Assembly (NCBI RefSeq): GCF_036669915.1
Contig: NC_089313.1
Span: 13,628,940 to 13,692,939 of the forward strand
DNA: 64,000 bases
Source: Pocillopora verrucosa
Taxonomy: Eukaryota > Cnidaria > Anthozoa > Scleractinia > Pocilloporidae
Direction of reading: 5' to 3'
Part shown: piece by piece, positions 1 to 64,000 of the stretch
How positions within the stretch are numbered: position 1 is the first letter of the stretch
Layout: each line of letters opens with the position of its first letter
Position numbers and translations under genes: made by a program
The notes under the pieces: model-generated
The model's input: the letters and a program-made list of their open reading frames with translations, nothing else
Database searches by the model: none
What the model was told of the DNA's origin: nothing

Positions 1-425
1 ACCTATTGTCTATTTTATGTCCAGTAAATCCATAGTAAAATTGAAACATCCTGTGTTTTTATTTTATAAAAGCAATAAACCACACTGGCTATCCTTACTA
101 TCCAAATATATCTTTCTAGCCTCTTGCTTATGAATTATAAACTTCTCTCCTGTTCTCCCAGCATCATGTGTAGATCATTACACTAGTAAACACAGTCAGA
201 TAGAAAGTGTGGTCTATTGCTAAAGTTAATGGCATCCATAAAAATATTGAACTCACATACGGATGATGAAAATATTAAATATATTGTACATATGCATGCA
301 ATCCGTTGATAGTATTCCTAATCCTTTGCAAACCTAGACTACACAACACCTTCATAATCATGAATTATTTCATATCCACTTTAACAAAATTGGGATTACA
401 TTGTAGTTCCTTGAATGAATGTTCT

Positions 426-2901
426 CTAATTATCTGAATGCTGTGTGCATGAACTAGCTGCTGCAAAGTGCAAAGTCACTGTTCCCTTTATTTCCTTTCC
501 ACATTGATAACAAAAATCTGTTTTGCAAGCCCAGCATTTGAGATGGTTATTGTTGTTGTTTTCTTTAAGACACTTCTGATGACAGCGGGGACACAATTTA
601 GTCCGAAGCTTTTTCTTGGGGTTTGCTTTCAAGTAACGTTCTATCAATACCTCTCCTTCTGTTGGTTCCCTGGGAGATAGGTAAGGATGTGGAATTTCTC
701 TGCCACAGTTTCCAAAATGATCATAACCACTGATTGCCTTTCCTGAGTAATGCATATAAATGTGAATCAATACCGATAACAAAAATCATGGCTTTCTTAA
801 CAAATTGTTTCAAGATGAGGTAGATCATCAGGGGAATAACCATTATTTACGTCACATTCTAAGATGTGTATTTCAACATCCATAGGTATCAATTGGACTT
901 TCAGTTCATAACATTGACTAGTATTCCCCAGTGAAACACACACAACTGTGGAGATACAAAGATGACCATCTCCAAACAAACTAAGTAATGCAAGTATGAC
1001 AACATGGAGGCCAAAAAAGGTATCCATAGACACCTTAAAAAAGGATCAGTGCCACAGATACAGTGTAAGTTGACAAAAGTTTCTCTGTTTCCCAAAAATC
1101 AGCTGAACAAACATTTTTCAAGGGGAAAAAAAAACTTATTTACTTTGGTATCTTGTGAACACTGGTTGACCTGCATTCAAGTTAATATCAGATGGTCATT
1201 CCTTTTTACTTTGTACTATACATGTACATTTTAAGCTTAACAACATGTATTGATCAAACAATCACTTGACAAAGATTTAAAAAAAAAAAACCAATACAAA
1301 TCATTTTACTTACCACATCTCCAGCAGAAGCTAGCACGACATTGTGAGCAATGCATCATGTCACAGCCTGAGATCCTCTCCACAGCCATGCGACACTTGG
1401 GACAGTACTGATAAGTTCCTTTTGCTTTCATCATGCGAATGAAAGATACATTACTCATTTCTCTCCTGTGTTCCTCTTTTTGTCTTCTTTTTCTCCTGAC
1501 AGCTGCATCTACTGTCTCTGTATTTTTCTTTTTTTGGGCTTTGTTGCTGCTTTTCTTTGATTTTTCTTCATCATCCATGTCAGAGTCCGACAATTCACTA
1601 AAACATGGTTTAGCAGGGTGCCATTGTTGGTGGCATTCAGTGCAAAATGCAAAGTAGCAATTTGCACAATGGGCAAGTCTGGAGGTTTCATCTTCATCAA
1701 TAACCACAGCCAGATTACATCGTGGGCAGTACACAATATCTCCCATGATGTCTAAGGTTTTGCTAAATAACAGTCTTTCCCATCGTTCAAGCTTCTCTGC
1801 ATCAAGTACTTCTCGAAGAATCTCTGGTGGAATCCTTGACTTGCAATCATGGTTTGGACACAAGAGATTGAGAACTGTTCCACCTTCAACATGTAATTCA
1901 CAATGTGCTTTCAGACATTCATTGCAGAAGTAGTGCTTGCATTCATCTAGATAGTGGAATTCTGTGCCACCTCTTTCATCAAAGCAAATTTCGCATGAGT
2001 GGGTTGTTTGTCGAAACTCTCGCTTTTGCATTTCAAAGTCATATTCAAAGATTGTTAGTAATGCAGTTTGCAAATTAGTACCAATTCTCCCCTTTTCTAT
2101 CAACTTGTCATCTCTATAGCCATTCTCAGTTGCATACATGTGTGTTTGCAATTTCGATTCGATCACTATCCTTTCGTCCTCCTTCAACACCAAGTGTGGC
2201 CCCAAACCCAGATGTTGATACCCATAATTCTGTAACCAGTCCGCCCAGGTGAAGACTATCGGCATGTTTGGCGTTTCTGTCCACAGATTCATCAACTTCT
2301 CTTGCAGAACTTGGATCTGATCTTTAGAGAGCCACAAGCAACTCAGGGAAACCTCGGGCTGGCATTCTGCGGGGTAGAGCCGAGGAAATGTACATGTTAG
2401 ACATATCGGGGTCAAGTGTAGGAGCTCAGCGGTCACACGCCAGTGTTGAAGCGACATGGACCTTGTAAAACCAGGTTTTCTGCGTCCAAGAAAAGCAGAG
2501 CCGCTCGGGGAAGACGAGTCGTTCCCAAGCCTACCTTCTTCCCCATCCACTGCACTCACTTCCGATCCGTTGATATGAGTTTCTGAATGACCTTCACTTT
2601 TGACCATAGCTTCACTTTCTTGGCTATTCTCGCCATGGCATCCGGATTCCATGTCCGAGTCACTTTCACTATTACAGGCTCTGACAGAACGTTCCTCAAC
2701 AGCTATTGGAATCAAAGCTTCGAAGTCAATTCTCTCGAATGGGATGTTGACACTGACCATCAGATTAAAGCAAATGCTTCCCTCTCCACCACCATTGCGG
2801 ATGATTTGGAGATCTTCTTGAAATATCGACTGAAGAACAGTGACTTCTTCCAGTTGTTCTTGGAGAATAGCTTCGTCAAGAACTTCCATACATTCAGCCA
2901 T
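426..2901 (-). CDS. RNF14: RNF14-like RBR E3 ubiquitin ligase, two coding exons
   Basis: Coding exons are 2901-1314 and 742-426. The intron (1313-743) has a GTAAGT donor and an AG acceptor, and joining restores the frame through a Gly codon, giving 634 aa. Domains: an RWD fold at about residues 8-235, interrupted by a roughly 70-residue Ser/acid-rich insert; RING1 from Cys303; an IBR at about 372-433; a basic linker; and RING2 at about 500-529. RING2 holds the SGC Cys (residue 513) that, by family knowledge, takes ubiquitin as a thioester. The exon 2 tail carries another zinc-binding module with CPRC, CWAC and CYQC pairs, absent from vertebrate RNF14 as I remember it. The start was set at the first in-frame ATG, at 2901; the frame is open upstream only to a TGA near 2959 and has no other ATG. 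The expected role is RBR-type ubiquitin transfer in cytosol or nucleus. The family call is firm; exact orthology is likely. Confidence 0.92.
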
Positions 2902-2950
2902 CTCGCCACGATCGATATCACCTCTGTCCTTTTGCAACAAAATCGTTTTT

Positions 2951-3052
2951 TTAACTCATACCAAAAGTTTTAAACTCTTGTGATGTAGAAGATCCAAACC
3001 TTCCAGACAAAATGCCAAACTTGCGTTGTTGTGGTGCAATAGGGTCCGCCAT
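2951..3052 (-). promoter_or_regulatory. 33-codon upstream ORF in RNF14-like leader
   Basis: An ATG at 3052-3050 in a good context (aaaacATGG) opens a 33-residue frame starting MADPIAPQQRKF and stopping at 2951, about 50 bases before the RNF14 start and in a different frame. If the transcript starts upstream of 3052, ribosomes would meet this ORF first, so it could lower translation of the ligase. Alternatively it is a first coding exon joined by splicing: a GTATGAG donor-like site lies just before its stop, but the nearest acceptor would leave a 38-base intron and the wrong frame. Inference only. Confidence 0.35.
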
Positions 3053-3858
3053 GTTTTGTTTTTGTTTCTCTGTAGATCTCAAAGGATGCCGGGATATACG
3101 ATGACAAGGTTAAATTTAGGAATAGGGACTTAGGACTTGGTCGACTTCGGAACAGAACAAGCTATTTGATTAGGGGAAAATTAAGATTTTTAGCATGGTT
3201 TTCGTTTTCTTGGTCGGAAATTTCTTTGAAATTTATGGGATATTCACAGTTTGGAATTAAAACTCAGAGGTTCGGTCACAAAGAGAAGACAAATCAAATT
3301 TAGAATACAAGTTATGATCACCGGAGCCTAAATGGGCTCCCGAACATGATACCTACATAGCCTTTACTGGTCTCGAAGGTTTTTTCGATAGTCTTACTCC
3401 TCACGATAATTTTTCCTTTCGCAAGTAAAGAAAAATGAAGCCAACACTCCGACGGAAGTGTGGTATTTAGAGCACTCCGACAGAAGTGTGGTACCTTTTT
3501 CTGTCGACTCAACCTGGGTTTTCATTTAATTCTGGGTTCAAACGGCAAGGTTATCGATATCGAAAAAATTTCCTTCCTATAGAAGTGATTTCTTTCATCC
3601 GCAATACAACGTATTTGATACCTCTGTTTATTCTAATTTACCTTTAATACTAAGTACCACGACTTCGTGCCGCTTTATTTGCTCAGGTGGAAATCCGACG
3701 TGGACTCTTAATTTGAAGAGTTATGCGGAAGGACTAAACCATATTCTACTCGTGATTGAGCACAGAGAATTATTTAATAGGACGAGATCTTCACATTTTA
3801 CTCTTTCAACAGTCCACATACACACCATCACTTTGTTGTTTCAATCACAATCATTATA
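3053..3858. other. Intergenic, no gene seen
   Basis: No convincing coding sequence. One small direct duplication is visible at about 3446-3495, where CACTCCGAC(A/G)GAAGTGTGGTA occurs twice. Confidence 0.5.
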
Positions 3859-4708
3859 CCGTAATGATTCGATTAAGCGCCCGGGGCGCTTATTTACTTT
3901 TGGTACCTCAAGGCAGGGCGCTTATTCGAGACAGGGCGCTTATTCGGGACAGGGCGCTTATATAAGTTTTTGAGAAACAACCAAATGGTTAAAGCATAAC
4001 TTTAATAAATATTAAAATAACTAACAATAACAGAAACTGTAACAGTAACAAATTGTTGAAAGTTCAGTTACTTTCAAAAGAATTCTTCATTTTATATACC
4101 GTAGCTGTAACAAGTATACATGTACGGTACGTTGAATGTTCGTGAGTTTATCTACCGTATTCGATGTCGATGACTTCAGTGTCACTTGCGTCAATTATCA
4201 AGCTATCTGTGCCGATGGTAATTTCCTTCCTTATATTCACATTTCTCAAAGCCCGCCATGAGAATAAAGTACAGGTCAAAGTGACTGGATCAAGAAGACT
4301 GGAAAACGGACTTGTTGTCCCCGGAGCGTTCCTAGCGAGAACAACCAGCAGAGCAATCGCCACAAAATTTGAAGAAGAGATTACTCGTTTGAAGGAATTA
4401 TGTTCTCACATGAACATAACAGTTGAGAAACTCAGACGAAGACCACTGTTTTTGTAATGCATTATTACGTACGGTATATCGGCTATTAAAAGAAGATGAA
4501 CCACGTTTGATACGTATTCTGAAGGCGCTGTAATATTAGAACAGGGGCGCTTATTAGAATAGGGGCGCTTATAAGAATGGGGGCGCTTATTAGAATGGGG
4601 GCGCTTATTGGAATAGGGGCGCTTATTAACAAAAACACATTTGAAGGGGAGCGCTTATTCGAAAGGGGGCGCTTATTGGAAGGAGGGCGCTAAATCGAAT
4701 CATTACGG
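3859..4708. mobile_element. 850-bp TIR element with GGGGCGCTTATT subrepeats
   Basis: The ends are 24-bp inverted repeats (3859-3882 and 4685-4708, outer sequence CCGTAATGATTCGATT) differing at one base, and each is flanked by TA, consistent with a TA target-site duplication. Inside both ends are arrays of a roughly 17-20-bp unit with the core GGGCGCTTATT: four cores at 3884-3960 and about seven at 4550-4680, all in the same orientation. The centre holds one short ORF and no recognisable transposase, so this looks like a non-autonomous DNA transposon. The superfamily is not assigned. Confidence 0.8.
4164..4457 (+). CDS. 97-aa ORF inside the TIR element, unrecognised
   Basis: This is an ATG-initiated frame between the two subrepeat arrays. 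It begins with a hydrophobic stretch (IIKLSVPMVISFLIFTFLKA) that could be a membrane segment or signal anchor, followed by a mixed-charge part with a helical look (KFEEEITRLKELCSHMN) and a basic end. No family is recognised. An overlapping 71-codon frame runs on the other strand. It may be a captured exon, a relic of the element's own gene, or chance. Confidence 0.2.
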   Translation: MSMTSVSLASIIKLSVPMVISFLIFTFLKARHENKVQVKVTGSRRLENGLVVPGAFLARTTSRAIATKFEEEITRLKELCSHMNITVEKLRRRPLFL

Positions 4709-7700
4709 TAGTTCACTAACTAAACTTCAGTTAAAAACCGAGGCCGGCTGGAAATGAGGCACTTTATGAAAAGTCCCACGTCAATGATTTATGGCCCACT
4801 CAGTTTCTATCTGCGCGCTGCCATTATTATTGTTTTGAGACTGAGGAGAGTTCATCGAAAGGGTCTGAGACTTCCGAATGAATCAATTAGATAACAGCCC
4901 CGCTAGGATGTGTGTAAACAATTTCTCATGCTGAGCTTTTAAACGTAATCATATGGTAAAAAGTAACGTTAACTTTCCAGTAACGTGAGCTTCCGTCCTC
5001 CGATGATCTTCAAGTCTCACGACACACTCAAGCATAGATTTTCTATCAATTTACTTGAGAATACGATGAGACTTATGCACTAAAAAACGTCTACAGGGGT
5101 GAGTTTAATTCAGAAAATTAATTGAATAGCCTTTAGTATCGGATAGATCTCTTGAATTACTTATATTTGATGAGGGTTATTAATGATCCATGAGGAAATT
5201 GTCCTTTGCGTGGAAGTCTTGGCTATTAAATTTGAATAGAACACTTAAGTTTACCTAAGAATAATCATTACGACAACGGAAAAACAAAGATCCATCAGTA
5301 AATGACAACTTGCAAGTAGAAAAAATATTTTCCCCACTGTTATGGCTCAACAGGGAACGGACACTATCGAAGATATACCGATTTACTTGAAATTTTTCCG
5401 GTAAAGATCATGTTCTCATCTACCGATAAAATTCATGGTACATACAACCTTTAAGTGTTACAGTTGTTAGAAAATAGCCGATGATGCAAATTAAACCCGC
5501 GTAATGTTTATACACTAAGAACGATCAAAGCTGTCATAACTGTGTGCTTTGCAGCTGCAGTCAACAATTCAAGCTGTCACCATGCGTCATTGAAAAAACG
5601 CAATGCAGTCGATCACTTAAATGCCCGATATCTTTAGACTGATGTCTTCCGTCACAGCAAGGAAAGCTTCCATTCTCACCTATGATGTCAAGATTTACAA
5701 TTAACACGATCACGTCCAAAGTTTGGTTTCCCGTTTGCCAACCTACCAAAGAGACGGCTGCCATATTTGAGACAATAAATGATGACATCAAAGCTTGCTG
5801 AGTACAAAGTGCGCCCGTCTCGGCTGGATAGCAAGTAAATACAGTTTTATAATGGCCTTGGGTGTTAAGTGAATGACGCTCTGTGAAAGCCAAACAAATT
5901 CTGATTCAGTTTTGACAACGCATAGGGAGTGTATGTGCATGGTTTGGTCTTCCTTTATTGGATGTCTAACTAGTGGAGATATCCACAATCTTCATTTGAT
6001 TCAAAATAGCAACTACTTAACAAACAAAAGCTACCAGAAAGTGGTTCCACATATGCGGAAAACGTGGGGTGTTCGGATTGTCTGGGAGATATATTTCAAA
6101 GACGAGAAGGTAAACCAAGCATACACTTTATAGAACAAAGTTTATTTCCTTTCGGCCATGTGTTGTTAGTTTTTCCTGAATTATGTATGAAGAACAAGGG
6201 CCAAATTTATTGCAGAATGATATTACATCAGTTGAAATCTTTTGATTGCTCATCAACGGGACCCGTTGTCATTAGATGTGAAGTTTCAAATCTGTGTGTG
6301 CACTCTTAGCCCAACAGCTTTAAAGATCTTTACCTCCAAACTATGAAGTTGAAAAATTCTATATGCATGTGTAACCGGTTGATTCCTGAATAATTTTTCA
6401 TCAAACAACAGATGGTTAATTCGCACGCATTGTATTAAAGATAGTTATGGCTTTGTGTTTCCCATTGTAACTAGAGTTGTTCAAATGTGCATTATTTGAC
6501 AATGCAATGACAATATATGAAACAGCGAAAAGAAATTAATGAAATAGAAAGGATGCAATTATATAATTTTCTTCCCTTGATTGTCTCGTGCTTAATATTT
6601 CGAAGTATGGAGAGAGACAGTTCTTTCGATGGTAAATTTAACGTAGTTTTTCTCACATTTGATTATTTTCATCTCATATTTTTTTATCATCAAACTGGTA
6701 CAGAACTCAGTTAAATTAAACTTTTCGTCGAATTTGGCGAAATTCGATTTTCAAATTGTTTTTCGTCGCTGCGGAACGTATCTTTTGCGAGTTAACGAAT
6801 TTTACATTTTAAAAGCTGTGTGAAATTCTTTTTTGTGTGTGAGCGGAAGGGTAACGTGATAATTCTTTTGATCATTAAGGAAAACATTGAAGCTCTAACA
6901 TTTCAGTACCATGAATTAATTTTAGAAATTAGCATCAGTTGATTAAAAGGCAAGATATACAGTCGTACTGAACACCCATTTCCGTTGTTATTTATAGTTC
7001 TTGGTAATCTTCTCTTGCTGTTATCGTGCTGTGGAAGATTTAATTGATAAACTGAGCCAAACTGTATATTCTTAGCAGCGACTAATTCTTGTCGTGTAGC
7101 TTGAGGAAAATATGAGCCTAGATGAATTTAAACTTTTGTTTCAAGTTTTCAAAAAGGAAACATCTTTACTGTGTCAATGTCCCTTCTTTAATTATATATA
7201 ACGCAGTTGCGTGTGTCCGTCAGAATTACACTAACCATTTTGTTTAAGACTTCCTGTTTTCTATTAGTTTTTATCTCGTTGCTTATGTCGCTATAAGTAG
7301 CTATGCAAAGCATTATTTAATGTTTTGACAGTCTCATTGTAGCCTGGTTGGTTGGGACATTACAAAGGGATCGAATAATTGGAATCAGGATTTAAAAATT
7401 GTCTCTAACGTATATTTAAGTCCCCAGCAACGACAGAGGCGCTAAAGCTAAGATTAAAACCTGAATTAGAGTTATTTCAATCAGGTTTGTATTACACGAT
7501 AATCAAAGTAAACAAATAGTTAAATTCATTTTCCGTATTTCTTGCAGACTGAGTAATTTTGAGAGTTAAATCCTTTATCAAGGATCAGTTGTAATTTGCA
7601 ATGTTTTCATCTTTCGGTTTGTATTTGAGTAGCTCTCCATAAAATAATTTCAAATACATTGTACCAAAGAAAATGCTTGAAATGAGGGTTTTGTTACTAT

Positions 7701-9274
7701 AGCATAAGGTTTTTATTAATGTACCTGGAATAGTATTGAAAATGAAGCTACCTTGAAAGAATTAACCGTACAAAAGTTATTAACAGAAGGAATTTTGGAA
7801 ATACATTGCTCTTAGCAAACAAAGAGCGCGGACTTTGATCTCTTACAGATTTATCCCGCCGAGCCGAATTTTTTCTTTCTTTTCATTTCATAAACTTTTG
7901 TCGTGTTTTACTTGTAATTATTCAATGTGTCTTATGGTCAAATTTAGTATGTGGCATCGCTCCATTTTTTCATTTAATCTTAAATAATTAAAAAACAGAG
8001 ACTAATAAAATGAAGATGGCCATTGTCGGCTTGACATGCTATTGCCAAAAAGCATTACCCCGGCTCCAGTCGCATTTTCTCAATGTAAACGTTTGGCAGA
8101 AGCAGGTATAATGATAAAAAACGCTCACTACAGAGACGAATATACAGAGAAACCCATGAAGTCTCGTGAAGGCGCTGGGAGCCAAAGATGTAATTTCTAA
8201 TGCTGATTTGGTCCTAGTAAGAAATCAGATTCCAAACGACATATATGTGGACAAACTTTCTACCTTCTTTGTAATAGTATTTAAGCAAGATCTACCACTA
8301 GAGGATAATCCTAATTTTTAGATTAGGAAGATTCCGATAATCTTATTTTTTTCTCATCCCCGGCGTAATTACCTATGATTTTTAACTTGACATAATTGTT
8401 CCTAATTCATTTGCAGGCGATTCACCTGCCTCTTTTCTCAACGTTTAGTTTATGGGAAACACAGAGTTGTGCTGATTTTCTTCGTATGAAAAACGTTTGC
8501 TGAAGACAAAGAAATGGCTAGGTATACCGAGTAAAACTGTTGATCTTAAACAACGCTATCTCAACTTGGAATACAGACAAGTTAAGTGAAAGGAATGATT
8601 TTAACGACCAACCCTTCTGTCGGCAATAAGGCCCGGCGGGATGTCAAGGAACATAACAGGAAGTTTCATAATACCAAATAAAGGATTGAAATACATTGTA
8701 CTGCGCAAATGTTTATAACTATCCTTCAAACCGCGTGGCTTTGATCATTTGCGCTCCTGTGGTTAATTCGAATTTTGGTGAGTGAATTTCTGTACTCCGA
8801 CAACTTCAAACTGTTTCCTGCTGCGACACAGCTTTTGTGTGAAAATTGTAATTTAAGGAGGATTGTTCCATAGTTAAAATTGAAATAATACGTTTATCAG
8901 TGTCTCGTTGACGTTTGACGGCATCTGAAAACCCCAAGTGATCAGAAATATCAGACGTTTGCTTTCAGCTTGCAGTGTTTGGATGATCGAACTACGGATT
9001 TCGCAGGTGAATGAAGGTAATTAAGAAAACAAGAAAACTGACAAAGTGCTACACAACTGAATCGTCAACGATTCCTCACGCCAAATAACCCAACGCAAGC
9101 GGTGAAAACGCATTTAATTCGTGAAGTGAGGGAACAACTTTTTCTACTGGTTGATCTGACTCATTGATCTGCCTTACAGAATCATCACACAATTCAAGAT
9201 ATTTATTACTCTCGATCAGTTTACAACAGCTGCCGAGACCTACAAAGAGTCTACATTGTATGAGGTAACAAACA
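4709..9274. other. 4.5 kb intergenic, no gene seen
   Basis: AT-rich DNA with only short open frames and no recognisable domain, RNA gene or tandem repeat. The longest frame (110 codons, minus, 5893-5561) has no motif I can name. The last few hundred bases form the 5' flank of the plus-strand GPCR gene. Confidence 0.5.
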
Positions 9275-10234
9275 ATGTTTTTTGAAGGTTACTGGTTTCA
9301 CACAAATCTCACAAGCATGTTATTTTACGTGGTCATTTCGTTATGTACAATCTTTGGTAACGTGCTCGTTTGCACGGCGTTCATAAAGGACCCGTATCGT
9401 CAGCTACGAACACTGCAAAATTATTACATCGTAAGCTTGGGGATTTCCGATCTTTTAATGGGGATAGCCGCCGAAACTGTGCTCATTGGTACTTATTGGA
9501 ACGACAGCGAACCGGTGTTTCTCGCTCATTATCTCTTCGCTATCATTTCGGGAGTATCCTCTTTGTTGAACATGGCTGCACTGTCCATCCATCGTTACTT
9601 CTGCGTCAAAAGGCCCTTGAATTTCCAAGAGGTGATGTCGCGTCGACGGATTTTAGTTTCCATAGCGATAATATGGACTTACGCAGCCCATTTCTCAGTT
9701 CTGCCGCTATTGGGTTGGGTGAATTCCTATTTCCAGATTTATTTGTATGGATTGGGCTGTTTTTTACCAAGTGTGGTTGTTTTCTTGGCTTACGGCGGGA
9801 TTTTTAAATCAATTCGCGCACATACGCAGACTCTCAAGCAGGGTCCTTCGATTGGGAATGCTGCGTTGAAAAACGCCGTTGCCAGAGAGAAATCCACGAC
9901 GAAGACGATGCTCATAGTTTTGGTGGTATTCTTTTCGTTCTGGTTTCCATTCCTTCTCGTTGACTCAATTATGGTTCAATGTACCAAATGCAGAACGTTT
10001 GCGTTTCATGTTACGCGCGACGTTACGCTGACTTTAACGTACTTCAGTTCATGTGTGAATCCTCTTCTTTACGCATGGAGAGTCACGCAGTTCCGCAGGG
10101 CATTTGCTCGCTTGCTCAGGCTGCACAAAATTATGCTGAGGAGAAGCAACATGGTTTATCCAATAGCACTGGCGACGTTTAGATCGAAAACAGAAGCTGA
10201 TCGTGATAGATCTTTTTACACAAATGCATTGTAA
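9275..10234 (+). CDS. Intronless class A GPCR, MECA-like (319 aa)
   Basis: A seven-helix receptor in one exon, with an ATG in good context (aacaATG). Landmarks: an N11-L-T glycosylation site, GN at 28-29 (TM1), SDLLMG with Asp59 (TM2), HRY at 106-108 closing TM3, Trp134 (TM4), FWFP at 222-225 (TM6), and NPLLY at 262-266 (TM7). The usual disulfide Cys at the top of TM3 is absent, extracellular loop 2 is only a few residues, and loop 3 holds a CTKC pair (236-239). Short loop 2, no TM3 Cys and a Cys pair in loop 3 recall melanocortin and adenosine receptors (the MECA group). The DRY acid is replaced by His. It acts at the plasma membrane, presumably through G proteins; the ligand is unknown. It is diverged from its two neighbours but plainly of the same family. 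Confidence 0.9.
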   Translation: MFFEGYWFHTNLTSMLFYVVISLCTIFGNVLVCTAFIKDPYRQLRTLQNYYIVSLGISDLLMGIAAETVLIGTYWNDSEPVFLAHYLFAIISGVSSLLNMAALSIHRYFCVKRPLNFQEVMSRRRILVSIAIIWTYAAHFSVLPLLGWVNSYFQIYLYGLGCFLPSVVVFLAYGGIFKSIRAHTQTLKQGPSIGNAALKNAVAREKSTTKTMLIVLVVFFSFWFPFLLVDSIMVQCTKCRTFAFHVTRDVTLTLTYFSSCVNPLLYAWRVTQFRRAFARLLRLHKIMLRRSNMVYPIALATFRSKTEADRDRSFYTNAL

Positions 10235-13200
10235 TCTACTCAAGTTCATGTGTTCGCTTCGTTTTACTTCCCTTATTTCGTTGTAAGTCCAGACTTACAA
10301 GAGATATATTTTGAGAGTGTTGTGCTACCGGCTACTTGTTTTTACAGAGGAGATAGACCTCAGTAAGGAAAATTCCACCCATTTCTATAGCAGTAAGTCA
10401 AGACAAATCTCTTTCCCAAAGTCTTCCTCCGCTGAGACTTCGTTTCGTTCTAGACGAATTCAAAAGGTCCGGAAACGAGAATAAATCACAACAATATTAC
10501 CGTTTGTTAGCTGCGCCATATTCGTTGTATCGTACCTTGTCGTTAGGCATGTATAAACCAACCTTGCTTGAACAAGTACAGGAGAACTAGAAGAAATTTC
10601 TCTGTATATAGCCGGCTCACAGTCATCACCTTACCTTACATCTTAATTGTGCATTCGAACAATGACTGTAAAATTCAAGAAAAAGACTAAGCTTTTTTAG
10701 TAGTCGGAAATCTACACTTCTGTGTTTTCTGGAAGATGAGACAAGCCCAAGTTTGTAAAAATAGCCGGCACTGAAGTCTTCCTTACATGGTAAGGAATGT
10801 CTTTTGTTTGAGGTGATTCCTTACTATCGCAACGCACATCCTGTTCTCCGCATAACAGTGGTCGCAAACGGCTGAACTCAGGACTCTCGCTCCGAAAAGT
10901 ATGGTATAGCCTACTTAAGTCGAAGAAATTTCTGATTACTCCTAAACAATCTCCGTGACTCATCTTTTCCTTTTTCATTAAACACTTGAGAGGAAAAACT
11001 GTAGGGAAATAAAGATAATGTGGAATTTAAATAATTGCGCGACCTTAACTTTTAGGGGAGTGCAGGAACACCATGCAATCAAACCGTAAAAACTAACATA
11101 AGACCCCATTTTTATTTAAATATTAAAGGAGAAATGTAGTCCACAAACCGTATAACTTTTATGTCAATCATTAAATAGAGTATGGAAATTATGTTAAGCC
11201 TGGTTTTCACTAACGAAACAAGCACAGGCACAAGCAAACACAACAGCTTATATATCACTGTGAAAACGGCTTTGACATAACCATAAAGACAAGCACTAAA
11301 AGGAGAGTCAGAATTTTTCCTTTTTCTTGCGTTAGAGCTTGTGCTTGTCGACGTTCGTTTTACCTTAAGCATGTGTTTGTGCTTACGTTTGTGCTTTCTT
11401 CGCCGTAAAAACCAGGCTTTACTGATCACGGTTTGAGACTCTAACAACTCATCTTACCTATTCAAACTTGTCTTTGAAATGTGCTAACTTTCGACTTTGG
11501 AGGCCGCCATTATGAATCCTGCCTAGCAACCTGGCCCCTTACCTGTAACATAAGCAAGTCTCACTCCTCTTTCTTCCATCTCTTGGCGTTTGATCGAAAC
11601 AATTAATCACAACAATTGAAGTCATTTTTGACTCAAATAAGGATTTTATTTTTGCTCACCACTGCTATGCGTGCGCGGCTAGCTAATACTGAGTTGTGGT
11701 TTAGATGGTACCGTCCAAAGTCGATTTTCAACATATTTGGAAACAATTTTTTAACGGTTTGGTTACTCTTCGGGATCTCAAATTTCTGACAGTGGATCAT
11801 TAAATTTATCGACGGGCCGTTGTCAAAGAAAGTTTTATCTTTATAGATTTTTATCAATGAAATATTTTACTTCTCCCAACTGCACGAAACAATTCGCTAC
11901 GATGTATTTTGGGTTCACGACATATATAAGTGGGAAAAGAAAAGATCTTTCGAAACTAGGTCCAGAGAATGAAAGCCTTCGACACACGTAAAATCACTCC
12001 TAGAATATTTTTAAATGATTGCTTTCAAAATTAGAGCACACTTTTTGATTTGATTGCACTAGATTTCAGAATTAGTTTGCTTGTTTCCTTTTCCACAGTG
12101 TTAACATCGTGAAATGTTGCTACATGCATGTGCAGTAGAAGAAGCTGAGTAAATGAATATTTCTACCAGTCGGTACGAATTACAGATGCAAGACATGAAT
12201 GCTTGACATCAGGGGCGTAAGATGCTTAACAGGCATGCGCAATAGGCACTACTTTAGCGAAGCTCTCTTCAAATCCTTGATGATTATCCCTCCCGTTTGG
12301 ATATAAACACACGACCAATTAGGACGTTAAATCTAAAAAAAACTTTAAAAAGATATTCGAAACTTCTAGTTTATGTAAATATCTGTTTCAGCGCCATTAG
12401 CCAGATAAGTTGAATGATGTGATACGCGTACGGCTCGGCCTCGCACGTTGGTTGTCATTGTAAGAAGATGAACACCCACCAAGATGATACAATCAATACA
12501 ACTTAAGAATCTTCTTTACCCTTCATTTTCCTTTTAGACTTGCACAGGATGGAAGGCGTCTGGCTCGTTGCTTTTTCTCAAATTTTATCTTTATCTAAAT
12601 AGTTTTCATTTGGTACTTAACTTCGACAGACTATTTTGTGTTGCCACCGGAAACTCGATGCCTTAACTCATCACATCTCATACCTTATGATGATCTTAAA
12701 TGGCAAGGTAAATGTTAGGTATATTACGAAATATCTTCGGCACCGATCACACAAGGAACTTTCACTTTTTTGTCTTTTCATCACTTGCGTTTGTTTAACT
12801 GCGCACTCGATCATATCTTTATCGCATGCTAGACTGCGCAATATAAGAAATAAACATTATTATTGTTATTATTATTTAACTAGTTTTCTAGTCAAACGGC
12901 TTTTCTCTTGACCAACGCATTTAATAACAGCTTTCATCAACACTATCGTAATTTTCCTAGCATCAAAGGCTGCACGCTTAACAACAGCATACTATTTTCA
13001 ATTGCCATGTACATTGGGCTTCGCGACTATGTCGAAAGTTGATATCAGATTTCTGCTGTTTGTTACATAATTCACAGAGATTTGTTAAATACACCGTTAA
13101 AAAAAGGAAAAAATATTGCACCTGTCTCTATCGTGTGATTCTCAATGCGAAACAAAAGAGTAGAATTTTTTTTTTTTTTTTGGTCTGGAGCCTCCCAGGA

Positions 13201-13269
13201 AATGACATAAAAACTCTCTAATCGACTGTTCATAAGATATCTTGGGTTTTGTTTTGAAACAAAAAAAGT
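10235..13269. other. Intergenic between GPCR genes
   Basis: No gene recognised. It contains the miniature element at 11196-11420, a short ATT-rich stretch near 12855-12880, and otherwise AT-rich DNA. The 3' end of the minus-strand receptor lies at the right edge. Confidence 0.5.
11196..11420. mobile_element. Miniature TIR element (AAGCCTGGTTTT ends)
   Basis: The left end reads AAGCCTGGTTTTCACTAACG and the right end is the reverse complement of AAAGCCTGGTTTTTACGGCG. Inside both ends are repeats of a GCACAAGC/GCTTGTGC type in opposite orientations. There is no coding capacity. It resembles a non-autonomous DNA transposon; the target site is unclear (TTAA/TAAA flanks). Confidence 0.6.
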
Positions 13270-14313
13270 CTAACTCAACTCTAATGCTTCATTAACGCGA
13301 CCTACACTGACATCATCTGATTCTGATTTCACGCCTAAATCCGTTGTCCTAGTTATTTTGTCAGAGCTGTCAACACGGAAACGTAGGGAAGCCTCAGATG
13401 TGGAGATCCTCTTCCAAAAACAAACGCTCCTTTCTATAGGCTTTTGAAGACCCAGTACACGGATAAACGCCCTTCGGAACGTCTTAACCCGCCAGGCATA
13501 TATTAGCGGATTTATCCCGCTACTGAAATAAACAAGCGAAAGAGTAATATCCCGAGCAAGATGAAATTTAGCGGTTCTGCAGTTAGGACATTGAACAATG
13601 GCGAAGTCTATGATCAAAAAAGGAATCCATAGACTCAGAAATACGACAAGGACCAGCAAAACTGTTCGTGTCGCCGCTCTTTCTGTACGCAGAGCGTTAC
13701 TGAGAGCCAGACTTTTCCCCTGTTCCAGATGCTTTAACGAAATTGTATGGCGATGTAGCGTGCGGTATACCAGAAAATAAGCCAGAAGGAAGACTATAGT
13801 AGGGATAATGCAACCGCAAACATACAAATACAGCTGAAATGCTTTTTCTCTCCATCCAAGAACGAGAAGCATGGGATAGTGTATGGCTGTTACCCACATA
13901 ACACCAATACTTATCAACACGCTCCGTTTGTTAACGATGCTCTGCGTTTGAAAGGGCTGCTTCACGGCAAAATAGCGGATTATAGAGAGCGCTGTGATGT
14001 TCAGTAAAGAACACGATGCGGAGATGATAGCGAACAAATAATGAATGAAATATATAAGGCTGTGACTATTCCAGTAAGTTACCACCATCAGAGGTTCTGA
14101 AATAACGCCCATGATAAGATCAGCGATTCCCAAATTGAGAATATAGTAATTCTGCACAGTCCTTAGTTCACCGAAGGGATCTTTATAAAATGCCACACAG
14201 AGAAGCAAATTCGCGAAGACCGTGAACGACGATACGATGGCATAAACTATCATCACCGTCAAACTAGTGTTGACCCAGTACTTGTCAAAAAAGACCGTGT
14301 ATGAGGAAGACAT
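13270..14313 (-). CDS. Intronless class A GPCR, MECA-like (347 aa)
   Basis: A single-exon seven-helix receptor; its ATG at 14313 aligns with that of the neighbour at 18570. Landmarks: N15-T-S sequon, AN in TM1 in place of GN, ADLIMG with Asp65 (TM2), IRY at 112-114 at the end of TM3 (the DRY acid lost to Ile), LWIP around 228-231 (TM6), CPNC in loop 3 (242-245), and NPLIY at 268-272 (TM7). There is no TM3-top Cys, and loop 2 is short. A C-tail of about 70 residues is rich in Ser and acids. Nearly colinear with the receptor at 17509-18570 over the first 280 residues, so the two are a recent tandem duplicate pair. G-protein coupling and ligand are not deducible. Confidence 0.92.
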   Translation of the reverse strand: MSSSYTVFFDKYWVNTSLTVMIVYAIVSSFTVFANLLLCVAFYKDPFGELRTVQNYYILNLGIADLIMGVISEPLMVVTYWNSHSLIYFIHYLFAIISASCSLLNITALSIIRYFAVKQPFQTQSIVNKRSVLISIGVMWVTAIHYPMLLVLGWREKAFQLYLYVCGCIIPTIVFLLAYFLVYRTLHRHTISLKHLEQGKSLALSNALRTERAATRTVLLVLVVFLSLWIPFLIIDFAIVQCPNCRTAKFHLARDITLSLVYFSSGINPLIYAWRVKTFRRAFIRVLGLQKPIERSVCFWKRISTSEASLRFRVDSSDKITRTTDLGVKSESDDVSVGRVNEALELS

Positions 14314-15416
14314 GTCTTGCGATCTTGCCGCAATTTCGTTAATACAGAAAATTGTTACCCTTCGGAAAATCTTTCCTTGCTTTCTGACTCAATAAAAAAA
14401 CATCAAAGGACGGCTTCGATCCAAAAGTTATTTTCCAGTGATTCAGCTTCACCTTTTCCGGTATATTTTATGCTCTGCTCGCCAGGAAGTTATCGGCAAA
14501 GATTCTCAGAAACCCACAAGTCACAATAAAATCTTTGAAGCTCTTCTATTCGCTCTTATCACAGCATTTATCCACCTAAAAACTTGTTTCAAAAAATGCG
14601 TCCTGCTGGGTTACCTTCTCAAAAAAGAGGGGACTGCAATTTTTTTTTGGAACCGACCTCACGTATTGCTTGTTAAAATGATATTTTGCGGGGTGTTGGT
14701 TTTACTCATATTCTTTAGAAAATTGGGAGGAATTAAACACCAATTTGCTCTATTTTTAATTGTTTTTCGAGAGTCTTCCATGGGAAATTAGAAAATGCTT
14801 TTAAGGGGCAGCACATTAAGTTTCGCTGAAATGGAATCACGTTTTGTTTTCTAAATATGGCGGATGACTTTACCCCCTCGATGTAAATTTGCATGCGAAC
14901 AAGACAAATTTGTTTAAAGAAGATAGTTTAGTCGATGATGTTCTTTCGTAACTCTCGTAATTGTCCGGCCAACTTATTGAAATGCCGTTGACAGGGAATT
15001 GTTCACAACTCAGACTTGAGATTCACTGGTGCAGTCACCGAAATGAACATTCTTCAGTGGTGAGGTTGGTTTAATCTCAGCGAAAATGCTCACAGCATTT
15101 TTAAACTAATTTGACTACCGCCAGACTTGAAGGCGTCGTTTTCTTCTAGTAAATCAAAATATTCAAATTATCGCCAATAAATGGTCAAAATACGACTCTA
15201 GATTAATGCATGAGTCATCACCGCCTTTTGTAAAAAAGGCTAGTGTTTTAACCAGCTGCTGCGTCATTAAGAAAGAAAACATTAAGAGTCTGACTGCCAT
15301 CCACTGGCTGACCAGGCCTCTTTGTTGTACTCGCCACACAATCAGTTAAAACGGCTTTATAAACAATATGCAGCATGAGTCTCCGTTACCTCGGTCAAAG
15401 CCCAGCCAGTTGCTTT

Positions 15417-15458
15417 TTATTATCATTGCTATTATTATTATCATTATTATTATTATTT
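15417..15458. repeat. Imperfect ATT microsatellite
   Basis: Runs of ATT/ATC triplets are seen directly in this stretch. Confidence 0.8.
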
Positions 15459-16322
15459 GTGCTGGCTGATGAATGATTGAAATGAACAGAAATTGTAACA
15501 TCATATCACGACGTTAGCGGGCTGTTTGGCAGCTTGTGTTCAATGTTAATTATTTATCGCCTGAAAGAAGGGGAAGGTGTATGGAGGATTTTGTTGCGTT
15601 ACGATAAACTTTACTACCTGATCCCCCTAGATGGCTCTGCCAAGTTCTATATATATGACTCCCCCCCTGTCATTGGTAGTAATTGGCACTCAATTTTCTA
15701 CAGTTCCCTCCTCACACTCTCTCGACGACGACAGATCCCCCCCCCCTTCGTGCCTACGAAAAAACCATGTAAACCCCCTCCCCCAAGATCCTCCACCCAC
15801 TCCTCCCCTGACGAAAATGATGAACGGTGCGTGGTAAATGGGCTGAATGTCCGCTGAGGGCCTAGGGATGACTGATCACAACTTGTCCGAGAAGCTGGTT
15901 GCGTGTCAGTTATAGCCGAAGAACCTCGTTTCTCGCTATCAAATTATCAAATTAAATGAATATTCTTGTCTGAGTTTAAGGAGATAGGGGGTGATAAAAT
16001 AAAAATTCTGCCTGTTTCTGGGTCATTCTACAGCAATTTGAGCAACTGTTAGAAATGTCAGGTTATGTCATTTATGGCATGATTCTTAAGCTGGTTAGGT
16101 AACGTAAACAGAGTTCCATTTCCCCGAGATCTTTGTGGCGTTTATAGTTTCACTTGTCGAATGGTTGGTCAGTCGATGATTAAAAAGAGTTTTTTTCGGG
16201 CTTGATGCCCTTCGTTGTTTGAAATAAGAGTTATAAAAGTATGATATCCACGGTGAAAATAAGTTTGTACTCGTTGGCGAAATTGAAATTCAAAAAAGTT
16301 ATATTTAAGCTTTGGTTGTGAC

Positions 16323-16535
16323 CTTAACCTTTTCCTCTGTAACATCAGTGGGCAAATTCTCCCTACTGTTCCCTATACATTTCCCAGGGTGCTGAAAAGG
16401 AAAATGTTTTCAACAGTTTAGAATTTCTTTAGTTGGTGATCATTTCCTTTATTCCCATGACTTTAATGTGTGATTCCGGGGATGAAATTGTAAGGAGAAA
16501 TTAGATACTAGTCATTCTTGGGGGTTAGGGAGTTA
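16323..16535. repeat. Miniature repeat, CCCTAACGTCAG type (family M2)
   Basis: Shares a layout with the stretches at 22884-23079, 26243-26426 and 54730-54955: a CTTAACC-like start, an early block ending in a short AAGGAGAATTT-like or related motif, a middle block reading CATTCC(C/T)TTTATTCTCGTGAC or close to it, GGGGATGA and AAGGAGAAATTA blocks, and a GGTTAGGGAGTTAA-like end. About 200 bp, non-coding; probably a miniature inverted-repeat element. Confidence 0.55.
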
Positions 16536-17508
16536 ATAGCTTGACTTAATGCTTGGCGCCATGGTGATGTAATGATAGGTCGAACTAAGGTCAGTTGCGC
16601 AACAAGAAATAGAAACGACAGAGAAGCCTGAATTGCTGGTTTTGTGGCGCTGAGATTTTGGTTATTAGGAGTGATACTTCTTTTGTCAAACTTGGCAGCA
16701 GTCTGAGGTGTCGGAGTGTTACCGAAAAGCTTCTTGCGTAAACGCTCTAAAGACCCAATAAGCAGAATCTCCAAAGAACACAGTAACGCGCCGGGTTTCT
16801 CGAGGCTTTTCTTCGTTGAATAGGCTGAACAATTCCGTATTCTTTATAGCAATTTATCACCGTTATTAATTTATGGTTGATCTGGCCAACCAATTATTTC
16901 TCATGCTAGCCGACGCATCACACGGTTTCTTTAGAAAATGATCATCTGGTCCAGTAAATCATGGACTGAAGAAAGACGTTACGAAGAGTGCGACAACTCT
17001 TTTGAGCAGACAATCGTTGACAGCTTTCTGTCTCAAGGCAGGAAATAATAAACTGTAATGTCTGCAATGCTAATGTAAAGTAATTGATCGACTTAATGTA
17101 CGAGTGCACCTCACTCGTTTCGTTTTAATTGTATACGCGTTTTCCTCTAAAAATGAAAGGTATGCTTTTCGCTTTTATTATATAACACATTCAGAGGTTA
17201 CAATATTCCTTGATGGATCAATTTTTGTTCATTTTCTATGGCTAGAAACTGATGTTTTTCCCTCTGAAGAAATGCAGTCAACTTAAGGTCTCATATTACA
17301 CTACATGGTCTCTTTTCCAAGACAGCTTCTTTCCTCTGGATTTCCCCAAGATGGCTTTGGTTTGTGAAGAGAAAGAAAGCATCTCTGAACTCTGAACTCT
17401 AAACATAATGATTTGAGCTTTTTTTAGGTCAAAATTTTCGGAGATACCCAAGAAGTGACTGCTCAACAAAAAGCATATATTTCGCAAGGGCCCACATGTT
17501 CAAAAGTA

Positions 17509-18570
17509 TTATTCGCTTGGGTCTATTTCTTGAGTTATTTGACCACTTATGGAGTCTATATCTTCTAACTTTAAACTTGGACTGTTTATTTCCAAACGTC
17601 CTTCTCTCTTAATTCTGATGAAACTAACGGTCGTTGACTGATAATTACGATTGGTGTTGGGAAGTCTATTCCACAATGTATCGTGCGAGGAAAATGGTTT
17701 CGTTATGCCCAGTACACGCAGAAAAGCTCTCCTGAACGTATTCACCCGCCACGCGTAAATTACGGGATTTATCCCACTGCTGAAATAAACCAGCGAGAGG
17801 GTAACATCTCTCGCAAGATGAAACTGTTCGTCTCTGCAAGTTATGCAATGAACGATAATAAAGTCTATGATCAAAAAAGGAATCCACATGCTTAAAAAAG
17901 CCACAAGAACTATCAAAACTGTTCGCGTTGCTGCTTTTTCGGTACGGAGAGCGTTGCTAAGAGCCAAACTTTTTCCCTCTCCGAGCTGCTTCAGCGAGAT
18001 ACTGTGACGACGCAGTGTCTTGTATACCAGAAAATAAGCCCCGGTAAAAATTATAGTGGGAATGATACTAGCAAAAACATACAAATAAAGCTGAAACATG
18101 TTATTCCTCCATCCAAGCAAGAGTAATATGGGATAATGAAAAGCTGTTACCCACATAAAGCCGATTCCAATCATCACGCTACGCTCACTAACAATACTTT
18201 GCGTCTGAAAGGGCTGCTTTACAGCATAGTAACGGACTATAGACAGCGCCGTGATGTTCATTAGAGAGCAAGTGCCAGCAAGAACGGCGAACAGGTAATG
18301 AATGAAGTATATCAGGTTGTTATCATACCAATACGTGACCACTAACAATGGCTCTGAAATGACGCCCATAACAAGATCTGCGATAGCCAGATTTAGAATA
18401 AAGTAGTTTTGAGCTGTTCTCAATTCGCCGAAGGGATCTTTCCAGAAGGCCACACAAAGAAGCAGATTAGCAAAGATAGTGAACGCGGAAACGACGGCGT
18501 ACACGATTATACTAGGAAGACTTGTTTTGAACCAGTAGTCGTCGAAAAATACTGTGTACGATGAAGACAT
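17509..18570 (-). CDS. Intronless class A GPCR, MECA-like (353 aa)
   Basis: Single-exon seven-helix receptor beginning MSSSYTVFFDDYW. Landmarks: AN in TM1, ADLVMG with Asp65 (TM2), VRY at 112-114 (DRY acid replaced by Val), MWIP around 228-231 (TM6), CITC in loop 3 (242-245), and NPVIY in TM7. It lacks the TM3-top Cys and has a very short loop 2 (the GWRNNMFQ region). The C-tail of about 75 residues is rich in Ser, Asn and acids. Same strand and nearly same residue numbering as the gene at 13270-14313, from which it differs by scattered substitutions; the pair arose by tandem duplication. Plasma-membrane receptor with unknown ligand. Confidence 0.92.
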   Translation of the reverse strand: MSSSYTVFFDDYWFKTSLPSIIVYAVVSAFTIFANLLLCVAFWKDPFGELRTAQNYFILNLAIADLVMGVISEPLLVVTYWYDNNLIYFIHYLFAVLAGTCSLMNITALSIVRYYAVKQPFQTQSIVSERSVMIGIGFMWVTAFHYPILLLLGWRNNMFQLYLYVFASIIPTIIFTGAYFLVYKTLRRHSISLKQLGEGKSLALSNALRTEKAATRTVLIVLVAFLSMWIPFLIIDFIIVHCITCRDEQFHLARDVTLSLVYFSSGINPVIYAWRVNTFRRAFLRVLGITKPFSSHDTLWNRLPNTNRNYQSTTVSFIRIKREGRLEINSPSLKLEDIDSISGQITQEIDPSE

Positions 18571-19439
18571 TTTCTGTCAAACTTTAAAAATGAAAGCACA
18601 TTATCACTGTAAAGTTAAACAGTTCAGGATTTTTTTTCTCTGGGCAAAACGGCCTTCTCTTTATCACCGTAAACTGAAGCATTTGTGCTTTACTCGGCGA
18701 ATTTGTGGCAAGCCGAAAACTTTCCGTAATTTATGCGCTCTCCCACAAAGTCAATCCAATTTACAAATTGTTTGTTTAGTTTGACATACTAGTTAGATCA
18801 TTCATTTACCTTTGGAACATTTTAATTAGGGATGATTGCAGTGTCTTTGGTAAGCAGTGAAAATTAATCAGTCGCAACTCTTTGCAGACTTCATTTTGTA
18901 ATTTCATTACCCGGGAAATGGTTTTTTGTGGAGAGAATTCTTTGTTACTCCTGCATTCGATCGCGAGTGCATGTTATTGTTTTAATAAAATACAGCTTAT
19001 CCTTTTTGGCATCTACAAAAGCTGTGGAGCAGGTGAATAGGAAGATTTAAATAACAAAAAGATGTTTTGAGTCTTAAGGTGTGAAATTATTTATTAATCG
19101 TTACATCCTGACACTTTCGGAGAAGGTTAACTGCGTTTAAATTAAAATACTGCAACAGCTGAATAAAGTAAAAACACATTAATCACATTTAGTTACATAG
19201 TGTATTCCTGTCTAATAAATATATAGTCAAAGCAGACTCCTCGAGCGATTGGTTTCACTTAACCAGCGTATGAAGCTATTCTCCTTGCTTTTTTGAACTG
19301 CTCAGCAGTATATCAGAAGGCTCCGTTTGAGCAAAAAAAAAACCCCTTCGTTTCCGTTCTGATTTTAGGCGATTTCTTGAGGGTAAAGCCTAGATAAGTG
19401 TACGGTAAGTGTTTCGTTTATTCTGTTTATTGCAGTCGA

Positions 19440-20100
19440 TTGTTTTTCTCAGAGTGTACGCCCGTCCAATGATCAATACGATCATTTACCCAGTCATCAT
19501 ATGCAAGCCTTGTCATAAAGAATGAAATCCACTCAGTTCGCGTGAATGTGTCTCAATACACACCTTACCACTACTCCGCCTAGCTGAATTAGTGCCAACA
19601 CTCATGATCAATCGCTCTATAACCACACATTTAAATCTATCATTCTCAAAAACTTTAAATTACTTCAAATTGATTCAGAGACTGACTCTATCTTTTCGCA
19701 ACCTCCACTAATTTCATTCAAACGCGACAATTCATGGGCAAAACTAGTCAGAACTTCATTACAAATTAACTAATGATCAACCTGGAACTTTCAAATGCCC
19801 CTGCGCACGATGCAAACCTTATCCTTTCATTCATAACGTAAAGGAAATGTTGGGACCCAAGAGATCTATTAAGACTGAGTGATCAATTCACGAACACCTC
19901 CGCCAATGTCATCTGTTGCATAACTTATACAAAAAGCTATACATTAGTAAAACAGAAAGACGATAGGGTGACCAATTCCAAGAACACCTTCGCGACGTAG
20001 AAAGGAACGATTAGGACGCATCCAAACTAGTCGCTAGTCATTTTAGTCTCCCTAATTATTCTAGGCTGCATATGGCATACGGTGACAAATTTTTATTGTC
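19440..20100 (+). pseudogene. Decayed GIY-YIG retroelement C-terminal tail
   Basis: Translated across frames, the stretch shows in order FKCPCARCKPYPFIHNVKEM, GPKRSIKTE, a SANVICCITYTK-like segment, KKLYISKTERR, GDQFQEHLRDVERND and DASKLVASHFSLPNYS. This is the pattern of the Cys-rich and GIY-YIG nuclease tail found in Penelope-like and related cnidarian retroelements. Several in-frame stops and frame changes show that it is dead. No reverse transcriptase domain was recognised upstream. Family call from memory of the motif. Confidence 0.65.
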
Positions 20101-22883
20101 AACTCAGTTGGTAAAACCTAATTATCTTATGCCAAAATTATAATTTTCGATGTTCAAAATTTATCATAATGATAAAAATTTTCAAAGCTAGAAGTAAATA
20201 TGGTTGAGGTAGAAAGCGCTGGAAATTTAAACTTATTATTTCAAAGAAATGTTTGTCTGATACTCTTGTTTACGTACACGGACGTTTGCCAGGAGCCTAC
20301 TACTTGGCTTCTGTGTTTGCTTAGAGCAAGAGTTACTGCTTTTTCGTCGCTCAACGACAAAGCCACGGGGAATAAGGGAATGCTGTTATTGTGTGTAAAC
20401 TAACTTTTTGCAAGATTTTTCCGTAACGCTGTCATTTTTCTACCCATGCTCCAGCAATATACAATACAAAACGAGCTTCAAGATTTACAAACGTCTATCG
20501 ATGCTGATCTAAAACCTAACGCCGTTTAACGCAGCACCCTTATCTGATAGATGGTTAGTGCCCAGGCCCTAAGCTCCAAGGGTCGGACTGACACTTTCAG
20601 CGTGAGGTTTCCTACAACAAGATCCTTTAAGCGTAACTGGACGCGTTTCTCAAAAGTCCTGGCAACTTAACAGACCTGAAGCCACTGAGGGGAGGAGCAA
20701 TGCTCGTCTTAGTTCAAAATCCAGTAATTTTTTTTTTCGTTTCCTGGTATTCTCACTGTATGAATTGAAATATTTTTATCTTCTCGATCTAGAGAGTGAG
20801 AAGGCCAATCCAAAAGCAGTTCTTCGGAATCAGAGACTGACAAAGCTTTCGGCGAGAAACGCACACTAACTTATAATAAAAGTCGCCGCGACCCATCTTA
20901 TCGCTGCGTCATGTGCGAATGGATAGAGCTCTAAGTGCCGTAGCGAGACCATTCTCTTATAGTCTGCCAACACGTGCGGGAAAAAAAATTGCCCAATTAT
21001 ATTATTTCCATCCTTTTTGTTATATATATCTCTCTCTCTTAGATCTATAAAATGAGTCGTAAAATGGTAAACATATAGTAACTGTAGTCTGCATGCATTA
21101 GTATATGCTAGAACATCGAATAGCGTCGAAGGAGCCCTCTGATTGGCTACTCCCTGGAAAACCTGTTCATCTCCGGGTAACTCGCGCCCAAATATATCGT
21201 AATCTTTGCAAGAATAATGATTTAAATTGTCTGGTTGTGCTCTACAATCTCACTGCTTTCATATACATATACTAAAGCCTATTCACCTCAGTGTGGGTGG
21301 CTAGTGATGGATAATTACCTTGCCACTTTACATATTCACCTTTAGCCACCTCCACTTTGGTCAATAGTTGTTTAATTTGTTGAAAGGTGTTGTATTTTTT
21401 TCTTAATTGAAATTTTAATAAAATTTTATCTAGGTAGGTGCGTTATTGAGCTATGACTTTTTCCTTCAAAGCTCGATGGGGGTTTGTATTGATTCTTCCG
21501 TTAAGTAACGGTTTTAATCCGTTCCCCCCCCCCTGAAAACCATGTGATTCCCCTTCCCACCCCCCCAACCGAAAAAAAAATCCTTCACTCCTCCAGGCGA
21601 TAAATAATGTTGGAACATCGTTTCAGTAGTTCTTCTAGCAATGAAGGCATAAATGATCACGGGTAGGCTAGACCATACCATGGGAGTCTCCCTTTCTTCA
21701 CTTAATGTCCTCCGGCAAAACGGTAATTTCATAAAAAGACGCTTCAAACGGCCCATGAAGAAGAAAAAATACCACAAATGAGTCGATTAACATTTGATTT
21801 AACTTTTTTGGGATATTCAGACCGAGATTTAATTTCGATATGCAAATTTCAGAGCTTTACTCATAACCCTCGTGAATTTTGTTCGTCTCATGTCGACAAT
21901 TATTAACCACGAACGCATTATGTGGTCTGCATATAAAAAGATGGTTAGAAATTCGGTAATCTTCAGATACACCTCGATTTGCAGTCCGTCTGGTAGCATT
22001 CAGACCTATTGATGTTGTTGTGGTTGTTTTCGGGCCATAGGTTCGAAATTTTTAAAGAAACTTTTGTATAATATGGTTAGTCATTTACCCAAATCAATTC
22101 TGGTCAGCTGAGGCGGATCCAGTTGAGGGGGGGGGCAGGGTTCGGGTGATTTGGTTTAACCCCCTTGACTGAAATGGGACACGTCTAAACACGTACGATT
22201 TCTGACGATAAACTTCAATAGACATGTTTGAAAAAAACCACAAAATAGAGATTGTTTCATCCCTTTAAACGCTGAAAAACTGAAAACCCTTTCGATCCCC
22301 TTTGGGACATTTCTTAAAACCTCCCTTCTCTAAATCCTACTTAGGCCCCAGGTTATTCAAACTCAAGGCTTGGCAAGGAAAGGAGGGGGGAGGGAGAGTT
22401 GGTCAATTTGCATAGGACCCCGTCATTGTTAAGAAAAAAAATTATATTTGTAATATGCTCCAGTGTGTCGTTTCTCGTTCAGCTGGCGGTTTCCTTGTGG
22501 GCGTACCAACTCATCTGACAGTTCCTTTATATTTTTAGTTGCCTAAAATGTTCCTATAATTATCATTTTTGTTGTTGTTATTTTTTTTGCAAGAAAACAC
22601 AACGGGATCATACTTACCAAGTATTTAAGTTAATTTTTCTCAGGGATTTCAAGTTTTTACATTTTGTGGGTGTCCAAGACATGCGTCCGATGTGAAAAAA
22701 AAAATATCCGCTTTCAGTATTTTAACACTGGTTGTGTGGGCGAAGGGAAGGAAAAAAAGAGCACTATTCTGCATGAAAATTTTTAAAGTAACAATATTCA
22801 CATTCACCCGGTCAACGCGAATGGAATTCAACAAAAACTTCCCTTTGCAGAGGCAAATCTGCAATTTATCATCAGCTCAGTGT

Positions 22884-23079
22884 CCTAACCCTTCATACCC
22901 TAACGTCAGAATGCACATTTTTCAGACTGTTCTCTCACATTTCCTAAGCTGATAAGGAGAATTTTGTTTTTCACAATCAAGACTTTCTTTAGTGGGTAAT
23001 CATTCCCTTTATTCTCGTGACATTAATGTGTAATTCAGGGGTGATACTGCAAGGAGAAATTACACGCTAGTTAAAAGGG
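22884..23079. repeat. Miniature repeat, family M2
   Basis: Contains CCCTAACGTCAG, AAGGAGAATTTT, a TTTATTCTCGTGACATTAAT block and AAGGAGAAATTACACGCTAG, matching the copies at 16323, 26243 and 54730. Confidence 0.6.
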
Positions 23080-23804
23080 AAAAAAATTTTAACTGCGTAC
23101 ATTAATCCGTGTATAAACGAGCAAATCATGGTAAAGCGGTATAAACAGAGACTGACTTGTTTCTCTTTAACAAAGTGGATAATTTACTTCCTGCTAAGAA
23201 CTTTACTTCCTGCTAAGAAAAAAAATTCAAAAAAAATTTAAGAAAAAATATCCAAATATGAAGTTCCTGTTATATTTTTTCCCTTACGCTATGGGTTGCT
23301 CTCTTTCTTGTTCCGATTTGATGAGTGAGTGGGCGTGAGTCCAGGAGAGGAAGTTCCAATCAACTTCCCTCCTGTGTTGATATTCGCCAGTGGACAAGAG
23401 AAGGGATTTTTTTCATTAACGGTCTATTGAAAATAAGAATTAAAATTTCAATACAGGATGCGTAATCACCTATCTTTACAATATATCCAGCATTAATTTT
23501 CTCCACGGAAAAGAATGAGCTTTTGCGCAAATCCATGATAAAAGTGTCAGTTTTCGGGTGCAAATCAACCTTCCTCATGATTACAGATATGAATAAAAAA
23601 GAGTTGCCTTGAATTGATCGAACTAAGTTTTTATGATAAATTTACAATTGTTTCTAGCTAGAGCAAAGGGCTAATTTGCACTCTATACGTGCCTAAGTTT
23701 GCGCATGTCGGACAGCATGCTGGGAACAGGGATTTTTAGACTTTTACTGCAGGGTGCGTCAGCCTCGGTACCGCGTTGTAGACGAAACGGAAGCTGACTC
23801 AAAT

Positions 23805-30901
<7,097 letters not shown>

Positions 30902-31247
30902 GGCATAGAATGTGATATTTGAAGAGGTATGTTTTTTTCTAAGTGGTAGGTCTTGTCTGTATGTCTGTTCCTTCAGACCTCTTTGCATTATACAGCCTTT
31001 AATTTGTGTTGGTTTTGTTTGTCAGTATGTATGACATGTATATATGACATGTCTATTGAACTGGATGTCTACTGCTACTGTAGTGGCACTTTTCCTTTTG
31101 ATTAAATTTAATGTATAGCTAGCTCCTTGCACAAGCAATATCAACAATTCCTGTGTTCCACTTTTCTTAGCTTTCTTTTTTGGCAACAGTAAATTTGAAG
31201 TATATGTAGGCCCCTCACTTTATATTCGACCACAGCAAATGCAAGAA

Positions 31248-31250
<3 letters not shown>

Positions 31251-31285
<35 letters not shown>
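31251..31285. repeat. (CAA)n microsatellite
   Basis: About eleven perfect CAA triplets. The glutamine-rich frame they create is not a gene. Confidence 0.95.
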
Positions 31286-31319
31286 GTATAGGTCATCTAA
31301 ACCTCAACCTGAGTCAGTT

Positions 31320-31529
31320 AACCTTTTAACTCCCAGAAGTGATCAATATGAAACTTCTCCTAGTGATGTCCTAACACTATCCAGCAAACGGCTAATGAGA
31401 ATATTCAAACTTATCGGGGAGAAGTTGTTGTCTTGATCTAACGACAACTTCTCATAACTAATTTACAAGGATATGTGTAGCAGCTAGAGGGGAGAATTAC
31501 CAATCAGATCTTAAGAGTAAAAAAGGGTT
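31320..31529. repeat. Miniature TIR repeat, M1
   Basis: Left end AACCTTTTAACTCCCAGAAG, right end close to AAGAGTAAAAAAGGGTT; same family as 27693-27904 in the opposite orientation. Confidence 0.7.
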
Positions 31530-33829
31530 AACTTGTATTTGTTGTAGAGACCTGTCTATCATTAACACCCTCCCCATGTACGTTTTTATTTTCAATTAAA
31601 AAAAAATTGACTCGTTGTAAATTATTGGCAATGGCAAAAAACTTTGTTTAACACACTCGGGCTGGTTGAATCAACAACACACTGAAGACATGTACTGTCT
31701 AGTGTAACTGCCACTGTTGCTTGAATGTGCAGTCTGTGGCTTCAACTTGCCAATACATTGTTTATTGGTATTTCTGAGATACTGTATGCTGCAGTATGAT
31801 ATTTTTCTAACTGTCCCTATTGGCATCCAACCAGGGTCAGTGCTTCACATTTTCTTATTCAAATGATTTCCTTTAAGTCCATGTTTACTTGTAAATGAAA
31901 TTAAAAATTAGTATTTACTTGTAATGCATAGTTTATGGTCATGCCAGGTGTCAAATTAACTTTGAGTTCAAACATTTTTTTTTTTTTTCTTGTTTTTAGG
32001 AAGACTTCTATAAATCAACCTGTACAACAACCTAAGAAGTGAAAACTGTGAAATTTTATTGTAAAATTTATACATGTAGTTTTTCATGAAGATTAGAAGG
32101 TGTGTGACATGGAGTATGTTCACAATCACTCCTTTGTCAGAAACTTTGCATTCATATCTCTGTAATATATTAACAGTGATTTTTTTTGCCTAATTTTGTA
32201 GTATCATGTAAAGATGATTATTGCCTTCCTTTTGCTCTAGCATGGCTTGCAAGCTGGGTTCCTTAGTTTCATTCAATCCTTGTTTGGTGGCCCTTGAGAA
32301 ACTTGAGAGAGGGAACAACTTAGGGTTTTTTCGGGAGTGAATGAAAACAAACCCACCTTTGTTTATGTACTGTCCAGTCTATGCTTAAATTGTTGTGGTA
32401 TTTATGAGCTTTATTACCTTTTCGTTGTGGGTACAATTTAAACGTCTCAATTTAATCAACACTGTTCATCTGATTTGTGTCTGAATTGTTTGCATTCAGT
32501 GTACTATCTAAAGGTTAATTCAAACTAAAGTGTATTGGTAATGAGGACCAGGAAAGCGACAGACACTAAACAACAATTGCATTAAAATTATCATTTTAGG
32601 GGAACTTTTTTTGTCCTTATTGGTTATGTTGAATTTTTTAGATGACTGACTTGCAATATTATTTAAAGTGTAATAATCTCATTTTGTTTGTGTTGTTGTT
32701 CTTTTTCCATCTAGTATCTTTCTGGTTCATGTTGCGGACAGCAACTTAAGATTGAATCTCTAAAAACCTTGTGTACATGTACCAGAAATCATAATCATAT
32801 GGGGGTTAAAATTAACTTTCATCCCAGAACAAAACTTTTTTTTTTTTTTTTAAGAGAAACTCCCCATAATATTTTGGTTCTTTTTCATGACTTCTCTAGA
32901 TCTCAATGGAATAATTGTTACAAAGCCTGCCTTTGTTTCGACATGTTTTTTCTAAAGTTGTTACTGTAGCTCTGTGCCTTGTCAATCAAGGGTTAATCTG
33001 CCAATTCCTGTCCCTTTTTTTTCGCAAACTATCGGTTTAATGGGACTCAATTGATTCTGATCCCAAAGGTTGAGCTGCACATGTTAATAATCATAGTAAA
33101 TTTAAACTAAACTAGTAGTAATATGAAGTAGATGTTAAAGATCTTTAATTATGTAGTATTCAAAGTACAGTAGTTATTGATAACAGACTTCTGGCGATAG
33201 ATAATAAATTCAGTGATGTGATTATTTAATTGTTGCTCATAAAAGTAATGAGTATTTGTATGTGCACATGCGACTGAATTTTGTGTTGCTGTGTATTACT
33301 TGACAGGTTTACATTGGCCATAACGCGCGCGATTATAAATCATAAGTCTGTGTACGCTGGTGCGGACCTGCAGAATCTTTTAAAAAATTTTTCACTCGAT
33401 CATTACCGACTGGAAGTATGTGTAGTGTACTCAACCGAAGTAATCGGAGGCGCGGTTTAATCAAACACCTGAGACTGAGTAATATGTTTAAGATGTTGGT
33501 TGGAAACGAATTATTTACGGCACACAAAACAATCATTTTTGTATGATGACCCTTTTCCTTTCATTTCGTTCACTTCTTGGAAATCGTTATATCGCCAGGT
33601 GGCCATTTGAATAAAAACCACTCCGCGCAAAGGGAGTGAGGTGTGCTGAGAGAATATTAGCACTGTTTATACACTCTTTAGGGAACTGAGCACAGTAGGC
33701 TAAATTGTTATGCTTTTGTGTAAACATGTCTTCGCTAGCAGCTCATTTTACGATGACTGCAAACCTGCAAACGAAAACTACGGGCATAAAAGAGGTCTCT
33801 TTTACCGTTACCGTATGCTCATCTGGTCA

Positions 33830-34640
33830 GATTATTTTTCTTTCTCTGTCTACGTTACATAGTTTTATTTCAAGACACCGTGCCATCGATCCTGCTGGAA
33901 AGTGCCGACGCGAAGCTTTTTGCGAGAGCCTCTTCTTAAGCTCGATACGCACATGCGATGTCTTTAATTAAACATTGTGTCACCGAGAAATGGAGATGAA
34001 GTTGAACGGCACTACTGCGATTTCTTTGAAGGGTCTCCCTTTATTGTCGTTTTCATGTTGTTAAATTGTTGAAACTTACAGAATTGCCAATGCTTTGCCT
34101 TACTTTTAAAACCCGCGCCAAAGGCAATCAGTTGTAAAAATGGCGACTCGTCATTTGCGTTTCTCTGCTCTTTTTTCAGGTCGCCAGTGGCTTTTGCGAT
34201 TTATTTAAGACACTCGAATGATCTCTAAGTGGAGAAAGAAATTATGACCAAGTCAAAATGTAAACTCGTAAAGGGGACGGTGACGTTGAAAAGACTCTGG
34301 AATTTATTTTTGGTTGGTCTCATTCTTGATGAATCTAAGAGTAGTCATTATCCTTCGTCTACCTCTGTCAGATCTGATGCGACCATCACTGGATCATCTG
34401 AAGCATGTTGAGCTGGAAAAATGTTGTGGTAGAATTTCTAATATTGTTGGTGTAATTACCCTCGAGAGCAATTTTCAGTGGAGTGTCGGAAAGTAATTCT
34501 GGAGTGCTTGGATTTGCTTTACTTCGCTCTGTGATTTTGGTCTCAAACCTCAACCACCATCTCAACCAATCAAAACTGACATAAATCCTAGCTTGATTTA
34601 TAGCGTTTCTCGGGCTTAACCCTTTAGATCCTATGAGTGA
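33830..34640 (+). repeat. Segmental duplicate of 63160-64000
   Basis: Colinear with the last 840 bases of the window in the same orientation. Shared blocks include CTCTGTCTACGTTA, GGAAAGTGCCGACGCGAA, GATCTGATGCGACCA and GGTTTTGGTCTCAAACCTCA-like strings. In this copy it lies just 3' of gene A. Confidence 0.85.
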
Positions 34641-34825
34641 CCGAAGCAGAATTTCTCGCTACAATATCAATACACAATCAAGCAGACAAGTGAGGAGAAT
34701 AAGAAGAAAACTCAATTAGGGGACTTCAAGTTGATGCAATACCAAATTCTCCAAATTGAAGCCATGAGTGTTTTATGGCAGACAGTAGGGAGAACTATTA
34801 ATGAGATCTTGGGAGTTAAAGGGTT
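34618..34825. repeat. Miniature TIR repeat, M1 (in left arm)
   Basis: AACCCTTTAGATCCTATGAG at the left end and GGGAGTTAAAGGGTT at the right; counterpart of 47965-48168 in the right arm. Confidence 0.8.
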
Positions 34826-35820
34826 GAAGCAGTTCTCCTGGTCTTACTTTTGAGTTCTCGTTGTTCAATGATGATAACCATTGTTCTGAATGGCTTAAGT
34901 GATTACTTTGGTTTTGTTTGTTGACACTCAATCGGAGAGCACTCTAAGTGAGAGACCGACTTCACTGACGCCTAATTTCCCCTATCTTCCTTTGGCTGCG
35001 CGAAAAATCCACCCCATAGGGTATGGGCTCAATATCAGGTGACTCACTCGAGAGTTCGCTGTATCGGAATTACTACAAAGTCTAAACAGTAGATTGGTTC
35101 CAACAGTCTTTTATTTAAGCATGATTACATGGGTTTTCAGAAGCGGTAAATCTAATTTTGGTGTTACAGTACTTAGTACAACTGTTGGCTTTTGAGGAAG
35201 AGTTTTAATTTTTTTTTTGTTTCCTATAAATGCGATTAAAATAACTTGACGAAGTGCAATATAAACTCGTGAACTTCGCTTGTTGCTTTAAGGTTAGGTA
35301 CTTAGAGTAAAGTAGTTTTTCTTGGTCGGGATCGTTGGAGCACCGTTTGACTTTAATCCCGAGTTAGCCATAAAACAACACGTTATGTTGTCATTGCGGT
35401 AAAAAAATCTGGACCAGAACTAAGCATGCTTCGAGCAGTCCAATCCTTAAAAGTTGTCTCTTTCGCTAGCGCCACGGGCCTCACCTGATCCTTTTTCACC
35501 AGCTAGCACAATGACGAACTCTAATTTCCTTCGTTGCATAAGGAACCGCTTAAATATTTCTTAAACAAGAGTTTCTATTTACACCTCTTTCCCTTGAGGT
35601 ACCAGTAGTTAATAAGTTCCCGGGCTCTAAATCAATTCACTAAGATTACGATTCAAAGACTGAATTGATGCACAGTAACTATGAAATGAGTAAATGGAGA
35701 AAATTTTTTTCGGATACGCCGTTTTTATAGCGTTTCTTCAGATATTATAGTAATGTTTGAGAATTTGCAATTTTCTCAATTGATGAATTTCTTCATTTCC
35801 ACCTGTCTTTCTGACGATAG

Positions 35821-38249
35821 TTAAAAATTGTTTGGAGGGGGTTCAAACAATTCCATCCCCTCTATCTCGTTCACATTGGCAGCCAACTTTTTGTTGTAGG
35901 TGTTCACTTCATTGTGGATTTTTTTCAAACAATCCCACCAAAAATACGAAAGATGTGGATTAAAAATATTACAATTGAACTTTTTCCAAAAAAGCATTAC
36001 AAACTGATTAGCTGCTGGCGAGAGTTCCTTGCCACTCTTTCGGTATCGCAGTAGAAGGTGAGTCACGAACTCTGGGTCGTCGGTTGTTCCGAAGTCTAAC
36101 AATCCTTCTCTGTCATTCTTTGGTAGACGGGAACGGCGGATCACTCGCATCGCGTCAAACATCCTCGACAGGTACTTGCTCATTTTCATCAAGCACTTCG
36201 CCACGGAAATGTTTCTACAGTGTTTGTACTCCTTATTCACCTCTCCCCAGTTTTCAATCATGGACACCCACAGGTCGTAAGTTGATAGCGGCGTGTAATA
36301 TTGACACGTGGGAATTGCTTTCATCTGAAGACCCTGTACCACATGTCGAATGGCGCCTCGGGTGTGATATGCCTGTGCAGCGTAGAGAAGAGCCTTGGCG
36401 AGGTAATCTGCGAAACAGAAACAGCGTAGTTGAACATAACTGTCAATTCAAGCCAACATGTATATGATACCAAATCCTTAGGGTTCTTTTTTTTTTTTCG
36501 GAAATTGTGACGGTTATGATTCACTAGGAAAAGGACTTCGAGTTGTCCAAATCAGACGTCCGATTTTGTTAATCACTCGTATGATTACATTCCGAATTGG
36601 GCTTCACTCGGTCCCTTTACCATTATAAACAGTTCTATAAATCTCTAGTCCGTCTAATATCTAATTACCTATTGATTGTATTTGGTAACCTCCTGTTTTC
36701 CCCTGTGACATACTTTGCAGGTACTCCTGGTACTTCTCATTGTGGGCTAATCTGAACTCAGCCAGTGGCTGCTTCTTCATTTTTCTCAAGGCCACCTGCT
36801 TGTTCATTTTTCCAAATTCTCTAAGCCAACCGAGCAACTCTTTCTTCGCCTCTTTATCTTTTATTTTTCCAATAGCTCCATTCTTCATCACCTTAAAGGA
36901 ACCTTCGTTGTACTTGAAGACCTTGTAATAAGCACTGGCCAGTTCTTGCATTTTGTACCTCCCCATTTGCTCAAATTTGCGAAGACCGGAAGTAAATGAG
37001 GGGGGAAGGTTGGGAAACATTGAGGGCATGGCAAACTCCAGAGTGTAGGCGTAAACATTTGTGTCGAATACAAGCTCCGATGGTAACTTAAAGGTTGTTT
37101 GAAAATAACTATTAAATTTCTGAGTGACGGTTCCAGAATCTTTTCCAATAAGCCCGACGTCGTAGTCTGATTTGTAAGTGGCGCTGCCATATGGTTTAGG
37201 AAAACACACTCCACCCTCGGGAATCTTCCAACTTTGTGGAATGCCGGTGTAATTGTCTCTCTTTTCCTTGCAAGCTGTTAACTTCTTCCCACTTACAAGC
37301 CAAAGAATGTGAGTAACTAAAAGATACCTAGCGGCTGTAATTTTAAGGAGTTTGTAGTTCTGATTTTTTGTCACTTTTTGTAAAAGTTCCCAAGGTGATA
37401 TGCCACGGTTTTTGTTAAATTTCAGAAAAAATTCCTCCGCCTTCTTTGCTAACGACTTGAAACTCTCGGTTCCAAGACGACCCTCAAAGGAAGGTTGTTC
37501 CGTCCACATGTCAGCTACGGGGTGTTTCTTGAAGCCATAGTTTTTTATAATTTCATCCATCCAGGTGATATCGTCTGTGGTAACTTTAGGGTCTTCCAAT
37601 CTATAACAAAGAAAAATGTCTTGTTGTAATAAAAAGAACGAAAAAGATAGTAACTTAAACCTCAGTAATGAAAGCAGACAAATGTTTTTTCTCTGTCGGG
37701 AACGTGGAAAATATCTGAGTACCATAAGGAATCAAAGCTTGTGCACCGGATTTTGCCGAAGTTTTATATGTCATTACCCTTAAACTGAGCTATAGAAATA
37801 TCATGTTTGATAGGTAAACTTCATAATAATCACTGTTTCAAATCAAGTCACGATACTTCAGTTTGACCATGGTAATTGTGATAGCGATCGATGCAAAATG
37901 TAGGCAATACAAAATACGACAAGGTAATTGTCCGATGGATTTGCAGGTGCTACGCTCCTGGTATATGCGATAAGTCGTATACCTTTCAGTAGCGCTTCTT
38001 CCTTGGAGAGGCTCAATTTCGTCGTTTTCCTGCGAATCAATCTGCTGCAGTTCGACAGAATCTACGTCGAAAATGGAGACTGGAAAGACCTCACTGTCAC
38101 AAACCTGTCATACAGTATTGTACACATTAAATAAAACTCCTTTATGTGTCTTAGCTCTTTACACCCTAACGTCAGTAAATTTATTCTCCATTCTGTTCTT
38201 GCTATGACGCCGACAAGGAGAATTTGTAGAGGTAATCACATGATTTCGA

Positions 38250-38282
<33 letters not shown>

Positions 38283-40001
38283 CTTTTAATTTGTGGTCTT
38301 TGAAAAAATTAACAAGTGCTTGTTTATTCCAAATTGCACGTGAAAAATCATGTGATTAAGGGAATAACATGACTTTTTGAGGGAATATTGTTTATTTGCG
38401 CCCGCGTAGTGTCATTTGCGGCCCGAGCGCGTAGCGCTCGGGCCGCAAATGACACTACGCGGGCGCAAATAAACAATATTCCCTCAAAAAGTCATGTCAT
38501 TATCATTATTATCAATAAACAAGGCCAAATGATATCAAGAATGCGAGTTTTAATAATACAAGCTAATTGAATGACGAATTCAAAGTCACTTCAAATCATC
38601 ATGTAAGTGTTCGCAAGAACCAATCAGCTGTAGGGCTGATAATGCATTAGCAGCCCGCTGTCAGTCTTTTGCGGCCCGCTGAGCGTGTGTTTTGAAGAGG
38701 CCAATTTTCTATTTGGCCGCGTATATTGATAATAATAAGTGTAAATTATATACATGGATAAATACGAGATGGCTTATCATAATTAAACATAAGCAAAGCG
38801 CGCATCAAGTGCAAAAATAATTTATTAAAATTGTGCGTTCGGTCAAAACAACCGCGTACGATCAAAACAATAATATATTATGCAATGATATCTTCACATC
38901 TTTAAGGTGCAAAAAAGTTCAAGGAATTGTTCAATCTGTGTCCGAATCACTTTCGATCAAATGGAATCGTCGTTTCCGAGGTTTAACCATGTTTGTTTTT
39001 AATTTCGGCGTTGGATCGCTCGAGCAAAGTGTTAAGCTGGGTCAGCTCGTAATTTTCGATTTCCTCAGCAATTCTCTTCTCTAAACACCACTTTTTCCAA
39101 ACCGACAACCAAAAAGCAGTGCTTTTTACAGTGTTTTCGTTGTTTAAGCTGTTTTTCAGCTCCGGTGGCAAAAGAAAGCTTCCTTAAAACGCCGGCCATT
39201 GTTTCGCTCGCAAATTTTCAAATTTTCAAATTTTCAAATTTTCAAATTTTCAAATTTTGTTGCGACGTCCAAGGCTCGCATTTGATTGGCCATCTGTGAG
39301 TTTCTTTGATTATCGACCAATCAGAATGTCTTATTTGTTTCTTTCTTTGCACTGAATTAACCCTCTTCTGCACTGAATTAACTCGCTTCTGCAAATGAAT
39401 TACCTGAAAACTGCAATTATCTTGTCCAATCAGAACTGAGTAACTTTTCCATGTATATTATTGAAAATAATATACAATTTTTACTGTATGGCGTCTAGCT
39501 CAGAGTCTTGGAGAGGGTGTGAATGTTAGCTTCAGCCGTTGGCGTTGAGATCTTCAAAGTGTGCGAATTCTGAGGGTGTGAATAGGGGGGGGGAGGGGGA
39601 CAAATGCTCTTCTTTCTTAATTCAAATATCGATAATGTTGGATCATGTCGGTTAGTAGTTGCTTGTCGCTAATTGGTTATCATTTATTTATTCATTTGTT
39701 TTGTGGAACCTGAGACACTGAATACGGTATTTCGGTCCAGAATCATTTCGAAAGCGTGTTACTGTTTGAGGGAATTTCCCAAACGTTTTAAGGAGAAGAT
39801 CTTAGATACATCTAGCTTTGCCTTAACGTTCTAAGCTCGTAAAACACAGTCAGTGATTATTGCGCATATCCTCCAAATATAAAATTTATAAAATTCAAAA
39901 TTAATTTCTTTGAGAAAACCAATCATTCAACTTTGTTTGTCATTACTCACCACATGTCCTTGCACCAACATGAAAACCAGGATACTCAAAGTGGACATCA
40001 T
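35821..40001 (-). CDS. Secreted nucleotidyltransferase-like protein, copy A (563 aa)
   Basis: Exons 40001-39951, 38104-37983, 37600-36669 and 36407-35821; all introns GT-AG with frame kept. Exon 1 codes a signal peptide (MMSTLSILVFMLVQGHV); exon 2 codes a short acidic segment (19-57). Exon 3 (58-368) has the block PYGSATYKSDYDVGL (194-208). Its GS followed by D203-x-D205 matches the metal-binding signature of the polymerase-beta nucleotidyltransferase fold; a VFD at 235-237 could be the third carboxylate. Exon 4 is helical and hydrophilic (369-563), with a YYTPLSTYDLW stretch. A sequon N174-Y-T fits secretion. I recognise no named family; the enzyme call is inference and the substrate unknown. 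Gene B is the mirror image, and copies C and D lie further right. The first ~40 codons of the open frame upstream of exon 3 are intron. Confidence 0.75.
38234..38357. mobile_element. Foldback miniature element, AATCACATGATT ends
   Basis: Both ends are long inverted repeats starting AATCACATGATT and containing GTGCAATTTGGAATAAA; no coding capacity. It lies in intron 1 of gene A. Relatives lie at 43583-43747 and 44470-44595 in the other arm. Confidence 0.8.
38368..38496. repeat. Perfect 129-bp inverted repeat (63-bp stem, 3-nt loop)
   Basis: From CATGACTTTTTGAGGGAATA to its exact reverse complement, with GCGCCCGCGTAGTGTC in the stem and a central GTA loop. All 63 pairs match when read by eye. 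It is absent from the right arm of the palindrome. Confidence 0.95.
38746..39461 (-). mobile_element. Crypton-like miniature element in gene A intron 1
   Basis: Bounded by TATACATGG-type inverted ends. The minus strand codes a 62-residue frame (39171-38983) containing NTVKSTAFWLSVWKKWCLEK and LNTLLERSNAEIKNKHG, the N-terminal pattern I associate with Crypton-derived (KIAA1958/DUF3504-like) proteins. A preceding ATG frame (MAGVLRKLSFATGAEKQ) is shifted by one base, so the coding part is broken. No recombinase core is present. Confidence 0.6.
39211..39258. repeat. CAAATTTT tandem repeat
   Basis: About six units of CAAATTTT here, against two or fewer in the matching places of the right arm (about 43088-43108 and 43961). 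Confidence 0.9.
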
Positions 40002-42337
40002 TTTAACACATCTGAAAATTCTAAAGCAAAACGATAAATGATAAATGATACGTTAGAGTTTATTTGGGACTACCAATTAATCCTTGAGTTTTACCTGAGG
40101 TGAGGGGTAGGGGGAAAGGGGAGGGTACGGCTACACAAAGGCTACACCTAGTTCTTTCCTATAACCCCTTCTCTAGCTGAGCAATCCAGCACTTCTCTGT
40201 TCACAAACATGATTGAATGGAGAAGGGGAATGCTCAGCCCCATTTAGTTGTAATTTATCCTAACCTCGAGCTCTGCAAATGAAATTAAATTTGTTAGTCC
40301 TGCAATCAGTAGAGTATGAACGGGGTTCAATCAGTTCCTGAAGAGCACTTCTAGTAAATTCCTGCACAGCCCCATACTACATTATGCTTTCAGTTCTTGG
40401 ATAGAGAAAACAATGACAAAAACAATACATTGCCATTGGGAAAACAGATTTGTTTTACGGGGCTGTGCGGAAATTTTGCTGCACTTCCTTCTGATAGCTT
40501 TGTTAACAGCATGTTTCCAGTGAAGGTTAAGTCCGATCAAGCAGATTCAGCTTCTTAGACCTCATCTTACTGATACAAGCTTCTGTCGATCGGTTGACAT
40601 TAAATTATTGTTACAAGAACCCACCTGACACTCCGAATATTCCTATTGGATCACTCTATATGAACCCAGATTTGAATGCTTTCCTAACTTATAAGTTAAC
40701 CTTGGAGCGGAAGGCAGTATTGGCCGCTGAAATCTCCCTCCTCAAATGAGATCGAAACAAGGCAGCAACAACCTTTAATTCGGCGCACTTTATCGGAAGC
40801 CGTTAAAAACGTTGATTGAGCTCGCGCCACCGATATTTGAAATAGGGTGGTTACCAAGCGCTTGACATCGATCGCGTTTCTCTTGCGAGCTAGCTCAACA
40901 GATTCTAACATTTAACGACTATTTTGGAACTGCTCAAACCTCCAGATAAGTCTTTCGCTTCCAAAGTTATTAACTTTGGTGTTGTGAATGTTCACACGAA
41001 AATTTAATGTAATTAATCGCAGCTACGACATCTTATTTTGTTTTCCCAGGGAATCGTTAATTTACCTCATTACCAGAAATCAGAGGCATATTACTTCACG
41101 AATTGCGCACGTCAATCAAAAAGCACTGAAGAAATGGCTTCCCGGTTTTACAAAGAAATGTATGGAAGCAAATGCAAAATATCGTATTGTGGTTATTTAA
41201 AGAAATCCAATTCTAGGTGCCGACCTCTCACTGATAATATGCAATTGAATTCTGAGGCAAAGGTTTATTAATAATATGCAATTGAATTCCGAGGCAAAGG
41301 TTTATTGTCGTATGATGTCGTAACCGCGATTAATTACATTAAATTTTCGTGTGAACATTCACAACACCAAAATTAATAACTTTGGAAGCGAAAGACTTAT
41401 CTGGAGGTTTGAGCAGTTCCAAAATAGTCGTTAAATGTTAGAATCTGTTGAGCTAGCTCGCAAGAGAAACGCGATCGATGTCAAGCGCTTGGTAACCACC
41501 CTATTTCAAATATCGGTGGCGCGAGCTCAATCAACGTTTTTAACGGCTTCCGATAAAGTGCGCCGAATTAAAGGTTGTTGCTGCCTTGTTTCGATCTCAT
41601 TTGAGGAGGGAGATTTCAGCGGCCAATACTGCCTTCCGCTCCAAGGTTAACTTATAAGTGAGGAAAGCATTCAAATCTGGGTTCATATAGAGTGATCCAA
41701 TAGGAATATTCGGAGTGTCAGGTGGGTTCTTGTAACAATAATTTAATGTCAACCGTTCGACAGAAGCTTGTATCAGTAAGATGAGGTCTAAGAAGCTGAA
41801 TCTGCTTGATCGGACTTAACCTTCACTGGAAACATGCTGTTAACAAAGCTGTCAGAAGGAAGTGCAGCAAAATTTCCGCACAGCCCCGTAAAACAAATCT
41901 GTTTTCCCAATGGCAATGTATTGTTTTTGTCATTGTTTTCTCTATCCAAGAACTGAAAGCATAATGTAGCATGGGGCTGTGCAGGAATTTACCAGAAGTG
42001 CTCTTCAGGAACTGATTGAACCCTGTTCATACTCTACTGATTGCAGGACTAACAAATTTAATTTCATTTGCAGAGCTGGAGGTTAGGATAAATTATAACT
42101 GAATGGGGCTGAGCATTCCCCTTCTCCATTCAATCATGTTTGTGAACAGAGAAGTGCTGGATTACTCAGCTAGAGAAGGGGTTATAGGAAAGAACTAGGT
42201 GTAGCCTTTGTGTAGCCGTACCCTCCCCCTACCCCTCACCTCAGGTAAAACTCAAGGATTAATTGGTAGTCCCAAACAAACTCTAACGTATCATTTATCA
42301 TTTATCGTTTTGCTTTAGAATTTTCAGATGTGTTAAA
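40002..42337. promoter_or_regulatory. Shared head-to-head 5' region of genes A and B
   Basis: The two genes start at 40001 (minus) and 42338 (plus) and are transcribed outward, so their promoters must lie in this mirrored interval. Both sides carry an identical 71-codon frame (40911-40696 minus; 41435-41650 plus, starting MLESVELARKRN) about 0.7-0.9 kb upstream of the start codons. No core promoter element was fixed by eye. Confidence 0.4.
41033..41312. other. Central spacer of the inverted repeat
   Basis: A non-palindromic stretch of about 280 bases between the arms. It contains a tandem pair of 37-bp units (41234-41270 and 41271-41307), each reading ATAATATGCAATTGAATTC at the start, with one difference. 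Confidence 0.8.
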
Positions 42338-43658
42338 ATGATGTCCACTTTGTGTATCCTGGTTTTCATGTTGGTGCAAGGACATGTGGTGAGTAATGAC
42401 AAACAAAGTTGAATGATTGGTTTTCTCAAAGAAATTAATTTTGAATTTTATAAATTTTATATTTGGAGGATATGCGCAATAATCACTGACTGTGTTTTAC
42501 GAGCTTAGAACGTTAAGGCAAAGCTAGATGTACCTAAGATCTTCTCCTTAAAACGTTTGGGAAATTCCCTCAAACAGTAACACGCTTTCGAAATGATTCT
42601 GGACCGAAATACCGTATTCAGTGTCCCAGGTTCCACAAAACAAATGAATAAATAAATGATAACCGATTAGCGACAAGCAACTACTAACCGACATGGTCCA
42701 ACATTATCGATATTTGAATTAAGAAAGAAGAGCATTTGCCTCCCTCCCCCCCCTCCCCCCCATTCATACTCTCAGAATTCGCACTCTTTGAAAATCTCAA
42801 CGCCAACGCCTGAAGCTAACATTCACACCCTCTCCAAGACTCTGAGCTGGACGCCATACAGTAAAAATTTTATATTATTTTCAATAATATACATGGAAAA
42901 GTTACTCAGTTCTGATTGGACAAGATAAATGCAGTTTTCAGGTAATTCAATGCAGAAGAGAGTTTATTCAGTGCAGAAGAGGGTTAATTCAGTGCAAAGA
43001 AAGAAACAAATAAGACATTCTGATTGGTCAATAATCAAAGAAACTCACAGATAGCCAATCAAATGCGAGCCTTGGATGTCGCAACAAAATTTGAAAATTT
43101 GAAAATTTGCGAGCGAAACAATGGCCGGCGTTTTAAGGAGGCTTTCTTTTGCCACCGCAGCTGAAAAACAGCTTAAACAACGAAAACACTGTAAAAAGCA
43201 CTGCTTTTTGGTTGTCAGTTTGGAAAAAGTGGTGTTTAGAGAAAGGAATTGCCGAGGAAATCGAAAATTGCGAGCCGACCCAGCTTAACACTTTGCTCGA
43301 GCGATCCAACGCCGAAATTAAAAACAAACATGGTTAAACCTCGGAAACGACGATTCTATTTGATCGAAAGTGATTCGGACACAGACTGAACAATTCCTTG
43401 AACTTTTTTGCACCTTAAAGATGTGAAGATATCATTGCATAATTTATTATTGTTTTGATCGTACGCGGTTGTTTTGACCGAACGCGCGGTTTGAATAAAT
43501 TATTTTTGCACTTGATGCGCACTTTGCTTATGTTTAATTATGATAAGCCATCTCGTATTTTTCCATGTATATTATTAACACGTAATCACATGATTTTTCT
43601 CGTGCATTTTGGAATAAACAAACACTTGTTAATTTTTTCAAAGACCACAAATTGCACG

Positions 43659-43692
<34 letters not shown>

Positions 43693-43694
43693 AA

Positions 43695-43730
<36 letters not shown>

Positions 43731-46700
43731 TCGAAATCATGTGATTACCTATACTAATAATATACATGGAAAAATTACTCAGTTCTAATTGGTTAAGATA
43801 AATGAAGTTTTCAGGTAATTCAGTGCAGAAGAGAGTTAATTCAGTGCAGAAGAGGGTTAATTCAGTGCAAAGAAAGAAAGAAATCAGACATTCTGATTGG
43901 TCAATAATCAAAGGAATTCACAGATAGCCAATCAAATGCGAGCCTTGGATGTCGTAACAAAATTTGAATATTTGCGAGCGAAACAATAGCCGGCGTTTTA
44001 AGTAGGTTTTCTTTTGCCACCGCGGCTGAAAAACAGCTTAAACAACGAAAACACTGTAAAAAGCACTGCTTTTTGGTCGCCGGATTGGAAAAAGTGGTGT
44101 TTCGAGAAGGGTATTGCCGAGGAAATCGAAAATGACGAGCCGACCCAGCTTAACGCTTTGCTCGAGCGATCCAACGCCGAAATTGAAAAAACAAACATGG
44201 TTAAACCTCGAAAACGACGATTCCATTTGATCGAAAGTGATTCGGACACAGACTGAACAATTCCTTGAACTGTTTAGCCGGACTTTGAACTTTTTTGCAC
44301 CTTAAAGAGGTGAAGATATCATTGCATAATTTATTATTGTTTTGATCGTACGCGGTTGTTTTGACCGAACGCACGATTTGAATAAATTATTTTTGCACTT
44401 GATGCGCGCTTTGCTTATGTATAATTATGATAAGCCATCTCGTATTTTTCTATGTATATTATTAACACTTAATCACATGATTTTTCACGTGCAATTTGGA
44501 ATAAACAAGCACTTGTTAATTTTTTCAAAGACCACAAATTAAAAGAATTTACTCGTGCTTATTTATTCCAAATTACACTCGAAATCATGTGATTACCTAT
44601 ACAAATTCTCCTTGTCATAGCAAGAACAGAATGGAGAATAAATTTACTGACGTTAGGGTGTAAAGAGCTAAGACACATAAAGGAGTTTTATTTAATGTGT
44701 ACAATACTGTATGACAGGTTTGTGATAGTGAGGTCTTTCCAGTCTCCATTTTCGACGTAGATTCTGTCGAACTGCAGCAGATTGATTCGCAGGAAAACGA
44801 CGAAATTGAGCCTCTCCAAGGAAGAAGCGCTACTGAAAGGTATACGACTTATCGCATATACCAGGAGCGTAGCACCTGCAAATCCATCGGACAATTACCT
44901 TGTCGTATTTTGTATTGCCTACATTCTATCACAATTACCATGGTCAAACTGAAGTATCGTGACTTGATTTGAAACAGTGATTATTATGAAGCTTACCTAT
45001 CAAACATGATATTTCTATAGCTCAGTTTAAGGGCAATGACATATATAACTTCGGCAAAATTCGGTGCACAAGCTTTGATTCCTTATGGTACTCAGATATT
45101 TTCCACGTTCCCGACAGAGGAAAAACATTTGTCTTCTTTCATTAGTGAGCTTTAAGTTACTATCTTTTTCGTTCTTTTTATTACAACAAGACATTTTTCT
45201 TTGTTATAGATTAGAAGACCCCAAAGTTACCACAGACGATATCACCTGGATGGATGAAATTATAAAAAACTATGGCTTCAAGAAACACCCCGTAGCTGAC
45301 ATGTGGACGGAACAACCTTCCTTTGAGGGTCGTCTTGGAACCGAGAATTTCAAGACAGCAGCAGAGAAGGCGGAGGAATTTTTTCTGAAATTTAACAAAA
45401 ACCGTGGCATATCACCTTGGGAACTTTTACAAAAAGTGACAAAAAATCAGAACTACAAACTCCTTAAAATTACAGCCGCTAGGTATCTTTTAGTTACTCA
45501 CATTCTTTGGCTTGTAAGTGGGAAGAAGTTAACAGCTTGCAAGGAAAAGAGAGACAATTACACCGGCATTCCACAAAGTTGGAAGATTCCCGAGGGTGGA
45601 GTGTGTTTTCCTAAACCATATGGCAGCGCCACTTACAAATCAGACTACGACGTCGGGCTTATTGGAAAAGATTCTGGAACCGTCACTCAGAAATTTAATA
45701 GTTATTTTCAAACAACCTTTAAGTTACCATCGGAGCTTGTATTCGACACAAATGTTTACGCCTACACTCTGGAGTTTGCCATGCCCTCAATGTTTCCCAA
45801 CCTTCCCCCCTCATTTACTTCCGGTCTTCGCAAATTTGAGCAAATGGGGAGGTACAAAATGCAAGAACTGGCCAGTGCTTATTACAAGGTCTTCAAGTAC
45901 AACGAAGGTTCCTTTAAGGTGATGAAGAATGGAGCTATTGGAAAAATAAAAGATAAAGAGGCGAAGAAAGAGTTGCTCGGTTGGCTTAGAGAATTTGGAA
46001 AAATGAACAAGCAGGTGGCCTTGAGAAAAATGAAGAAGCAGCCACTGGCTGAGTTCAGATTAGCCCACAATGAGAAGTACCAGGAGTACCTGCAAAGCAT
46101 GTCACAGGGGAAAACAGGAGGTTACCAAATACAATCAATAGGTAATTAGATATCAGACAGACTAAGGATTTATATAACTGTTTATAATGGTAAAGGGACC
46201 GAGTGAAGCCAAATTCGGACTGTAATCATACGAGTGATTAACAAAATCGGACGTCCGATTTGGACGACTCGAAGTCCTGTTCCCAGTGAATCATAACCGT
46301 CACATTTTCCGAAAAAAAAAAAAGAACCCTAAGGATTTGTATCATATACATGTAGGCTTGAATTGACAGTTATGTTCAATTACGCTATTTCACAGATTAC
46401 CTCGCCAAGGCCCTCCTGTACGCTGCACAGGCATATCACACCCGAGGCGCCATTCGACATGTGGTACAGGGTCTTCAGATGAAAGCAATTCCCACGTGTC
46501 AATATTACACGCCGCTATCAACTTACGACCTGTGGGTGTCCATGATTGAAAACTGGGGAGAGCTGAATAAGGAGTACAAACACTGTAGAAACATTTCCGT
46601 GGCGAAGTGCTTGATGAAGATGAGCAAGTACCTGTCGAGGATGTTTGACGCGATGCGAGTGATCCGCCGTTCCCGTCTGCCAAAGAAAGACAGAGAAGGA

Positions 46701-46982
46701 TTGCTAGACTTCGGAACAACCGACGACCCAGAGTTCGTGACTCACCTTCTACTGCGATACCGAAAGAGTGGCAAGGAACTCTCGCCAGCAGCTAATCAGT
46801 TTGTAATGCTTTTTTGGAAAAAGTTCAATTGTAATATTTTTAATCCACATCTTTCGTATTTTTGGTGGGATTGTTTGAAAAAAATCCACAATGAAGTGAA
46901 TGCCTACAACAAAAAGTTGGCTGCCAATGTGAACGAGATAGAGGGGATGGAATTGTTTGAACCCCCTCCAAACAATTTTTAA
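42338..46982 (+). CDS. Secreted nucleotidyltransferase-like protein, copy B (563 aa)
   Basis: Exons 42338-42388, 44718-44839, 45210-46141 and 46396-46982, of the same sizes as copy A (51, 122, 932 and 587 bases), all GT-AG. The signal peptide is MMSTLCILVFMLVQGHV. The GSATYKSDYDVGL motif, PSFEG block and sequon are as in copy A. Exon 3 is identical to copy A in protein sequence except for one patch, NFKTAAEKAEEF against SFKSLAKKAEEF (residues 104-115). Exon 4 differs at three scattered positions. Both copies being intact suggests that both are functional or very young. Intron 1 is longer than in A (2.3 kb) because two element units are inserted. Substrate, catalytic activity and site of action are not known; extracellular or secretory-pathway location is inferred from the leader. 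Confidence 0.75.
42885..43575 (+). mobile_element. Crypton-like miniature element, right arm unit 1
   Basis: TAATATACATGGAAAA-type inverted ends; frame 43149-43337 carries NTVKSTAFWLSVWKKWCLEK and LNTLLERSNAEIKNKHG. Mirror counterpart of 38746-39461, in gene B intron 1. Confidence 0.6.
43583..43747. mobile_element. Foldback miniature element with inner hairpin
   Basis: TAATCACATGATT ends in inverted orientation, and a central hairpin of 15-bp arms around TAC (TTGCACGAGCCC half-stem). It directly follows Crypton-like unit 1. Confidence 0.75.
43757..44463 (+). mobile_element. Crypton-like miniature element, right arm unit 2
   Basis: A second copy in tandem, with frame 44014-44256 holding NTVKSTAFWSPDWKKWCFEK and LNALLERSNAEIEKTN. 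It differs from unit 1 by substitutions and small indels, so this is not an exact recent duplicate. Confidence 0.6.
44470..44595. mobile_element. Foldback miniature element, second copy
   Basis: TAATCACATGATT ends in inverted orientation. It is the near mirror of 38234-38357 in the left arm and lacks the inner hairpin of 43583-43747. Confidence 0.75.
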
Positions 46983-47964
46983 CTATCGTCAGAAAGACAG
47001 GTGGAAATGTAGAAATTCACCAATTGAGAAAATTGCAAATTCTCAAACATTACTATAATATCTGAAGAAACGCTATAAAAACGGCGTATCCGAAAAAAAT
47101 ATTCTCCATTTACTCATTTCATAGTTACTCTGCATCAAATCAGTCTTTGCCTATCGTAGTAACTCGATTTAGAGCCCGGGCAGTTATTAACTTCTGGTAT
47201 CTCAAGGGAAAGAGGTGTAAATAGAAACTCTTGTTTAGGAAATATTTAAGCGTTTCCTTATGCAACGAAGGAAATTAGAATTCATCATTGTGCTAGCTGG
47301 TGAAAAAGGATCAGGTGAGGCCCGTGGCGCTAGCGAAAGAGACAACTTTTAAGGGTTGGACTGCTCGAAGCATGCTTAGTTCTGGTCCAGATTTTTTTAC
47401 CGCAATGACAACATAACGTGTTGTTTTATGGCTAACTCGGGATTAAAGTCAAACGTGCTCCAACGATCCCGACCAAGAAAAACTACTTTACTCTAAGTAC
47501 CTAACCTTAAAGCAACAAGCGAAGTTCACGAGTTTATATTGCACTTCGTCAAGTTATTTTAATCTCATTTATAGGAAAGAAAAAAAATTTAAAACTCTTC
47601 CTCAAAAGCCAACAGTTGCACTAAGTATTGTAACACCAAAGTTAGATTTACCGCTTCTGAAAACCCAGGTAATCATGCTTAAATAAAAGACTGTTGGAAC
47701 CAATCTACTGTTTAGACTTTGTAGTAATTCCGATACAGCGAACTCTCGAGTGAGTCACCTGATATTGAGCCCATACCCTATGGGGTGGATTGTTCGCGCG
47801 GCCAAAGGAAGATAAGGGAAATTAGGCGTCAGTGGAGTCTGTCTCCCACTTAGAGTGCTCTCCGATTGAGTGTCAACAAACAAAACATCACTAAAGCCAA
47901 TCAGAACAATGGTTATCATCATTGAACAACGAGAACTCAAAAGTAAGACCAGGAGAACTGCTTC

Positions 47965-48168
47965 AACCCTTTAACTCCCAAGATCTCATTAATAATTCTC
48001 CTTACTGTCTGCCATAAAACACTCATGGTTTCAATTTGGAGAATTTGGTATTGCATCAACTTGAAGTCCCCTAATTGAGTTTTCTTATTTATTCTCCTCA
48101 CTTATCTGCTTGATTCTTGATATTGTAGGAAGAAATTCTGCTTCGATCACTCAGGAGTTAAAGCGTTA
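47965..48168. repeat. Miniature TIR repeat, M1 (in right arm)
   Basis: AACCCTTTAACTCCCAAGAT left end; right end close to GGAGTTAAAGCGTT. Mirror copy of 34618-34825. Confidence 0.8.
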
Positions 48169-48629
48169 AGCGGAGAAACGCTATTAACCAAGCTAGGATT
48201 GATGTCAGTTTTGATTAGTTGAGATGGTGGTTGAGGTTTGAGACCAAAATCACAGAGCGAAGTAAAGCAAATCGAAGAACTCCAGAATTACCTTCCGACG
48301 CTCCATTGAAAATTGTTCTCGTGGGTAATTACACCAAAAATATTAGAAATTCTACCACAACCTTTTTTCCAGCTCAACATGCTTGGTATGATCCAGTGAT
48401 GGTCGCATCAGATCTGACAGAGGTAGACGAAGGATAATGACTACTCCTAGATTCATCAAGAATGAGACCACCCAAAAATAAATTCCAGAGTCTTTTCAAC
48501 GTCACTGTCCCCTTTATGAGTTTAGATTTTGACTTGGTCATGATTTCTTTCTCCACCAAGAGATCATTCGAGTGCTTTGAATAAATCGGAAAAGCCATAA
48601 CAAACGAGGACGAATATCACGAGGCAAGA

Positions 48630-48720
48630 CGCGTTAATTGCGTGTCGTATAAGTAGCTGTTGTCAGTTAGTGATCTTCCTTCGGGTCTGCTAACGCCAAA
48701 CGCTATTCCACTGTTCTTTA
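48630..48720 (+). repeat. 91-bp direct repeat, first copy
   Basis: CGCGTTAATTG(C/T)GTGTCGTA onward, including TAGCTGTTGTCAGTTAGTGA and TCTGCTAACGCCA; repeats at 49628-49718 with a handful of differences. It lies just before the Gag-like frame and resembles the direct repeats of tyrosine-recombinase retroelements. Confidence 0.8.
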
Positions 48721-48722
48721 GC

Positions 48723-49474
48723 ATGAGCGACTCTGAGGAAGCTAGGGCACGTTCTAGTCGGAACGATGAAGTTTTAGATCCTTCTGTCGGTGCTGTTATA
48801 CAGTCTGCCGTTTCTGAATCGATGGGTTCTTTAACCGATAACCTTACTAAGGTTATTGAATCTCGTCTTAGCGATTTCGCGAAGCGATTTTCCGAGGAGA
48901 AAAGCTCGTCCGTTGAACAAGCAGCCGAGAGAGCTTTGCGCTAACAATATACCTGCAAAAGGAAAGGAAACCAGCAGCAGTTGAATCATTCCCTCCAGGT
49001 GCTGGATAAGCATCCGATGCTCTCAAGCAGAAATTGTACGAGAAAGTTAAAGTTGCCCTGGAGTCAGGTATTGAAGTAATTTCCAAGCGTGTTAAAGCCA
49101 TTAAGCTAGCTGACAAGAGCGAATTTGGATGGGCGACCGTTGACGAATATTTGTCTGACGAACTCACCTCTGACTCCGACGACGAGAAGAGAATTTACCG
49201 GGCCGAGAGGAGAGCCAAGAGAAAAATCAATGAAGAGAGGCGTCGTCGTGTCCGTTCCGACGAGAAAGGAAGCGGTTCCTCCTCTGTATTCCGTGCGGCT
49301 TCTTCGTCAAGATTCTCGTGTAAGGATTTGGCTTCTCTTCCAGAAGCTAGACCAGCTCGTCGTTTGGGGTCTTGTTTTAAGATAAGTAGCCTACTATTTC
49401 TCGTTATACTGACTTTGTTTTTACTTCGTCGATTATGGCGTTATACTCAGGCCATAATCCAATATTCTGCATGA
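48723..49474 (+). pseudogene. Gag-like ORF of tyrosine-recombinase retroelement, frameshifted
   Basis: The first part runs from the ATG at 48723 (MSDSEEARARSSRN) to a stop at 48944; the second part resumes in another frame from about 49020 ([17 protein letters not shown]) to 49474. Between them a [19 protein letters not shown] segment can be read in yet another register. The order KRKGNQQQ, then [20 protein letters not shown], then [14 protein letters not shown] is the pattern I know from Gag-like proteins of cnidarian DIRS/Ngaro-type elements. The frame changes show that it is inactive. Family call from memory; moderate certainty. Confidence 0.6.
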
Positions 49475-49627
49475 ATTACTGTTTTGCTGTATGTCGTTCT
49501 ATAGACTAGGTTAGTGCAGAATATCAAAATATATGCTGTACGTAGTTTAGTAGATATTTGTTTTCTGCACGTTCTCGATTTGGTATTCTTATTGCGTTAT
49601 ACAATTAGGTGTTTCAGTTACGCGATA

Positions 49628-49718
49628 CGCGTTAATTGTGTGTCGTATATATAGCTGTTGTCAGTTAGTGATCTTCCTGCGGGTCTGCTAACGCCACACG
49701 CTTCTCCGCTGTTCTTTT
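49628..49718 (+). repeat. 91-bp direct repeat, second copy
   Basis: Partner of 48630-48720. It sits between the Gag-like frame and the tyrosine recombinase frame. Confidence 0.8.
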
Positions 49719-49862
49719 ATTTTTATGCTGTGGATTTTATTTTCATGCTGTTGTGTGTTCCCCTTTTTTCATTGTGGTGGTTTTGGTCATTTAAGCTTGA
49801 CATGCACAAAACCTGCGGACACTTCAAAGAGTAGCGCTCGCCGTGATTGACTAGATGGCGCT

Positions 49863-50668
49863 TTGTTGACCTCTGATGATGCTGATGCCCAGCAAGTTGA
49901 GTGTGATTTTTTAGATTTATTGTCTTCCTGTAGCGACGAATTTAGTGTTAAAGGCGGTAGCAATGGCGTCAAAGGTCACTTGTATTCCTCCTTAACTTCT
50001 GGGTTGAAGTTGCCCGGGATTGTAGAATGCCCTACTAGTCACCCCCTTGTTAAGTCATCCTTAGAGGGCGCTACAAGGAAACTTGCGCTTCCCGTTCAGC
50101 CCAAAGAGCCTTTATCCGTCAACACAGTTTGTAGAATCGCTGATCATTATATTTCTAGTAGTTCTCTCGCTGTTATTCGTTTTCTTTTCATTGTCTTGGT
50201 TGGCTTCGCTGGGTTTTACCGTATGGGCGAAATACGTTCTTTGTCCATTAAAGATGTCTCTATTTGCAGTGAATACATGTCAGTTTTCATTCCGAAACGC
50301 GAGAATGATCAGTATAGGGAGGGGCATACATCCCTCCTAGCAAGGTCTCATTAGGCTACTTGCCCGGTTTCTATTACCGAGAGGTTACTTAAGCTTCTTC
50401 CTTTATCTACTGAGTCATCCTACCCCCTCGTTGGACGAATTGTTAAATCTAAGATTAAGGAGTATTTTCATGCTACTAAAGGCGTTTCATACACGACGCT
50501 CAGAGAGGAACTTAGGAAATACGTTAAGCCATTTGTAGATGACATCGCTAGTTATGGCACGCATAGTATCAAGTCTGGCGCCGCTTCAAATCCTGCGTGT
50601 AGGAGTATTTCCGCTGATCTGCTGAACATAGACGCCGGCTGGAAATGTGCCATTTCAAAGAACAGATA
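49863..50668 (+). pseudogene. Tyrosine recombinase fragment, nonsense-broken and truncated
   Basis: Open from 49863 to a TAG at 50352-50354, then open in the same frame to about 50668. It shows FIVLVGFAGFYRMGEIRSLS (first catalytic Arg of the RMGE box), a KLLPLSTESSYPLVGRI stretch, and GTHSIKSGAASNPA, where the H-x-x-R box reads H-x-x-K. It then ends after AGWK, before the nucleophilic Tyr is reached. By family knowledge these are phage-integrase-type enzymes used by DIRS/Ngaro retroelements and Cryptons. No reverse transcriptase was found between this and the Gag-like frame, so the element is internally deleted. The 3' end abuts a truncated M1 repeat. Confidence 0.75.
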
Positions 50669-50811
50669 GCAGACAGAGGAGAATAAAGAAGAAAACTTAA
50701 TTGGGGGACTTCAAGTTGATCCAATACCAAATTCTCCAAATTGAAACCATAAGTATTTTATGGCAGACAGTAGGGAGAATTACTTATGAGATCTTGGGAG
50801 TTAAAGAGTTA
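50668..50811. repeat. M1 miniature repeat, left part missing at duplication junction
   Basis: Starts abruptly at AGCAGACAGAGGAGAATAAA, inside what is the middle of the copy at 34618-34825, and continues to GGGAGTTAAAGAGTT. The break coincides with the end of the recombinase fragment and the start of the copy C duplicate. Confidence 0.8.
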
Positions 50812-51792
50812 AAGCAGTTCTCCTGTTCTTACTTTTGAGTTCTCGTTGTTCAGTGATGATAATAACCATTGTTCTGATTGGCTTTAGTGATTACTTTGGT
50901 TTTGTTTGTCGACACTCAACGCAGAGCACTCTAAGTGAGTGACTGACTCCACTGACACCTAATTTCCCGTATCTTCATTTGGCCGCGCGAACAATCGACC
51001 CCATAGGGCATGGGCTCAATATCAGGTGACTCACTCGAGAGTTTGCTTTACCAGAAATACTTCTAATAAGACTGAACAGTGGATTGGTTCCAACAGTCTT
51101 TTATTTTAGCATGACTATTAGGGTTTACAGAAGCAGTAAATATAATTGTAGTGTTACAATGCTTAGTACAACTGTTGGCTTTTGATGGAGAGTTTAAAAT
51201 TTTTTTGTTTTTTCTTTCCGATAAATGCGATTAAAATAACTTGGCGAAGTGCAATATAAACTTGTGAACTGAACATATTGCTTTTAGGTTAGGTACTTAG
51301 AGTAAAGTAGTTTTTCTTGGTCGGGCTCGTTGGAGCACGCTTGATTAACCGTAGTTCAACTTCCCAGCATTTTTCACTTAAAGCCTTAATAAAATAAAAA
51401 GTGGTCCACTTCACAGTCTCTCAACCATTATGTCTATGTGGGGTCCTACGTAAATAAGTACACAGTTCCTTAAAACGAATAATCACGTCTTAAAACTTTG
51501 TGACTAGCCAGCAAGGATCCAAGGAAAACAAGTTTTTTGAATTCCAGTCATCTTAATTCCTGTCAAATAAACATAAAAGCTTTGTTTCACACATTCCGCT
51601 GTTTCTCAGAAGAGAAATAAACGCCCTGTTTTGAAAAAGCGCCCACCCTTGACTTGAAGTACCAGAAGGTTTTAAGTGCCCGGGCTCTAAATCGAAGCAT
51701 TACGATAAGTAAAGACTGATTTGATGCACAGTAACTACGAAATGAGTAAATAGAGAATATTATTTTGGATACGCCGTTTTTATAGCGTTTCT

Positions 51793-54700
51793 TTAGATAT
51801 CATAGTAATTTTTAAGAATTTGCAATTTTCTTAATCGGTGCACCACCACCGCTCCACCTTTCCTTCTGAAGATTGTTATAAACGGGGGTTCAAACAAATT
51901 CATACCCTCTGCCTTGTTCACATTGGCAGCCAACTTTTTGTTGTAGGCATTCACCTCATTATGGATTTTTTTCAAACAATCCCCCAGAAAATTCGAATGC
52001 ACTCGACTTGAAATACGACATTTGAACTTATCCAAAAAAAACCTTACAAAATGATAAGCCGCTGGCGAGAGTTTCTTGCCACTCTTTTTGTATCGCAGCA
52101 AAAGGTCAGTCACGAACTCTGGGTCGTCGGTTGTTCCGAAGTCTAGCAATCCTTTTCTGTCTTCCTTTGGCACACGGGAACGACGGATCACTCGCATCGC
52201 GTTAAACATCCTCGACAGGTACTTGCTCATCTTCATCAAGCACTCCGCAACGGAAATGAGTTTACAGTGTTTGTACTCCATATTTGCCTCTCCCCAGTTT
52301 TCAATCATGGACACCCACAGGTCGTAAGTTGATAGCGGCGTGTAATACTGACATGTGGGGATTGCATTCATCTAAAGGCCCTGTACTACATGCCGAATGG
52401 CGCCTCGGGTATGAAATACCTCCGCAGCGTAGAGGAGGGCCTTGGCGAGGTAGTCTGCGAAAGATCATCATGATTGTACATAACTATCAATTCAAGCCTA
52501 CATGTAGATGATACCAAATTCTCGGGGTCCTATTTTTTACACTAAAATTCATCAAAACGCGCTTTGCGGGAAGTGGCACTTATTTTTTTCATTTTTCACC
52601 GGTACTCTTTGTACCACTGACAAAAATGCAAAAGTTAAAGTCTATTTAGTCGCTCACATCATCGATGGGAAGTGTCAAATGGACTTGGGAAGTTTAGTTT
52701 CGTAATGAATTAAGTACTAGTGGGACATTTGGTGCATTTTGAATTGTTTTTCCACATTTCTTTCATTAATCATAACCACTACAATTTCCTCAAATGTTAT
52801 TGGTGCATTAGCTGCTTTATTATTCAATAATCATTCTGTACAGTTGTAATTAATCGGACAAGGTAATCGGACAGTTGGCTGTAATCAGACACCTGTAATT
52901 GGACAGTTGAAGCAGCAAATCATACTAAAACCACTCAGCTAAATTCAGCAATCAAAATAACCATAGTAACAACCCTTATCCTAAAACTTTCCAAAATGGA
53001 GGATTTTTGTACTTTAGAAATTGTCTCTACTAAAGATGTTTGTCCTAAATGTATTTGATTTTTTCGGAAACTGTAAAGGTTATGATTAACTGGTAGGAGG
53101 AATTCGAGTCGTCCAATTCTGTCTGTAATCATACTCGTGATTGACAAATCGGACGTCCGTATGATTACAGACCAAATTGGACTCCACTCGTTCCTATTAC
53201 CATAATAAAATGCTATATAGATCTCTAGTCTGTCCAATCTCTAATTACCTGTTGATGTTATGTGGTAACTTCCTGTTTTCCCTTGTGACATGCTTTGCAA
53301 GTACTCCTGGTACTTCTTATTGTGGGCTAATCTGAAGTCAACCAATTTCGTATCCATTTGTCTCAAATCCAGCTGCGTGTTCATTTTTTCAAATTCTTCA
53401 AGCCAGTAATGCAACAATTTCTTGGCTTTTTTATCTTTTATTTCGTCAATAGCTCCTTTCTTCATTACTTTAAAGGAACCTTCGTTGTACTTGAAGACCT
53501 TGTAATAAGCACTGGCCAATTCTTGCATTTTGTACCGCCCCATTTGCTCAAGATTGTGAAGATCGGAAATAAAAGAGCGGGGAAGGTTGGGAAACATCTT
53601 AGGCATGGCGAACTCCAGAGTGAAGGCGTAAACATTTGTGTCAAATACAAGTTCCGATGGTATTTTAAATTTATCTTCAAAATACCTATTAAATTCCTGA
53701 GTGACGTTTCCAGAATCTTTTCCAATAAGCCCGACGTCGTAGTCTGATTTGTAAGTGGCGCTACCATATGGTTTAGGAAAACACACTCCACCCTCGGGAA
53801 TCTCCCAACTCTGTGAAATGCCGGTGTAATTGTCTCTCTTTTCCTTGCAAGCTGTTAACTTCTCCCCACTTACAAGCCAAAGAATGTGAGTAACTAAAAG
53901 ATACCTAGCGGCTGTAATTTTAAGGAGTTTGTAGTTCTGATTTTTTGTCACTTTTTGTAAAAGTTCCCAAGGTGATTTGCCACGGTTTGGTTTAAATTTC
54001 AGAAAAAATTCCTCCGCCTTCTTTGCTAACGACTTGAAACTCTCGATTCCAAGACGACCCTCAAAGGAAGGTTGTTCCGTCCACATGTCAGCTACGGGGT
54101 GTTTCTTGAAGCCATAGTTTTGTATAATTTCATCCATCCAGATGATATCGTCTTCGGTAACTTTGGGGTCTTCGAATCTATAGCAAGGAAAAGATGTCTT
54201 GTTATAATAAAAAGAACGAGAAAGATAGCAACTTAAGAGCTCAGCAATGAAACAAATGTTTTTCCTCTGTCGGGAACGTGGAAAATATCTGAGTACTATA
54301 AGGAATCCAAGCTTGTGCACTGAATTTTGCCGAAGTTATATAAATCATTGCCCTTAAACTGAGGTATAGAAATATTTTTGATAGGTAAGCTTCATAATAA
54401 TCACTGTTTCAAATCAAGTCACGATACTTTTGACCATGGTAATTGTGATAACGATTGATGCAAAATGAAGGCAGTACAAAATACGACAAGGTAATTGGAA
54501 TTACCCTCAATCCGATGTGTTGCAGGAGCTAAGCTCCTGGTATATGCAATTAGTCGTATACCTTTCAGTAACGTTTATTCCATGGAGAGCCTCAATTTCG
54601 TCGTTTTTCGGCGGATCAATCGGCTGGTGTTCGACAGAATCTACCTCGAACATGGAAACTGGAAAGAGCTCGCTGTCGCAAACCTGTCATACAATATTGT

Positions 54701-55518
54701 ATACACATTACATAAAACTCCTTTATTTGGCTTAGCTCTTTACACCCTTACGTCAGCAGATATATTCTCCATTCTGTTCTATATGCTTTTGCTATTACGC
54801 CGACAAGGAGAATTTAGTTAAAAATCAGGAGCTTTTCGAAATATTCAAGTTTGCGGTCATTCCGTAATTGCCGCGGCGAGCCTAATATTTGATTCAGAAG
54901 TGATACCTTAATGAGAATTTAGATGCTAGTCACTGGGCCCTCAGGGGTTAAAGCGTTACACGGGTGTAAGTTGCCAGACGAGGTACGGGTTCTTGAAGTC
55001 TTTAAAATAATATACAATTTTTTTTCTGGATAGCGTCTAGCTCAGAGTCGTGGATAGGGTGTGAATGTTAGCTTCAGGACTTGGCGTCGAAATCTGAGGG
55101 TGTAAATGGGAGGGCAGGGGGGCAAATGCTCTTCTTTCTTAATCAAATATCGATAATGGTCGACCATGTCAGTTAGTAGTTACTTGTCGCTTATCGGTTT
55201 TCAATTATTTATTTATTTTTTTGTGGAACCCGGGAGACTGAATATGTTATGTTGGTCCAGAATCATTTCGAACGCGAACGAGTGTCACTGTTTGGGGGAA
55301 TTTCTCAAACGTTTTAGGCGAAGATCTTAGGTATATCTAGCTTTAATCTAACATAATGAGCTAGTAAACACACAGTTAGTGATTATTGTGCATATCCCCC
55401 AAATATAAAATTCAAAATTAATTTCTTAAAGAAAACCAATTATTCAACCTAGTTTGTCATTACTCACCACATGTCCTTGCACCAACATGAAAACCAGGAT
55501 ATTCAAAGAGGACATCAT
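51793..55518 (-). pseudogene. Nucleotidyltransferase-like gene, copy C, early stop in exon 4
   Basis: Exons 55518-55468 (signal peptide MMSSLNILVFMLVQGHV), 54683-54562, 54177-53249 and 52454-51793. Splice sites match copies A and B. Exon 3 is one codon shorter and keeps GSATYKSDYDVGL. In exon 4 the CAG of GLQMKA is TAG (52374-52372), which would end the protein after 394 residues; the rest of exon 4 stays open after the stop but has a different, longer C-terminus. Exon 2 gains a sequon (NVT). It is clearly older than the A/B split. Either a young pseudogene or a gene for a shorter protein lacking most of the C-terminal domain. Confidence 0.8.
54730..54955. repeat. M2 miniature repeat, complete copy in copy C intron 1
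   Basis: CTTTACACCCTTACGTCAGC at the left, AAGGAGAATTTAG in the middle and CTCAGGGGTTAAAGCG at the right. Genes A and B keep only the left part (38155-38228 and 44600-44670), broken where the foldback element sits. Confidence 0.65.
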
Positions 55519-55719
55519 TTTAATACATCTGAAAATTCTAAAGCAAAAAGAAAAATGACCATAATAAGTTAAAGTTTATTTCAGTGCCTACGAGCAAAGG
55601 ACTCACAGAGCGAGGAAACTTAAAATAAACGAGTTCGCAGACTTCTATGGGCTGCTCAATATGAAAATTACTTTATTTAAGACTTTGGGACTACCAATTA
55701 AACCTTGAGGTAAAAGTAA

Positions 55720-58700
55720 GCTAAAATAATGCAACAGCTATAACCTTTCTGCTGTAACCAAGCCATATCATATGGATTAACAGTCTTTACAGTTTAATAG
55801 TTTTCATATGATGACTAAAAGTTTTTCAAAAGTTAAAATTTTTTTCTTCCAACGGTTTTTTTGGCTCAAGTGTAGTTTTCTCTAAAAAAAAAATAATCGA
55901 AAATTAACGGGAAAGTTTCAAACGTATGTTTTGATTTGTTCTAAATGTCAATTCTAAAAACAGAGTGCCAAAGGTCATGATAATAAATCAGTGTTCATTG
56001 AATTGAATGATATCCGGACAGTGGCAAGAAGTATTCTGCGACACATTTTTTTTTTCCGATTTTATTTACTTCTTCGGCTTAACATTTGCTATAGATGTAA
56101 GGAAACTTTGTTCTAGTTTTTTCCTTTGTTACGATTAAAAAGAGTCTTCCTCCGACTAAGTCACAATCAGAAATTAATTAGGAAGTATCTAAAACAAATA
56201 ACAATTGGCTTTGGTTAACAAAAGACCAACCTTGAACGACTCCTCGCGGATCAAAAGTTCGTGACTCAACTTTAGTGACCTCTGAAAAGCTTCAAACTGA
56301 ATTTGGTAATGAGTTTTTCTTAACCCACCTTTTTTATTGGCACTTTGCTTTTCTATTGAGAAGATTTTCTTCGTCGTGCCATAGATCCTTGGTTATAGCA
56401 AGACAAAATATGTCAGCTATTTTCTTGGTTATAGATATCCAACCTCAAAATTCTTGTTACGTTTTGTGTTTTTTTTAACTCACTGCCGGTATTTTTCCGG
56501 CTAAGGGTAACCCGGTTTCATTTCAGCTAATTACATTCACAATCGACAAGAAATTGTTAAAGTAATTCCTATGATTTATCGTCATTGTAGTAAGTAAATG
56601 CTCGCAGTTTCAGAGGATTAACTTGAAAAAAAGCTATGACTCTTCAATCAATCTCTCTCCTTAAGCCCTAAATTATAGCCCCCTGATAAGAGGCCATACT
56701 GAGTTTTAAAAAAATGCGGTGCTTTTTTTCTGATTAGCGATTTTCTTTGAAAACTTGTATCCTACCTTTAGATTTGAAGTAGTTGCTTAGGAGACCAAGA
56801 CTCAAAGCTCTAATTTTACGATGAAAAAATTTGGTTTGAGTCCAATACTGTTTACTTTCTGAAAGTTGAGTGAGACTTGTGAAGGGCAAAAACTACGCTT
56901 GATATTCATAGCCTTAACTTGACTGGCCACCAGCTGATGTTTAATTATTAACAGAGATATTTGGTTGTTTAAGTGCTTTTTTTTTTCTAGTGTACCTGGC
57001 TAATGGATTTTATGCTTTATCTCATTTGTGTCGATTTAATTGTTCTGCGTTTTATTGTAGTTCTTTCCTAAAATTATGATCGCTTGCGTGAGATAAATTT
57101 CACCGAGAATTCACCGCTTCTATCTTGAAAATTAAACCAGCCCATCAACACGATGGCAAATAAGAGGTGACATCATAATTATAATGGTCATTGTCATTCA
57201 TTTTTAAAGCAAGAGCTAGCGTTCGGGTGCAAAATGTTAAGGTCCAAACTTTTTCTTTGTTTAACATTTTTCGGACAATTTTTATTTACCTTTGTTTCAT
57301 AAGACGCCGATGACAAGACTTATAGAACGATAACGACAAAACGTGTTTTTTCTACAGCTACTGACAAGATGTGCAACTGAGAGGGAAGCAATTAACTGGT
57401 TTTTCAAGCGTTAAGAGAAGCTAAGAACAAGTTAATTGACTACGTTTTATGATCAAACTCTGAACAACCAGTCGAGGTTTGTTTCTTTCCCTTTCTTTCA
57501 GCTCATGACCAAGAAACTAATATAAGTTGAGATCAAAATCTTATTGAACAAAAGCTTTATCCTTTCATGACAAAACGTAACACTTTTGTAGACGATTTAA
57601 GACTCCTCTTTCATTGTTTGACCATAACAACCATTGCTAATTGTATGTAAGTAGAGACACTAAAAAGCGTCTGAGAACCATTCAATGTTTCCACCGGTAC
57701 TGCCACGAGTTTGTAGTTGTACCAGGTGTACCTTTAAAAGGTTAAAAGCTTGTCAAAGAACTTCATTTGAAAGCATTATGGTTAATTAGCAAAGCGAATA
57801 GTTAATTGTTGGATGATTTTTTTTAGCTTTCGTTCCACCGCGTGACAGAATCACTTAGTCCACATTAGTTATATGAGCTGACCAAAATAGGTAGACTGAT
57901 CACAAACTTACTTAAAACAATTTTCATTTTCACAGCATTGATAATATTCTACTAATGAAATTTTAGAAATTGTCAGTATTCTTTAAGGACCTTAACTAAT
58001 AAAACATACGATTTTCTGAGCTATGCCACAAGTCTTGATTAGTCAACTCCAATTTTCTTTTGATTTCAATTTACGTTTTTGTCGTCAAATGAGATCAGTC
58101 AGTTGATAATTTGCGATTTGTTTCATCCAGGTCTCTTTCAGAAAATTATACTAACCTACTCCTTAAGGGTGTTGCTATGGAAATCTTCTTTTCTCAGCGG
58201 TCTAAAAGACTACAAACTGTAAAGAACAATTATTATTCATTAGATTTTAATGACCTCCAAAAAGTCAATATTTTTTCTGGCTCACGATTGTTTTCGACAC
58301 CTATTGTTTTAAGTTTACTTGCCGGACAATCTTGGCGGCTGTATTTAGTATTTATTACATTTAATGTCTTTTATGAGGAAAACTGAAATAAAACTTAGTT
58401 TATTACATTTCTTCATGTTTGGAACAGTCAAGGAAAATCTTAATTCTGGTAATTCACGATAAGAAACCAACAGGGTTGTTTCTAATTGTATCTAGTTTGG
58501 TCGAGTTCGCAATACTTAAATTTAACTATCAATACCTGAAATGTTAGAAACATTTTGTAACATATATATCTCCTCTGACTCACCACTTATTTTTTTCTAC
58601 CTTTTTGGAGATAGTAATAATCTTTTTCTCAACGGTCTAAACAGACTACAAAAACTTAAAAGGGAAAACATTATCCATTAAATTTTAATGACGTCCTAAA

Positions 58701-60210
58701 GGGCAATATTTTCTGGCTCACGATTTTTTACGACACCTATTGTTTTAAGTTAACGTTTACTTAGCGGAAAAAATTAGAAGCGGTATTTAGTATTCATAAC
58801 ATTTAATGACAGTTTATGGAAAACTGAGTGAAAAGTTAGTTTTTGACATTTTCTTGTTTTGCACGATCAAAGAAACTCTTCATTCTAATTATTCACAATA
58901 AGAAACCAACAGGGACGTTTCTAAACTATGCGGGTAGCTCGGGATTCGGTCGACTTCGCAACATTTAAGTTAGATCAACCGATTCCTGGAAAGTTACAAA
59001 CATTCTGTAACATATATATTTCCTCTCACCCCCGATTTTACTCTTTACTTCCTCTTGACTTTTCAGTAAAGTCTACTTTTTAAAATTATCAGTGTTTATT
59101 AAAGAATTATTTACTTTGACTCAAAATCTTTTACTCACCTTTTGATTTGACGCACTCTTAGAAGGGCAGTGAATCAAAGCACCAATATCTCGTGTGTGCT
59201 CTTTTTCGAAAGTTAAATGAAGCCTTAAAGCAGAAAGGACGACTGAGATTGACAGATAAAAAAAAAGTGATCTTACAACAACTCAGACGTTTAATTACTA
59301 ATGATTTCAAAACATGTCACTGGTAAAATTGATGTAGTCGCTACCAGACACTGCTGGCTAATTAGATGCTTTTCCTCAATAGAGCGATGCGGTTAATCTT
59401 TTCTTTCTAAAGAAAAACTGCAAAAAGTCACTGTCTGGAGCAAAAGAGATTTTGGATGACCTCCCAATTATCGTAAGAGTAATCTTACCTAATGAAACAA
59501 AGGCGTTTTATTATTTACAAACTGTCTCACATCTTTACGTCGCCGTAGGTTGTGTTACAAAGAACGAGAAAAAAGGGGGCTCATCGAATAGAATCTAATG
59601 ATTGAAATTATTCATGACTCAATCGAGAGTCAGTTGATTTCTAAACCCTAAAACAGGGTTAGGTCAAGAAGAAGCACGTCAAAAATTTGCCGAGTAATTT
59701 TGAAATAATCATCAACGACTTATGCGAGCTCTTTGAAACCAATGGCGAATATTTTCAGTTTCTTTCCTTTTGTTCTTTTAACCGAGAAAAGTTTAGGCTA
59801 GTGATCAATGGAACTCCCTGAATTGAAACCATGGACATCCCATGTGATTTTCCACGGACAACCTGAATCTCTTTTTGAGGAAGATCGACGATTGAATTTA
59901 TGACAACTGTTTTGAGTTATTCTTTTAGGGGCCTTTCTATGCTCCTTAATCTGACTGTGGATTCATTTGCCAAAGACAGTTTCAATTCTCTTTGCACATG
60001 CATTACTCGACTTAACAGACAACTTAAACTCCTATCCGAATCTCCCTCGGCCAGACTCACTCGTGGGATCTGGGTTCAAGAATAAGTTTAACTTAATGAC
60101 CAGAAATAACTTATCACTTGATTAGTTCCATCGATTTTTTATTTCAAGATGTAAATGGTTCTCACAAATTACTTGTGTAAACAGTTCTTGCATGAGAAAT
60201 AAATCATAGC
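55720..60210. other. Intergenic between copies C and D, no gene seen
   Basis: AT-rich, with no recognisable coding region. It contains the diverged tandem duplication at 58190-59045. Copy C homology on its left side stops at about 55715, after a ~105-bp insertion (55582-55686) absent from copies A and B. Confidence 0.5.
58190..59045. repeat. Diverged tandem duplication, period ~430 bp
   Basis: Unit 1 (about 58190-58605) and unit 2 (about 58620-59045) share CTCA(G/A)CGGTCTAAA, TTTTCTGGCTCACGATT, ACACCTATTGTTTTAAGTT, AAGAAACCAACAGGG and TGTAACATATATAT in the same order, with many differences. Non-coding as far as I can see. Confidence 0.75.
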
Positions 60211-60214
60211 AGAA

Positions 60215-61195
60215 GGTAATCCTAGTTTAGGTGTTCCACATTAAAGTGTTTAATACGACAATTAGCTTTTTCAACTTTTTTTTTAGAATAAATGCGGTTA
60301 AATTAAGTTGACAAAGAACAATTTACACTCCTGAATTCTAGTCGTTTATATTCGCTTAAGTTACGTTTGAATCAAGTTTAGACCAAAATCGTTTCACTAT
60401 CATGCAAGACCAAGTTTTCAGTTGATTTTTCTGGGTCGACAAAGGAATTCGAAGCGAAAGGAAAAACTGTTCTAGATTCAAGAGTGTATTTTGGCATTTA
60501 TCCCTCTTTATCTCCTTTAAGATAATAAAGAGAGCTAAACTTTGACAGTATACACTTTAAATGTGAGTAAGTTAAAGGCTAACTATAATAGTGTCGCTAT
60601 ACTGTTTTAATGGTATATGTAGATTTTCCTCTCTGATTAAATATTTGTTAGAATTTGGATTTAAATACAAGCCTGATAGTTTGCCAAATCCATTCGGGGT
60701 GGCGGCTTGAAAATACTGATTAAAGCTCTTTGTGACGGTTCCAGAATTTACTGCGATGAGCCCGACGTCATAGTCTGACTTGTGGGTGGCGCTGCCATAA
60801 GGTAAAGGAAAACACACTCCAGTTGCAGGGATCTCGAAGCTTTGGATAATGCCGCTGTATTTGTCTCTAGTTTCCTTGCAAGCAATTAACTTTCTATAAC
60901 TTTGAACCCAAAGAACATGGGTTACAAAAAGGTATCTAGCAGCTGTGATGTAAAGGAGGTTGATAGGGGTTCGTGTAGCCGGTAAATTTTGCCACGGGCG
61001 TGGTTGTTGTTGTTTCTGAAGAATTTCTCTGTCAACTGTGCAGCTGCTGCCCAGCCTGCTTTTCCAATTTGACCTTCAAAACTTGGTAGTGTCTTCCATT
61101 GAACTTTATTGGGATCTTTTTCGAAACCGTAAGCATCAGCAATTTGAATTTTCAACGGCTGAACATCAACATCAATTGGTAGACCAACTGCGCGC
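60215..61195 (-). pseudogene. Nucleotidyltransferase-like gene, copy D, decayed
   Basis: On the minus strand from about 61195 the frame reads PIDVDVQPLKIQIADAYGF, PSFEGQIGKAG, then shifts frame and continues LLYITAARYLFVTHVLW, LIACKETRDKYSG, YGSATHKSDYDVGLI and SGTVTKSFNQYFQ. It then loses homology near 60700; the last part of exon 3 and all of exon 4 are missing. At 60215-60340 the sequence matches the 3' flank of copy A (35140-35290), so exon 4 was deleted from within. It is much more diverged than A-C, so it is an older duplicate. The GS-DxD block is nevertheless conserved. Confidence 0.8.
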
Positions 61196-61709
61196 CTAAG
61201 AGTATTGAGGGGAGGATAAAGCTGATTAGCTCAGAAGTGTTCAGCAAGTACGTTTCATTTACGAAGAGCTAAAGAGACAAAATCGCAAGTCAAGAGTTTA
61301 TTTTCCGAGTATTTTTCTGGTTATTGACAGAACAAAGTTATAATTTGGTTCTTGTCCAGTAGATTTACTAATTTTTGTGTGCCTTACACGAGGTGTAAAC
61401 CACACTATGTCATGATCGAAGATATTTATTCCTGGCTGGATTTGTCACGGTGAACAAAGCGCTTGTCACGTGGTTTACTATCGTCGAAGATAGGTTCCAG
61501 TCTATGCTCGGCTAAGTTACCTGAGCTTCAAAGCTTCAGAAAGCGACCATTTTGTAATGGTACAAAGTTATGTCTCTGATTACTCTTTAAGTTATGTCTC
61601 TGATTACTGTTCCTGAAATATATCATGGTGACACTCTATCTCTATTGAACTTTCTGTTAAATAAAACCTCCAGGTCAAATTGTAAATCTTATTGGGTTAA
61701 AAATTATTA

Positions 61710-61810
61710 GATATGGAATTAATCTTCGAGTGTTTAACTCGATAGCTCACGAGTGAGCGCAGTGAACGAGTGAGATGTCGAGTTGAACACGAGAAGAGAA
61801 ATTCCATATC
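61710..61810. mobile_element. Foldback miniature element (GATATGGAATT ends)
   Basis: Starts GATATGGAATT and ends AATTCCATATC. The inner arms GTTTAACTCGA/TCGAGTTGAAC and CTCACGAGTGAG/CGAGTGAG fold on each other around a GCGCAGTG centre. Confidence 0.65.
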
Positions 61811-63159
61811 TACAAGCAACCATGTATTATTTTGTTTATCACATAAACACAATAGCCCTTTTCTGGGAAGAAAATCCGATCTCATTAATGAATGCAAATA
61901 AATGAATCGACAATCCTCGAATAACAATCGTAGAGTGCGTTGGCGCTGACTCTTAAGATGGAAAATGCTTTGAATCATGATTACAAAAACTTCCATATAT
62001 ACGCGCGCCTATGTATGATTCCCAATGTATTATTTTTCGTAACATGTTAGTTCATTTTGTAAAGTTCTTTAAGTCTTTTGCTGAGGGAATATAAAATAAT
62101 TAGCATGCTATCGCATTTCATTTCGTGAGATGGTTGATTATACATGGGACCAGGGTGAGTAAGATTTCAGGGGGAGGTAGAGGTTTCGTTCGATTCTCGT
62201 ATTTCGTGTACGTGACATGTCGTTTCGCCTTATTTTAGACATTATGCCTTGTTTTAGATGGTTTTAGATAGTTTGCAAGTGGTTGTAGATGTTTTTGAGG
62301 TGGTTGTAGGTGGTTGTTGAAATTTTTGAGGTGGTTGTAGATGGTTGTAGGTGGTTGTAGGTGGTTTTAGGTGGTTTTAGGTCGGTCCTTGTTTTAGTAC
62401 TTACCAGCACTTGCCTTGGAAAAGAAAATCAACCTACAAACTTCAGAAGTCAATTCCACTTCGTTTCGTAAACATAATCATGACTGAATCTATCAGACCT
62501 CCATGGGAGATTATGCTGATGTTTTTTCAGTTCCTAAAATCCTTGGGTTACATGTACAACCTTTGTTGTCAAAATGAGACCTCCAATAACAAAGTTTGGC
62601 CAATAACTCTCATCTTCAGAATGAACATTTCAGGACTTTTTTTTTTATGCTATTTATCTTGTGTTATTGATGAACAGGATCGATATTAAAAACTATCTAA
62701 TGGTAATCAGATATTAGCTCTTCTTATAGAAACCCAATGAGACACCAGACACTAAAAAGCAGCTCAATTTTGTAAGCCACACATGTACGCATTGCGGACC
62801 TATTTTTCTAAAAGCAATTACTCGCCCTCATCTCGTTTAATAACTTTTAATTATGCTTATCATAATAATGATGAAAATGTTTACCGTTTGATTGGTGCAA
62901 TCTCTGTATGAATCTAATCTTTTGTAGTAATGACAATAATAGTTAAAATAATGATAATAATGACGAAATAATAACGATAATAATAAATATAATCCGGCTT
63001 AAGGATATGGAGACTATTCATGGTCAACATTTAGAAATTATTGATCCAAGCGGTCGATTACTTGGGAGAATTTTGCATGGTTATCAGTTAGAATTGTTCG
63101 ATCATGTCTTTTTTTTTTGTTTTGTTTTTTTGAATCGCTTTCACCATGAAGTTGCAGGA
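61811..63159. other. Intergenic, no gene seen
   Basis: Contains the GGTTGTAGGT minisatellite and an AAT/ATA-rich simple sequence stretch (62930-63000). Nothing else recognised. Confidence 0.5.
62251..62392 (+). repeat. GGTTGTAGGT-type minisatellite
   Basis: About a dozen imperfect 10-bp units, variants GGTTGTAGGT, GGTTTTAGGT and GGTTGTAGAT, with a short interruption (TTGAAATTTTTGAGG). Confidence 0.85.
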
Positions 63160-64000
63160 CTTATTTCTCCTTCTCTGTCTACGTTAAATAGTTTTGCGTC
63201 AAGTTTGTGTTATCGATCCCGTAGGAAAGTGCCGACGCGAACCTCGTTGTGAAAGCCTCTTCTCAAACTCGATACGCACATAATTGAACGTGGTGTTACC
63301 GAAAGATGGAAATGAAGTTGAACAGCAGTAGTGCGTTTTCTTTGAGGGATCTCCCTTTATTGTCGTTTACATGTTGTTACATTTTGGAAATTCACAGAAT
63401 TTGCAATGCTTTGCTTTACTTTTTAAAACCCGTGCCAAAGACAATCAGTTGTAACAATAGCAACTCGTCATTTGCGCTTGTCTGCCCCTTTTGCAGGTCG
63501 CCTAGTTTTTCTTTGAGTTATCATTGTCGCCTCGTAATATTCTTCCTCGTTTGTTATGGCTTTTGGGATTAATTCAAGGTACTCGAATGCTCCCTAAGAG
63601 GGGAAGAAATCATGACCAAGTCACAATCTTAACTCAAAAAGGGGACGGTGACGTTGAAACAACTCTGGAATTTATTTTTGGCTAGTCTCATTCTTGATGA
63701 ATCTAAGAGTAGTCCTTAGCCTTCGTCCACTTCTATCAGATCTGATGCGACCACCACTGGATCATATCAAGCATGTTGAGGTGGGGAAATGTTGTGGGAG
63801 AATTTCTAATATTGTTGGTGTTATTACCCTCAAGAGAAAAATTTTCAATGGAGTGTCGGAAGGTAATTCTGGAGTGCTTGGACTTGCTTTCGCTTTGTGG
63901 TTTTGGTCTCAAACCTCAATTACCATCTCAAACCAATCAGACGCAAAACTGGTATCAATCCTAGCTTGGTTAGTAGCGTTTCACGCGCTTAACCCTTTCA
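63160..64000 (+). repeat. Segmental duplicate of 33830-34640, running off the window
   Basis: Colinear with the DNA that lies 3' of gene A and ends in the first bases of an M1 repeat (AACCCTTTCA at 63991-64000), exactly as at 34618. The match continues to the last base, so the duplicate extends beyond the window. Confidence 0.88.

Follow-up and report, generated by a model that had tools for sequence, protein, structure and literature searches.

The question raised by this locus is whether a group of coral proteins with a hydrophobic leader, and with no evident relatives, may work as nucleotidyltransferases in the secretory pathway. The window, i.e., the whole analysed stretch of 64,000 nucleotides of Pocillopora verrucosa DNA, contains genes A (minus strand, 40001-35821) and B (plus strand, 42338-46982), each consisting of four exons with 563 codons and a stop (Table 1). 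The introns of both genes are of the GT-AG type throughout, the splicing being predicted from sequence. These exon models and introns agree with an earlier note on this DNA, which had described two intact four-exon genes of 563 amino acids each, and the GS(x5)DxD block that it had placed at residues 196-205 was found in both A and B as G196-S197-x5-D203-Y-D205. The genes differ in 21 nucleotides, with 8 codons carrying an amino-acid change and 11 carrying none. Each gene is carried by one arm of an inverted duplication, and across a spacer of about 275 bp the two thereby stand head to head. The arms measure about 7 kb and share about 96% identity in their two longest aligned pieces (4175 and 2303 bp). 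Intron 1 of gene A includes a long hairpin with a 3-base loop at 38370-38494 (DNA fold of -84.6 kcal/mol, z -25.6), which is perhaps a short inverted-repeat transposon.

Table 1. Positions of genes A and B, of the duplication that contains them and of broken copies C and D in the window
Feature	Position	Strand	Remarks
Inverted duplication, left arm	34188..41035		with gene A
Inverted duplication, right arm	41311..48597		with gene B
Gene A, exon 1	39951..40001	-	hydrophobic leader MMSTLSILVFMLVQGHV; GT donor
Gene A, exon 2	37983..38104	-	AG/GT borders
Gene A, exon 3	36669..37600	-	contains PYGSATYKSDYDVGL and PSELVFDTNVYAYTLE
Gene A, exon 4	35821..36407	-	contains KALLYAAQAYHTRGAIRHVV and DLWVSMIENWG; TAA stop
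Gene B, exon 1	42338..42388	+	leader MMSTLCILVFMLVQGHV
Gene B, exon 2	44718..44839	+	
Gene B, exon 3	45210..46141	+	GS-x5-DxD at protein residues 196-205
Gene B, exon 4 and stop	46396..46982	+	
Copy C	51883..55518	-	exons 55518-55468, 54683-54562 and 54177-53249; exon 4 from 52454 with in-frame TAG
Copy D	60707..61146	-	decayed piece of exon 3; G/H/I subfamily

Genes A and B are members of a family with at least 11 copies, named A-K, which are spread over about 120 kb; seven copies lie outside the window. A search of the genome (353 Mb, 52 contigs) with exon 3 of B gave at least 11 places and with exon 4 at least 10, all on contig C2, to which the window belongs, at 13.66-13.79 Mb. Exon 3 of the divergent copy J, with E values up to 1 allowed, gave at least 13 rows in the same cluster. 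All these counts are lower bounds, and in searches with these three exons no family copy was found outside the C2 cluster. Four-exon models are intact in six copies (A, B, E, G, H and I), exons 3-4 are intact in J and K (484 and 485 aa, respectively), and C, D and F are decayed; copy C retains exons 1-3 and is interrupted early in exon 4. A tree of eight proteins, built without C, D and F, divides the family with high support, subject to a long-branch warning, into subfamilies A/B/E, G/H/I and J/K, and identity to B amounts to 78% in E, 53-54% in G/H/I and 46-47% in J/K. Identities, invariant columns and column shuffles given here refer to seven paralogs (B, E, G, H, I, J and K), A being left out as near-identical to B and C, D and F as broken. 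Two neighbours of the copies were recognized by eye: open frames resembling a mobile-element tyrosine recombinase between B and C (49851-50669) and, upstream of copy K (L018, near position 3860, minus strand), the start of a frame of a CAP/SCP-like secreted protein, HNEFRSQVKPSAADM, with a stop after 66 residues.

The motif region of broken copy D reads GSATHKSDYDVGL. The view of D as a decayed copy of A or B was rejected, as this fragment is far closer to G, H and I (91-94% identity; with H, 94% over 97 residues) than to B (65% over 99). The earlier note had regarded survival of the motif in D as a sign of functional importance. The motif is indeed present, but given the 91-94% identity to G/H/I it is mostly a recent inheritance and a weak sign of selection. 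The better argument for the motif is that it is conserved between subfamilies of 46-54% identity.

This conservation extends to 165 of the 480 core columns, which are invariant in the seven paralogs and include the blocks VCFPxPYGSAxxxSDYDVGL, PSExVFDTNVYAxTLE, KMQELASAYYK, KALxYAAxAYHTRGAxRHVV and DLxVSMIENWG. Residues Y195-G196-S197 and D203-Y204-D205-V206 are invariant and follow the order hG[GS], then [DE]h[DE]h. The acids D237 (in F-D-T) and E246 (in L-E-F/Y), 32 and 41 residues after DxD, are likewise invariant, and either is a candidate for the third catalytic acid, which in the superfamily sits in an h[DE]h strand. When protein B was shuffled 20000 times, G[GS]x5DxD arose by chance in 81 cases and the less strict G[GS]x4-14[DE]x[DE] in 6427. 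A family-invariant hG[GS]x(4-14)[DE]h[DE]h was obtained in 3 of 20000 column shuffles of the seven paralogs and with a spacing of 5 in none of 20000; the test was post hoc and concerned a single well-known motif out of many, picked once the sequence had been seen. An EF-hand-like reading of DYDVGLIGKDSG was rejected by eye, against the usual EF-hand order.

The earlier note had also found the protein unlike any known family, and this was upheld, with no significant match in any library searched. Neither protein B nor the seven paralogs matched a family in Pfam or NCBIfam. None of the seven matched the nucleotidyltransferase models of these collections with E values up to 10 allowed, a setting at which HMMER filters still remove most matches above E 0.1, and the family profile matched no nucleotidyltransferase chain among PDB sequences with the same E values allowed. 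No relative was found in PHROGs and PADLOC, for which the queries were exons 3 and 4 of B alone, or in GTDB contigs, IMG/VR, plasmids and phages. Weak profile matches to VipB_2, importin-11, Pou, RecT, SpoIIIAB, SecB and one unnamed PHROG, as well as weak PDB matches to chains of a complexin and of an adhesion GPCR, were rejected as chance (E 0.018 to 1). In the open-licence literature searched, no description of such a family stood among the matches listed, and the phrase 'secreted nucleotidyltransferase' was absent. The family may be named elsewhere, e.g., in subscription literature or eukaryotic sequence databases. Structure prediction gave pLDDT 38.4 for exon 3 (4 rows) and 40.4 for exon 4 (3 rows), too low to inform on the fold; as both predictions are of low confidence, the fold is unproven.

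Profile comparison by hhalign was made between the family core (nine rows: A, B, C exons 1-3, E, G, H, I, J and K) and open frames of the same genome, namely 4 of 59 Mab-21, 6 of 23 LicD and 5 of 15 MTPAP-like matches, with L028, a sixth MTPAP match retrieved, which has internal stops, excluded. All probabilities of the family against Mab-21, LicD and MTPAP were below 1%. The pairs of known families were also below 1%, except for two MTPAP subgroups (95.5%), so the test is of little power. The family motif was aligned in register on the MTPAP motif. The score of the real MTPAP alignment was equalled or exceeded in 2 of 60 column shuffles. For the two MTPAP subsets this was so in 8 and 46 of 60, for Mab-21 in 20 of 60 and for LicD in 56 of 60, and in every set 13-15 of the 60 shuffled alignments were likewise placed on the motif columns.

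Several known families with a nucleotidyltransferase fold can be compared with the coral proteins. According to PMC11646218, the pattern of the DNA-polymerase-beta-like superfamily is hG[GS]x(9,13)Dh[DE]h, i.e., a gap of 9-13 residues, from which the coral family departs with its gap of 5. According to PMC6965139, the catalytic acids of FKRP, a protein with this fold, are Asp362, Asp364 and Asp416, and residue numbers give a gap of 15 between Ser346 and Asp362. This gap is outside 9-13, so the spacing rule is not absolute. The same paper has FKRP transferring ribitol phosphate to dystroglycan after transport of the latter to the Golgi. Thus, the statement of the earlier note that animal nucleotidyltransferase folds are all intracellular was wrong: FKRP acts in the Golgi (PMC6965139), and this genome has 23 matches to LicD. 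The LicD/fukutin/FKRP family (PF04991) resembles the coral one in having, as FKRP, a member in the secretory pathway with non-standard spacing (PMC6965139), and differs in that the coral proteins have no PF04991 match by HMMER and an hhalign probability of at most 0.8%. None of the LicD matches is in the cluster; two are about 150 kb beyond it on the same contig.

A local likeness by eye is offered by the MTPAP/TUTase family (PF22600, MTPAP-like_central), for which the profile comparison is at best suggestive. The coral PYGSA..SDYDVGL resembles PFGS..SDLDLCLL in an MTPAP-like protein encoded by this genome, and VFDTNVYA resembles its third-acid strand CDLSVNN. However, the gap between GS and DxD is 10 in L026 and L027 versus 5 in the coral family, which also has a leader exon and no PF22600 match. 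Mab-21 and cGAS-like receptors (PF03281) are an animal family with the same fold and are numerous in this genome, but the coral family has no PF03281 match, and none of the 59 Mab-21 matches is in the cluster. Counted by exon, genome matches amount to 74 for GFP, a richness indicative of an anthozoan cnidarian, 59 for Mab-21 and 23 for LicD. Given the spacing of 5, the absence of a profile match, weak hhalign results and low pLDDT, the family is not filed in the superfamily.

In our opinion, the reading to be tentatively preferred, with a likelihood just short of even, is that of a lineage-specific, tandemly amplified secretory family, whose catalytic core works like an enzyme with a nucleotidyltransferase fold. 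Its main rival, quite possible if doubtful, is a secreted family of an unrelated and possibly new fold, where GS...DYD is a structural loop and not an active site. Such a fold would fit the lack of any profile or sequence match to the nucleotidyltransferases searched, the GS-DxD spacing of 5 and the invariant prolines P192 and P194 directly preceding GS. It would also fit the position of the 12 top-conserved 16-residue segments listed, which are off GS...DxD, in exon 4 (mostly around 377) and at 231. On the other hand, the complete motif is invariant in the family, as seldom happens by chance in column shuffles, and the invariant acids following DxD are inside segment 231, one of the two leading ones.

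Coding constraint, as seen in the lower dN/dS ratios, speaks for the preferred reading. The ratio is 0.19 for A-B, 0.39 for J-K and 0.48-0.58 within G/H/I; it is higher for C-E (0.72), B-E (0.88) and A-C and B-C (0.61-0.66). In the pair A-C, exons 1-3 gave 0.61 and exon 4 gave 0.42. Three distant pairs gave 0.15-0.45, with dS above 2 in two of them. Amino-acid changes cluster at residues 41-80 and 481-560 in G-I and G-H and are more spread in B-E and J-K. Block 201-240, one of several with few changes, has 3 of 40 in B-E, 1 of 44 in both G-I and G-H and 1 of 42 in J-K. The pattern is in keeping with a core under constraint and outer regions that change faster, and the ratios of 0.61-0.88 (A-C, B-C, C-E and B-E) are also those given by relaxed constraint. 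A nucleotidyltransferase-like fold without catalysis, serving as a secreted binding or structural protein, would agree with rapid change beyond the core in some close pairs and with the short loop between GS and DxD, but none of the seven paralogs has lost either Asp of DxD or either candidate third acid, and a protein that only binds need not keep these residues; we consider this explanation quite unlikely.

The earlier note had proposed a signal peptide, and a hydrophobic first exon was indeed observed. Its 17 codons comprise nothing but the start codon and a short hydrophobic stretch, and it was found in nine of the 11 copies (A, B, C, E, F, G, H, I and J). The leader exons of F and H are weak matches when taken alone (E 0.003 and 0.006), but each is directly upstream of exon 2; exon 2 of J is a weak partial match only, and exon 1 was searched for and not found in K and D. 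The letters of the leaders diverge (H, MLLILSAMIFVFVQDRV; J, MILALSVLVFMLVHRSV), yet each is hydrophobic by eye, hydropathy having been computed for B. The core of B (residues 66-545) has seven cysteines, six of which are invariant across the eight proteins compared, and the C-termini of these eight have no shared retention-like ending. Because of the leader exon in nine copies, the six invariant cysteines and the C-termini without a common retention-like ending, secretion of these proteins is likely. An intracellular enzyme, with exon 1 unused or with the leader as a membrane anchor, would suit the sequence-based splicing and the missing exon 1 of K and D, but it is very improbable, as the leader exon with a start codon and a GT donor is present in nine copies, including J (47% identical to B in exons 3-4), and the hydrophobic run, to judge from the hydropathy of B, looks short for an anchor.

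Under the preferred reading of a secretory family with a nucleotidyltransferase-like catalytic core, exon 1 would be a cleavable signal peptide, and the mature protein, as it folds in the ER, would form up to three disulfides between the six invariant cysteines. By analogy with known enzymes, G196-S197 would grip the donor-nucleotide phosphates, and D203 and D205, together with D237 in VFDTNVYA or E246 in TLE[FY] as a third acid, would bind two metal ions. A nucleotide or phospho-group could then be transferred to a glycan, a protein or a small molecule, either in the lumen or extracellularly. In G, H and I, the observed clustering of changes may mean that the core chemistry is shared and that targets differ through residues 41-80 and 481-560. 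A bolder proposal, in our view unlikely, is an undescribed animal family of tandem secreted transferases with a shortened GS-DxD loop, which modify foreign or symbiont molecules and whose variable regions set the target.

If the active site is real, an exported member would be added to the superfamily, in which FKRP, the secretory-pathway member checked, modifies glycans in the Golgi, and an anthozoan would possess a tandem-duplicated array of secreted transferases. If it is not, this is nevertheless a conserved, probably secreted family, undescribed in the libraries searched.

Other contents of the window were recognized by eye. Three long open frames (9269-10234, 13270-14388 and 17509-18576) are similar to rhodopsin-type GPCRs, an open frame at 1306-2955 resembles an RNF14-like RBR ubiquitin ligase, and the segment 26852-27181 looks like an exon of a CDK-like kinase.
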